Of a DNA stretch of 64,000 bases, positions 1 through 64,000 are shown piece by piece. The first letter of the stretch is position 1. Every line of letters begins with the position of its first letter. The DNA is from Nymphaea colorata (Eukaryota > Streptophyta > Magnoliopsida > Nymphaeales > Nymphaeaceae): contig NC_045143.1 of NCBI RefSeq assembly GCF_008831285.2, positions 10,985,503 through 11,049,502 of the forward strand, read 5' to 3'. The translations under genes were made by a program, and so were the position numbers. A model generated the notes under the pieces. It did not search any database and was not told the origin of the DNA. It saw only the letters and a list, made by a program, of their open reading frames with translations.

Positions 1-1515
1 TAATTGGTTGACCCGACTCACACATTAACAAACGCATCATCGGTTCAGTTCTCCTTTAACTCTCGTGGCACAACGATCCATGTCATGAAATAGACACTGA
101 TCCCCAAAAACATGGAGGTAAAAGGGTTTGGGCTTTCCAGGTACCAGCCCTATTGCCTGTTTACTCGCATAATTGGTTGAGCCGACTGACACATTAACAG
201 TGCATCATTGGTTCAATTCTCCCTCAGCTTGGTGCCACAACCATCCAGGTCCCAAAACAGACAATGATCCACGAAAACATGGAGGTAAAAAGGTTTGGGT
301 TTTCCACGTACAATCTCTATTGCCCATTTTGCTCGCATAATTGGTTGAGCCGACTGAGACATTAATGGTGCATCATTTATTCATTTCTCCCTCAACTGTG
401 GTGCTGCAATCATCTAGGTCTTGAAATAATCACCGATCCCTGAAAACATGGAGGTAAAAGGGCTTGGGCTTTCCAGGTACCATCCTATTGCCCAATTGCT
501 CAAAAAGTGGTTGAGCCGACTGACACATTAACAACGCATCATTAGTTCAAGTCTCCCTCAATTATGGTGCCGCAACCATTCAGGTCCTGAACAGACACCA
601 ATCCCTGAAAACATGGAGGTAAAAGGGTTTGGGCTTTCCAGGTACAATCCCTATTGCCCATTTTCGCGCATAATTGGTTGAGCCGACTGACACATTAACA
701 GCACATCATCAGTTCAGTTCTCCTTTAACTATGGTGCTGAAACCATCTAGGTCCTGAAACAAACATCGATCCTTGAAAACATGGAGGTAAAAGGGTTTGA
801 GCTTTTCAGGTACCACCTCTAACACCGATACTCGAAAACATGGAAGTAAAAGGGTTTGGGCTTTCGAGGTACCATCCCTATTGCCCATTTGCTCGCATAA
901 GTTGTTGAGCTGACTGACACATTAACAACGCATCATTCGTTCAATTCTCCCTCAACTATGGTGCCACAACATTCAGGTCTCCAAACAAACACGGATCCCC
1001 AAAAACATGGAAGTAAAAGGGTTTGGGCTTTCCAAGTACCATCACTATTGCTCATTTTCTCGCATAATTGGTTGAGCCGACTGACACATTAACAGCGCAT
1101 CATCGGTTCAGTTCTCTCTCAACTTGGTGCCACAACCATCCAGGTCCCGAAATAGATACCGATCCTCGAAAACATGGAGGTAAAAGGGTTTGGGCTTTCC
1201 AAGTACTATCTCTATTGCCCATTTTGCTCGCATAATTGGTTGAGTCGACTGATACATTAACCGTGCATCATTGGTTCATTTCTTCCTCAAATGTAGTGCT
1301 GCAACTATCTAGATCTCGAAACAGATGCAGATCCCCCAAAACATGGAGGTGAAAGGGTTTGGGTTTTCCAGGTGCCATCCCTATTGCCCATTTGCTCGCA
1401 TAATTGGTTGAGCCGGCTGACACATTATCAATGCATAATCGGTTCAATTCTCTCCCAATTGTGGTGCAACAACCATTGAAGTCCCAAATCAGGCACCGAT
1501 CCCTCAAAACATTCG
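1..1515. repeat. Tandem satellite, ~168-bp monomer
   Basis: About nine head-to-tail monomers are visible. The marker ACATGGAGGTAAAAGGG recurs near 109, 278, 447, 610, 778, 838, 1003, 1171 and 1341, so the usual spacing is 164-169 bp. One 60-bp partial copy sits at 778-838. Each monomer also carries TTGGTTGAGCCGACTGACAC and a GGTTCAATTCTCC-like stretch. Copies differ by scattered substitutions. The array is cut by the left edge of the window, so its full length is unknown. No coding frame is conserved between monomers. Confidence 0.93.
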
Positions 1516-1795
1516 ATGTATCATCCTTGCTGCCGATTTTCTTTAAGAGGGGACGACCAAACCAATCGAGGTCCGTCCGCACATTTTGTCTTGATTATTC
1601 TTATTATTATTATAGTCCTGTATCGTTTCCTATCAGCCCATGCACTTGTATTTTGCTTGTATATTAATGTTTTTAAACCAATAGTGAATATTCTCCGCAG
1701 TAACGCGTATCGCCCGATACGCAGCATCGATGAAAGGCAACTGGCAATCCAATATGCAGTCCTGCAGATACCGATATTCATGATCCTGGAGCCAT
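1516..1795. other. Unassigned sequence between satellite and segment A
   Basis: No gene, TIR or LTR end could be supported here. A small palindromic stretch, CGTATCGCCCGATACG, lies near 1707. Short open frames on both strands lack family resemblance. Confidence 0.4.
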
Positions 1796-2970
1796 TTATC
1801 CCCCTTCTTGTAAATAGACTATGAATACGACATTTTAAAGAGCATAAAATTTAAAAACGATTCAGATCTTTTGAATATATTCATAGCCACAAAAATCTTT
1901 TCCACCTTTTAAACAAAGAAAAATGCGATAAAAATATAATAAGTTTTTTAAAAAAATTAAAAAACTAAAAATAAGAGAAAAATAAAATAAGTGAAAAACT
2001 AATAATACAAACATAAACATACATAATAAAAATAAGTAGATTTACAACAAATAAAAATTATAAAATAAGAAAAACAGTTTGACATTAAAAAATTTGAAAA
2101 AAGATAAAATGAAAAAAAAATTGAAAAATGCATTTTTTCACCTTTTTCGTGTTTTTTTATTTTAATGTTTTTTTTAAAAGGTGTTTTATTTATCGGTTAT
2201 TTTATTTATCGCATTTGAAAAAACACATTATTTGTGAAACACCCATATTTGAAAACACAAGCTATATGTCCTGTTTAGTTCCTGTTTAGTTCAAATACTA
2301 TTCAGGAATCAATTATTTAAAATAAATTTATAAAATCACGTTGAACTCTTCGAGGAATCATGCTGGGGTTTGACTATGCTACAAGTGTGGGAGTACCATA
2401 TTCTCAGCTCCACCTAAAAATAAAAAATAAATTTCTATGACATCATTGATGAACTTTCTTAAAAGCATATTCGTCTAAGTTTATCTGAAATCCTGCGGTA
2501 AAGAGAGCAACCTTTTGGCGATACCTTTTTCTTAATTTTGAATTAGTTTGGTTGACGTCCAAGCTCTCTTAAATCGTACTTAGGCAACTTTTAGTCACTG
2601 ATCTTTTATCTTCTTTAAGCCTTTATGGCCGTGTATGTATCTAGGGGTGGAGGCAGGGGATTCGCAGGTGCAAAAATTTATGTGTAAATTTTACAATTTT
2701 TTGGTTTGATTGAAAAAATAGATTTTGGCACCTATTAAAATTCTAAAAGTATAGTTCAACCCCTACAATGAAAAATTCCCACCTTCAACCCCACTTATGC
2801 CACTCTGAATCAATTACAAAGCAGAGACATTTCAAACATAAGTCTGCCCCCTACCAACTGTTAATATATGACTGAAACATAGCACTGCAATGGATAAAAA
2901 GGAAAAAACATAAAGGAGAGAGAGAGAGAGATTGTGCATCTTCTATTATTTAGAAAGAATGAGTGTCTAA

Positions 2971-3317
2971 TAGGCCAGGGCATTGGGCCGGCCCGATAAG
3001 AGTCTGGCTCCGGCCGGCCCACAGCCCGAAACAGGAGCCTGGGCTTGGCCCGACAACCCAAAACCGGAGCCCGAACCAGGCCCAGTTAAAATAAAAAATA
3101 TTTTAAAATATAAAATAAAAATTTTAAATATAAAATATATTCTTAATAATAAAATATATACTATTAAAACATATCGGGTTGACCCGGTAGGTTATTGGGC
3201 AGGCTCGGGCTGGTTATTTTGGGCCCAAACCTAGGCCTGATCTGACTGGGTGCCGGGTATGCACCTGGTACCCAATGGCACCCGTCGGAAGGGTACCCGG
3301 CCCAATGCCCAGCCTTA
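2971..3317. mobile_element. hAT-type MITE with GC-rich ends (family F1)
   Basis: The left end reads TAGGCCAGGGCATTGGGCCGG and the right end CCGGCCCAATGCCCAGCCTTA, which are inverted copies. The core (about 3090-3175) is almost pure A/T. The flanking octamers GTGTCTAA and ATCTCTGA agree at 5 of 8 positions. In the sister copies the octamer is GTCTCTAA on both sides (23698-23705 and 27748-27755). An 8-bp target duplication and TA-GGG-like ends fit the hAT superfamily; the family assignment is inferred. No transposase is encoded. Confidence 0.75.
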
Positions 3318-3539
3318 ATCTCTGATGTGCCGAGTTTGCTTCTTAAGATTGACCAAGCCCATAATGAATATATCAGCTACTTGATTTCTGCTGGAAACAC
3401 TTGTTTTCATCATGTCTGAATTTATGCAGACATGAACGGTATGGCATTCAAGCTCAATGTGTTTGATGATATATGAATGACTGCTTTGTTATCACAAAAT
3501 TAAATTTGCTCTATCTTCATATTTAACATAAAAAAATCT

Positions 3540-4095
3540 GTGAAATGGCTCTAATCCAAATTAACTCCACAAACAGTGTCATCGACCAGTACTCGGTCTC
3601 AGCTGGGGACCTGGATACAGGATACCTCTTCCTGCTTCTGTCTTCCATGAAATAGAACTTACGCCTAAGAAAATACAGCATTCCATCACTGAACATCTTG
3701 TATCTTTGCAAGACTCCCAATAGGCATCACTATATACTCTCAAGTAAGTAGAGTTTTCTTCCTTCAACAAAACTAGCCTTGTCTGGTTTCCCTTTGAGAT
3801 AAGAAACCACCCCCATAGCTGCTTCCATATGAAGTACCATTGCTGAGACAAGATTTAATGCGAAACTCCTTGTTGGGATAAGATTTAAACTGCTTTATGC
3901 ACTCTTCATTATTCCATGCTATTATAAGGTCATCAACATATACCAACACAATGGAGCATATATAGCTTGTTTAGGAAACATGGAATCGGGTAATCTGCTT
4001 TAGAGTGCAGATACATACTTAATCAAGGCATTTGAAAACTTAAAAAGCCAACATCCTGGGGCTTTCCTTAAGCCCACACAATGACTTCCAATGTC
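3540..4095 (-). pseudogene. Ty1/copia pol relic: RT C-terminus and RNase H (copy A)
   Basis: Read on the minus strand, the segment runs from a KSLCGLKESPR-like motif (near 4080) to the RT active-site motif VYVDDLIIA (near 3940). It continues to an RNase H start resembling SDAxWESCKDTRCSV (about 3740-3700) and a SRSPAETEYWSM-like motif (near 3590). Frames are broken between these blocks. The motif order is that of copia polyproteins. The fragment abuts an oppositely oriented copia piece at about 4097. Confidence 0.85.
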
Positions 4096-4097
4096 AT

Positions 4098-5640
4098 TTG
4101 ATCAAAACAGGTTTACAAGGTGAAGTACAATGCCAATACCTTTGTTGCTCGGTACAAAGTATGATTTGTTGCCAGAGAATTTCATTAAGAAGAAGGGATA
4201 TACTATACATAGACGTTATAATCTGGTGGTCAAGGCCACCGCTATTTGTGTTCTCTTACGCATGGCAGTGCAATATGAATGGCCCATTGATCAACTATAT
4301 TTCAAAAATGTTTTCCTCTATGGTGTACTAAAAGAAGAGTTCTACATGGTTCGATGCGAGGGGAATGACGATCCTTAACTACTGGCTTATGTGCACAAAT
4401 AGGTAAGGCAATATATGGATTCAAGCAGACCTTGTGTGCATGGTATCAACAACTTAGTAGCTCTATTAAGAAAGAAGGATTTTGGGCTCCACAATCAGAT
4501 GCCTCTATATTTATTGCATCCACAAAGAGCCACTGAATCTATGTTAATGTTTATGTTAATGACATCCAGGTGACTAGAATGTTAGCTGCTCTTATTCAAA
4601 AAATGATACATGGGTTATGTACGTCTTTTTCTTTAAGGACTTGGGAGTAACTTCATTTGGGCCTCAAAGTAAGCTATATTGATTGGAGAGTCTACTTTAG
4701 CCAGCAAAACTACTTAATGTGCCCATATGGAGAATGCCAAACCTTGGTCTATACCATTAGCAGGGAATTCTATTTTGAACGATCAACCATTCTTTGGTTC
4801 ATATATTTATAGACACATAACAGGAGCCATGTTATACATATGTCTCTCTAGATCTAATGTAGCATGCATTTCCCATAAACTGAATATGCCAGTACATGCA
4901 TCCACCCAACAATGAATACTTGGTCATGGTCCAGGGCACCTTGTGTGTGATCTCAAAGGAATTATAAGCTATTGTCTATGCTTTCCACCATTCCTCTCAC
5001 TGCTGACCTTGCATACTTATGCCAACACTATTTGATTTGGTTGCAGGGGCAAAGATAGGTGGGGGGTCTCTGTGGAGCATGCACTCCACGGAACCTATTC
5101 TCTAAAATCATAATTTAATTTTTAGATCTATGTGGACTTATGTCCAAATATATAGGATAGCCGCATGAGACCTGGTGTCATTGCTCCACGGCCAACTGAA
5201 AATTTGTTAACCCTATATTTAGTGTAAATTATGGCTCCACCCCTGCTTGGCTGTCTAATCTGTTAGAAACCAAATAGGTTTTTTGTTGCTTTCCTTAGTG
5301 ACAATGTAGTGCTGTGGCATCTTGTAAACAATGGATAGTTGCCCAATCAAGTATGACCACTGAGTATGGCTTTAACCTATGCTGAAAGAATTGGGTCTCA
5401 ACATGAACTAAGCACCTCATTTATAGTGACCATATCAATTCCGTTTACCTTGCATCCAATCAAGCATTTCATGCAATTAGAACAAAACCAGGAAGATTCT
5501 GTTTTGTTTAACATCATGTAAACAAGGAACACGTTCAATTACAATTTATTCATTCACAAGAGCAACATGTGGATAGCTTGATGAATCTACTTTTAATTGC
5601 TTGTTCACTCAGCTTGAAGGAGGCAATTAAAAATAATGAT
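4098..5640 (+). pseudogene. Ty1/copia pol relic: RT N-terminus to RNase H (copy A)
   Basis: On the plus strand, 4130-4378 gives an RT-like stretch (LLRMAVQYEWPIDQLYFKNV, then GVLKEEFYMV), matching the copia 'QLDVxNAFLxGxLxEEVYM' block. 4680-4913 gives YICLSRSNVACISHKL, the post-RT segment. 5280-5640 holds RNase H-like blocks (ASNQAFHAIRTK). Stops and frameshifts separate the blocks. A 202-bp MITE interrupts it at 5044-5245. It is a dead element. Confidence 0.85.
5044..5245. mobile_element. hAT-type MITE, CAGGGGC family F2 (copy A)
   Basis: The ends are CAGGGGCAAAG and CTCCACCCCTG (inverted repeats). The octamers outside them, TTTGGTTG and CTTGGCTG, agree at 6 of 8 positions, consistent with an 8-bp hAT-like target duplication. 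Copy B retains perfect 11-bp termini (CAGGGGCGGAG / CTCCGCCCCTG). There is no coding capacity. Confidence 0.75.
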
Positions 5641-6650
5641 CCCATAAGATGTAACAATCTGCCCTACATCGACACTACACTCAGATGCGTAATTTTGTGG
5701 ATCTGAACATTCCCTCTAGCATTGGTTTTGTTCCTCTAAAAAAAAAACTAGGAAAATTAGTCACGTGACTAACCCTCTCATAAGTTCATGAAGATTTCTC
5801 AAAATCTTCAATATGAGACTAAACCCACAACAAGGTGCTAAATAAGATGTTATGCCTAATGTAAATGAAGGACATGACTTAAATCATCATGTGGATTATA
5901 ATGGTAAGGCATCATAACGCTGGAATATGTTCTTCCATAGCCGTCACCTTTGTGTAAATGTCTTCCCTTCTTGTGTCCAATGCAGCAGCCTGTATTTGTA
6001 AGTGTTGCATCATAGCGACATGATGTGTGAGATGAGCCAAGAATTCATAAAAAGCATCCTTTACATGTTAAACCTGGATCATGAAAAGCCACACTTGTTG
6101 TCAAGAAGAAAGAATGAGGTTTTCAACATGCATAATTATATCACCATGTTGCAAATGATGTGGGGGAAGGCATTATAGCTTACACTCATTTGCATAAGAA
6201 TGTTGATAATATGCATAAACACACCGTGCATCCTAGTTAAGGGGTTAAAAAAAAAGAAGCTGTGTAGTTTGGAAATTTGCAGGGGAAGGGGCCAGAGAAG
6301 CCTCTTAAATTTATAGATATTGTACAACAGTTAAGCCAATTGGGAGTCAAATTGAACTCGCTTGTGTATGTTGAACTTAAGCTTGACTTGTTTAATAAAT
6401 GAGTCAAGCTTGAGATTGGGTTAAATCTCAAATTATAAAGTGTTCAAGTTATGCAAAGGTTGACTTGTTTAAACTCTACTCAGCTCATGTCCATCCTGTT
6501 TGTTAATCTTCATGGGTAGGTCGGTTTTTTGACCAATTTTAACATTTCTTTTGAGGTTTTCATTTTTATTTAAGTAAAAAATATGAATCAAGAGACACAA
6601 GCTTAAACAAATCGAACTCGAGTCAAGAAATATGTGACCATTCTATCTGA
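5641..6650. other. Non-coding flank of copia relic, shared with segment B
   Basis: 5690-6235 is nearly identical to 26700-27245 and has no gene. It may be the 3' non-coding/LTR part of the plus-strand copia relic, but I could not define LTR ends. 6320-6640 is rich in GACTTGTTTAA/GAGTCAAGCTTGA repeats that recur at 27340, 30590 and 59440, a MITE-like family. Confidence 0.45.
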
Positions 6651-7300
6651 GATATACAAAAGAGGTAGTCATGGAGGATGCTCCAAACAACTTGATGAAT
6701 GTAAGCAACCTCTCTGAGGGTGCCGAGGAACTAGTTGTAAGTAATTATGTTTTCTTGATGCACTTTATGATTTCATGTATGGAATAAACTAGTTATCTTG
6801 TCTGAATTGTTTGTGTAGAAGCATGTGGTTAGACTAACTGTGTATAAGGCTTAAAACACTTTCACGAAATAAACTATAAGAATACCAACCTAGGATATGT
6901 GAGAAACCTATTTGGGAGTAGTAGGAACAAGTTGCGAAATCCTTAAACCAAGAGACAAAGGCACAATAGGGTACCCATGTGAGGCAAGAGGCCGTGTTAG
7001 GAGAAACGATTGCCATGTGGAGAGGTTAAAAGGACTAGCAGAGGTGTACGAAACCATGCAGAGGTTAAGGGACTGGAAGAACTATAAAAGAATCATTCAT
7101 ATGAATTACAAAGAATATGAAACATCGTCACAAAAAAGAATATGAAACATCGTCACAAAAAATATATTATTACAAAGAAAGGCTTAAACTCATTAAAACA
7201 AATCTAGGGAGAAAATTTTTATAAATATATGTAGACGATCTAAGACTGGCAACGAACAAAGAAGAATCACAGATAGAAGGTGATATGGATAAAATGACTA
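6651..7300 (+). other. Segment A-specific stretch with a short RT-like motif
   Basis: This part is absent from B and C. A 28-bp direct duplication (GAATATGAAACATCGTCAC twice) lies at about 7110-7160. At 7222-7270 the plus strand can be read IYVDDLRLATNKEES, resembling a copia RT active-site block, but the match is short and without flanking RT motifs. Confidence 0.35.
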
Positions 7301-7339
7301 GATTGCACATAGAGATACATCCCTACTTAAACTGAAGCT

Positions 7340-7825
7340 ATGTACGTACATTTTCATAGTTGCCCAGTCAGAGAGGTCAGCAGTCGCCTCTTATATCGAG
7401 AGGGAGGATGGGTTGGGACTCGTGAAGCAAGTTATGTGGACACCCCTATGCATGAAAAAATTGTGTATATGATATGCAATGACCAAATTGCCCCCACTGA
7501 AATAACAAAACAAAACTTTTTCACAAGGCAAAAAGAAGTATGAAAAAGTTAAAAAATTCTAAATGATCCATTTTTTAATAAAAAACTTTAAAATTGCCCT
7601 CCATCCCCTTTGGTGCATACCTCAAGTGTGCACGCAACTAGATATGCGGGACTTGGGGATATATTTAACCTAACGTCTTAACTTTAAAAATTCTAAATTA
7701 TCCATTTTTTAATGAAAAACTTCAAAAGTGCCTTCCATCCCCTTTGGTGCATACTTTAACTTAGCTTGCATGTATAGTTAGCGTTTGCGTTGACCGCTTA
7801 TCTTGAGTGTCTCATTCTTGACTTA
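7340..7825. repeat. MITE-like module with internal duplication, shared by A and C
   Basis: The block with CCATCCCCTTTGGTGCATAC occurs twice here (near 7600 and 7735) and twice in segment C (near 31275 and 31420). It includes 'ATGACCAAATTGCCCCC', a type of sequence common in the ends of plant DNA transposons. No protein is encoded. It ends where the FDM-like array begins. Confidence 0.5.
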
Positions 7826-8484
7826 ATATGCTTAGATATTTTGATACATCACACTTCTCTTCATTATCCTATATTACTCTTTGCCCTACTACGGAGCAGC
7901 GCAGAAAAAATATTTTATATTAAAAAAGATTATTACAAACCAATCAGGGCTGGCCAAGTCCAGGCCCTCGTTTCGGGTATCGAGCTCGGGCCCAAGCCCT
8001 ACTTTTAAACATCGGGGCAGCCCGGACCCGGTTCTTACTGGGTTGGGCAAGCTCGGACTCAGTTCTTACTCGGTTCTTACCCGGCTCTTACTGGGCCTTG
8101 CTCGGTTACAATAATTTTTTTAATAAATATAAAACAAACTTTTTTATAGACATAAAATAATTTTTTAAATATAAAAAATATTTTTTAATAATAAAATATA
8201 CACTAGTAATACTAAAAATATTTAAGTGTTATTCGACCGGATCGGGCCCCTATCGGGCCGATCGGGGCCGACGCATCAGCCCGTACCCAGGCCTTTATCG
8301 GGCAGGGCTGCATGATGCCCGCATTTCCCAATGTCTAGTGATGCCTAGCTATTTTTTAATGAGTATCTGAATTTCATGTTTTTATGACCTGTCTTTTCTT
8401 CGTATTGTATATATGCAAAATGGACGAGCTGTCTTCCAAAATGTGTACTTGTTAGCTAACCATGTTAAATTTATATATTTTTAG

Positions 8485-8954
8485 TATGTTGTCAGATATG
8501 CTAATCTTCAAGCACCCAGTATGGAGCAGCACAAGACTGATGAAAATTTAATGAAGCTACATGAGGATAATAAGGTCCATGAAAGCTTCTCTATGTTGAA
8601 AATTTTTGATGTGTAGTTTAGTTTAACAAAATTTATTGCTTGTCATACAAAAATTGAGTATGATCTAAATAATGCTTATTAAATGTACAAAGAGAGAAAG
8701 AGGAATCACACAACAAGGTTCTTGATATGCAAAAGAAGCTGGAGGACAAGTAGAATTTGGAGGTAGAGATAAAGAAGTTGAAAGGAAAAATACAAATGAT
8801 GGAGCATATTAGATACAAAATGGAGTCCATGAGGACCCTGCTAAAGGAAAAAAAAACTGAGCTGAATGACATGGATCAACTGAATACCACTATCTTTGCC
8901 AAAGAACATATTGTAAATGATGAATTACAAGAGGCCCGAAAAGAATTAATAGTT
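8485..8954 (+). pseudogene. FDM/IDN2-like coiled-coil fragment, long module 1
   Basis: Exon A is 8485-8574, with TTTTTAG before it and 30 clean codons including EQHKTDENLMKL. Exon B is 8691-8954 (88 codons): REKEESHNKVLDMQKKL, then a TAG stop at 8751-8753, then LEVEIKKLKGKIQMM and NDELQEARKELI. The last motif and the ADEN/REKEE-like context are typical of the coiled coil just before the XH domain in plant FDM/IDN2 proteins, which act with dsRNA in RNA-directed DNA methylation. Family placement is from memory of those motifs. The TAG sits where the family usually has a glutamine codon. The exon-B acceptor is AA here, but AG in module 2. The XS and XH domains are absent. Confidence 0.7.
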
Positions 8955-9217
8955 GTATGGATCGTTCTCCTTGTTCTCCTTTTTTTTCGCATATTGTTAT
9001 TATGCTTAGATATTTTGATACATCACACTTCTCTTCATTATCCTATATTACTCTATGCTCAACTGTTGATCCGGCCAGAAAAATTATTTTATATTTAAAA
9101 AAATTATTATAACTGATCAGAGACCGGTGAAGCCCAGCCCGGGTTTCGGGTATTGGGCTTGGGCCCTGGCCAAACTTTTGGACATCGGGCCAGCTTGGAA
9201 CCAGTTTTTACTGGGTT

Positions 9218-9621
9218 GATGAAAATTTAATGAAGCTGTATAAGGATCATAAGGTCTACGAAAGCTTCACTCTATTGAAAATTTTCGATGTGTAGTTTAG
9301 TCTAACAAAATTTATTGTTTGTCATACAAAAATTGAGTATGGGCTAAATAAATGCACATTAAATGTACAGAGAGAGAAAGAGGAATCACACAACAAAGTT
9401 CTTGATATGCAAAAGAAGCTGAAGGACAAGTAGAATTTAGAGGTAGAGATAAAGAAGTTGAAAGGAAAAATACAAATGATAGAGCATATTAGAGACAAAA
9501 TAGACTCCATGAAGACCCAGTAACTGAGCTGAATGACTTGGATAAACTGAATATCACCATCTTTGCCAAAGAGCAGATTGTAAATGATGAATTACAAGAG
9601 GCCCGAAAAGAATTAATAGCT
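9218..9621 (+). pseudogene. FDM/IDN2-like fragment, short module 1
   Basis: Exon A begins abruptly at GATGAAAATTTAATG, fused to MITE sequence (ACTGGGTT). Exon B' is 9371-9621, with the acceptor GTACAG intact. A 13-bp deletion near 9520 relative to long exon B (ACCCTGCTAAAGG... reduced to ACCCAGTAACTG) shifts the frame, and the shared TAG stop is present. Confidence 0.7.
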
Positions 9622-10302
9622 GTATGAATCATTCTCCTTTTCCTTCGCATAATGTTATTATGTTTAGATATTTTGATATGTCGCACTTCTCTTCATTATC
9701 CTATATTACTCTATGATCAACTATCCAGTAAGAAAATTTTTTATTTTATATTTAAAAAAATTTATTATAACTGATCAGTGGCCGGCGAAGCCCAACTTGG
9801 GTTTCGGGTATCGGACTCGGGCCCTAGCCCGACTTTCGGACATCGGGCCAGCCTGGAACTGGTTCTTACTAGGTCAGGCCAGCCGGACTAACTCTTACTC
9901 CGGTCTTACCAGGCCTCGCTCAGTCGCAATAAAAAATTTGTTTTATAAATATAAATAAAAACTTTTTTATTAACGTAAAATAATTTTTTAAATTAAATAA
10001 ATATTTTTAATAATAAAATATATATTATTCATAACATAAATATTTAAGTGTTATTGGACTGGATTGGGCCCCCGTCTTGCTGATCCGGCCCATCAGGCGC
10101 GGACCCAAGCCTGTATCGGATAGGGCTGCATGATGGCTGCATTTGCCAATGTCTAGTGATGCCTAGCTGTTTTTTAACGAGTATTGAATTTTTATGTTCA
10201 TATGACTTGTCTTTTCTTTGTATTGTATATGTGCAAAATGGATGAGTTGTCTCTTAAAATGTGTACATGTTAGGTTACTATGTTAAATTCCTATATTTCT
10301 AG

Positions 10303-10766
10303 TATGCTGCCAGAGATGCTAATCTTCAAGCAGGATTAGAGGAAGATTGATGAAAAATTTAATAAAGCTATATGAGTATCATAAGGTCTACAAAAGCTTT
10401 GCTTTGTTGAAAATTTTCGATGTGGAGTTTAGTTTAACAAAATTTATTGTTTGTCATACAAAAATTGAGTATGGATTAAATAATGCTTATTAAATGTATA
10501 GAGAGAGAAAGAAGAAACACATAAGAAGTTCTTGATGTGCAAAAGAAGTTGGAGGACAAGTAGAATTTGGAGGTAGAGGGATAAAGAAGTTGAAAGGAAA
10601 AATACAAATGATGGAGCATATTAGAGACAAAATGGAGTCCATGAGGACCCTGCTAAAGGAAAAAGAAACTGAGCTGAATGACTAGGATCAACTGAATACC
10701 ACTATCTTTGCCAAAGAGCATATTGTAAATGATGAATTACAAGAGGCCCGAAAAGAATTAATAGTT
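10303..10766 (+). pseudogene. FDM/IDN2-like fragment, long module 2
   Basis: Exon A (10303-10385) keeps the acceptor TTTCTAG but has lost 7 bp and its frame. Exon B (10502-10766) keeps the acceptor TATAG, has a 1-bp deletion near 10532, carries the shared TAG stop, has a private 2-bp insertion (GAGGGATAAAG) and a second in-frame TAG near 10682. Confidence 0.7.
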
Positions 10767-11020
10767 GTATGGATCGTTCTCCTTTTTTTTCGCATATTGT
10801 TATTATGCTTAGATATTTTGATACATCACACTTCTCTTCATTATCCTATATTACTCTATGCTCAACTGTTGATCCGGTCAGAAAAATTATTTTATATTTT
10901 AAAAAATTATTATAACTGATCAAAGACCGGTGAAGCCCAGCCCGGGTTTCGGGTATTGGGCTTGGACCTTGGACCAACTTTCGGACATCGAGCCAGCTTG
11001 GAACCAGTTTTTACTGGGTT

Positions 11021-11423
11021 GATGAAAATTTAATGAAGCTGTATAAGGATCATAAGGTCTACGAAAGCTTCACTCTATTGAAAATTTTCGATGTGTAGTT
11101 TAGTCTAACAAAATTTATTGTTTGTCATACAAAAATTGAGTATGGGCTAAATAATGCACATTAAATGTACAGAGAGAGAAAGAGGAATCACACAACAAAG
11201 TTCTTGATATGCAAAAGAAGCTGAAGGACAAGTAGAATTTAGAGGTAGAGATAAAGAAGTTGAAAGGAAAAATACAAATGATAGAGCATATTAGAGACAA
11301 AATAGACTCCATGAAGACCCAGTAACTGAGCTGAATGACTTGGATAAACTGAATATCACCATCTTTGCCAAAGAGCGGATTGTAAATGATGAATTACAAG
11401 AGGCCCGAAAAGAATTAATAGCT
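11021..11423 (+). pseudogene. FDM/IDN2-like fragment, short module 2
   Basis: Same layout as short module 1: MITE-fused exon A, acceptor GTACAG still present before exon B' at 11173, and the same 13-bp deletion. It is the last short module that still has the exon-B' acceptor. Confidence 0.7.
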
Positions 11424-12103
11424 GTATGAATCATTCTCCTTTTCCTTCGCATACTGTTATTATGCTTAGATATTTTGATATGTCGCACTTCTCTTCATTA
11501 TCCTATATTACTCTATGATCAACTATCCAGTAAGAAAATTTTTTATTTTATATTTAAAAAAATTTATTATAACTGATCAGTGGCCGGCGAAGCCCAACTT
11601 GGGTTTCGGGTATCGGACTCGGGCCCTAGCCCGACTTTCGGACATTGGGCCAGCCTGGAACTGGTTCTTACTAGGTCAGGCCAGCCGGACTAACTCTTAC
11701 TCCGGTCTTACCAGGCCTCGCTCAGTCGCAATAAAAAATTTGTTTTATAAATATAAAATAAACTTTTTTATTAACGTAAAATAATTTTTTAAATTAAATA
11801 AATATTTTTAATAATAAAATGTCTATTATTCATAACATAAATATTTAAGTGTTATTGGACTGGATTGGGCCCCCGTCTTGCTGATCCGGCCCATCAGGCG
11901 CGGACCCAAGCCTGTATCGGATAGGGCTGCATGATGGCTGCATTTGTCAATGTCTAGTGATGCCTAGCTGTTTTTTAACGAGTATTGAATTTTTATGTTC
12001 TTATGACTTGTCTTTTCTTTGTATTGTATATGTGCAAATTGGATGAGTTGTCTCTTAAAATATGTACATGTTAGGTTACTATGTTAAATTCCTATATTTC
12101 TTG

Positions 12104-12565
12104 TATGCTGCCAGAGATGCCAATCTTCAAGCAGGATTAGAGGAAGATTGAAGAAAAATTTAATAAAGCTATATGAGGATCATAAGGTCTACAAAAGCTT
12201 TGCTTTGTTGAAAATTTTCGATGTGGAGTTTAGTTTAACAAAATTTATTGTTTGTCATACAAAAATTGAGTATGGTCTAAATAATGCTTATTAAATGTAT
12301 AGAGAGAGAAAGAAGAAACACACAAGAAGTTCTTGATGTGCAAAAGAAGTTGGAGGACACGTAGAATTTGGAGGTAGAGATAAAGAAGTTGAAAGGAAAA
12401 ATACAAATGATGGAGCATATTAGAGACAAAATGGAGTCCATGAGGACCCTGCTAAAGGAAAAAGAAACTGAGCTGAATGACTTGGATCAACTGAATACCA
12501 CTATCTTTGCCAAAGAGCATATTGTAAATGATGAATTACAAGAGGCCCGAAGGGAATTAATAGTT
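12104..12565 (+). pseudogene. FDM/IDN2-like fragment, long module 3
   Basis: The exon A acceptor has changed from AG to TG (TTTCTTG before TATGCTGCC). Exon B is 12303-12565, with donor GTAAGG. The shared TAG follows GACACG, where modules 1, 2 and 7 read GACAAG. An open frame from 12368 to 12676 covers the coiled-coil part and runs into the intron; it is not a gene. Confidence 0.7.
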
Positions 12566-12818
12566 GTAAGGATCAGTCTCCTTTTTTTTCGCATACTGTT
12601 ATTATGCTTAGATATTTTGATACATCGCATTTCTCTCCATTATTTTATATTACTCTATGCTCTACAATTGATCTAGGCAAAAAAATTATTTTAAATTTAA
12701 AAAAATATTATAACTGATCAGGGGCCGGTGAAGCCCAGCCCGGGTTTCGGGTATTGGGCTTGGGCCCTGGCCCAACTTTCGGACATCGGGCCAGCTTGGA
12801 ACCAGTTTTTACTGGGTT

Positions 12819-13185
12819 GATGAAAATTTAATGAAGCTGTATAAGGATTATAAGGTCTACGAAAGCTTCACTCTATTGAAAATTTTCGATGTGTAGTTTA
12901 GTCTAACAAAATTTATTGTTTGTCATACAAAAATTGAGTATGGGCTAAATAATGCTTATTAAATGTTGATATGCAAAAGAAGCTGAAGGACAAGTAGAAT
13001 TTAGAGGTAGAGATAAAGAAGTTGAAAGGAAAAATACAAATGATAGAGCATATTAGAGACAAAATAGACTCCATGAAGACCCAGTAACTGAGCTGAATGA
13101 CTTGGATAAACTGAATATCACCATCTTTGCCAAAGAGCGGACTGTAAATGATGAATTACAAGAGGCCCGAAAAGAATTAATAGCT
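12819..13185 (+). pseudogene. FDM/IDN2-like fragment, short module 3
   Basis: A deletion of about 40 bp removes the exon-B' acceptor and first codons (AAATGTTGATATGCAAAAG). All later short modules share it, and it accounts for the drop from about 1802 to 1762 bp per unit. Confidence 0.7.
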
Positions 13186-13865
13186 GTATGAATCATTCTC
13201 CTTTTCCTTCGCATACTGTTATTATGCTTAGATATTTTGATATGTCGCACTTCTCTTCATTATCCTATATTACTCTATGATCAACTATCCAGTAAGAAAA
13301 TTTTTTATTTTATATTTAAAAAAATTTATTATAACTGATCAGTGGCCGGCGAAGCCCAACTTGGGTTTCGGGTATCGGACTCGGGCCCTAGCCCGACTTT
13401 CGGACATCGGGCCAGCCTGGAACTGGTTCTTACTAGGTCAGGCCAGCCGGACTAACTCTTACTCCGGTCTTACCAGGCCTCGCTCAGTCGCAATAAAAAA
13501 TTTGTTTTATAAATATAAAATAAACTTTTTTATTAACGTAAAATAATTTTTTAAATTAAATAAATATTTTTAATAATAAAATATATATTATTCATAACAT
13601 AAATATTTAAGTGTTATTGGACTGGATTGGGCCCCCGTCTTGCTGATCCGGCCCATCAGGCGCGGACCCAAGCCTGTATCGGATAGGGCTGCATGATGGC
13701 TGCATTTGTCAATGTCTAGTGATGCCTAGCTGTTTTTTAACGAGTATTGAATTTTTATGTTCTTATGACTTGTCTTTTCTTTGTATTGTATATGTGCAAA
13801 TTGGATGAGTTGTCTCTTAAAATATGTACATGTTAGGTTACTATGTTAAATTCCTATATTTCTTG

Positions 13866-14327
13866 TATGCTGCCAGAGATGCCAATCTTCAAGCAGGATT
13901 AGAGGAAGATTGAAGAAAAATTTAATAAAGCTATATGAGGATCATAAGGTCTACAAAAGCTTTGCTTTGTTGAAAATTTTCGATGTGGAGTTTAGTTTAA
14001 CAAAATTTATTGTTTGTCATACAAAAATTGAGTATGGTCTAAATAATGCTTATTAAATGTATAGAGAGAGAAAGAAGAAACACACAAGAAGTTCTTGATG
14101 TGCAAAAGAAGTTGGAGGACACGTAGAATTTGGAGGTAGAGATAAAGAAGTTGAAAGGAAAAATACAAATGATGGAGCATATTAGAGACAAAATGGAGTC
14201 CATGAGGACCCTGCTAAAGGAAAAAGAAACTGAGCTGAATGACTTGGATCAACTGAATACCACTATCTTTGCCAAAGAGCATATTGTAAATGATGAATTA
14301 CAAGAGGCCCGAAGGGAATTAATAGTT
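13866..14327 (+). pseudogene. FDM/IDN2-like fragment, long module 4
   Basis: By eye this is indistinguishable from long module 3: TG in place of the exon-A acceptor, GACACG-TAG, donor GTAAGG. It lies exactly 1762 bp downstream of that module. Confidence 0.7.
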
Positions 14328-14580
14328 GTAAGGATCAGTCTCCTTTTTTTTCGCATACTGTTATTATGCTTAGATATTTTGATACATCGCATTTCTCTCC
14401 ATTATTTTATATTACTCTATGCTCTACAATTGATCTAGGCAAAAAAATTATTTTAAATTTAAAAAAATATTATAACTGATCAGGGGCCGGTGAAGCCCAG
14501 CCCGGGTTTCGGGTATTGGGCTTGGGCCCTGGCCCAACTTTCGGACATCGGGCCAGCTTGGAACCAGTTTTTACTGGGTT

Positions 14581-14947
14581 GATGAAAATTTAATGAAGCT
14601 GTATAAGGATTATAAGGTCTACGAAAGCTTCACTCTATTGAAAATTTTCGATGTGTAGTTTAGTCTAACAAAATTTATTGTTTGTCATACAAAAATTGAG
14701 TATGGGCTAAATAATGCTTATTAAATGTTGATATGCAAAAGAAGCTGAAGGACAAGTAGAATTTAGAGGTAGAGATAAAGAAGTTGAAAGGAAAAATACA
14801 AATGATAGAGCATATTAGAGACAAAATAGACTCCATGAAGACCCAGTAACTGAGCTGAATGACTTGGATAAACTGAATATCACCATCTTTGCCAAAGAGC
14901 GGACTGTAAATGATGAATTACAAGAGGCCCGAAAAGAATTAATAGCT
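14581..14947 (+). pseudogene. FDM/IDN2-like fragment, short module 4
   Basis: Carries the same ~40-bp and 13-bp deletions as short module 3 and lies 1762 bp downstream of it. Confidence 0.7.
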
Positions 14948-15627
14948 GTATGAATCATTCTCCTTTTCCTTCGCATACTGTTATTATGCTTAGATATTTT
15001 GATATGTCGCACTTCTCTTCATTATCCTATATTACTCTATGATCAACTATCCAGTAAGAAAATTTTTTATTTTATATTTAAAAAAATTTATTATAACTGA
15101 TCAGTGGCCGGCGAAGCCCAACTTGGGTTTCGGGTATCGGACTCGGGCCCTAGCCCGACTTTCGGACATCGGGCCAGCCTGGAACTGGTTCTTACTAGGT
15201 CAGGCCAGCCGGACTAACTCTTACTCCGGTCTTACCAGGCCTCGCTCAGTCGCAATAAAAAATTTGTTTTATAAATATAAAATAAACTTTTTTATTAACG
15301 TAAAATAATTTTTTAAATTAAATAAATATTTTTAATAATAAAATATATATTATTCATAACATAAATATTTAAGTGTTATTGGACTGGATTGGGCCCCCGT
15401 CTTGCTGATCCGGCCCATCAGGCGCGGACCCAAGCCTGTATCGGATAGGGCTGCATGATGGCTGCATTTGTCAATGTCTAGTGATGCCTAGCTGTTTTTT
15501 AACGAGTATTGAATTTTTATGTTCTTATGACTTGTCTTTTCTTTGTATTGTATATGTGCAAATTGGATGAGTTGTCTCTTAAAATATGTACATGTTAGGT
15601 TACTATGTTAAATTCCTATATTTCTTG

Positions 15628-16089
15628 TATGCTGCCAGAGATGCCAATCTTCAAGCAGGATTAGAGGAAGATTGAAGAAAAATTTAATAAAGCTATATGA
15701 GGATCATAAGGTCTACAAAAGCTTTGCTTTGTTGAAAATTTTCGATGTGGAGTTTAGTTTAACAAAATTTATTGTTTGTCATACAAAAATTGAGTATGGT
15801 CTAAATAATGCTTATTAAATGTATAGAGAGAGAAAGAAGAAACACACAAGAAGTTCTTGATGTGCAAAAGAAGTTGGAGGACACGTAGAATTTGGAGGTA
15901 GAGATAAAGAAGTTGAAAGGAAAAATACAAATGATGGAGCATATTAGAGACAAAATGGAGTCCATGAGGACCCTGCTAAAGGAAAAAGAAACTGAGCTGA
16001 ATGACTTGGATCAACTGAATACCACTATCTTTGCCAAAGAGCATATTGTAAATGATGAATTACAAGAGGCCCGAAGGGAATTAATAGTT
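15628..16089 (+). pseudogene. FDM/IDN2-like fragment, long module 5
   Basis: Same sequence state as long modules 3 and 4, at the 1762-bp period. Confidence 0.7.
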
Positions 16090-16342
16090 GTAAGGATCAG
16101 TCTCCTTTTTTTTCGCATACTGTTATTATGCTTAGATATTTTGATACATCGCATTTCTCTCCATTATTTTATATTACTCTATGCTCTACAATTGATCTAG
16201 GCAAAAAAATTATTTTAAATTTAAAAAAATATTATAACTGATCAGGGGCCGGTGAAGCCCAGCCCGGGTTTCGGGTATTGGGCTTGGGCCCTGGCCCAAC
16301 TTTCGGACATCGGGCCAGCTTGGAACCAGTTTTTACTGGGTT

Positions 16343-16709
16343 GATGAAAATTTAATGAAGCTGTATAAGGATTATAAGGTCTACGAAAGCTTCACTCTAT
16401 TGAAAATTTTCGATGTGTAGTTTAGTCTAACAAAATTTATTGTTTGTCATACAAAAATTGAGTATGGGCTAAATAATGCTTATTAAATGTTGATATGCAA
16501 AAGAAGCTGAAGGACAAGTAGAATTTAGAGGTAGAGATAAAGAAGTTGAAAGGAAAAATACAAATGATAGAGCATATTAGAGACAAAATAGACTCCATGA
16601 AGACCCAGTAACTGAGCTGAATGACTTGGATAAACTGAATATCACCATCTTTGCCAAAGAGCGGACTGTAAATGATGAATTACAAGAGGCCCGAAAAGAA
16701 TTAATAGCT
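16343..16709 (+). pseudogene. FDM/IDN2-like fragment, short module 5
   Basis: Same deletions as short modules 3 and 4, at the 1762-bp period. Confidence 0.7.
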
Positions 16710-17389
16710 GTATGAATCATTCTCCTTTTCCTTCGCATACTGTTATTATGCTTAGATATTTTGATATGTCGCACTTCTCTTCATTATCCTATATTACTCT
16801 ATGATCAACTATCCAGTAAGAAAATTTTTTATTTTATATTTAAAAAAATTTATTATAACTGATCAGTGGCCGGCGAAGCCCAACTTGGGTTTCGGGTATC
16901 GGACTCGGGCCCTAGCCCGACTTTCGGACATCGGGCCAGCCTGGAACTGGTTCTTACTAGGTCAGGCCAGCCGGACTAACTCTTACTCCGGTCTTACCAG
17001 GCCTCGCTCAGTCGCAATAAAAAATTTGTTTTATAAATATAAATAAAAACTTTTTTATTAACGTAAAATAATTTTTAAATTAAATAAATATTTTTAATAA
17101 TAAAATATATATTATTCATAACATAAATATTTAAGTGTTATTGGACTGGATTGGGCCCCCGTCTTGCTGATCCGGCCCATCAGGCGCGGACCCAAGCCTG
17201 TATCGGATAGGGCTGCATGATGGCTGCATTTGCCAATGTCTAGTGATGCCTAGCTGTTTTTTAACGAGTATTGAATTTTTATGTTCTTATGACTTGTCTT
17301 TTCTTTGTATTGTATATGTGCAAATTGGATGAGTTGTCTCTTAAAATATGTACATGTTAGGTTACTATGTTAAATTCCTATATTTCTTG

Positions 17390-17851
17390 TATGCTGCCAG
17401 AGATGCCAATCTTCAAGCAGGATTAGAGGAAGATTGAAGAAAAATTTAATAAAGCTATATGAGGATCATAAGGTCTACAAAAGCTTTGCTTTGTTGAAAA
17501 TTTTCGATGTGGAGTTTAGTTTAACAAAATTTATTGTTTGTCATACAAAAATTGAGTATGGTCTAAATAATGCTTATTAAATGTATAGAGAGAGAAAGAA
17601 GAAACACACAAGAAGTTCTTGATGTGCAAAAGAAGTTGGAGGACACGTAGAATTTGGAGGTAGAGATAAAGAAGTTGAAAGGAAAAATACAAATGATGGA
17701 GCATATTAGAGACAAAATGGAGTCCATGAGGACCCTGCTAAAGGAAAAAGAAACTGAGCTGAATGACTTGGATCAACTGAATACCACTATCTTTGCCAAA
17801 GAGCATATTGTAAATGATGAATTACAAGAGGCCCGAAGGGAATTAATAGTT
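17390..17851 (+). pseudogene. FDM/IDN2-like fragment, long module 6
   Basis: The exon state matches modules 3-5, but the MITE just upstream carries the edge-type variants AAATAAAAAC (17041) and TTTGCCAATG (17229). This makes it a mosaic between inner and outer units. Confidence 0.7.
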
Positions 17852-18104
17852 GTAAGGATCAGTCTCCTTTTTTTTCGCATACTGTTATTATGCTTAGATA
17901 TTTTGATACATCGCATTTCTCTCCATTATTTTATATTACTCTATGCTCTACAATTGATCTAGGCAAAAAAATTATTTTAAATTTAAAAAAATATTATAAC
18001 TGATCAGGGGCCGGTGAAGCCCAGCCCGGGTTTCGGGTATTGGGCTTGGGCCCTGGCCCAACTTTCGGACATCGGGCCAGCTTGGAACCAGTTTTTACTG
18101 GGTT

Positions 18105-18471
18105 GATGAAAATTTAATGAAGCTGTATAAGGATTATAAGGTCTACGAAAGCTTCACTCTATTGAAAATTTTCGATGTGTAGTTTAGTCTAACAAAATTT
18201 ATTGTTTGTCATACAAAAATTGAGTATGGGCTAAATAATGCTTATTAAATGTTGATATGCAAAAGAAGCTGAAGGACAAGTAGAATTTAGAGGTAGAGAT
18301 AAAGAAGTTGAAAGGAAAAATACAAATGATAGAGCATATTAGAGACAAAATAGACTCCATGAAGACCCAGTAACTGAGCTGAATGACTTGGATAAACTGA
18401 ATATCACCATCTTTGCCAAAGAGCGGACTGTAAATGATGAATTACAAGAGGCCCGAAAAGAATTAATAGCT
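18105..18471 (+). pseudogene. FDM/IDN2-like fragment, short module 6
   Basis: Same deletions as the other inner short modules. The intron/MITE that follows is 1 bp shorter in its A-run near 18606. Confidence 0.7.
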
Positions 18472-19151
18472 GTATGAATCATTCTCCTTTTCCTTCGCAT
18501 ACTGTTATTATGCTTAGATATTTTGATATGTCGCACTTCTCTTCATTATCCTATATTACTCTATGATCAACTATCCAGTAAGAAAATTTTTTATTTTATA
18601 TTTAAAAAATTTATTATAACTGATCAGTGGCCGGCGAAGCCCAACTTGGGTTTCGGGTATCGGACTCGGGCCCTAGCCCGACTTTCGGACATCGGGCCAG
18701 CCTGGAACTGGTTCTTACTAGGTCAGGCCAGCCGGACTAACTCTTACTCCGGTCTTACCAGGCCTCGCTCAGTCGCAATAAAAAATTTGTTTTATAAATA
18801 TAAATAAAAACTTTTTTATTAACGTAAAATAATTTTTTAAATTAAATAAATATTTTTAATAATAAAATATATATTATTCATAACATAAATATTTAAGTGT
18901 TATTGGACTGGATTGGGCCCCCGTCTTGCTGATCCGGCCCATCAGGCGCGGACCCAAGCCTGTATCGGATAGGGCTGCATGATGGCTGCATTTGCCAATG
19001 TCTAGTGATGCCTAGCTGTTTTTTAACGAGTATTGAATTTTTATGTTCTTATGACTTGTCTTTTCTTTGTATTGTATATGTGCAAAATGGATGAGTTGTC
19101 TCTTAAAATATGTACATGTTAGGTTGCTATGTTAAATTCCTATATTTCTTG

Positions 19152-19613
19152 TATGCTGCCAGAGATGCCAATCTTCAAGCAGGATTAGAGGAAGATTGAT
19201 GAAAAATTTAATAAAGCTATATGAGGATCATAAGGTCTACAAAAGCTTTGCTTTGTTGAAAATTTTCGATGTGGAGTTTAGTTTAACAAAATTTATTGTT
19301 TGTCATACAAAAATTGAGTATGGTCTAAATAATGCTTATTAAATGTATAGAGAGAGAAAGAAGAAACACACAAGAAGTTCTTGATGTGCAAAAGAAGTTG
19401 GAGGACAAGTAGAATTTGGAGGTAGAGATAAAGAAGTTGAAAGGAAAAATACAAATGATGGAGCATATTAGAGACAAAATGGAGTCCATGAGGACCCTGC
19501 TAAAGGAAAAAGAAACTGAGCTGAATGACTTGGATCAATTGAATACCACTATCTTTGCCAAAGAGCATATTGTAAATGATGAATTACAAGAGGCCCGAAG
19601 AGAATTAATAGTT
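19152..19613 (+). pseudogene. FDM/IDN2-like fragment, long module 7 (array end)
   Basis: This is the last exon pair. It shares the TG acceptor loss with modules 3-6 but reads GACAAG-TAG and AGATTGATG like module 2. The following MITE copy is cut after GGGGCCGGCCAAGCCCAGG, where repeat family R begins. Confidence 0.7.
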
Positions 19614-19786
19614 GTAAGGATCAGTCTCCTTTTTTTTCGCATACTGTTATTATGCTTAGATATTTTGATACATCGCATTTCTCTCCATTATTTTATATTA
19701 CTCTATGCTCTACTATTGATCTAGGCTAAAAAATTATTTTAAATTAAAAAAAATATTATAACTGATCAGGGGCCGGCCAAGCCCAG

Positions 19787-20850
19787 GGGCTCTCTTAGGG
19801 AGATATCTTCGTCATCTTGAAGGTTCATCCAAGGTGACCTTAGGACCATTCAAAGGAGGAGACTCATTCCTAATATCATCTTTGAGGTATGTAGTCATCC
19901 TCTTATTTATTTTCATTTTCTCTTGCCACATTTTCATGGCCATGCCAAAAAGCTCTAAAGATTTCATCTCCAGAGTTGAGAGTTATTTTTGAATGTATCA
20001 GGAATATTAGCAAGGGGGCGAAATAAATTTTATTTCTTCATTTACTTTAAAAAAATATACTTGATATATCGCTTTGTTTATCATTTATGTTTGAGATAAT
20101 GTTCATGAGAGATAGATTAATTTTCCTTAATTAAGGAGCAAATGCAAGGTGAGAATGAGTCTTTGGGTTGAGATTTTTTTGTTCTTATGTTGATTTTTGA
20201 AGTTGAGATTTGTCCAACCTGGGAAAGCCCCTTCACAGATATGTATATGTTAAAATGTATCTTCATGTCATTCTCACGTTTAGTTTCTTTCTTAATCACC
20301 CGATTAAAAACCCCAATAAGTGCTTTGTTACGTTGCTTCCCATTTCATGAGTATTTAATTTTCTTTTATACCCAATAGTGAGATAAATTTTCTTGTAATA
20401 AGCAAAATAATAATGTTTTATGATTGCATATAAAAATATTGAAATCATGTTTTTCAAAAGATTTTTGAAAACAAGAACTCTCTTTAATGAAGCCTTGGAA
20501 ACTTGGCGTAGGCTCATGCATGAGCCCAAGTTCCTCTCTAGCCTACATAGAAAACTTGAAACATACATAAAAAACTTGAAGTTGGATATTTTCAAGTTAT
20601 TTCTTGATTCCAACTCTCATGAAAGCATATACATATATACATGTTATATACATATACATGCACATGACTATTTCTCTTTGTGTTTTTCTCTTTATGATTT
20701 AACATATTATTTTATAAATTCTTATATAAGTACATGCATAAATAAATATATATAGGTGTGTTCCACTTTCTCTCTCTCTCTTATCTTTTTCTAAAATCTT
20801 CTTTTTCCTCCCCATTTGATTTAATACTTTCTTTTGACAAACTTTATATA

Positions 20851-20925
<75 letters not shown>

Positions 20926-21890
20926 GTGTATATGTATATATATAAATATGTATATGTATACTTACCTCTCTCTTTTTCTTTTAAAAAATCTTTTTTTTGG
21001 TATTTTAAAATCTTTTTTTTCTTTCTCTTTTTTTTTTTTCATTTTTCTTGGATTAATGTATTTTCTCTTTCCCATTATTTTGGGTTTTTTTTTTCTTCGA
21101 AGATCTAAAGTTTTAATTTTTCATTGCCAACTTAACTAAGACCAAAGTTGAAGTAATGACTCAATATTGAAATAATGTTTGATGGTCTATAACCCCATTC
21201 CATTTTCAAAAACTATTTCTTACGTACGAGAATTTTATAAATAAAAAATGAAAAACTTAGATGCATCTAATTGTAAAAATGCCTTTAAATGAATGTTATT
21301 ATAGGAATGAATGATCTATTTCTAATAATGTAGGATTAATATATCCATACATTCATATCCCCTTGTGAAATCACGAATTATCACAAGCACCACTCAAAGA
21401 GCTTAAGCAAGATGAGATGAAGCCCCAACTAGGTAGCAACAAATTAGAGCAAAGTCTCAAAACTACTTAATTTCTTAAGAGAATACTAAATTAGCTTGGA
21501 AAGGTGATCTTCAAATGTTTCTAAACATTATTTGTTTGGATTTGCGAATTCAAAATTTTCGAAATCAAAATGTTTCATACCCTCAAATTATTCTTGGAAA
21601 CTTTCTCAAAAATTTGAAACATCAAATTTCTAACATTTTCTTAAACCTTACACTGTAATGTTTAAGCCAAAATGAAATGCATCAATAATAAACATAGTCT
21701 TTGGATTGGTTAGTCCTGGTAAAAGCACCGGGAATGGTCAATCTTCGTACGGACGGGCGAGTCCCTTTCTCTCTGATTTCAAAATACAACCTCATTTTTC
21801 TGAAACATTGCAAAAACCAAAATGTTTTTGGGGATGCAAACACTAGCAAACTAGAATATCCAAAATTTTTGAGATTGCCTTGGACCTAAC
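19787..21890 (+). repeat. Dispersed repeat family R, copy 1
   Basis: The segment matches 48905-47160 (inverted) and 52470-54240 (direct). Shared stretches include GCATCTTCATGTCATTCT-like text near 20259, TGCATGAGCCCAAGTTCCTC (20517) and the block TTGGATTGGTTAGTCCTGGTAAAAG near 21702. No coding domain is visible. It probably derives from non-coding/LTR parts of a retrotransposon, but I found no terminal TG/CA, PBS or PPT, so the class is open. Confidence 0.75.
20851..20922. repeat. (TG)n(TA)n microsatellite
   Basis: A TG run passes into an uninterrupted TA run of about 65 bp inside family R. It creates spurious YIYI open frames on the plus strand. Confidence 0.97.
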
Positions 21891-22824
21891 CTTAATATTG
21901 TAGTATGAGGCAAGCAAGGAGATGTGATCGATCTTAAGACAACCACTAAGATGAAAAGGAGGTCAAAAGGGAAGAAGCCCTTGACAATCAGGTGTTTTTA
22001 GTGTCGTTCTCAACTCTTTTCCAAGGAAATGAAATGTTTAATGAGCTTATTGATAGGCCGTTTCAGCCTTTGAGGGCAGGGCGGAGTCACAAAATTTTGG
22101 TTAAGAGGCACTAGGTATAAAATTTTAAATTTATAAAAATAAGAAGTGTTTGGGATCCGTGTGGACAATTGCCTACATCTATCACCCACTGAACTCCTCC
22201 TCTGCATGAGTCTTATCATGGTAGGCATGAGTAACACAAACATAAAACAGAAAGAAATGACTTAAAGTACATGATGAATCATAGTTACCCTCTTCCCATT
22301 TGCCAACTTACTATGTCCTAGTATACATGAGGAGAGAGAGAGAGTGGTTTTGTAATATTATGTATTCCATTTATTTTTAGTCCGTGGAAAGATTTTCTAG
22401 CTGGTTTAACTTTCTTACTTTTTTCCTGGAAAAATGTGCATGTTTTTTAGTTGTTTTATTTCCGAATTGAGATGAAGGCATGTGGAGATTTTTTTTTCTT
22501 GGGTCCAGTATCAAAATTATAAAGATATTTTCCCAAACAAATTGTTTCTTCAGAAGATTCGCTTCACCTTAAACAAGGTCGGCATGTTTAAATTCGCATA
22601 ACTAAGAAGATGAGAAACAAGAAGAAATACAACACAAAGAATCCGGAAAGAAGCAGGTTCATGGGCCTGCGACCCTTGTATTGACGTTCCTTGGTATTAT
22701 TGACTATGAGATATTTGGTGTGTCAAGCCGAAAGTCGAAATATTTTTAGGAAAGTGGACGATTTTTCTAAGCATGGTTGATCACATTTGAGTTCTTTTCA
22801 TAAATCATTAGCTTGGAGCTATTC
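21891..22824. other. Non-coding stretch between family R and segment B
   Basis: 22074-22206 resembles the CAGGGGC-type MITE F2 (CAGGGCGGAGTCAC at one end, GAACTCCTCCTCTG at the other), so it is probably a decayed copy. A short GA run lies at 22333-22344. No gene could be supported in the rest. Confidence 0.4.
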
Positions 22825-23705
22825 TTCCCCCTTCTCGTAAATAGACAATGAATACGACATTTTGAAGAGCATAAAATTTAAAAATGATTCAGATCTTTTG
22901 AATATATTCATAGCCACGAAAATCTTTCCTACCTTTTAAACAAAGAGGTATTTCTCTTGAACGGACAGGAAAAATGTGATAAAAATACGATAAGTTTTTT
23001 TTAAAAATAAACAAAAACTAAAAATAAGAAAAAATAAACTAAAAATAAACTAAGTGAGAAACTAATAATGCAAACATAAAAATAAGTAGGCTTGCAATAA
23101 ATAAAAATTAGAAAATAAATAAACATTTTGACATTAAAAAACGTAAAAAAATGAATAAAATGAAAAACAGTGAAAAAAAGTATTTTTTTTCAATTTTTTT
23201 GTGTTATTAGAAAAAGGTGCTTTTTCAAAGTTTTAAACGATCGTATTTTATTATTACAAAACAATTCGAAAGGAAATATCTGACCGAATTGAAAACAGTG
23301 AAAAAAATGTTATTTCCAAATAAACAGTTGTGCATTCTTTTCTAATTTAAAAATGTATTTTATAAATAAATATTTCTCAGATCTGTTAATATCTGACTGA
23401 AACAGATCACTGCAATGGATACACAAGGAAAGAACAGTGTAAAGAGAGGGAAAGCACAAAACAGATCCTGCATCTTCTGTTATTTAGAAAGAATGAGCTT
23501 GTACATCTTTATGCATTGCCACAAAATTATAATTTAATTTTTAGGAAAATACAAAAAAATAAAATTCGAAATCAATTCTCTTGTGATCACAACCAAGTGT
23601 GGGCCCTGTGGAATCACTTTCTAATCACTGAATTTTATCTGATTCTTGATACTTTTATTTTCTACACTTACACTCACCCTCAAACTGGTGCATATGAGTC
23701 TCTAA

Positions 23706-23895
23706 TAGGCCTAGGTATCCAGCTTGCCCGACCCAGAGCCCGGCCCAGTTAAAATAAAAAGTATTTTTGTAAATAAAAAATAAAAATTTTAATACAAGAT
23801 ATATTCTTAATGACAAAATACATATGATTATTAAAATACAAATAATATTAAAACATATCGGGTGGACGGAGGCCGTCCCGGTAGGTTATTGGGCC
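23706..23895. mobile_element. F1 MITE, left part (segment B)
   Basis: The octamer GTCTCTAA at 23698-23705 precedes the left end TAGGCCTAGG. The A/T core and GGTTATTGGGCCCG follow. The right end and its flank are deleted, with sequence resuming at the TTGTTCTCATCATG flank. Confidence 0.65.
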
Positions 23896-24049
23896 CGTTG
23901 TTCTCATCATGTCTGAATTTATGGAGACATGCACCACATGGCAATCGACCTCAATGTGTTTTTTTTGCGCTGATGAAACACTCGTTTGATGAGATATGAA
24001 TGACTGCTTTGTTATCGCAAAATTAAATCTGCTGAATCTTTATGTTTAA

Positions 24050-24600
24050 CATAAAAAAAATCTGTGAAACGGTTCTAATCCAAATTAACTCCACAAACAG
24101 TGCCATCGACCAGTATTCGGTCTCAGCTGAGGACCTGGATACCTCTTCCAGCCTCTCTTCGATGAAATAGAACTTACGCCGAAGAAAATACAGCATTCCA
24201 CGACTGAACATCTTGTATCGTTACGAGACTCCCAATCGGCATCACAATATACTCTCAAGCAAATAGAGTTTTCTGTCTTCAACAAAACTGGCCTTGTCTG
24301 GTTTCCCTTTGAGATAATAAACCACTCCCGTAGCTGCTTCCATATGAAGTACTAGTGCTGAGACAAGATTTAATGTGAAACTCCTTGTTGGGATAAGATT
24401 TAAACTGCTTTATGCACTCTTCACTATTCCCTGCTATTATAAGGTCATCAACATATACTAACATAATGGAGCATATATAGCTCGTTTATGAAATATGAAA
24501 TCGAATATCTTATTTAGAATGCAGATACATACTTATTCCAGGCGTTTCAAAACCTAGAAAACCAACATCTTGGGGTTTCCTTAAGCCCATACAATGACTT
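24050..24600 (-). pseudogene. Ty1/copia RT/RNase H relic (copy B)
   Basis: On the minus strand it carries LVYVDDLIIAGNSEECIKQF (24460-24400), then RVYCDADWESRNDTRCSV (near 24240) and SRSSAETEYWSM (near 24110). Frames are broken between these blocks. It is colinear with 3540-4095. Confidence 0.88.
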
Positions 24601-24887
24601 CCAATTCATTTGATCAAAACAGGTTTACAAGGTGAAGTACAACCCCAATACCTTTGTTGTTCGGTACAAAGTATGATTAGTGGCCAAAGAATTTCATTAA
24701 GAAGAAGGAATATACTATACATAGACATTTTAATCTGGTGGTCAAGGCCACCGCTACTTGTGTTCTCTTACGCATGGCAATTCAATATGAATGGCCCATT
24801 GATCAACTATATTTCAAAAATGTCTTCCTCAATGGTGTCCTGAAAGAAGAGTTATACATGGTTCGATGCGAGGGCCATGCAGATCCT

Positions 24888-25360
24888 TAGGGCTGCACAA
24901 CGAGCCGACCAACTTGGGCTCGATTGAAACTTGCTCGAAAAAAGTCGGCTTATGTTTGACTCGTTTATAAACAAGCCAAGTTCGAGCTTACAAATATACT
25001 CAAAACGATAAACGAGTTGAGTTCGAGTTTCAAGAACTCGACTCATTTATACTCAACTCGGCTCGCACCAGTACTTTATATAATATTTTCCAAAACCGAT
25101 TCACCAAATCACTGGTTTTAACTTTGAAGGTAAAAACAAATTTTCACAAGTTACACAAGTTAATGCTTACATGAGTTAAACAAGTTACGCGAGTTAACGC
25201 TTATACGAGTTAAACGAGAGTCAAGTTCGAGCTTGATTTTGTGTAGTCTAGTTGAGTCGAGCTCGCTTTTGCTATAAGGTGCTCGACTCGAGTGTGAGCC
25301 GAGCTCGAGGTCGAGTTTTTTGACCCAAGTCGTGCTTGGCTCGGCTCGTGTGCTGCCCTA
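24888..25360. mobile_element. hAT-type MITE private to segment B
   Basis: The left end TAGGGCTGCACAACGAGCC and right end GGCTCGTGTGCTGCCCTA are inverted. The octamers outside are CAGATCCT (24880-24887) and CCAATCCT (25361-25368), 6 of 8 identical. Segments A and C have the uninterrupted site (GATCCTTAACT), which confirms an insertion. The interior is rich in CGAGTT/AACTCG and can fold extensively. It is non-coding. Confidence 0.88.
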
Positions 25361-26043
25361 CCAATCCTTAACTATTGTCGTCTTATGTGAGGAAACTAGA
25401 TAAGGCAATGTATGGATCCAAACTGACCACACGTGGACGGTATCAACAACTTAATTGCTATATTAAGAAATGATTTTGGGCTCCTTAGGCTCCTCTATAT
25501 TTATTGCATCCACAAAGCCACTGAATCTGTGTTCATGTTTATGTTAATGACGTCCTGGTGACTATAATGTCAGCTGCACTTATTCAATAAATGATACATA
25601 GGTTATATACATCATTCTCTTAAAGGATTTGGAACGAACTCCCCTTCATTTGGACTTCAAAGTAAGCTATATTGATGGGAGAGTCTACTTTAGACAGCAA
25701 AACCACATAATGTGCCCATATGGAGAATGCCAAACCATGCTCTATACCAATAGCAGGGCGTCCAGGCTGCCTATTTAGAACCATCAACCATTCTTTGATT
25801 TGTATCTTTATAGATACATAATAGGGGCCCCGTTATACATTTGTCTGTCTAGATCTAATGTAGCATGCATTTTCTATAAATTGCACATGCCAGAACATGC
25901 ATCCACCCAACAATGAATACTTGGTCGTGGTCAAGGGCACCTTGTGTGCGATCTCAAAGGAAATAGAACTATTGTCTATGATTTCTGCCATCCCTCTCAC
26001 TGCTGACCTTACATACTTATGCCAACACTATTTGATTTGGTTG

Positions 26044-26261
26044 CAGGGGCGGAGATAGGTGGGGTCTCTATGGCCATGTGGGGGTGTGTGCTCCACAATG
26101 TCAATTCTCTGAAAGCATAATTTAATTGTTGGATCTGCGTGGACCTGTGTTCAGTATGACAGCCCCACGAGACCTAGTGTCATTGATCCATGGCCAATTG
26201 AAAATTTGTTAATCATATATTTAATGCCTCATGGAAAAAACAAAATCTGGCTCCGCCCCTG
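26044..26261. mobile_element. hAT-type MITE F2 (copy B), best-preserved ends
   Basis: Perfect 11-bp inverted termini, CAGGGGCGGAG and CTCCGCCCCTG. It corresponds to 5044-5245 in segment A and the truncated 30384-30550 in segment C, so the insertion predates the triplication. Confidence 0.82.
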
Positions 26262-27614
26262 ATTGATTATCTATTCTATAAGAAAAGAAATAGGCTTTTT
26301 GTTGATTTCTTTAGTGACAATGTAGTGCTATGGCATCTTGTAAACAATGGATAGTTGCTCGATCAAGTATCAACACTGAGTATGTGTGCAGTTGTTGAAA
26401 TACTATGCCTTCAATCTATGCTGAAAGAATTGGATCTCAACATGAATTAAGCATCTCATTTATAGTGACGGTATCAATGCCTTTTACCTTGCATCCAGTC
26501 AAGTATTTCATGCAATTAGAACAAAACATGATAGATTCTATTTTGTTAGACATCATGTAAACAAGAACACACCCAACTACAATTTATTCATTCACAAGAG
26601 CAACATGTGGATAGTTTGATGAATCTATTTTTAATTGCTTGTTTACTAAGCTTGAAGGAGCAAATTAAAGATAATGATCTCATAAGATGTAACCATCTGG
26701 CAGACGCGTAATTTTGTGGATCTGAACATTCCCTCTAGCATTGGTTTTGTTCCTCTAAAAAAAAACTAGGAAAATTAGTCACGTGACTAACCCTCTCATA
26801 AGTTCATGAAGATTTCTCAAAATCTTCAATATGAGACTAAACCCACAACAAGGTCCTAAATAAGATGTTATGCCTAATGTAAATGAAGGACATGACTTAA
26901 ATCATCATGTGGATTGTAATGGTAAGGCATCATAACGCTGGAATATGTTCTTCCATAGCCGTCACCTTTGTGTAAATGTCTTCCCTTCTTGTGTCCAATG
27001 CAGCAGCCTGTATTTGTAAGTGTTGCATCATAGCGACATGATGTGTGAGATGAGCCAAGAATTCATAAAAAGCCTCCTTTACATATTAAATCTGGATCAT
27101 GAAAAGGCACACTTATTGTCAAGAAGAAAGAAGGAGGTTTTCAACATGCGGAATGATATCACTATGGTGCAAATGATGTGGGGGAAGACATTATAGCCTA
27201 GACTCATTTGCATAAGAATGTTCATAATATGCATAAACGCATCATGCATCCTGGTCATGGGGTTAAAAAAAAAGCTGGGTAGTTTGGGAATTTGCAGAGG
27301 AAGGGGCTTGAGAAGCCAATTCAGTTTAGAGATATTGTACAACTGTTGAGCCACCTGGGAGTCGATTTGAACCTGCTTGTGTAAGTTCAACTCGACCTTG
27401 ACTTGTTTAACACACGAGTCAAGCTTGAGATTGGGTTAAATCTCAAGTTATAAACGTTTCGAGTTCAAGTCATACAAAGTTGACTTGTTTAAACTCGACT
27501 CAGCTCATGTCTATCTTGTTTCTTAATCTTCATGGATACGTCAGTTTCTTGATGAATTTTAACATTTTTTCGTGGTTTTCATTTTTATTTAAATAAAAAA
27601 TATGAATCAAGAGA

Positions 27615-27747
27615 TATATCGGGTCAACATGGGCCGTCCCAGTAGGTTATTAAGCCGACTCTGGCTGGTTTTGTCGGGTCCGAACCTGGGCCCGATTGGA
27701 CCAGGTACTGAGTACCTGACAGGTACCCGGCCCGATGCCCAGCCCTA
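27615..27747. mobile_element. F1 MITE, right part (segment C)
   Basis: The right end CCCGATGCCCAGCCCTA is followed by GTCTCTAA (27748-27755), the same octamer that precedes the left end in segment B. The left half is missing at the B/C junction. Confidence 0.7.
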
Positions 27748-27989
27748 GTCTCTAATGCACCCAGCTTGCTTCTTAAGATTGACTAAGTACCTTAATGAAT
27801 ATATCACCTACTTGATTTCTGCTGGAAACACTTCTTGTTCTCGTCATGTCTGAATTTATGCAGACATGCACCACATGGCAATCAACCTCCATGTGTTTTC
27901 TTTGCACTCATGAAACATTGGGTTTGATGAGATATGAATGACTGCTTTGTTATCACAAAATTAAATCTGCTGAATCTTTATGTTTAACA

Positions 27990-28560
27990 TAAAAAATCTG
28001 TGAAATGGATCTAATCCAAATTAACTCACAAACAGTGTCATCGACCAGTACTCGGACTTAGCTGAGGACAAGGATACCACTTCCTGCCTCTGTCTTCCAT
28101 GAAATAGGACTTACAGTCTTACACCTAAGAAAATACAGTATCCGATGACTGAACATCTTGTATCGTTACAAGACTCTCAATCGGCATCACAGTATACTGT
28201 CAAGTAAATACAGTTTTCTTGTCTTCAACAAAACTGGCCTTGCTTGGGGTCCCTTTGAGATAAAGAATCACTCTTATAGCTGCTTCCACATGAAGTACCA
28301 TTGCTGAGACAAGATTTAATGTGAAACTCCTTGTTGGGGTAAGATTTAAACTGCTTTATGCACTCTTCACTATTCTCTGCTATTATAAGGTCATCAGCAT
28401 ATACTAACACAATGGAGCATATATAGCTTGTTTATGAAATATGAAATCGAGTAATCTGCTTTAGAGTGCAGATACATACTTAATCAAGGCATTTGAAAAC
28501 TTACAAAACCAACATCTTGGGGCTTTCCTTAGGCCCATACAATGACTTCCAATGTCATTT
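27990..28560 (-). pseudogene. Ty1/copia RT/RNase H relic (copy C)
   Basis: On the minus strand it has LVYADDLIIAENSEECIKQF; the active-site-like motif is YADD, with V changed to A. RNase H start remnants follow toward 28000. It is colinear with 3540-4095 and 24050-24600. Confidence 0.85.
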
Positions 28561-28865
28561 GATCAAAACACGTTTACAAGGTGAAGTACAGTGCCAATAC
28601 CTTTGTTGCTTGGTTCAAAGTATGAATTGTTGCTAAACAATTTCATTAAGCAAAAGGGATATACTATACATAGACATTGTAATCTGGTGGTCAAGGCCAC
28701 TGCTATTTGTGTTCTCTTACGCATGGCAATGCAATACGAATGACCCATTGATCAACTACATTTCAAAAATGTCTTCCTCAATGGTGTACTAAAAGAAGAG
28801 TTCTACATGGTTTGATGCGAGCGCTATGCCGATCCTTAACTACTGGCTTATGTGCCCAAACTAGG

Positions 28866-29185
28866 CGTTGAAAAACATAAAGCAATAACATAAAAGAACT
28901 TAGGAGATTAACGTGGAGCATATTTTCTTTACCCACGGAAGGCCATCGGCCTTGACATTGACAAAGTATGCCAATCCCTTATATAGGCATTACAGATGAG
29001 ATAACTCCTTATTTTAAGGAGCTGTTACAAGATATTTATTATCAACAAAACCGTTCCTTGATTTTTGCTGTAACTGTTTCCATAATCCATCACCTTGATT
29101 TTTGCCATGATCCTTTCCAAATGATCCTTACCATGATGCTGGCATCCTTATCATATGTGTGTGCCGTTAACCATCATTCTTTTCA
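28866..29185 (-). repeat. TRIM LTR (3' LTR in element orientation)
   Basis: 320 bp. The polypurine tract (reverse complement of TCTTCCCTC) lies directly beside it at 29186-29194. It differs from the other LTR at only a few positions. Confidence 0.92.
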
Positions 29186-29413
29186 TCTTCCCTCAAATTG
29201 GACGGCGTTTCACAAAGTCCAAATTTGCCATGGAGATTTTGTGGAGGCATTTCATGCTTTGGCAGCAATTCAGAAATCTCAAGCTTGATTTTTGAATATT
29301 TTGTTCACAGGATCGAGTCCTCGCTTTGATGAAGAAGGCAGCGATCTCTTTGCCCGTCTGCAAGCCATCTTTGGGCTTTGATCTTCTTCTTCAAGCATCC
29401 TGCTCTGATACCA

Positions 29414-29733
29414 TGTTGAAAAACATAAAACAATAACATAAAAGAACTTAGGAGATTAACGTGGAGCATATTTTCTTTACCCACGGAAGGCCATCGGCCT
29501 TGACATTGACAAAGTATGCCAATCCCTTATATAGGCATTACAGATGAGATAACTCCTTATTTTAAGGAGCTGTAACAAGATATTCATTATCAACAAAACC
29601 GTTCCTTGATTTTTGCTGTAACTGTTTCCATAATCCACCACCTTGATTTTTGCCATGATCCTTTCCAAACGATCCTTACCATGATGCTGGCATCCTTATC
29701 ATATGTGTGTGCCGTTAAACATCATTCTTTTCA
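29414..29733 (-). repeat. TRIM LTR (5' LTR in element orientation)
   Basis: 320 bp. The primer-binding site (plus strand GCTCTGATACCA) is at 29402-29413, directly adjacent. A TATA-like site lies near 29524-29535 on the minus strand. Confidence 0.92.
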
Positions 29734-30383
29734 GGCAAGGCAATATATGGATTCAACGAGACCTTGTGTGCATGGTATCAACAACTTAGTTGCTATATTA
29801 AGAAACAAGGATTTTGGGCTGCACAATCAAGTGGCTCTATATTTATTGCATCCACAAAGAGACAATGAATCTATGTTAATGTTTATGTTAATGACATCTA
29901 GGTGACTAGAATGTTACCTGCTCTTATTCAAAAAATGATACATGGGTTATGTGCATCCTTTACTTAAAGGACTTGGGAGGAACTTAATTTGGGCCTCAAA
30001 GTAAGCTATATTGATTGGAGAGTCTACTTTAGTCAGCAAAACTACTTAACGTGCCCATATGGAGAATGCCAAACCATGCTCTATACCAATAGCTGGGCAT
30101 CCAGGCTGCCTATTTCGAATGATCAACCATTCTTTGATTCATATCATTATAGACACATAATGGGAGCCCTGTTATACATTTGTCTGTCTAGATCTAATGT
30201 AGCATGCATTTTCTATAAATTGCATATGCCAGAACATGCATCCACCCAACAATGAATACTTGGTCGTGGCCAAGGGCACCTTGTGTGCGATCTCAAAGGA
30301 AATAGAAGCTATTGTCTATGCTTTCTGCCATCCCTCTCACTGCTGACCTTACAGACTTACGCCAACACTATTTGATTTGGTTG

Positions 30384-30550
30384 CAGGGGCGGAGATAGGT
30401 GGCGTCTCTATGGCCATGTGGGGTGTGTGCTCCACAATGTCAATTTTATAAAAGCATAATTTAATTGTTGGATCTCGGTGGACCTGTGTCCACTTATACA
30501 TGACAGCCCCACGAGACCTCAATTGAAAATTTGTTGATCATATATTTAGT
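30384..30550. mobile_element. F2 MITE, truncated (segment C)
   Basis: The left end CAGGGGCGGAGATAGGTGG is intact. The right end is lost at the deletion junction (ATATATTTAGT joined to TGAGCCTC). Confidence 0.72.
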
Positions 30551-31565
30551 TGAGCCTCTTAAATTTAGAGATATTGTACAACAGTTGAGCCAACTGGGAG
30601 TCAATTTGAACTCGCTTGTGTAAGTTCGACTTGAGCTTGACTTGTTTAATAAACGAGTCAAGTCAATTTGAACTCGCTTGCGTAAGTTCGACTTGAGCTT
30701 GACTTGTTTAATAAACGAGTCAAGCTTGAGATTGGGTTAAATCTCAAGTTATAAACGATTTGAGTTCAAGTTATACGAGATTGACCTGTTTAAACTCGAC
30801 TAAGCTCAAATGTCTATCATGTTTGTTAATCTTCATGGGTATGTCGGTTTTTTTTGATGAATTTTAACATTTTTGTGGTTTTCATTTTTACTTAAATAAA
30901 AAATATGAATCAAGAGACACAAGCTTAAACAAATGGAGATCGAGTCAAACAATATGTGACTCAAAGCAGAGCTAGCTCGTGCTCATTGTACATCCATACT
31001 TAAACTGAAGCTATGTACGTACATTTTCATAGTTGCCCAGTCAGAGAGGTCAGCAGTCGCCTCTTATATCAAGAGGGAAGATGGGGTCAGACTCGTGAAG
31101 CAAGTTATGTGCACACCCCTATGCACGAAAAACGTTGTGTATATGATATGCAATGACCAAAATACCTCCATTAAAATAACAAAAAGAAACTTTTTAAAAG
31201 GGTAAAAAAGAATTGTGAAAAAGTTAAAAAGTCTAAATTATTCATTTTTTAATAAAAAAAACTTCAAAAACGCCCTCCATCCCCTTTGATGCATACTTGA
31301 AGTGTGCACTGTGCACGCAACTCGGTCTGCAGGACTCGTTGATATCTTTAACTTAATATCTTAACTTAAAAAAAAGTCTAAATTGTCCATTTTTTAGTGA
31401 AAATTTTCAAAAATGCGCTCCATCCCCTTTGGTGCATACTTGAAGTGTGCACGCAACTCGATCTGCGGGACTCAGGGATATCTTTTAACTTAATATCTTA
31501 ACTTAGCTTGCATGTATAGCTTGTGTTTGCGTTGACTGCTTATTTTGAGTGTCTCATTCTTGATT

Positions 31566-32116
31566 TTTTTTATATATATATATATGTATAGAAAGTGGAG
31601 CCTCCCCAACAACATTGATCTGGAAATGCCAAAGGAAAAAATTTGCAAGGCAGATTCCTGCTGCACATGTTTGACAAGTTCGATGACACTTTGAAAAGTG
31701 GTACTCTTAATTTATCATGCCTTTGTCCCTTTCGTCTTTAAGCTCATTTGTCTTTTGTCATGGTCCCAAAGAGCTTTCACAGTGAAGCAAGCAGCATTAA
31801 AAGCGAGAAGAATTGGGTGTGGACGGGCTGGCTGGATCCGCATAGATATCTCAGCTATACATCAGAAGATCCAAATAAACCTTTAAACTCATTTGTCTTC
31901 CCTTGCCGTCCAAGGAGCTCTCACATTTAAACGAGGAGCAATTACCAGTGACAAGAGACAACACTGGGGATGTAGACGGGTTGGACACACTCAAATGGAG
32001 TCAACATAAAATTTGATCAAGAATTGTGTTTTGAACTATTGACGCTCCACTTGAGACGTCCATATTTTTAAATTGCGGTGGGAACACCTCGATGTGATCT
32101 GGGTTGTCTTTTTCTC

Positions 32117-32170
<54 letters not shown>
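31566..32170. other. Unassigned stretch ending in (AT)n(AG)n
   Basis: No gene could be supported. A TA run lies at about 31569-31586. A compound (AT)n(AG)n microsatellite lies at 32120-32170. Confidence 0.5.
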
Positions 32171-32171
32171 T

Positions 32172-32536
32172 AAAAATCAGAGACCTAGATCAGGAATAAA
32201 AGCCAGACCCTTGGACTATGTTTTTTTTTTAAAATTCTGTAATCTAACCTTGTTGGTATGATCTTAAGAATGTGTTGATGCACAACATAAAGTTGATCGT
32301 TTGTTAGACTTGATGGTGTTTCTATAATAAGAAAAAAAAATGAACGGCTCCCATGGAATGATAATAAAAAAATCAACATTTTTCATTAAAGCAACTTGAA
32401 TCAAAGCATGTTTTATATCAAAATAAACTTTATAAACTTATCAAGATGCTTATATTTTAACTAAAATAGTTTTTTTTTTTAACAAAAAAATCAATGGATC
32501 TGGTTTTTATTCCTAACTTAAGCGTCTAGTTTTTAG
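32172..32536. mobile_element. Putative MITE with ~40-bp imperfect inverted ends
   Basis: The left end contains AGGAATAAAAGCCAGACCC (32191-32209). The right end contains the inverted form GGATCTGGTTTTTATTCCT (32496-32514). Twenty-odd bases match with two or three changes, and weaker pairing continues outward. The core is A/T-rich. The left end directly adjoins the (AG)n tract. No target duplication was identified. Confidence 0.55.
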
Positions 32537-32935
32537 GAATCACTCATATATACTGGATTAAAAAATAATTATTTATACTTAAAAATTTTTGTTAAAAAAC
32601 TGGACACAGGGAAAAAGGAAGCTTGGAATGATGGGATAACCCTTGTGCTTACCCGGAACTAAGGCCAATCTCTAGAGTCGAGGGGGCTTAAACCAAACAT
32701 GTTTAAGGCCTTCCATTGAAGGATCCCAAAGTCGGGTCTTGTAACAAAATTTTAGTATCATTAAAAGGGATAGCAGGCAGCAGAACTGGTTGACCTTATG
32801 ATAATCTACCCAAAAACACGAACAAACAAGGAGCTAAAAATTAGAAAACACTGGATCCTTCACATATTGTAGGACCAAGTTCATGTCATGTGGTTCTTAT
32901 TGTTGAGAGAAAGTTGAATGCTCAAAAAAGGAAGG
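32537..32935. other. Non-coding stretch
   Basis: No gene or element ends could be supported. The text at 32640-32770 (CCTTGTGCTTACCCGGAACT...) has no recognised family. Confidence 0.35.
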
Positions 32936-33076
32936 AAAAAACATTTTGGTAATTTATTATTATAGTCTTGTTACTTTTTTTTATTTTTATCTTTACAAAA
33001 GTTTTTTAATGTGAACTAAAAGTATTTTAGTAATTAAATATACTGATATTTTAGTAAAATTTATGGACAGTATGAT
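32936..33076. mobile_element. End fragment of the long-TIR element family seen at 55.7-57.2 kb
   Basis: TTTGGTAATTTAT...CTTTACAAAAGTTTTTTAATGTGAACTAAAAGTATTTTAGTAATTAA, in short blocks, matches the right terminal repeat at about 57025-57130 (TTTGGTAATTTATG, CACAAAAAGTTTTC, GAACTAAAGGTATTTTAGTC). It is cut by the F1 MITE that follows. Confidence 0.5.
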
Positions 33077-33402
33077 TAAGGCTAATCATACTGGGCATCG
33101 GGCCGGGCCGGCCCGGCCCGGTATGGGCCGGGAAAATCCCGGCCCGGGCCCGACAGCCAGGCCCGGGTCGGCCCTGCCCGGCCCGTTTAGGCCGGGTAAC
33201 TAAAGAAATATATATATATTTTTAATTTTTTTATTCTTAATAAATATATTTTATATTAAAAATATTATTTTATAATTAAAAAATATTTTTTTAATTTAAA
33301 TGGACCGGCCCGGGCCGGCCCGGGCCGAGCACCGAACGAGACCCAGGCCGGGCACCGAACGAGACCCGGGCCGGCCCGAACACTGAACGAGACCCACCCT
33401 TA
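33077..33402. mobile_element. F1 MITE, GC-rich ends and A/T core
   Basis: The left side carries GGGCATCGGGCCGGGCC, followed by a G/C stretch, an A/T core (33200-33300) and a right G/C stretch ending GACCCACCCTTA. It lies about 600 bp upstream of the NPF start codon. Decay prevents a firm target duplication call. Confidence 0.6.
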
Positions 33403-33697
33403 ATGCTCCAGTGTCAGCCCTTAGTGGCACTGTCAAAAAAGATCTGCAACTGCACACATGGGGAAGCCTGCTAACCATCACATTGGTCCGAACGAATCTT
33501 TGTTGATGTTAAACAGACGTATCAGAACAGCCATCTTAATTTGACCACAACGAGTAAGCATTGTATGGACGCAACTGTCTCTCTGTCTCATCTCTCTCTC
33601 TTTCAAACACGTATCCAAGCACTGCACATGGCCCAACTGCGACATGGGTCACTTCTTCAGACAGTAACAAGCCTACCAACCCATCTCTCTCTCTCTC

Positions 33698-33701
<4 letters not shown>

Positions 33702-33736
<35 letters not shown>
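33702..33736. repeat. (TA)n microsatellite in NPF 5' flank
   Basis: About 17 TA repeats, preceded by a CT run (33684-33697). They lie 266 bp upstream of the NPF ATG and could act as, or mask, a TATA region. No transcription start is visible from sequence. Confidence 0.9.
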
Positions 33737-33738
<2 letters not shown>

Positions 33739-33771
33739 CACAGTAGGTGCCCACAAATTTTACGGTTGAGA

Positions 33772-33957
33772 ATGTACAAAAGCCAGAAGAAAAATCCTCT
33801 CTTGTGTAGGAAAGAAAGAGCCCCTCCCAATCGTTATTTATCCCTTTATCGCCTTCAACTGGAGAGCAACTCTCTCTCTTCTCTCTTTCAGAGTTTCTGT
33901 GTCTTGTCTACGATCTGTAGGCACCAAGAGCCAGTGACTGCCCCAAAGGACACCTAA
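33772..33957 (+). other. Possible upstream ORF in NPF leader
   Basis: ATG at 33772 opens 61 codons, ending with TAA at 33955-33957, 45 bp before the NPF ATG. Whether it lies in the mRNA depends on the unknown transcription start. The peptide has no recognised family. Confidence 0.3.
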
Positions 33958-34002
33958 TTCCTGTACATCTGCCGAGGAAGAAAGCCTGCTTCCAGCACGA
34001 AA

Positions 34003-37000
34003 ATGGAGAGCAAGGAAGAGGTAGAGGAGCTCACTGTCACAAAGCACAAGGGTTGGAAGGCCATGCCTTATGTCCTGGGTAAGCATGAACACCAGAAGGC
34101 AATTGGCTCTAGGTTTCTTCCAGATTCTTTTTTCCTTAGAGGCACTCAGTCGGTTATGGCCCTACTAACTGAGGTTTTGATCACCTTCTGATTTGCTTTG
34201 GATCAAGCAGGCAATGAGACTTTTGAGAAGCTGGGGAGCACGGGCATGCTCTCCAACCTGATAGTGTACCTGACCACCGTCTTCCACATGAAGCAAGTTG
34301 ATGCGGCCATCCTGCTCAACGTATTTTCCGGCACCACCAACCTCGCGCCGGTGGTAGGCGCCTTCCTCTCCGACTCCTACTTCGGCCGCTACGCTACCCT
34401 GGGCTTCGCCTGCGTTGCTACCTTCCTGGTAATCAATTAATTGTTGAAATTAAACTTTTTCTCCGAGCTACCGTCATTAACATTTTACAGTGGCATCAAA
34501 ATGGGGTAGCATAGTTGGTAAGGATCATAATCACAAAATATGCATTATTTTCGAAAAAAATGTGAACAAATTAAATGTCATTTAAAACTAATTTAACATA
34601 TTTTTAACACGTTTTTTCTTCATTTTTTATTTTTTAATGCCGAACATTTTTTTTTCATTTTTATTTTTTATTTGTAGCAAATCTACTGTTTGTGTTATTA
34701 TTTTTTCACTTATTTTATTTTTTCATTATTTTTAATTTTTTTAAATTTTTAAAAATTTATAATATTTTTAATTTTTTTATTTTTTCAAGCTCACCGTATT
34801 ATATTCAAGAAAAATCTCACCGTTAAAACTCTGAAACATTATTTGTAACTCTGGTTGGGATGAACACACGAGTGCTCGTGCTCGTTCATTCATTGATTCT
34901 CATGAGTACTACTTTCTTTTAAGTCTCAAAAAGTAGGAATATTATATTGAGTTGCCTACACAAAATTAATTTAATACATGTATTAATGTTTTGATATATT
35001 TAATTGTTATATACGTAAAAATTAAAGGTATTAAATGAGTGTTTTCACTAAAAGAAAATTTGGCGCAAGTGATGCCAGTACAACCCAAAACATAGAAAAT
35101 AAAGGTGGAGACCTTTGAGCCTTTTCATCCAGGTCACTCGTAACATCATTTTCACGAGTGAAAATTTTCATTTGTTTATCTGCCAATTCTTGATCCAGTT
35201 CACAAGTTACTGCGATTCCCTTCCACACGCTAAAAGCCAAATCTCCAAACCTACAACATCAAGAAACAAAAACTTGTTCAAAGTTCTTCCAGTTTTCATG
35301 ATCAATTTTAGTGTTGCCGACAGAATCAGAAGCTAGACGAACAGAAAATATGCTCCGAGTTTCTACAATTTCTTTCGTGATTTTTTTAGTGCTCGTATCT
35401 TTCTGAAATGACACATTGGTGTCCATCTTTCAACCAAACAGTCAAGCGTAGGCCGACAGTTTTTTTTTTTTTTAAATTAACCAATACATTTTAGTTTGAA
35501 ACGGCAATTTTGTATTAAATAGTGGTACCAACTTGTTCTTTTAGAAGTACGAAGCACTTTATGAAAGTTGCATGAGAAAGTGCCAGATTCAGTTTACTTT
35601 TCCTCTAATAATGCATCTGCTGCCTTATAATTGGTTGGTTGTGTGCGTCACAACTCAGGCGTGACCCACATGTGGGCATGTGTGGGCAGTTGCCCACACA
35701 GTCCCATCAAAGTTATTTACATAGTTGCCCCCATCTATTTGTGCATCACAGTCCCATAAAAGCTACTTATTTACATAGTTGGCCCCCATCTATTTGTGCA
35801 TTTTTATATGTTATTACACCTTAATCATTTCCTTTTATACATGGTTGTGTTTAGGGTTTAAAACTTTTGGACTGATTGCTCACAGCCAAAACTTTTTTGG
35901 CACTACCTCTGTCACAACTTTTACTTTTTGAGATGTGAAGCGCGAAGACTGATGCTCTTGGCCCACCCTTTCATTCCCATCAATCATGTGATCATCAGTT
36001 TTTTCCCCTTCAAATTTATTGCTTTAGAAAATGTGAACGAATATGTCATTATCCTAGTGGCTACCATCGGCGAGGCAATAGTATTTTTCCAAGTTTCTAG
36101 TTTACCTTCGAACATACTTGAACTTGAGTAGAAGAAGAGCCACAAATTTTTAAGGAAGCACTAAGTATATAGTTAACAAATTTTTAATTGGCCATAAAGC
36201 CGTGACACAAGACTCGTGGGACAGTCTTATATAACTGTAGATCAAGCCAAGTTGAAAAGCTACTATAAGCTTTCACCATGAAACCCCCACCTATCTATGT
36301 CCTTGTACTTGAGTGTCTTTTATACAAAAATGAAAAAAACCAGGCCGACATTGGCCCGATAGGAGCCGTTCCATATACGGAATCGATGATGGCTTTACTT
36401 AAACGCCATGAGTGAGACTAACCAGGAAAATTTTACAAGAAAATACATCTCTTGTAAAAAGAGAGAGATTTTGCTTTCATATAGAGGAAGATGCTCTTTA
36501 ATTTATATTGGGGATTTGAGGATACACTAAAAAGGCCGAAGCCCCTCCTCCTTTTTTCTGTCTCAGTGGCTCATGGCTGCTTCGGAAGCTGAGTGGAAAG
36601 CAGTACACCAACTCAACTACAATATCACATATTCACTATTTATATTTCAGAATAGTAACAATTACAAGAATCAAATTGATGATTAGACTTTTACTGATCC
36701 ACCAATTCAACAGCAATGTTCCCTCGGGGTCTCTAATTTATATGGAAAGCTATGGCATTCCAATGCTATAAATATAAAACTCGATTTTGATTTTCCTATA
36801 TTTGAGGATCACTATGTATGTACGTAGAGAGAAAGGGCACCGGCTTTTGGCTACCCATCATTTAATAATTAGTGCCAATCATTTTAATAACGTACAAAAA
36901 ATTAGCAGGTGTATTGCATTAGCACTATATATATATATATATAGTTGCATCTAATGTGTTTTATAATTGCATTTGGAATGGTGGCAGAAATCGGGATGCC

Positions 37001-37164
37001 AGATATGGTTTAATTTCTAGTTCCTTCTTGTGTCTTATCAAACTTCATATTGCTTTTCCGATCTGCGGAGAGGGAAGACCCTAAGAGATTTCACCATGAT
37101 ATGTATTTTGGCTGTTGAACCATGTGCACCTTCATTTTGATGTAATTTCCTTAGCGGATTTCTT

Positions 37165-37200
<36 letters not shown>

Positions 37201-39693
37201 CAAAGACTAAAGGCACTTATTTTTTTGGCTTGAACAAACAGGGAATGCTTCTTGTGACCCTTACTGCAGGAATACCAAGGCTGCACCCACCACACTGTAA
37301 AAGCCTAAACCTAGCCGGGACAGGCTGCATTGGACCGAGCCAATCTCAGCTAGCTTTCTTGCTAGGTGGGTTAGCTTTTCTAGTCGTTGGTGCAGGCGGG
37401 ATCAGGCCATGCAACCTAGCCTTTGGTGCGGACCAGTTCAACCCCAAAACTGAGAGTGGAAGAAAAGGCATCAACAGTTTCTTCAATTGGTACTATTTCA
37501 CCTTCACATCCATGATGATGGTGTCCTTGACAATCATAGTATATGTCCAAGTGAGTGTGAGCTGGACCTTGGGCCTTGCCATCCCCACTACTGCCATGTT
37601 CTTCTCTTGTGTCTGCTTCTTTTTGGGCACCAACATATATGTAAAGATCAAGCCAGAGGGGAGCCCCTTCACCAGCTTAGCCCAAGTCTTTGTTGCTTGC
37701 ATCAAGAAGAGAAGGTTGAAGGCTGTGAGCCAGCCGGAGAAGGAGCTCTTTGATCCCCCACATACAAGCTTGCTCAATTCCAAGCTTCACCATACAGATC
37801 AATTCAGGTGCACCTTCTCTCTCTCATCTGAATTAATTCACTATGTAGTTTAGTTAATGTATACCATTCGTAGAGCCAGAAAAATTTTCTTGACGGGCAC
37901 TAATTCACATATTTTAAGGGGAACTTACATATATAACAAATTCACATATTTTAAGGGGAACTTACATATATAACAAAGTAAATATTAGAATACCTTAATG
38001 TAAAAATACAGGAAATTTGAGGTGCTGTGTGGGCAACTGCCCACACTAGTCTATATGTGGCTCCGGCACTGGTGTATACACTACATGCAAAGGTAGCACA
38101 TTTCCTAGTTTGGTGTATTATCATCAGTGCGCTGGTGCTAGTGCCAGATGGTGCTTTTTAGGGAGAGTGAGTTGTATGCACCAAACACATATACACACAA
38201 AAAAAAAAAACAGAGACGTAGGGTATTTTGGGCATTTAAAAAAGTCTTTTTTACAGTTACCTTTTTCACTACCTTTTATTTATACTGGTACGGGGACTCC
38301 CTTTTTACTTTCCAGGGGTATTTTGGTCATTATATCCTTCGTGCTCAATTTTTTGTGCACCAGGTGGTGTATCTAACCAGCCAAGAGCCACAGCTTCCCT
38401 TCACACTTTGGAAAAAAAAATATTTTTGAAAATATTTAAATTGACCTGCGTAAAAGTTCTGAAAATATTATTCAGCTCATGTACAAATTTTGAAAATACT
38501 ATTCCCCCTCTCCCTTAAAAAGAATTTCTGGGTCAGCCCCTGCATCCACTATGCCAATTTTTTGTGGCTCTTCTCTCAACCTCATTGAGTTGTCCACAGC
38601 CCCTATTCTTAAGAATTCTTGGCAAAGACTTATTTTCACATCACTTGAGAATGGAAACCGGATCACGTGGTTATCAAATTTTGATTGATATTAGTGATTA
38701 CAATATAGATACAACAATTAATAAGGAAGATCACATATTTTCCTTTTGGGAGAAATAATCAGAAGAAGACCGAACAGTTAGAGCAGTAACTAATATGCTT
38801 TTTGTTCATGCATGAACAGGTTCTTGGACAAGGCAGCAACCAGGGCACCTGAAGATACACTCAACGAAGACGGCTTATCACCAACCAACCCATGGAGGCT
38901 ATGCAGCATCCAGAAAGTAGAAGAAGCAAAGTGCCTGCTGAGAGTGATCCCAATCTGGTCTTCAACCGTAATCTTCTACATGGCCTTGTCCCAGCAAACT
39001 ACCTACGCTGTCCTTCAAGCCATGAACATGGACAGGCACATCGGCAAACACTTCCAGATCCCGGCAGGTTCCTTCATAGTCATCTCCATGTTGGCCCTGA
39101 CCCTTTGGCTGCCCTTGTATGACCGAGTTATTGTGTCTGCGGTCCGGCGGATCACGAAGCAGGACGGCGGATTCACGCTTCTGCAGCGGATGGGGATCGG
39201 CCTTGTGCTTTGTGTGATCTCCATGGTGGTCTCAGGCATTGTGGAAGCAAGGAGGAGGAGACTTGCAGTAAGTGAGGGGACCCTCATGTCAAGTCTATGG
39301 CTCATACCACAATTTGCTATTGCAGGGCTAGCAGAGGCATTTAACATAATAGGTCAGGTTGAGTTTTACTACAAGCAGTTTCCTGAGAACATGAGGAGTG
39401 TTAGTGGGTCTTTCCTCTTTCTTGGAATGGCTGCAGGAAACTACATGAGCAGTCTCTTTGTGAGCGTTGTGCATAAGACAACAGGCCATGGCCGCCATGA
39501 AAACTGGTTGAATGAGAACCTCAACCATGGGAGACTGGACTTTTTCTACTACGTGATTGCTGGTTGTGGTGTTGTAAATTTTGTCTACTTCATTTTCTTC
39601 GCTAGGTGGTATAGGTACAAAGGTGCAGACAGTGGTAACCAGGTTGCCGAGATAGGAATGAAGACGATGAACTCTGGTGCTTCACATGTGTGA
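34003..39693 (+). CDS. NRT1/PTR family (NPF) proton-coupled transporter, NPF2-like
   Basis: Four exons give a 577-aa product: 34003-34078, 34211-34428, 37242-37807 and 38820-39693. Each join has GT/AG and keeps frame (phases 1, 0, 2). The protein is a major-facilitator membrane transporter moving nitrate, peptides or metabolites with protons. The first helix carries ETFEK (residues 28-32), the ExxEK/R motif linked to proton coupling. [17 protein letters not shown] lies near residue 150, FFNWYYF near 180, FLDKAA at 288 and [13 protein letters not shown] at 468-480, all family hallmarks. Length fits the usual 550-620 aa. The motifs recall NPF2 (NRT1.7/GTR-type) proteins, but substrate cannot be read from sequence. 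No stops or frameshifts were seen. Start choice: the first ATG in frame, followed by a typical short acidic N-terminus. Introns 2 and 3 hold MITE debris. Confidence 0.93.
34429..37241 (+). other. NPF intron 2 (2.8 kb) with transposon debris
   Basis: The donor is GTAATC and the acceptor AACAAACAG. It holds A/T-rich sequence (34480-34850), a GTGGGCAGTTGCCCACAC palindrome near 35681, an inverted F2-type MITE (36129-36307) and a (AT)n run at 37166-37195, 46 bp before the acceptor. Confidence 0.85.
36129..36307. mobile_element. F2-type MITE relic inside NPF intron 2 (inverted)
   Basis: Read on the minus strand, it follows F2: an end like CAAGGACATAGATAGGTGGG, then CCCACGAGTCTTGTGTCA and GGCCAATTAAAAATTTGTTA, and a GTGGCTC end. 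The ends are decayed. Confidence 0.6.
37808..38819 (+). other. NPF intron 3 (1.0 kb)
   Basis: The donor is GTGCAC and the acceptor CATGAACAG. It contains a 39-bp direct duplication (AATTCACATATTTTAAGGGG... twice, 37904-37977) and the palindrome GTGGGCAACTGCCCACAC near 38028, similar to the one in intron 2. These look like decayed MITE material. Confidence 0.85.
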
Positions 39694-39874
39694 CCCCATT
39701 ACAGATGTGACATTTATAGCAAGAAATCAAAGTTGAATATGATCAGTTGGAGCACTGGTTTCGTGTTTCCAGAAATTTGAAGCACCTTTTCCAAATTAAT
39801 TCAGCTGCACAAATGTGAAAAGAAGAGAAATGTAGGAAAGAAATTACGGCAACCTATGATCAGATTGAATTTAA

Positions 39875-40325
39875 TGTCAGAAAAAGGAACAGAACAGAAA
39901 GACACAAGAATATAAAGAGGTTTGGTGATGAAAATATCACCTAGTCCTCTCTTAGACCTCTCTCTCTCTCTCTCTCTCTAATGGAATAGTGAGAAGGAAG
40001 ACTACCTTTGAGTAACTCAGTTAAACTCATAGAAAAGTGGGTCTTGCACTAACCCATTAGCATTGCTTGTTTTACATATATAATGTAGCTTTCTATGTGT
40101 AACGATGCTTTCAATGTTAGAAACGATGTTCTTCTCTTTCTTGTTTCTTTCATCCATGCTCTTTTGAACTTTAGCATAGACGTTGCTGCATTGCTGAATA
40201 TGAGTCGACTCCTTCCTTGTTGTGATCATCCTTCCTCATCGTGGTGGAATCGTCTTCTTTGGTGCCCTTAGCTCCCTAACCAATATTATTTGAGCCCAAC
40301 TTTGAGTCCCTTAATTTCTTTAACA
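39875..40325 (-). mobile_element. 3' LTR of a copia relic, 180 bp past the NPF stop
   Basis: On the minus strand the LTR runs from TGTTAAAGAAATTAAGGG to TTTTTCTGACA (451 bp). The polypurine tract AAGGGGGGAGGA lies immediately before it (plus strand 40326-40337), and RNase H remnants lie next to that. A CT run (39957-39979) is internal. The 5' LTR was not found. It may overlap or replace the original 3' flank of the NPF gene and could supply its polyadenylation signal. Confidence 0.8.
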
Positions 40326-42430
40326 TCCTCCCCCCCTTCAAACTTAACGCCCTAGAGAAGACATGCATTTGGTTCTTAGTGTCGTGAAGAACACTAGTGA
40401 TGCAGCTTAGTCATGACGTCTGCTATTTGATGAGATGAAGGTACATGTGTGAGTTTAATTGCTTCTTAGCTATCCAGTCAAGAACAAAATGAACATCCAA
40501 TTTGATGTGCTTGTTGCAACTGTGGAGCACAAGATGAGCAGACATGTACATAACACTTTACATTATCACACCAAACAACTGGTGTATTTGAATATTGGAT
40601 ATAAAGTTCTTGAAGCAGGCATTGGATCTGAATTAATTTGGTAATGAGAATTGGCAACAAAGTGATACTCAACTTATGATTTTGTTCTAGCAACAACAGT
40701 TTACTTTCTTGAGCTCTATCATAACAAGTTAGGTCTAAGAAATAAATCCACCAGTTTACTTAAAGTCATCAAGCGATCTACTCTAGTCAGTATCAAAATG
40801 GGCATTTGGAAAAAAAATGGTGAAAGGATGACAACTAACCCAAATTGTATGGTTCCTTTAGGGCTCGTTTAGCAATAGGAAGTATCTCATGAATCTGCCC
40901 CAATGATTAGGTTAGATTCATGGAACATTAACTCTAGTGTTTCATGAATTTACTCTAATTGTTAAGGACACATTCATGGGGCTCTCATATAGTGTCCCTA
41001 CTAACAAATGACCTCTTATGACTCATTTGACAAATGAAACTCTTTGTAACTATTGTACATATGTGCCACAAAGATTGAGGCAGATTCATAAAACACTTGT
41101 TAAAGTGTTCTATAAATCTGCCCCAATGTTTTAAGGATATTCATGGAACAGTTATAAGCAATTCTTGCTGCCAAACAGCCCCTTAATGTATCTTAAAATT
41201 AATTTAACAGCTACCCACATGTTCATCTACTGGTCGGTGTCTGATCTAGCATACTTTATTAACTAAAAAATGTGTGGTCAAGCATCATAAGAGTGAGATA
41301 TTGTAGAGCTTCTACAAACACAATGATATTTTGGAGGATGAAGAGATGAAGCTGCATCTCCTTCACTTGACACTTTCAAGTCAACATAAGAGTATTAAGT
41401 GATTTGGCTCCAACCGTACGTGTTCTTTAAAGATCATCAACCACATAATTTTTGTTGAGCTATGATCAGTAGTTCTTCTGAGGTTCATTTTGCTTCGATT
41501 CTGAGGATGTAGCTCAAATTGTCTAGGTCCTAAACATCATCTCCATACACTAGTAGAATGACAAAACACATTAGCTTTGTTGCACACAAATAATGAAGTA
41601 TCAATTTGGGACAATTCAAAGCCAAGAGAAAATAATACTAGTCTATGTTTTTAGTACCAAGCTCCAGGAGCTTGTTTGGGCCCATAAATTACTTTGTTTA
41701 GTTTGCATATCACTAAAGAGTCTTTGTTCAAAGCTAGGGGTTGAGACATTCAAATTTCTTCTTGTAAATCACCATTAAGCAAAACAGTGTGAACGCCTAA
41801 GAGTCTTATGTACCACTTAAGATTTGGTCTGTGGATAAGTTCTTTCCTTGTTGCTTGATCCTTCACAATATATAAATCAAGGTGAATTCTATTCATCATT
41901 ATTGAAAGTAAACTTGCTCATATTAAGGAGATTTCTCATAATTGTAGATGCATGTAAAATATCTTTAAATAAAAACTTAGATATGTTAGAGGAATAAAAT
42001 GAGTGACCAGTGTTTAGAATATTCACCTATACAACTTCTTGATGTGCTCTTATTCCTAACCATCATATGGAGAGTGAATGTTCATATTTCTTAGCTTGTT
42101 TGATATACAATATGATGCTCTAGAGTTCAAGTACCAACATGAATCATCCAAGGAGCAATGACATGCATGCGGTCAAGAATTGCTTCTAGTCAACATTTGA
42201 GAACTATTGGACTTTCCCCTTTTTTTTTTGTAATTTTAAAACTTATCTTGTGCCCTATTTTCTCATAGAATTGACATACTATATTATCACGACCTCTGCT
42301 TTTCCCTTGACTTGAGTATAATATTTTGCTAAGCAAAGTTACAAATATTTTCATTTTGTTTGCATAGTTAACATGGCACAATAGAGGAATCCTCTTTCTC
42401 ACCATTGGCAAACTGAGATTCATGAATCAA
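40326..42430 (-). pseudogene. Ty1/copia internal region relic: gag, RT, RNase H
   Basis: On the minus strand, from high to low coordinate, it shows a degenerate gag zinc-knuckle near 42290 (CQFYEKIGHKISF, with lost cysteines). An RT block follows at about 41880-41650 (LLNGDLQEE and CKLNKVIYGPKQAPGAWY). An RNase H/end block follows at about 40690-40450 (LLQELYIQYSNTPVVWCDN and HIKLDVHFVLD). The gag-to-RT distance is too short for protease and integrase, so the element is internally deleted. A Tourist-type MITE (40861-41182) is inserted in it. Confidence 0.75.
40861..41182. mobile_element. Tourist-like (PIF/Harbinger-type) MITE with TTA target duplication
   Basis: The ends GGGCTCGTTTAGCA and TGCCAAACAGCCCC are inverted with small differences. 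TTA lies on both sides (40858-40860 and 41183-41185). Inside, CATGAATCTGCCCCAAT is repeated inverted (ATTGAGGCAGATTCATAA), giving a long hairpin. 322 bp, non-coding, nested in a copia relic. Confidence 0.85.
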
Positions 42431-45400
42431 TAATAAGATATGTACATGGAGGATTCATAATAAAATGACCAATTTACCCCTATATCAGTCCTTTTATTAT
42501 TTTTTCAAACTATTTTCTAACTTGTTTGGTTCATTACTCTAGAACAACATCAGATAGTCCCATTTTATCCCAATAGGACTACCATTACCCTAAAACCATG
42601 AAACCCTACCTCCCTATGTCAGCCCTAGCTCATATTTACCATTTTGTTCCTAAACCCAACCATAAAATTCACTATGTAAGATTAATCTGATCTCAACTTA
42701 CCTTGTCTCATATTCCATTTAGGCCCTAGATTTACCACTTTTGGTTTCTATGAACTTGGACTTGCTTAGAACAACTCATTTTAGCCTAACTAAGCCTAGT
42801 AGGGCCCATTACTACTCCAAAAATGATAAGTTTTAGCTTAAACTCTCATTTATAGCTTGAAACAAACCTAGGATAAGGTTTTCATAACCCATTTAATTTA
42901 ACCTTAGCAGCTATAAAAGTACAACTTCCAAATTACAGTTCTAAAAACATACTCTCTAGGCCACTCTCTCACTTAAGTTGGCAATTAATGGCTCATTTTA
43001 GCTCCATTTGGTTAAGTTAGCCCAAGTTGAATCTAGAATATGTTTGTGTCAATGTCACTAAGAGCAATGTAGGTTAATTCATCCTGGATTTAGTTCATTT
43101 CAATTTTCAAACTATTGGGAGATCACTCTCCCCAATGATGGGCACACTATTTCGAGTTCAATTTCGATTTCATTTTATTCTATCAGCTCATGTTGAATTG
43201 AAAGTATCTTCTTCATAACTACACCTAACTTCCCTATAGTGATATGGAAGATTTGGTTTATGCATGAGGAGACTTACCAACAAGGCTGGACATTCTATAT
43301 TCCCCAAGCTTTTTGATGCAGTTTGATCAGTGTATGTGGAGAATCTCCTCACAATAGATTGGAAGACCCAAGAGGGAGAGTTCAGAATATGGCTGAAGTT
43401 TGGTATTCTTGCTGATCCATGGGCTGGTGAGGAGACATTCGACTGCTTCATTTTTGTTTTGTCCATTCATCTGGACAACCAACTCAAGGTGGGAGCCTCT
43501 AACATGAAAGTCCCATCAAACCTAGGTTAGATTATTTTATTAGATAATGTTGAAGATAATCTGTTTCTGTAGTTGAGCCTTCTTTCTCAATGTATCAGTA
43601 AGATGACTGCTTACTTTCCTAGAATTTATATTTTATCAAATGATAGAAGATGCAAGAATTTCCTTCATAAAGCCCTAGTGGACAGTGATCCTTTATTGGA
43701 TAGATTTCCTCCGGTTTATAGAATAAAGGCTTAGCTAATTGTGGTAGATGATAACCATCCTCTGTAAGTTGTCAAAAACATTTTGTCTCTGATACAAAGA
43801 GCTGTATGACCACCTTGTTCATGGAGTCCATAGTTCCCATTGGAGTCATTTTTGTGACCATAGATCTGTGCTAGTGCCTCTCTCATGTATTTTTTGTACA
43901 ACTTAATTTTTTTATAAAAGGTTTGGGAGACCTATTCTCCCCATAAGTTTGCATTGAAGCTTCCCCAATTCAGTTTTAGTTAAAATATCTATGGTGAAGT
44001 GTACTTTCAATTTTACATATTTATTAATCTTATCCATTTAGGTCACTCAATCATTTAACTCTATTTCATGTTTGGAGCTCAATTTAGCTAGAACTTGATC
44101 TGAATTTCCTAATTTCTCAAATCACCACAGTCCAAGAGCCTCTGATTTGGGATCCCATCTTCCACTTTATTACATGCTTCCTCATGGTAGTACTTTGTAA
44201 AGCCATAAGACAAAGTTACTTTAGTTTTTCTCTTGTTTGAGATGGAAGCTTGCTCTAGTCTATTTATAGGTCGCACTACCTCAACTAACTTCTACACTAC
44301 TGCTTACATTTTTTTTTGGTGTGTGGGAGGGAGGATTGGTTATTTAACCACCCAAACTTAGTCAAAAATCAAATGTAGAATTCAAAGTTTTGAATATGAA
44401 ATTTCAACCTTGAAACAGATACGAATCTTTCCCATCTTAGGTGGATCTGGAACTAAATTACAATATTCTGCCACTTGCATATGGTGGGAAAAATACATGA
44501 CTCTGTCAACTATACTATGTGTATTCTTATATACATATTGGCAAATAGATCATGCAACCCTATGAGCATGAAGGAATGAAAGGATATTATGCACCGAGTA
44601 AAATCATACAATATATTGTACATGCAAAAGAAAAATGTATAGTTCTCATAGAGGTTGCTCATTTTACCCTAGATCAATTTCAATCTTCATAAGTCTTAAT
44701 ATATTCAATCTCTCTTTAATAATAAAGCTGAATATGTTAGGCTGAGATCTCATCTTGTGCTCAATATTTACTATTGAATCAAGTCTTATTTAAGTGATTC
44801 GATATTGTCGGTTCTAAATGTCAATGAAGAGACAATTGACCTTCCTCCCCTACATGTATCTCTTGAGTCACTGAATCATTCATGGCTTTAGGTGACATGC
44901 TAAAGTAGCAACACTAGTTTATCTCGTTAACATGTAGTCAAGAGTCATGAGGGCACATATATAACTTGAGTTATTTAATTTTATACCTCTGAAACTCACA
45001 CAATGAAGAAGTAGGAATAATTCTTCATTTCTCATTATTGGTCAGTCATATGTGTTATGTATCACGTACTACAGCAAAATAACTCATGTCTAAATGAGCA
45101 TATGCAAAGCACTAAAATTTAAACAAATTGTCATACAGATAACCAAGAGTCCAATTTAGTTTTGTTAAATCTAAGCTCTTGAATTTGCTTTACCAAGCTT
45201 ACAAAATTCAGGTATATCATGTTGGCCTACAAATAATGAGGCTTCATCTTGAACCTTTCAAAGTGATTTATAATATTTTTGAGAAGATAACTTAACTCAT
45301 CATTCTTCTTATTTGAGTTCCTTAATATCTTCAAAAACTCGTTTCACTATCCGATGAATGTTCCTATGTTGTCAACCTCTCATTGTAGCTCACTCGCATG

Positions 45401-45490
45401 TAGTGCCTAAACAATATGTCCATGTGAGAAAATGATCTAACCTAGTTGCATAATCATATAGGTGTGCAACATGCTTTGAAACAGAAAACA
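42431..45490. other. Unresolved, probably old repeat sequence
   Basis: No gene with recognised motifs was found. 44340-44470 (GTCAAAAATCAAATG... TTTCAACCTTGAAACAGATA) is related to 54860-54990, so at least part is dispersed repeat. 43330-43530 contains a 66-codon open frame without family resemblance. Confidence 0.4.
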
Positions 45491-46900
45491 ATTTATTGAT
45501 GAGTCAGATTTTGTATAGTCACATGTACTTTACATAGTTCAAATAAAAATCCTTAGTCATTTGTTTTCTGAAAGGATCGGCCACCATCCCATGAGTAGGT
45601 AGACACTGCAACATGACTTTTCCTTTTAACACAATGTCTTGTATGTATTTTCATGTGGTGTCTACATGTTTGGTTTTACTATGAAATTTGAGATTCTTTA
45701 ACTGGTGGCCTGATTATCCTAATAGATAGTCATAGGCAGCTAGCTCTACATCAGGAACTATTCTTGTACTACCATTGAAGGAGCTAGATTCTTGTTTGTT
45801 TCTTACTACACCTATATATAGTTCCTTAGTTCAATAAGAATACATAACGAGATGTGGATTTGTGTTCATCTTGGTCACCACCACAATTTACATCTATATA
45901 CATCATTGTGCAATATCTCCACCATTTTAGCACAATGCAAAATTGTTTGTGCCTTTTAATTATCACATTTTTTTTGGCAGCTTTCCGATCTCTATTTCAA
46001 AGATCTACTGATACCAGTTAACCATCTTAACTGCATGACATATATCAAGTTGGGTGCACATCATTAAATAGATTACTCTACCCATAGTGAATAGAATATG
46101 GACCTTAGACATAAGCTTTATTTCTCGGGTGTTTTAAGATACAATTCAAGGTTGAGTTGATCACCATTAGTGATTTGGACTTACAGGTTTTCATGTCAAA
46201 ACATTTTAGGATCTTCCTAAAATAAAACTTGTGTTAGAGCAAAAAGTCATTTCGAGCATCTCCTTTAATTTCAATTTTCAAAATGAATGTTGCATCACCC
46301 ATGTCTTTCATTTCAAAATGAGTAGATAGTCATTCTTTACAGACTAATATCTTTGTATCATTACTAAAAAATAAAATATCGTTCACATATATAGAGAGAT
46401 TTATTCTTTTTTTGATGTTTCATGAGACATAGTAATCTTCATCAATCATGTTAAATTCGTTGTTTATGATTGTATTTTGAAATTTCAAGTATTTTAATCC
46501 ACGAATAGACCATCTAAGCTTACAAAATGCATTTTTGTCATTTAGAAACATAACTCACAGGCTGTTTTATTTAAATTTTTTCATCCTTTTCCATTGAGAA
46601 ATGCTATCTTTATGTCCATCTAGTGTAATTCCATATCCATGTACAAAAGAATGGCTAGTAAAAGATGAAGAGAGTTCAATTTGATTATAGGAGAGAAAAT
46701 CTTTTCATAGTTTATGCATTCTACCTAAGTGTAATGAAACCTTGAATATTTCAGTTGATCCTTCCACATTTTTTTTATGCTAAGGACCACTAATTTTCAA
46801 TTGATTTTCTTCCATCTACAAGATCATCAAGGTCTCAGACCTTATTTGTTTTTATGGAAGCCAAGTTTTTGTCTATATCTTTTTTCCAATTAGATTTTTC
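45491..46900 (-). pseudogene. Second Ty1/copia pol relic
   Basis: On the minus strand, 46620-46560 reads MDIKIAFLNGK-like text. 46360-46180 reads LSTHFEMKDMGDATFILKIE and a following KILKCFDM, the copia block after the YVDD motif. RNase H remnants continue to about 45550. Frames are broken throughout. Confidence 0.75.
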
Positions 46901-47159
46901 AAAGGAAGAAAGAGTTTTTCATACATTTTAGGTGTATGAGTATTGTTTGGTAAAACAACGAATGTCTCACTGTTTGCATTCCCAAAAATATTTTGGTTTT
47001 TGGAGTGCTTCATAAAAATGAGGTTTCATTTTGAAATGAGAGAGAAATGGACTTGCCCGTCAGTACAAGGATTGATTGTTCCATACGCCTTTATCATGGG
47101 TAACCAATCCAAAGGCTATGCTTATTTTTTATGCATTTTGTTTTTGCATAAACATCCTT

Positions 47160-49975
47160 TCATTCTAAATGTGGTGTAGTGTTTGAGAAAATATTAAAGA
47201 TTTGATGTTACAAATTTTTGAGAAAGTTTTGAAGAATCATGTGAGAGTATAGAACACTTTGATTTGGAAAATCTTTACAAATATCATTTGCAAACCATTG
47301 AAGTTTGTTTTTGAAGTGGATTTAGTATTCTCTTAAGAATTTAAATAGGTTTGAGATTTTGCTCTAATTTGGTTACTACCTAACTAGAGCTCAATCTCAT
47401 TTTGCTTAAGTTCTTTTAGAAGGGTGTTTGTGATTATTCGTGATGTTAAGTGAATGTGATGTATGAATGCATTGACCCAACATGATTAGAAGCAAACCAT
47501 TCATTTTTACCATAACATTTATCTAAAAACATTCCTACCATTACATACATCTAAGTTTCTCATTTTTATTTATATAATTATCATAAGTGTTTTTATGGAA
47601 GGAGAAAAAAATTTTGAAAATGAAATGGGTCGTGGATCATCAAGCATGATTTTAATTGGGTCATTACTTGAATTTTGGTCTTGGTGAAGTCAGCAAAGTT
47701 CAAACCTTAGATCTTGGGAGGAAAATATTCAAAATAATGAAAAAAAAAAGACTTTAATATGAGATGAATATGAAGTGAGAGAAAGAGATTTTGAAAATCA
47801 CAAAATAAAAGGTCTATAAAATGAAAAGAGATATGTCGTATGCATAGGTATATGAAAACTCTTGAAAAGAAAGTATTAACTCCAATGGAGAGGAAGAAGA
47901 AGATGTTAGAAAGAGAGAGAGAGAGAAAGTAGAAAAAAACGTATATATATTCATTTATATATGTAAGTATATGAGAATTTGAAAAAGAGTATGTAAAATC
48001 ATAAAGAGAGAATGACAAAGAGAGATAGTCATGTGTACGTATACGTACACAACATGCATATACACATATGCTTTCATGAGAGTTGATATGAAAAAATAAT
48101 TTTAAAAACATCTGACTTCGATTTTTCTATGTAGGCAAGAGAGAAGCTTGGGCCCATGCAAGAGCGTAGGCTAAGTCTCCAAGACCTCATTAAATAGTGT
48201 CTTGTTTTTGAATTTCTTTTTTTTTTGAAAACATAGTTTCAAATATTTTTATATATAAGCATAAAATCATGTTTATTACAAGAAAACTTATTTCTCCCAC
48301 CATTGGGTATGAAAGAAAATAAAATATACATGAAATGGAGAGCAACGTGCATTGGGAGTCCTAATCAGGTGATTAAAAGAGAAACTAAACGTAAGAATGT
48401 CATGAAGATGCATTTTAACAAGTATACATTCGTGAAGGGCTTTCTCGGGTTGGAAAAATCCCAACCTCAAAATCAAAATAATAATGAATAAATCCTAGCC
48501 CAAACACTTATTCTCACTGTGCATTTGCTCATTAATTAAGAAAAATTAATCTATCATGCATGAACATCATCTTAAACATAAACAATAAATAAAGCAATAT
48601 AACAACGATATTTTTTGAAAATAAATGAAGAAATGAAATTTATTTTGCCTTGCTCATACTCTTGGTACACTCAAGAGTAGCTCACGACTCCGAATATGAA
48701 ATCTTTAGAGCTTTCTTGCATAACCATGACGAGGTGGCAAGAGGAAATGAAAATAAATAAAAACAAGAGGAGGACTACATACCTCTAATATGGATAATTT
48801 TATGAACGAGTCTCCTTCTTGAATGATCCTAGGGTCACCTCGGGTGAATCTCCAAGACAATGAAGATATTCCTTCAAGAGATCTCCTCGTGCTCCCTTGA
48901 AGAATTGGAACTTAGAGAAGTTTGCTCTCAAGGTTGGAGAAGAAGAAAAAAGAGAGAAATGAAGAGAGATAGCTAACGAAAACTCTAAATCTTCAAGTGA
49001 AAAAGAACTATGGTTTCCCTAAGTGTTAAATCATGCCCAAGAAAAAAGACTGTGGGGGTATTTATAGAGAGTTTTAGAGCCAAAACTCAAAATTTAATTT
49101 TTTTTTTAATTTAACAACATTTTCATAAGAATTTCAAGTATTTTTTTATTGATTTTTTATTTTTTTTAAATAGGTTTTGACAAAGTGGGATTGACCATTA
49201 GCCTTGCAAATACCCATTTGGGGTGTGGGCAGGGCTAACGCCCATCCAATAGGGCCAAAACCCCTTGGGGTGGTTTTAGCTAAAAATGGGGCTTGCACAA
49301 CACGCAGGCCCCTGCTCGGAGTGTTTGCATGATGCGCGATCGCGCGGGACGTGTGCCTTGGTTCAAATTAAAAAATAACATAAAATAAAATAAAAAAGGG
49401 GAGTCGAAATGTCCCTCTTATCATGTCATTTGGACCAATAACTCCCTAGCCTCCAAGGGGTCTGTTCATAAAATAAAATAAGAAAAGCATAAAAACCATA
49501 TTTTCTTAATGTGTATTTAAAAGGGGTAAAAATGGTTTTGTTACAAATGGGGTCGACTCTGTTTTGAGTGATTTCAGGCTCATTTTAAATTTGGATTGGG
49601 TTTAATTGGTCGCTCGTGCATTCTAGTGAGTGATTTGACTTCATAAACACATTTTTGGCGCGAGAATGAGATATATAACAAAGGAAAGGTCTGTGCATCC
49701 ACACATGGCGCTTGATAGCATCAAATTTTGTCATTTTGATCTCAGTTTTGGATTTTAAGTTTCAAATGCTCAATTTGGATCTAGACTTGGATTTTTGATC
49801 TAATTTGTATCAAAAAGTTGGATTTTGTATTTGACTCTTGTGTTTGGACTCAAACATGGGTCTAGAGATTCGTTTTGAATCGAATAGTCGTGAATTTGTT
49901 TTGGGTCTAGAGTTGGGCCTAGGGACCAAAAATTAAATCCGAATACCCTTTTTTTGGAAAAATTTGGGGTGATAA
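47160..49975 (-). repeat. Repeat family R, copy 2 (left arm of large inverted repeat)
   Basis: 47160-48905 is the inverted counterpart of 19787-21890. 48905-49975 extends it and matches the inverted 51845-52470 (for example GACCAATTGAACCCAATCC and AAATTTGATGCTATC on the right arm). It includes GGGGGTATTTATAGAGAG, a TATA-like site near 49055, and a GC-rich patch with the palindrome GCGCGATCGCGC at 49334-49345. Confidence 0.75.
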
Positions 49976-49989
49976 CACTCACCTCCAAT

Positions 49990-51230
49990 ATCAAATCTTT
50001 GTCACGGAACTCTACCCATGTATTTTGTCGAATTGATTGATTTGACATTGTTCTATTTCTAATACCAGAATTGCTTCCACTATCTTGTATTGGTTTAGAC
50101 ATTTCCTCATGTATGTCATAGATTGGAACAAGTAATCCTACCTACTCATGACTGTCCAATTCATAAAAGTGAACATGATATTTCTCCCCTCACAGAAAAT
50201 TCATTTTCCAAAAATGTATCATTCTTTATTCTATTTATGTCACATCACCATATGCATTCTCTTCTAATAACCCTTAATTTTTTGAACGTTTGTTGTATCT
50301 TATAAAAATACACTTCTTTCCCCTTGGTCCCAAATTTCTATATTTATGAGAAAGATCATGATCATAGGTTGCAGACGTGTAGGGTCTTAAGTTACTTAGC
50401 CAAGGTGCTCGTCTGCCACAGTTCATAAGGTGTGGTAGTGATAGGTTTAGATGATACATAGTTCAACACATAAGCAATAGTCAACAAACCATCTTCCCCA
50501 AAAGAGATGGGTAAATTTTCATATGCCTTCATAGATATAACCATTTGTATTAAAGTCTTATTATGCGAACAAAATGACTCAGCTTTCTAAATTTGATGCA
50601 TTTCATTGATGCTTTGTCCTTCTTCTCACCATGGTTCTTCGATGTTGTGTGGGTTTATTATTCTACCTTTTATGCATTCTTACTTGCCTCTCGATCTAAG
50701 GTTTGTTCAACTGTCACTTTCCAAATCCCCTCTTGTACTTGTTTTTGGATGTTTATTGAGAATTCCAGGAAGAAGATGTTTGATTGTTGATTTCGTATCC
50801 TTCAAGTCCTTATATTCCAACTGTAGATAACATGCAATATCATCAAAAGTTGACACTTTCATTGTACGTTATATTAATCTTCATGTGTTCCCTTTGCAAT
50901 GTTCTAATCATCACTTGCACTTGTTGTTCATTAATCAAACTATATCCAATAGATTTCAATTTTTGAATCATGTTTTCCATCTCCTAGAGTTGCTGACTAA
51001 TAATGTGATGTAGGAATTTTCGAAAAGAGTCAAACCTGACAGCCAATTTCCGAAATTTGGTCTTAGATGTTCCACCAAACTTGCTTTTCAATACAACTAC
51101 ATCTGATGGCAGCATCATGTTGCCTAAATTGACACAAAAAGCACTACAACAAACATACGATGTAGGAATAGTCACTAGGACCAATTCAAGTCCCATTCCT
51201 AAATCTCATTGTGTGTGTGTTTGTATTGTT
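49990..51230 (-). pseudogene. Ty1/copia gag and integrase relic inside the inverted repeat
   Basis: On the minus strand, gag-like text (FGGTSKTKFRKLAVRFDSF, then NEQQVQVMIRTLQ) lies at about 51110-50860. The integrase C-terminal region (LPHLMNCGRRAPWLSNLRPY, YRNLGPRGKKCIFIRYNK) lies at 50440-50280. The linker SRDVTFLENEFSVRGE-like text lies near 50200. RT and RNase H are missing. It is surrounded by inverted R copies rather than by its own LTRs. Confidence 0.75.
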
Positions 51231-51844
51231 CATTCTCTTTGCCCCTTTCCTATGTGATTGGATTTCCCTTTTCCTCTCCTTCGTTGCCATTGTGGTCATG
51301 TGCCTCTCCTTCGATCGGCCTAGCATGCCCTCCAACATTGCCCATTATAAAGTGGAAAACTCTCACTATGGGTCGAGGTGGTGAGGAATGACAGATAGAC
51401 AGTAGGAGGCAGCTTCATTTGTCTGGAGCTATTCAGAATCCTGAGGATCTTCAGGGAGTGATAAGTAGGTGAGGGTCAACTGGCATCAAGTTTTACATTA
51501 TCATGAACCCTAGGTTGGGAAGCTTCTCTATATCCAGTAACCATCGCTGGGTCCTATATGTAGTTGACAATCGCAGTTAGGGCCTCTCATCACTTCTTTC
51601 ATCATCTTGGTGTTCTTAAAGTCCTCCTTCAAGCATGTCTTCTTCATTGATGTGTCAGTGAGTGCTCACAATCCTTCATTCTTTATTTTCCTCAATTCAC
51701 TATGGATCCCTTTGATGCCAAATATTTCCACCTCTTTTGTTCCTTCCCATTAGGATATTTGTGTTGTTCCACCATATTCTTTTGTTTTATCTTCAACAAG
51801 TTTTTGTATTCTGAAACTTTCCACTGAACTTGACTCTTTTCACC
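51231..51844. other. Spacer inside inverted repeat
   Basis: No domain was recognised. It is probably remaining copia 5' region. Confidence 0.35.
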
Positions 51845-54240
51845 CAAACGACATTCTCAGTTACTTGGATTTAAATTTTTAGACCCTAAGCCAAATCCTA
51901 GACCCAAAATAAATTCGCAGCTATTCGATTAAAAATGAATCTCTAAACCCTTGTCCGAACCCAAACAAAAAATTCAAATTCAAAACCAACTTTGGACGCG
52001 AGAGATTCAAACCCAAAATCCAACTCTTAGATCCGAATTAGATCCAAAACCTAACTTTAGATCTAAATCGAGAAATTCAAACTCAAATTCCAAAGTCAAG
52101 GTCAAAACAACAAAATTTGATGCTATCGAGCGCAATGCGCATACACACAAACATTCCCTTTGTTTTATGTCTAGTTCTCGTGCCAAAAATGTGTTTTTGA
52201 ACTTAAACCACTCAGTAGAATGCGTCGGCGACCAATTGAACCCAATCCAGATCTAAAACGAGCCCGATGTCACTCAAAATGGAGTCGGCCACCCATTCGT
52301 AACAAAAACCTTTTTTTTACACATTTTAAATTAAAAAAAAAAAGAGTTTTATGCTTTTATATGAATAGCCTTTTTTTATTTGTTTTACTCTATTTTATTA
52401 TGTCTTATTAAAAAAAAATTCACGTTAATCGTGGGCAGGATCCGAAACCAAGAGCTACATCTTAAGTGTATCGGGAGTATGAGCAAGACGAAATAAATTT
52501 CATTTCTTCATTCATTTTCAAAAATATACTTGATATATTGCTTGATTCAACATTTATGTTTGAGATAATGCGCATGCATGATGTATTAATTTTCCTTAAT
52601 TGATGAGCAAATGCACGGCAAGAATGAGTGTTTGGGTTGAGATTTTTTCATTGTTATGCTGATTTTTGAAGTTGGGATTTGTCCAACCCGAGAAGTCCTT
52701 CACAAATATGTATATGTTAAAGTGCATCTTCCTGTCATTCTGATGCTTAGTTTCTTTCTTATCACCCCCGTTAAGGAACTCCAATGAGCGCTTTCTTATG
52801 TTGTTCTTCATTTCATGAATGTTTGATTTTTTTCCATACCGAGTGGTGGAACTATATTCTCCTGTAACAAACAACATGATTTTATGTTCATATTCAGAAG
52901 CATGTTTTTCGAAATATTTTCAAAAGCAAATACGCTCTTTAATGAGGTCTTGGAGACTGAGCCTAAGTTCTTGCATGCTAAGTTCCTCTTCGGCCTACAT
53001 AAAAAAAATTGAAGTCAAATATTTTTAAGTCATTTCTTGATTTTAACTCTCATGAAGATATATACGTATGCACATATATATATGTATACGTAGACATGAC
53101 TATCGCTCTTTGTCTTTGTCTTTTTATGATTTAACACACTTTTTTATAAATTCTCATATACATATGAATATGTATACTTACATTTCTCTTTCCCCCTCTC
53201 TCTAGTCTCCTTTTCTCTAAAAACCTCCTTTTCTCTAAAATCTCTCTCTTTCTCTTTTTCTCTAAAATCTTCTTTTCCATCTCCTCTCGATTAGATACTT
53301 CTATTTCATAAAACTTTCATATACATATGTATATATACATATATATGTATATATAAATATGTATATGTATATGTATCACTCTCTCTTTTAAATCCTTTGC
53401 TTTTGTGATTTTTTAGAATCTCTTTCTCTCTCTTTTTCTCTATTACTCTCATATTAAAGTCTTCCAACTTTTTTATTCTTTTGAATATTTTTCTCTCATG
53501 ATCTTTTCATTTGCCGACATCATCAAGACAAAAAATCAAGTAATAATTCAATATTAGAATCATGTTTGATGATCTACAACTCCATTCCATTTTCAAAAAC
53601 TTTTTCCTTTTCATAAAAATACTTATGACAATTTTATAAATAAAAACGACAAACTTAGATGCATATGATAGAAATGTTCTTAAATAAATGTTATGGTAGG
53701 AGTGAATGATTTACTCCATCATGTAAGGTTAATGCATTCATACATTCACATTCACTTGTGAAATCACGAATGATCACAAACACTCCTCTAAAAGAACTTA
53801 AGAAAGATGAGATGAAGTTCTAGCTAGGTAGCAATCGAATTAGAGCAAAATCTCAAACCTACTTAAATTCTTAAGAGAACACTAAATCCGCTTCAAAAGT
53901 GATTTCCAAAGGTTTCCAAATGATATTTGCAAAGACTCATCAAATCAAAATGGTTCATACTCTCAAGTGACTCTTCAAAAACTTTCTAAAAAATTTGAAA
54001 CATCAAATCTTTAACATTTTTTCAAATACTACACCACATTTAGAATGAAAAAGATGTTTAAGCCAAAATGAAATATATCAAGAGTAAACATAGCTCTTGG
54101 ATTGGTTACCTCCGGTAAAGGTGCCAGAAATAGTCAATCCTTGTACCGACAGGTATGTCCTTTTATCTCTCATTTAAAATAAAACCTTATTTTTTTGGAA
54201 CACTTCAAAAAAAAAAAAAACCAAAAGATTTTTTGCGATG
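51845..54240 (+). repeat. Repeat family R, copy 3 (right arm of large inverted repeat)
   Basis: 51845-52310 pairs with the left arm near 49930-49560. 52470-54240 matches 19787-21890 in direct orientation, including GAACTTAAGAAAGATGAGAT (53794) and TTGGATTGGTTACCTCCGGT (54094). The part corresponding to about 48660-49450 is missing here. Several TA/CT simple runs lie at 53070-53430. Confidence 0.75.
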
Positions 54241-55682
54241 CGAACAGATATAAACCCACAAGCCTCTATCCTTTGCACTCTCTTTCTTCTCTCTCGATTT
54301 TCCAAGGAAAGACAATGAGATTAATCATTTCTTAATCATTTTTCAAGAACTTTTTAGTAAATATGATAAATAATTATGAGAACTCTTAGTCTATTGTAAT
54401 TAAACTTTTTTTTTCAGACAGAAATTTTGCTTGTTTCAAATTTTTGTGTTGAGCTGTTTTTCTTTTTTTTTTAATGAAATTTTTACGAACTCTCGGTTAG
54501 ATTCTCATTCCTTTGAGCCATTTTCATTTTATGATCAATCTCTTAATTCACTTTGTAGTAACTAACCTTCAAGGCCTGTCTGGGTGATGGTAAATGGTAA
54601 AGGCATTCTAGGAATGTTGCATGTCTAGATTGCAAAAGCCAAATTAGCAAAAAAAAGTTAAGCTATTCTTCAATGCTTGTAATTGTATCACCAACAAATG
54701 AAGAGGCTAAGCAAAGTATGAGAATTGAGTTCAAGTTGCCACTTGAATGAGTTGACCAACAATCTAGGCTACTCAACTAGTCAAACTCAGGAGTGGGCAA
54801 CTCAAGGGAGTACACTAAGACTCTTGGGCCAATGGATTGAATTGTTTGGAATGGTTTATGTAACACCTAACCTTGTTCAAAAATGAAATGCTAAAAATTC
54901 AAACTTTTGAATATAAATTTTCAACCTTGAAACAGATATGGATCTTTCCTTCTTGGAAGAATATAGATCTAAATTCCATCACATGTTAATACAGGTAGGA
55001 TTGTTTGCACTTTTAGCATTAGGTTCTTGGACTTGCTTAGTACCAATTTAGACTTGAAGGTTATAGCACCTTATGAAGAGGGGTAATTCATGAAGCATTT
55101 CTTCTCTATTATTAGGTTGATTACCTAAGAAAATTATAGAACAAAAGGGAAAAAGGAGTAGAAATGTCGACGAATAAAAAATCAATTAAAAATGCAGTTG
55201 AGCCTTAATTTTTTTTTCATTCTCTGTTTCTGAAATTAATGCTGAACTATGAATATCAATTTATGTGTTTTTGTCTCCTGAGATTTTTCTATTTTCAAAA
55301 GTTTGGAGATTGAATTTCGCTCTCCTCATCTGTGCACTGCAACAACCCCACAGTATCCTCTCAAACCAACTAGAAGCAATTATAAAGCAAGCTAGACATA
55401 CTTTCTCCTTGTTGCAAGTAGAAGTATGCCACTCTTACAAGTTGCCCTATTAAAAGTTCATCAGGCCCCTCCTTGGCTCCGCCCCTGGGGACAATGATAC
55501 TTGGATGATTGTATTGCTACATATTAAGTTATGAAGGATCTTACACTAGAGGAGGGAGATATGGCCCTCCAAAGGATCAAACTAGGATGGTTTACTAAAT
55601 GTGGCAGCGGCTAGGTAGCAGCCTACCTATGTGTGCATGTTTCTCGTGTGCCATGTCGTGGTGGGAGACTAGGTGACCAACC
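54241..55682. other. Non-coding stretch with dispersed-repeat fragments
   Basis: 54860-54990 is related to 44340-44470. TTGGCTCCGCCCCTGGGG near 55472 is the right end of an F2-type MITE without a visible partner. No gene could be supported. Confidence 0.45.
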
Positions 55683-57175
55683 TGGTTATATGGGCCATAC
55701 TGGTACATGAATTTTCGTGCGCTAGTATGGTTAATGACTAAAATACCTTTAATTCACATTGAAAAAAATTAGTAAAAACAAAAACAAAAATAAAAAAGAG
55801 TAAAAAGACTATAGAGGACATTTCTTTTTAACAAATTACCAAAATATCCTCCCTTCTTTATTGCGCACGGTGCAAGCAAACTTTCTCTCACTAGGTGATG
55901 CCAAATGTGAGAGTAGAGAACATGAAGGAAGCATGCTAGTTTATGTGGAAATAACCAAGTGAAGCCATGAAGGGTCGATAAAGAGCTGCAACGAGAGAGA
56001 AGTCGCTGAGGGTATATTTTGCTTGTGATAGGAGGACAACAAAGGTAGTTCTCGGGGCCTAGGTTGCAGATGTGTCTCGCACAACAAACATGGAGGGATG
56101 GAGGTTGTGCACTCAACTAGAGACAAAAAGTACCTTGGCAATGAAGCTCTCCCACGAGAGGAGTCTTTGGCAAAACTTAAAGCATGCTTGGCAATAGCAT
56201 CAGTGAGGCCAAAGGTTGCCTCATCTACAAAGGGAGCTCTGAGGAGTAATCCTGCAAACTAGGTATGTGAGTTCAACAACTTGGATGACCTTTCTGTATC
56301 TGAGAAATCTTGTCCATGGCAGTGCAAACACCACATAGTTGTTGTGGCAAGGAAGAAGGCAAGCCTTTGATTGACCTTGGGAGAGCCTAGTGAAAGGAGA
56401 TGCCAATGGCATTGGCCAACCAAAGAGAGCTCCTGATAGCAGGATGCTAAGTTCGTGTCAAAGCCTAGCTCCTTTCTGCATGAAGTCGACCTATTAGGGC
56501 TGGTTTTGATTGAAGACATGCACGTGTAGGCTGCACTGAATAGCATTAGTGGGAATTTGATTGATGGAGAAAGAAGGAACCGAAAAGACAAAAAAAGCTA
56601 GGCAACATAATTCATTCCATACTCATATAAGATGTTTATAGCACTTTTCTAAGAAAGCTTCAGAGGTAGGTGGGGGCATTCTCAGCTTCACATGCCATTT
56701 CCTAAACTAAAAAATATTAATTGAAGCTGGAATAGCAAAAATCAAGAAAATATCTCCAATAATGGTGTGCATTCTCCATTTTTCACGGGCTTGACCTTGG
56801 AATGTTACCTTTGATTGTTGAATGTGAGTGCCCTGCACCAACTAATGCCTACATTAGATAAGGAAGGAGACCTTAGCTGATGGTGTTGCCTTTGCCTACG
56901 TTGCAGTAGCTCCTAAAGTGAGCATTGTGCGAAGAAAGGCTTGGACCAAATGAGGCAAGAAACCCACATGGCACGAGAAGAAGTTACGTGCTCTGGGCGC
57001 ACTGGACGCAGTAAAGAAGGGGAGGGTATTTTGGTAATTTATGCAAAAACAGTTTTTTATTTTAAATTTTGTCTTCACAAAAAGTTTTCTTTTTCAGTAT
57101 GAACGAACTAAAGGTATTTTAGTCATTAACCATACTAGCGCATGAAAAAATGTGAACAGTATGGTGCTTATAACC
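55683..57175. mobile_element. 1.5-kb element with ~190-bp terminal inverted repeats (Pack-MULE candidate)
   Basis: The left end (GGTTATATGGGCCATACTGG) and the inverted right end (GGTTATAAGCACCATACTGT) pair. Both continue through GCGCTAGTATGGTTAATGAC and TAAAATACCTTTA, then ACAAATTACCAAAATATCCT against AAATTACCAAAATACCCT. The interior (55900-56990) is less A/T-rich and has minus-strand open frames of 115 and 110 codons without a recognised family. Long TIRs with gene-like interior suggest a Mutator-like element that captured host sequence; no transposase is present and a 9-bp target duplication was not found. Confidence 0.65.
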
Positions 57176-57678
57176 AGACATGGCACCCTTTTGTTTTGGA
57201 AGGAACTCATTGGGTGCGGGCTTGCTCCATGAGATGTAAGGTTTTCTTTTTAAGCCCATGCAATATGTAGTTAGGGTCGTTCAACGAGTTGAGTAACTTG
57301 AGCTCGGCCCATTTAGTTCAAGTTAAATAAATGTGCTTACTTACTTAACTAGACTAGAGCCATGCGAGCTCGGCTTTTTTATTCTCAACTACGTTCTTGG
57401 CTAGAGAATATGTAAAGGTGATTCACATTATTATCACAAAAACAAGTAATTCCAATGGGTTTCTTTGTGGCTAGCAAGCGCTAGGTTCAAAGTTCAAATC
57501 TAGTTGTTTCTTAGTGACAATCAAAGTCAATTCTCCACTCAAGATTGCTCGAGTGGAGTTCGAGCTTTCTTTAAGCTTGAGCCAGGATCTATTTGTTGAG
57601 ACTGGAGTGGAACTCAGCTTGTGGTGTAGGCTTGGGTTTCTTATCTGCATGCCTCTTTTGATTGCAAACCCCTAGTCA
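57176..57678. other. MITE-end sequence and unassigned flank
   Basis: TTAGGGTCGTTCAACGAGTTGAGTAAC near 57270 (here in two parts) resembles the inverted end TTGAACAACCCTAA at 59550 and the GAGTCAAGC-rich repeats in segments A-C. No gene was seen. Confidence 0.4.
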
Positions 57679-57908
57679 TAAAGCTGGGCACCTGGCCAGG
57701 GGCCAGCTGGGCTTTTGAGCCCCCTGCACAGCCTATCTGACTCAGCCCAATGGAACGTACTATTATTAATTTTTAAATATAGTTTATAAATTGTTTCCTA
57801 TATTTATATAGGAGACCTAAATATTTTAACTTTTTATAAAAATAAAATCAAGTCGAGTCCGAGCTAACAAAATGGAGCCCTGCCGGCCCAGCCCGATGTC
57901 CAACCCTA
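57679..57908. mobile_element. F1-type MITE
   Basis: The left end AAGCTGGGCACCTGG and right end GGCCCAGCCCGATGTCCAAC are inverted relatives of the F1 ends. The core (57760-57850) is A/T-rich. No firm target duplication. Confidence 0.6.
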
Positions 57909-58084
57909 CCTGATAACAGTGCCACTCCTTACTATTACCATTTGTCATTTACATCTAAGAATGAGTGCTCGAATGATTGATAACAGGACAAAGTTGAAGA
58001 TGTGGTTGTCATATATAGTAACAAGCACATGGACAAAGGGGGCTTCAATATTGAGGCGATCAACATTCCCTCTCCAGGCAGCTC

Positions 58085-58335
58085 AATTCCGAGTTGGGCC
58101 CAGCCCGACCTGGGTCCCATTTTGACTATCCGGCCTTGTCTGGCCTGGTTCAGCTTGTGTAATATATATATATATATATATATATAATGTATATATTTAT
58201 AAAAAAAATAAAAATATAATTAAAATTAATTAAAAAATTATCTGGCCCGGCCCAGTTCAACATGGGTTCAAGCACGGCCCGAGGCCTATTTTCATGGCCC
58301 TGGCCCAGCCCAACCCGGGCCGAGGGCCCGAAAGT
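58085..58335. mobile_element. F1-type MITE with (AT)n core
   Basis: GGGCCCAGCCCGACCTGGG on the left and CCCAGCCCAACCCGGGCC on the right bracket an A/T core that contains an AT microsatellite (58161-58186). Confidence 0.55.
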
Positions 58336-59260
58336 CTGTTAAAGAAATGTTTGAATTACCTAAAAATTAAATACTAAGGCATCAACATGTTCGGCATTTA
58401 GTATGAACAACCTTTTTGGTGGAATTTTTGTTTCACCTTCCATATACTTCATTTATTTGATTCCTAAAACTGATGCTCTGAGTATTTTCAGCACCGCGTT
58501 TGCTTGTTCATGAAACTTAAAATATTGTACTTTTAACAATAGTTCAACAAAGCATATTAAAAAAGATGCTGACAGTTCAACAATAAAAAAAAACTCAAGA
58601 AATAAAGTTCCACCAAAATTTGTGGAACTTTATTGTTAGGAGTAAAGAAAGTTTCTGGTTTAGTGTTTAATGGAACTTTCCACCAACTTTGAACTTTTGT
58701 TTCACTTCTACAATAAAGCTCCAGATTTTCAAATTAGCCTTAAAAGAATGATTTTTGGGAAACCAATATTTGATAAAAATCATTTGTTAAATGTGTCATC
58801 CAAACACAACTGTTCGAGGTTTAAACAGATGTTAACCTACATTAAAAAGAAGCACCAAGAAACCCAACTCAAAAATCTTTTTAAGCCCCTTGATATGACC
58901 AAATCATCAGAAATACAAAACATACCTTATTTTCTTTTAATTCCAAATCAGAGATCAAGATCAAATGCATCCATCCTTTTCTCCTCATCCCCTAAGGTCT
59001 TAGGGCTGTTTTATGGTGCCTCGAGTAAACATTCCTTTTATGCACTAAGAGCACATCAATTCCCATCCTTTTGAAGCACAAAGAGTTGACATCACAAGAT
59101 TTTAAAACAGAAACTAGAAAGATAGCTAGACATCATTCTTTGGTTAAGAATTAACCACAAGCCACTTTCTCTATATAACCTCCAACGTTATGTATTCAGC
59201 TATAACTGGAATTGAATTCGGTGTCATGAACGATATTCATATAAGTGCCATATTAAGGCT
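58336..59260. other. Non-coding stretch with hairpin-forming repeats
   Basis: GTTCCACCAAAATTTGTGGAAC at 58609-58630 is a near-perfect hairpin, and related words (GGTGGAATTTTTG, GGAACTTTCCACC) recur nearby. A 134-codon plus-strand open frame (58670-59074) has no recognised family. Confidence 0.4.
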
Positions 59261-59570
59261 CTTGATGAACTAGTTTGAGCCGAGCCCAGTTGAACAATAT
59301 AGAACCTTCTATATACCAGTCATGTGTATATCCATTTGAACAATTTATTTGAACAATTTACATTTTTTGATAATTTTATGATATGTATTTTATATATTTT
59401 TTTTCTCGAACCTAGCCAAGCCCCCTTAACTCGAGCTTGACTCGTTTAGGTTGTCGAGCTTATTTCTTAACTTGAACTCGACTCGTTTAATAAACAAGTC
59501 AAATTCAAGTTAAATTTATGGAGCAAATTCGAGTTAGCTTGACTCATTGAACAACCCTAACCCTAAGCCA
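59260..59570. mobile_element. MITE-like element rich in GAGCTCGACT-type repeats
   Basis: The interior GACTCGTTTAGGTTGTCGAG and GAACTCGACTCGTTTAATAA matches the private MITE of segment B in style. The right end TTGAACAACCCTAA resembles hAT-like TAGGG termini. The left end is uncertain. Confidence 0.45.
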
Positions 59571-60173
59571 TATGGGTTTCTTCGCTAAAACGGTGCATCA
59601 GCGGGCCTTATCATCCAATTTTCTAGTAAAAGTAATCTGATAAATATTTAAAAATGTTACAGAAAGTAAAAAAGAAACGTATATATATACATAACAAAAT
59701 ATCGTAGATACAAATAAATAATATACTTTCTAAATTTTCATGATTTCCTTGTCAAATGAAATGTTATATTTCCAACTATCAATATCCAAGGGGTCTTATG
59801 AAAATAATCGCGTTATCAGCAATTTCATATGTCTCTCTTCCCCAAAGTATGTCAATCATTCCGCGAACTTAGGATATAATGAACAGAAAAGGGATAAACT
59901 ACGACCGTATTAAATGATAAATTTACTCCCACCGATAACCTAAACACCAACACTCTCTGTGCTCTCTTGCTAAAAGTCTCCGACTCTCCTTAGCCATATC
60001 TGGTCTCCCTGGTTTCCCTTCTCTTTCTTCCTCCTTTCCTCGCATCTCTTCGTCTTCTGTGTGGCAGAAGAAGGAGATAGCGGAAGAGAGAGATAGAAAG
60101 AAGAAGATAAACCCACCAAATGGACCCCTTCATTTTCTAGAGAAGCAGAAGTCTTCCCCTGTATTTGCCCTAA

Positions 60174-60207
<34 letters not shown>

Positions 60208-60235
60208 CGAAGGAGACACAGGGAGGTTTTCCGCG
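59571..60235 (+). promoter_or_regulatory. Upstream region and 5' leader of the caprin-like gene
   Basis: There is no gene in 59571-59930. The leader next to the ATG is pyrimidine/purine rich, with a CT run at 60177-60204. A 6-codon upstream ORF (ATG at 60120, stop TAG at 60138-60140) lies 95 bp before the main ATG. The transcription start is not visible. Confidence 0.5.
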
Positions 60236-61968
60236 ATGGCTGCGACGGTGGCGGGGGGCTCAGAGGCGGCGGGGCAGGACGGCCCAGTTCTGAGCATGAT
60301 GAACAAGAGGCTCCGCGCCCTCCGTAAGAAGTATAATAGAATCCTGCAGACGGAGGAGAGCAAGGCACAGGGGAAGCCCATCAACAAGGAGCAAGAGGAC
60401 GTTCTGCGCTCGAAGCCTGCCGTCGTCGCCCTCATAGAAGAGTACGAGAAGCTCCGCCAGCCCCTCTCCGCGGCAGTCAACGAGGAGCTCTCCCTCTTCA
60501 AGGCCCGCGAGGAAGCCGCCCTTGCCTCTGCCTCCGCTGCATCCGCCACCGTTGCCGCCACTCCCGTTGCCGAGGAGGAGGAGGAGGAGGAAGAAGAGGC
60601 CGTCGTGGATAGGCAGCCGGAGATCACAGAGCGGCCGCCTTCAGCTTCTGGGGATCTGTTGGATGAGACCGTGGAAGATCTGCTGAAGTTGCTGTACTTC
60701 GGGACCCTGTTTGATGTTAGGTTGCAGACGGACTTCACCCCCATCATGCTCACGAAGGCCCACGAACGGAGCTCGTGCTTGATCTACGACTATGTGACCG
60801 AGGATGCTACCGATCTTCTCGTTGAAAGGGACCTGGATTTGCTCTCTCTTATGGGAAGTCTCATAATTTCCCGACCTTCAGACTCCACTGTCTCTCACAG
60901 AAATGCGTTACAAGAATGCGTTCGCCATGCCAAGCTCTGGCTCCTCAACTCCAACCAGAGCATCCATCCCAATGCTGGGGTTTCCTGTATCCTCCTTAAC
61001 GTCGATACTCGTCCAACGATGATTGGTACCTTTTGCTTTTCTCTTTTGCATATTGGTTTTCTTCATTCTAGTTTTCTTTCTAGTTTCCTCCATGGCAGAC
61101 GGGAATTAGCTCTGCATTTTAATTTCTGACCTTCTTAAGGCTGTCTTCTCAGTTCTTCATTTTTGCTTATGGTAAAGCATACAGTAGTTGACGGGTATAT
61201 CCATGTTTCCAGTGATCGCACACAGAATTGACTTCTTCTCTGAGTAGACGTTTCATTTTTTTTTTTTTTGCAAACACAGGGAAAGCTAGAGTACATTTTA
61301 TTTCTGCATAAGTTTATTGTGCCTGTTTATATTTCACTATGTCGATTTGATAACCTTGTAGGCTGTAGCTGTTATTCGGCTTTTTAGGATGTTACTTCCT
61401 TTCTATTTGTTATTTATATTTCACTATGTCGATTTGATAACCTTGTAGGCTGTAGCTGTTATTCTGCTTTTAAGGATGTTTCTTCCTTTCTATTTGTTAT
61501 CATATTTGAGCTGTGATCCGTCAGATATGGTTTCATGTTTTGATTGCATTGTCTGAGGAATCTTGAACAGTTGTGGACTGAATTGGATCTGACTGTGAAT
61601 AAATAAGGCATTGTTTTGTGTTTTGGTGCCATTTTAGTCTGAATTCAAAGGTGGTTTTAGGTTGGTGGAATCAATAGTTTTGTATATTCTTTATGGATTT
61701 GGTTAGTTTCATGGTCTTTGTCGATCCCTTAAGTTAATGAACAGATGCACGGTTGAGAGAAAGGCTTAACAAGATACTCTCTTCGGATTACTTCACCATG
61801 ACCCCGCAGATGACAAAGTTGAGCCAGCAAACAGCTGCCGAGGCTGCCGCTGCTGTGGCTGCTGCAGCTGCTGGGAACTATAATCCACAAATAGCAACTC
61901 AAGAACCGACAAACATGCAGCAGCAGGACTTTCTTCCAGAAGAAGCTGTATCTCATTACCAGCAAGTG
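60236..61968 (+). CDS. Conserved plant protein, probably caprin-like (5' part, exons 1-2)
   Basis: Exon 1 is 60236-61025 and exon 2 61745-61968. The split codon G+AT gives Asp, and GT/AG borders are kept (donors GTACCT and GTATGC). The visible 338 codons begin MAATVAGG. They contain a basic helical stretch (MMNKRLRALRKKYNRIL, residues ~21-37), a coiled coil, an alanine-rich run and nine glutamates (near residue 115). A conserved block follows with LLYFGTLFDV and DYVTEDATDLL, then ALQECVRHAKLWL; exon 2 has an alanine-rich stretch and DYFTMTP. It resembles plant proteins annotated as caprin-like or glycine-rich; animal caprin binds RNA and affects translation. The name is from memory and tentative. 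ATG 60236 is chosen because the frame upstream has no other ATG. Later exons are not in the window. Confidence 0.75.
61026..61744 (+). other. Intron 1 of caprin-like gene, with 87-bp tandem duplication
   Basis: 61328-61414 is repeated at 61415-61501 with few changes (marker CACTATGTCGATTTGATAAC). The acceptor is TTAATGAACAG. Confidence 0.8.
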
Positions 61969-63399
61969 GTATGCCTTTTTCAAGCATTGCTTTATTCTCT
62001 CATGGTACTGACCTAATGGTTATCTGGCAAATTATTGAATAGTTATGACTTGATTAGGGAGCATTTTTTTTTGTGAGCTTTCAGTTTGCAAGCACCTCAT
62101 ATATGACTCGTGCATTTATGTGTCAAAGGTTGCAGATTTATAGGTCCTTAGAGGGTCTCTTGTTAGTTCTTATGCACATGCCAATGGCTCTCACTACTTG
62201 CTTTCTGTTTACCTTTCTTTTCTGGGAGGGGTGCATAAACTTCAGAGTTCAGAGATAATATTTTGACAATTCTAAATATCATGAAACTCTCCACTTCTAT
62301 TATCAGAATGTCTATATTTTTGAATGTTTAAGAACTTGCAGAGTCGACTCGTTTTTGGCTCAGTTGACTCAGCTTGAAGTCAACCCACTAGGGGAATTGT
62401 GTTATCCAAAACCTGGAAAGACTTGGCCTAAATCATTTTGCTTTTCCAAAATTCGGTGATAGTTGTTGACTTTAGTGCTTGTTTTATTGTGTTGCTTCTT
62501 ATTGATATATTGGTACTTTATACTCAATTATGTCGAAGTATGCAACTGTAAAGTAGCTTAACTGTCTGGTTTTTATTATTGCATGAGTATATATAATTTA
62601 GTCATGGTTTTACTTGATGATAATTTGACTTATTTCTGTACAAATAATCAGGTCATTCGACAAGCCTTTGTATGTTTAAACGACAAATGTATATCATTTT
62701 TCTTTGAAAAATAATAGTTAACAGAACCTGACATGGGTCAATGAGTTGACCTCCCAAGTCACAAATCCATAATGGTGAATTTCCCGAGTCATTGAGTTTT
62801 AAAACATTGTTTTCTCGTGGGAAAATTTGGAGAAAGTCTCATAAGTTTACAAAAACATTAAAATATAAAAAGTAACATAAAGATTGTGGAATTTTATGTC
62901 TTCCACTGTTTACCTTACATAAATTTTGGTACAAATCTAAAACAATTATTAAAATGTGAAAAAGTAAAAAAAATTAAATATGTTATTTCTAACATATTTT
63001 TCCTATAACTTCAATATTTTCATTTCAGCATTTCTCTTCAAAATCTCACATTTATTTTCTCATTTTCTTTCTTTTTCTTTTTCTTTTTTGAAAAAGGTTA
63101 TATTTGTGACAAAAGTTCCTTAATATTTGTTATATCACATTTGCACGGGCTTGACTGATATGAGTGCAAGTGCGGTTACCACTTTGACACTTTTTGAAAA
63201 AAAGTTGGGGGATACAGTAAGACTATATATTTATTTGAGATTGAGCATACCGAGTAGGTCGGGCACTTGCGGCTATCACTCTATGCTCCAACTCTATGTG
63301 ATGCTCACATCCTTGGTGGTAGCTAGATTGGTTGTTTGAAAACGTCTCTGTACTCCTCAAGTATGCATTGCAGGTCTAGGGGATACTGCCACTGTTCAG

Positions 63400-63720
63400 C
63401 TCCTCCTTTTTCCCAATTCTCCCTCTTGGTTGTCATCTCCAATGACATGCAAAAAGCCATGCTAGGCATATAAATATGTTCACCACTGTCTTTGCTTTTT
63501 CTTTTGCCATATGATTGCTTTTTTGCACCGTAGGAGTCAATTTTTCACCTTGGTGACTGAAGTTCATAGTCATGCCCATGAAATCCGATGTAACCTAGCC
63601 AAGAGTTCTTGACCACTGGATCCCTAATACCACGTCAGGTCCTCCCATTGGCAATACATATACATCTAACTTGAACTCAGCTCCCTGCAGCTGTAAATGC
63701 AAGCCCAGACATCTGCCTTC
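63400..63720 (-). pseudogene. Ty3/gypsy protease-linker fragment
   Basis: On the minus strand it reads LQLQGAEFKLDVYVLPMGGP (63695-63640), continuing DVVLGIQWS, RTLG and MTMNFSHQGEK. This is the gypsy block between protease and RT ('VLPLGGxDVVLGxQWLxTLGP'). It has a stop after RTLG. No LTR or RT is visible, and it is dead. Confidence 0.8.
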
Positions 63721-63904
63721 ACTTTTTTATCACACTGAAAACACCAGCTACGGAGCTACCACATCAAGACCCGGTTCTTCCTGAATTCTGCATCCTGTTT
63801 TGGCAGTCCATTGCTATGTCACCAGGGTGCACCGTTTTTGGACCTGCAACCGCGTCGACGCGACGCGGGTGTGACTCAGATTCGCACCCAAATCGCACCA
63901 TGTC

Positions 63905-63990
63905 AGGGAGGTAGGGAGAGAGGGCAGCAGGGAGAGAGAGAGAGAGAGTGCGAGAGAGTTGGGAAGGAGAGAGACAGTGCAGGAGAGAGG
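63905..63990. repeat. AG-rich simple tract
   Basis: Interrupted (GA)n, including an uninterrupted GAGAGAGAGAGAGAGAG run near 63931. Confidence 0.85.
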
Positions 63991-64000
63991 GCATGAGAGC

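Follow-up and report, generated by a model that had tools for sequence, protein, structure and literature searches.

The array at positions 7823–19786 of the window (the whole 64,000-nucleotide stretch of Nymphaea colorata DNA that was analyzed) is very probably, as judged from its sequence, a dead tandem repeat of low copy number, derived from an internal part of an XS/XH-domain gene, bridged by a MITE-like element and amplified by unequal exchange. Its modules each contain two exons of an IDN2/FDM-like gene, A and B, with the small intron between them. The best reading of its history is a duplication of a pseudogene piece, bridged by a transposable element, which spread to several loci and was expanded and homogenized in the window; the array is most likely ordinary duplication debris.

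Organization of the array

The array comprises 13 complete modules (seven long and six short) and the 140-bp beginning of a 14th. An anchor search in which a few mismatches were allowed finds 13 cores each of exon A and exon B, which alternate strictly, and the same search finds the full 3' end of the filler, the sequence that joins the modules, in seven copies and a fusion of filler to exon A in six, these six having zero mismatches. The alternation of long and short modules, as described in the first-pass annotation, is confirmed by these anchors, by the self-match of the array and by the monomer alignment, whereas the limits given there, 7826–19787, are corrected to 7823–19786. The array and its flanks are composed of the following features:

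7823–19786, + strand: whole tandem array, M1 plus six short-long dimers plus 140 bp of a 14th module (self-BLAST, anchors, monomer alignment)
7823–8996, + strand: module M1, an old full-length monomer with a mosaic 3' end (divergence profile; separate deep branch)
8997–10799, + strand: dimer SL1, short M2 (8997–9654) and long M3 (9655–10799) (monomer and dimer alignment)
10800–12598, + strand: dimer SL2 (dimer alignment)
12599–14360, + strand: dimer SL3, its short module lacking 36 bp (the exon-B acceptor and first bases), as in all of SL3–SL6
14361–16122, + strand: dimer SL4, identical to SL3 across all 1762 bp
16123–17884, + strand: dimer SL5, two substitutions and two gap columns relative to SL3
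17885–19646, + strand: dimer SL6, eight substitutions and two gap columns relative to SL3
19647–19786, + strand: 14th module, short-type, broken off shortly into the MITE-like stretch (monomer alignment)
7316–7822, + strand: left flank, a repeat relic, also present near 30989–31565; the homology ends at the array start
19787–21842, + strand: right flank, a repeat that recurs twice more in the window and once close to the C1 array

The 13 monomers start at 7823, 8997, 9655, 10800, 11457, 12599, 13219, 14361, 14981, 16123, 16743, 17885 and 18505, and the 14th begins at 19647. The long monomers measure 1174, 1145 or 1142 bp and the short ones 658, 657 or 620 bp, giving dimers of 1803 and 1799 bp, followed by four of 1762 bp. 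The right-flank repeat was considered as a carrier of the array and dropped, as it lies on the opposite side at the C1 array and has the two additional copies in the window.

The dimeric unit and its homogenization

When the array is cut at each exon A, the long (L) and short (S) monomers are 88.3–89.8% identical where they can be aligned, whereas whole dimers are 96.3–100% identical. A closer resemblance between dimers than between the two monomers within a dimer characterizes dimeric higher-order repeats, in agreement with the two-monomer structure proposed initially. The similarity is not uniform along the array: the last four dimers (SL3–SL6) are 99.5–100% identical and differ mutually by 0–8 substitutions, whereas SL1 and SL2 differ from them by 28–44. 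This appears as the pattern of unequal exchange, with the edges being older. The self-match of 6.8 kb at 99.7% identity in the window is far above chance expectation.

The identity of SL3 and SL4 over 1762 bp would also be obtained if the assembler had repeated identical dimers, such that the copy number is partly an artefact. This is improbable, considering that all dimers except SL3 and SL4 can be distinguished from each other, that the edges are several percent apart and that the independent, diverged array on contig C1 carries the same joint.

The short monomer type goes back to a deletion, seen in M2 as the following feature:

9205–9236, + strand: place in M2 where the filler is fused to exon A; every one of the six short modules has the identical fusion

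Compared with M1, M2 has lost 494 bp, and compared with M5 and M3 472–473 bp (about 0.48 kb), with 2–3 bp of common letters at the joint. Since one identical deletion joint is present in six of six short modules, the fusion event preceded the amplification of the dimer, as the first-pass annotation had supposed for a deletion fusing the MITE to exon A. One monomer lost the 0.48 kb, presumably by a microhomology-type deletion, after which the short-long pair would have become the unit of unequal crossing-over and homogenization, latest in SL3–SL6.

The first module, M1, had been counted as a long module. Its place in the alternation stands, but it is not a copy of L by descent: M1 differs from L by 24% in the intron and filler and by 5% in exon B, and it alone among the modules has an exon A of the genic length (90 bp). 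By this divergence, M1 represents, in addition to L and S, a third and older lineage, whose 3' end is mosaic, and because M1 falls outside the L lineage the array is described as M1, six S-L dimers and a partial S. The lower divergence of M1 from the other modules in exon B than in the introns could also reflect past constraint. Selection on exon B was set aside, since L and S show no such gap between exon B and small intron, which makes patchy exchange likelier.

The parent gene

IDN2 and FDM are XS/XH genes, known as RdDM factors of Arabidopsis, and this family helps silence DNA. In IDN2/FDM genes exons A and B correspond to the coiled-coil stretch right before the XH domain. Exons A and B are also found in the same genome directly upstream of matches to PF03469 (Pfam XH exons), and these matches are located behind three genic copies, at C6:3846742, C6:3147045 and C10:396140. 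In the copies C6:3847k and C6:3147k exon A, exon B and the XH exon are open, whereas in the copy C10:395k, with XH exons behind it, exon B is frameshifted; the filler is absent beside the exons in all three. The modules are 83–90% identical to the genic copies across 469–736 aligned bases, and the array exons are collinear with a reconstructed IDN2 sequence (E = 8e-23, for that single subject). The derivation of the modules from an XS/XH-domain (IDN2/FDM-like) gene, as first proposed, is therefore supported at the sequence level, the link being made via the neighboring XH exons with which the genic copies continue. A fourth genic locus, C6:2617k, has a partial exon B with XH exons.

Unlike IDN2/FDM genes, the modules of the array lack both XS and XH and contain stops. 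A Pfam search with the array translations gave nothing over the cut-off, which is explained by the location of the exons in the coiled coil before XH. In a PDB search the full query had no match at E ≤ 1 and a 48-residue piece had one match, at E = 1.2. Relatives were not found in peptide scans of viral contig and genome contig collections, and text searches of the literature for the peptide found no paper.

Loss of coding capacity

In M1 the exon structure is as follows:

8485–8574, + strand: exon A, 90 bp (from alignment with genic exon A, which has this same length in three genic copies)
8575–8690, + strand: small intron, 116 bp, as in the genic copies C6:3847k and C10:395k
8691–8954, + strand: exon B, 264 bp, with a TAG stop (TAG motif in 13 of 13 modules)

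Since the genomic intron is retained, the module is not a retrocopy. The splice junctions had been reported as recognizable, and this is correct for the GT donors, kept after exon A and after exon B in all 13 modules, but only in part for the exon-B acceptor, whose AG is in its proper place in 8 of 13 modules; M1 reads AA there, and M6, M8, M10 and M12 have lost it through the 36-bp deletion. At the position of the TAG in exon B the three genic copies compared (thus not C6:2617k) have CAG, CAA or CAT. Among the C1 units TAG is found in one of five and CAG in two, so the stop may predate, or be independent of, the window array. Frame-breaking deletions are also present, of 13 bp in exon B of all six short modules and of 36 bp at the exon-B start of four of the six. 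The silent/replacement codon changes in five module pairs are 4/6, 3/8, 4/12, 3/14 and 5/14 (raw counts, from pairs that are not independent), and with mostly replacement changes there is no sign of coding constraint. The common TAG and the neutral-looking exon changes indicate that the modules are dead; a coding function was rejected in view of the stop, the frameshifts and the mostly replacement changes, and nothing in these sequences points to one.

It is scarcely credible that the modules are repeated coding exons of a single long coiled-coil gene. The exons and most splice sequences are still recognizable, and an exon-B duplication within a gene does occur at the genic locus C6:3147k, but the shared stop in all 13 modules already contradicts this idea, as do the frame-breaking deletions and the replacement-rich codon changes, and the window outside the array has no other match to the reconstructed IDN2 sequence (best E 4.7).

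The filler and its MITE-like element

The filler, of about 430 bp, connects the modules head to tail, running from the intron that follows exon B of one to the intron that precedes exon A of the next:

7891–8320, + strand: filler of M1, from the exon-B-side intron to the exon-A-side intron (gene homology stops and resumes at these points; relatives elsewhere)

It contains a MITE-like stretch with GC-rich ends and an AT core, located in M1 at about 7945–8310, of which the left end may extend further. The first-pass annotation placed a MITE in the intron between the modules; the MITE-like element is indeed there, but it is part of a bridge between two introns, and three genic copies are without it at that place.

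The similarity of the filler to four places in the window, on the better strand, exceeds that of all 200 shuffles. A portion of the filler has a match at each of the 12 dispersed loci tested and in two of three window elements tested, the element at 58060 falling short of E 1e-5, and 36 of the 53 genome matches listed (matches, not loci) concern filler only, three of them in the C6:2.87 Mb relic. The element is thus short, dispersed and non-coding, as a MITE is. Inspected by eye, its ends in the array are CAG...CTG; they match poorly as inverted repeats, their flanks do not match, and no 8-bp target duplication is seen beside them; two window relatives of the element have long GC-rich inverted arms. 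About 54 bp before and about 10 bp after the element do not match the genes; a portion of these 54 bp is similar to some of the dispersed copies, in inverted orientation. The ends given for the element are therefore provisional, and so is the origin proposed for the first joint.

Related loci and the origin of the array

A second array, on contig C1, is monomeric. It has six exon-B copies (one partial), with neighbors offset by 1107, 1119 and 927 bp; the filler joint of the window is present in four of four aligned junctions. Relic units accompanied by filler pieces are found at C2:26.67 Mb, where the pieces flank the unit on either side, and at C6:2.87 Mb. An inverted exon-B pair (L038) is seen elsewhere on C6. 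In the genome search 39 of 69 candidates were scored, so that these counts are lower bounds; outside the window there are at least one other array and a few relics, and the many copies and long arrays of a satellite in the strict sense, the term initially used, were not found.

A tree was calculated from 7 of the 13 window modules and five of the six C1 units, leaving out the C6:2.87 Mb relic, which aligned poorly (50–61%). The window modules included group in a single clade (99/98), whose three deep branches are M1, L and S; this clade is separate from the C1 units (a weak group, 58/88) and from the genes (93/90). Because of this separation, the argument that the joint arose only once comes from its common position and not from the tree.

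It is possible, although rather unlikely, that the module was transposon cargo (Pack-TYPE or a composite MITE) and that tandem arrays grew from the inserted cargo. Pack-TYPE elements capture gene pieces in plants, according to PMC8903248, and the relics with filler pieces on C2 and C6, in addition to the two arrays, as well as the dispersed filler family with its many filler-only matches, are in line with such mobility. No terminal inverted repeat with target duplication is demonstrated around the whole module, however, the C2 relic begins and ends within the AT core by its BLAST extents, and local duplication with segmental copying accounts for the same facts. In the preferred reading, of a bridged and duplicated gene piece, the source piece consists of exon A, the small intron, exon B and bits of the neighboring introns, the first head-to-tail joint would stem from ectopic exchange or from repair in which the MITE-like sequence took part, and the monomer array would represent the older state.

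A possible role in silencing

It is quite improbable that transcripts of the array are processed to 24-nt siRNAs which target the intact XS/XH genes in trans and so tune RdDM. Tandem arrays and gene scraps do act in this way elsewhere: in PMC11580687, ARR17-like partial duplicates with exon 1 give small RNAs that silence the intact gene, and in PMC3798267 the seven 853-bp repeats of maize b1 yield siRNAs and suffice for paramutation, but siRNAs by themselves are insufficient, which weakens the analogy. The identity of the modules to the genic copies would be compatible with such targeting, and the L038 pair could give double-stranded RNA, but no inverted exon copy of the array is present among the 120 longest self-matches listed.

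The signals of methylation decay in the array sequence are mixed. In the oldest comparison, M1–M3, the C/T and G/A differences are in excess at CG/CHG (odds 2.8, p 3.5e-6, uncorrected), and M3–M4 shows a weaker excess (p 0.03), but two of the four module comparisons show none at p < 0.05. The CpG observed/expected ratio, 0.656 in the array and 0.491 in the rest of the window (both sides), is opposite to long-term methylation decay, although the GC-rich filler may raise the array value. A shade less probable again is the conjecture that an exon-A/exon-B/MITE cassette from an RdDM-family gene turned into a dispersed unit and seeded arrays on at least two chromosomes and that array siRNAs act on the XS/XH genes. 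If the array made siRNAs, tandem repeats would be linked to the control of an RdDM-type gene, and, if the reading were true, the dosage of the silencing machinery would be set by a repeat built from its own gene.

Comparison with known systems

In dimeric higher-order repeats of the alpha-satellite type the monomers inside a dimer differ more than successive dimers do. The window array is alike in this respect (monomers 88–90%, dimers 96–100% identical), but it has 13 modules and not thousands, with at least one further array. Low-copy tandem repeats and pseudogene arrays of plants, filtered from satellite surveys, likewise hold protein-coding pieces in their units: PMC13116747 reports that 85 of 275 and 106 of 316 tandem consensuses were dropped as protein-coding (transposable-element proteins included), which makes it doubtful that exon-bearing satellites are uncommon, as was first thought. 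Unequal exchange would be the common mechanism; the window array differs in that its unit is a dimer and its joints contain a MITE-like element. In the sex regions of poplar and willow (PMC11580687), the ARR17 partial duplicates are similarly several scraps of one gene away from the intact copy, whereas the window array is regular and head to tail, and small RNAs are known from the ARR17 case. The maize b1 hepta-repeat is, like the window array, an about sevenfold tandem repeat within some kilobases, but in PMC3798267 its 853-bp units are described as non-coding and unique to their site, and paramutation is known for b1.

What appears to be new here is the third monomer type M1, the monomeric C1 array with the same junction and the relic units on C2 and C6. 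One genome holds the gene copies, a monomeric array and the dimeric, partly homogenized window array together, and the deletion behind the second monomer type is still legible. The array is a clear record, at small scale, of the birth of a higher-order repeat.

Layout of the array

The array (7823-19786 of the window, which is C6:10985503-11049502 in a genome of 407.8 Mb and 783 contigs) consists of 13 head-to-tail modules, M1-M13, followed by the opening 140 bp of a fourteenth. The first-pass annotation had counted seven long and six short modules, and this count is borne out. The long modules (7/13) have, in order, an intron part, the filler, an intron part, exon A, the small intron and exon B, the filler being a bridge of about 430 bp with a MITE-like stretch. 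The short modules (6/13) lack the middle of this layout, and in these the filler is fused directly to exon A. This joint is identical in 6/6 short modules, with 2-3 bases common to both sides (as read from the letters by eye), and the loss amounts to 494 bp when compared with M1, 473 bp with M3 and 472 bp with M5. The successive short-long dimers after M1 (SL1-SL6) are 1803, 1799 and then four times 1762 bp long. SL4 shows no difference from SL3, SL5 differs from SL3 by two substitutions and two gap columns, and SL6 by eight substitutions and two gap columns; SL1 and SL2 are more distant (28-44 substitutions from SL3-SL6).

Other features of the window are:
1-1512: separate tandem repeat at the left edge, about 167 bp (periods of 336 or 394 bp are also read)
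3292-7822 and 23898-31565: two relics derived from one repeat region and since diverged (about 85-90%, piece by piece), with weak traces of a copia-type reverse transcriptase, below the Pfam cut-off
19785-21842, 46971-48887 and 52462-54217: three copies of an AT-rich repeat of about 2 kb
37230-39690: transporter gene, POT/PTR2 family (Pfam PF00854)
60242-61126: long coding-like frame, with no Pfam match at E<=0.001

Gene origin of the exons

The exons are not named by Pfam or PDB searches. The array unit matches three filler-free loci of the same genome (C6:3847k, C6:3147k and C10:395k), where exon A is 90 bp, the small intron is 116 bp at the two loci where exon B occurs once, and the length of exon B is 279 or 283 bp, versus 264 bp in M1. 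An XH exon lies 220-238 bp behind exon B in these genic copies, and the Pfam XH scores of the three XH exons are 57.6, 53.9 and 49.9 bits (cut-off 22.2). The frame is open in exon A, exon B and the XH exon of C6:3847k, and at C6:3147k it stays open from exon A through the second exon B into the XH exon; exon B of C10:395k is broken. This is in agreement with the collinear similarity to residues 379-498 of Arabidopsis IDN2 (8e-23, single subject; z 21 versus 2000 shuffles), for which a provisional IDN2 sequence was used. The proposed IDN2/FDM-type origin of the exons is upheld by the XH exons of the genic copies. IDN2 is described as an RdDM factor whose homodimerisation is mediated by its coiled coil (PMC3342958).

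C6:3147k (4381-5576 of locus L035, C6:3143001-3152500), a genic copy of the XS/XH family, has an extra partial exon B within the gene, with no adjoining filler, and short matches to the AT core of the filler are found about 2 kb away. The exon pair of the array also duplicates within this genic copy. Two more XH-domain loci, 16 kb apart, are at C6:238093 and C6:253942. At 4280-4870 of locus L038 (C6:3827501-3836500), two inverted exon-B copies lie near weak XH-like matches (E 0.005), and this pair could form double-stranded RNA.

The filler

Gene homology in M1 ends at about 7890 and restarts at about 8321, and between these points lies:
7945-8310: MITE-like stretch (366 bp), an AT core between GC-rich ends

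This stretch resembles window elements at 2965-3320, 23700-23900, 33070-33405 and 58060-58350 (better-strand z of 7.6 to 19.7, 200 dinucleotide shuffles). Parts of the filler, chiefly the AT core and the 3' part, match 12/12 dispersed loci tested, as well as 2/3 window elements tested, the 58060 element being the one with no match. Among the listed genome matches of the dimer (matches, not loci, and excluding the array itself), 36/53 are filler-only, and three of these are inside the relic at C6:2.87 Mb. Some dispersed matches, inverted, extend into the 54 bp preceding the MITE-like stretch, so that the stretch may reach further left. The filler element, proposed earlier as a MITE between the modules, is MITE-like and has dispersed relatives, but no target duplication is found around the stretch in the array.

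Related arrays and the age of the joint

Related units with filler are found at:
C1, 10.716-10.722 Mb: monomeric array built from this unit, in which exon B occurs six times, once incomplete
C2:26.67 Mb and C6:2.87 Mb: relics of the unit together with pieces of filler

Neighbouring units of the C1 array are offset by 1107, 1119 and 927 bp, and the gene-filler-gene joint is as in the window at 4/4 aligned junctions. The gene-derived parts of the C1 units are 86-89% alike mutually and 84-88% when compared with the window modules. A fourth copy of the AT-rich 2-kb repeat lies about 450 bp from this array. In the tree, the window modules group as a single clade (99/98), separate from the C1 units, whose own group is weak (58/88), and from the genes (93/90). 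Given this separation and the shared joint, the head-to-tail joint looks older than the present copies of both arrays, each of which appears to have amplified it separately. As the joint position is the same in both arrays, we infer a single origin.

History inside the array

M1 diverges from the long modules M3 and M5 least in exon B (5%) and the small intron (10-11%), more in exon A and its preceding intron (15-17%), and most, at about 24%, in the intron and filler. M1 is a third deep branch of the tree alongside the long and short types. At the 3' end, from exon B onward, it is closest to the long type, and therefore M1 is probably mosaic. The seven long modules share the full-length layout, but M1 is not simply the first long copy. 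The successive changes can be put in order: the short-type deletion and a 13-bp deletion in exon B occur in every one of the six short modules, 6/7 long modules (M1 being the exception) have lost 8 bp of exon A, and a 36-bp loss (exon-B acceptor and start) is confined to the short modules of SL3-SL6. The edges preserve older states and the middle and right consist of near-identical copies, as expected from unequal crossing-over, for which the array DNA would act as substrate.

Coding capacity and a possible siRNA role

A TAG is present in exon B of 13/13 modules, at a site where the genic copies have CAG (C6:3147k), CAA (C6:3847k) and CAT (C10:395k); the five C1 units compared have TAG once, CAG twice and something else in the remaining two. 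Codon differences among the module types are, by count, mostly replacements. The modules are dead, and the array sequence gives no sign of a coding role. The main live alternative to a crossing-over substrate is that the array may have an siRNA role, for which PMC11580687 and PMC3798267 provide precedents. Long methylation is favoured by the site context of the M1-M3 differences, but not by CpG observed/expected, which is 0.656 in the array versus 0.491 on either side. Unequal crossing-over acting on dead modules is the reading preferred here.

Comparison with known tandem repeats

No IDN2/FDM-derived tandem array is found among the listed matches in titles and abstract openings of open-licence PMC papers; the component parts of the array are of known kinds. 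Satellites made of coding exons had been called uncommon. This is doubtful in view of an Allium satellite survey (PMC13116747) in which 190/275 and 210/316 tandem consensuses were left once protein-coding ones had been dropped, paralogous genes and TEs being taken together. Judged from that survey, tandem repeats derived from coding sequence are no rarity as a class.
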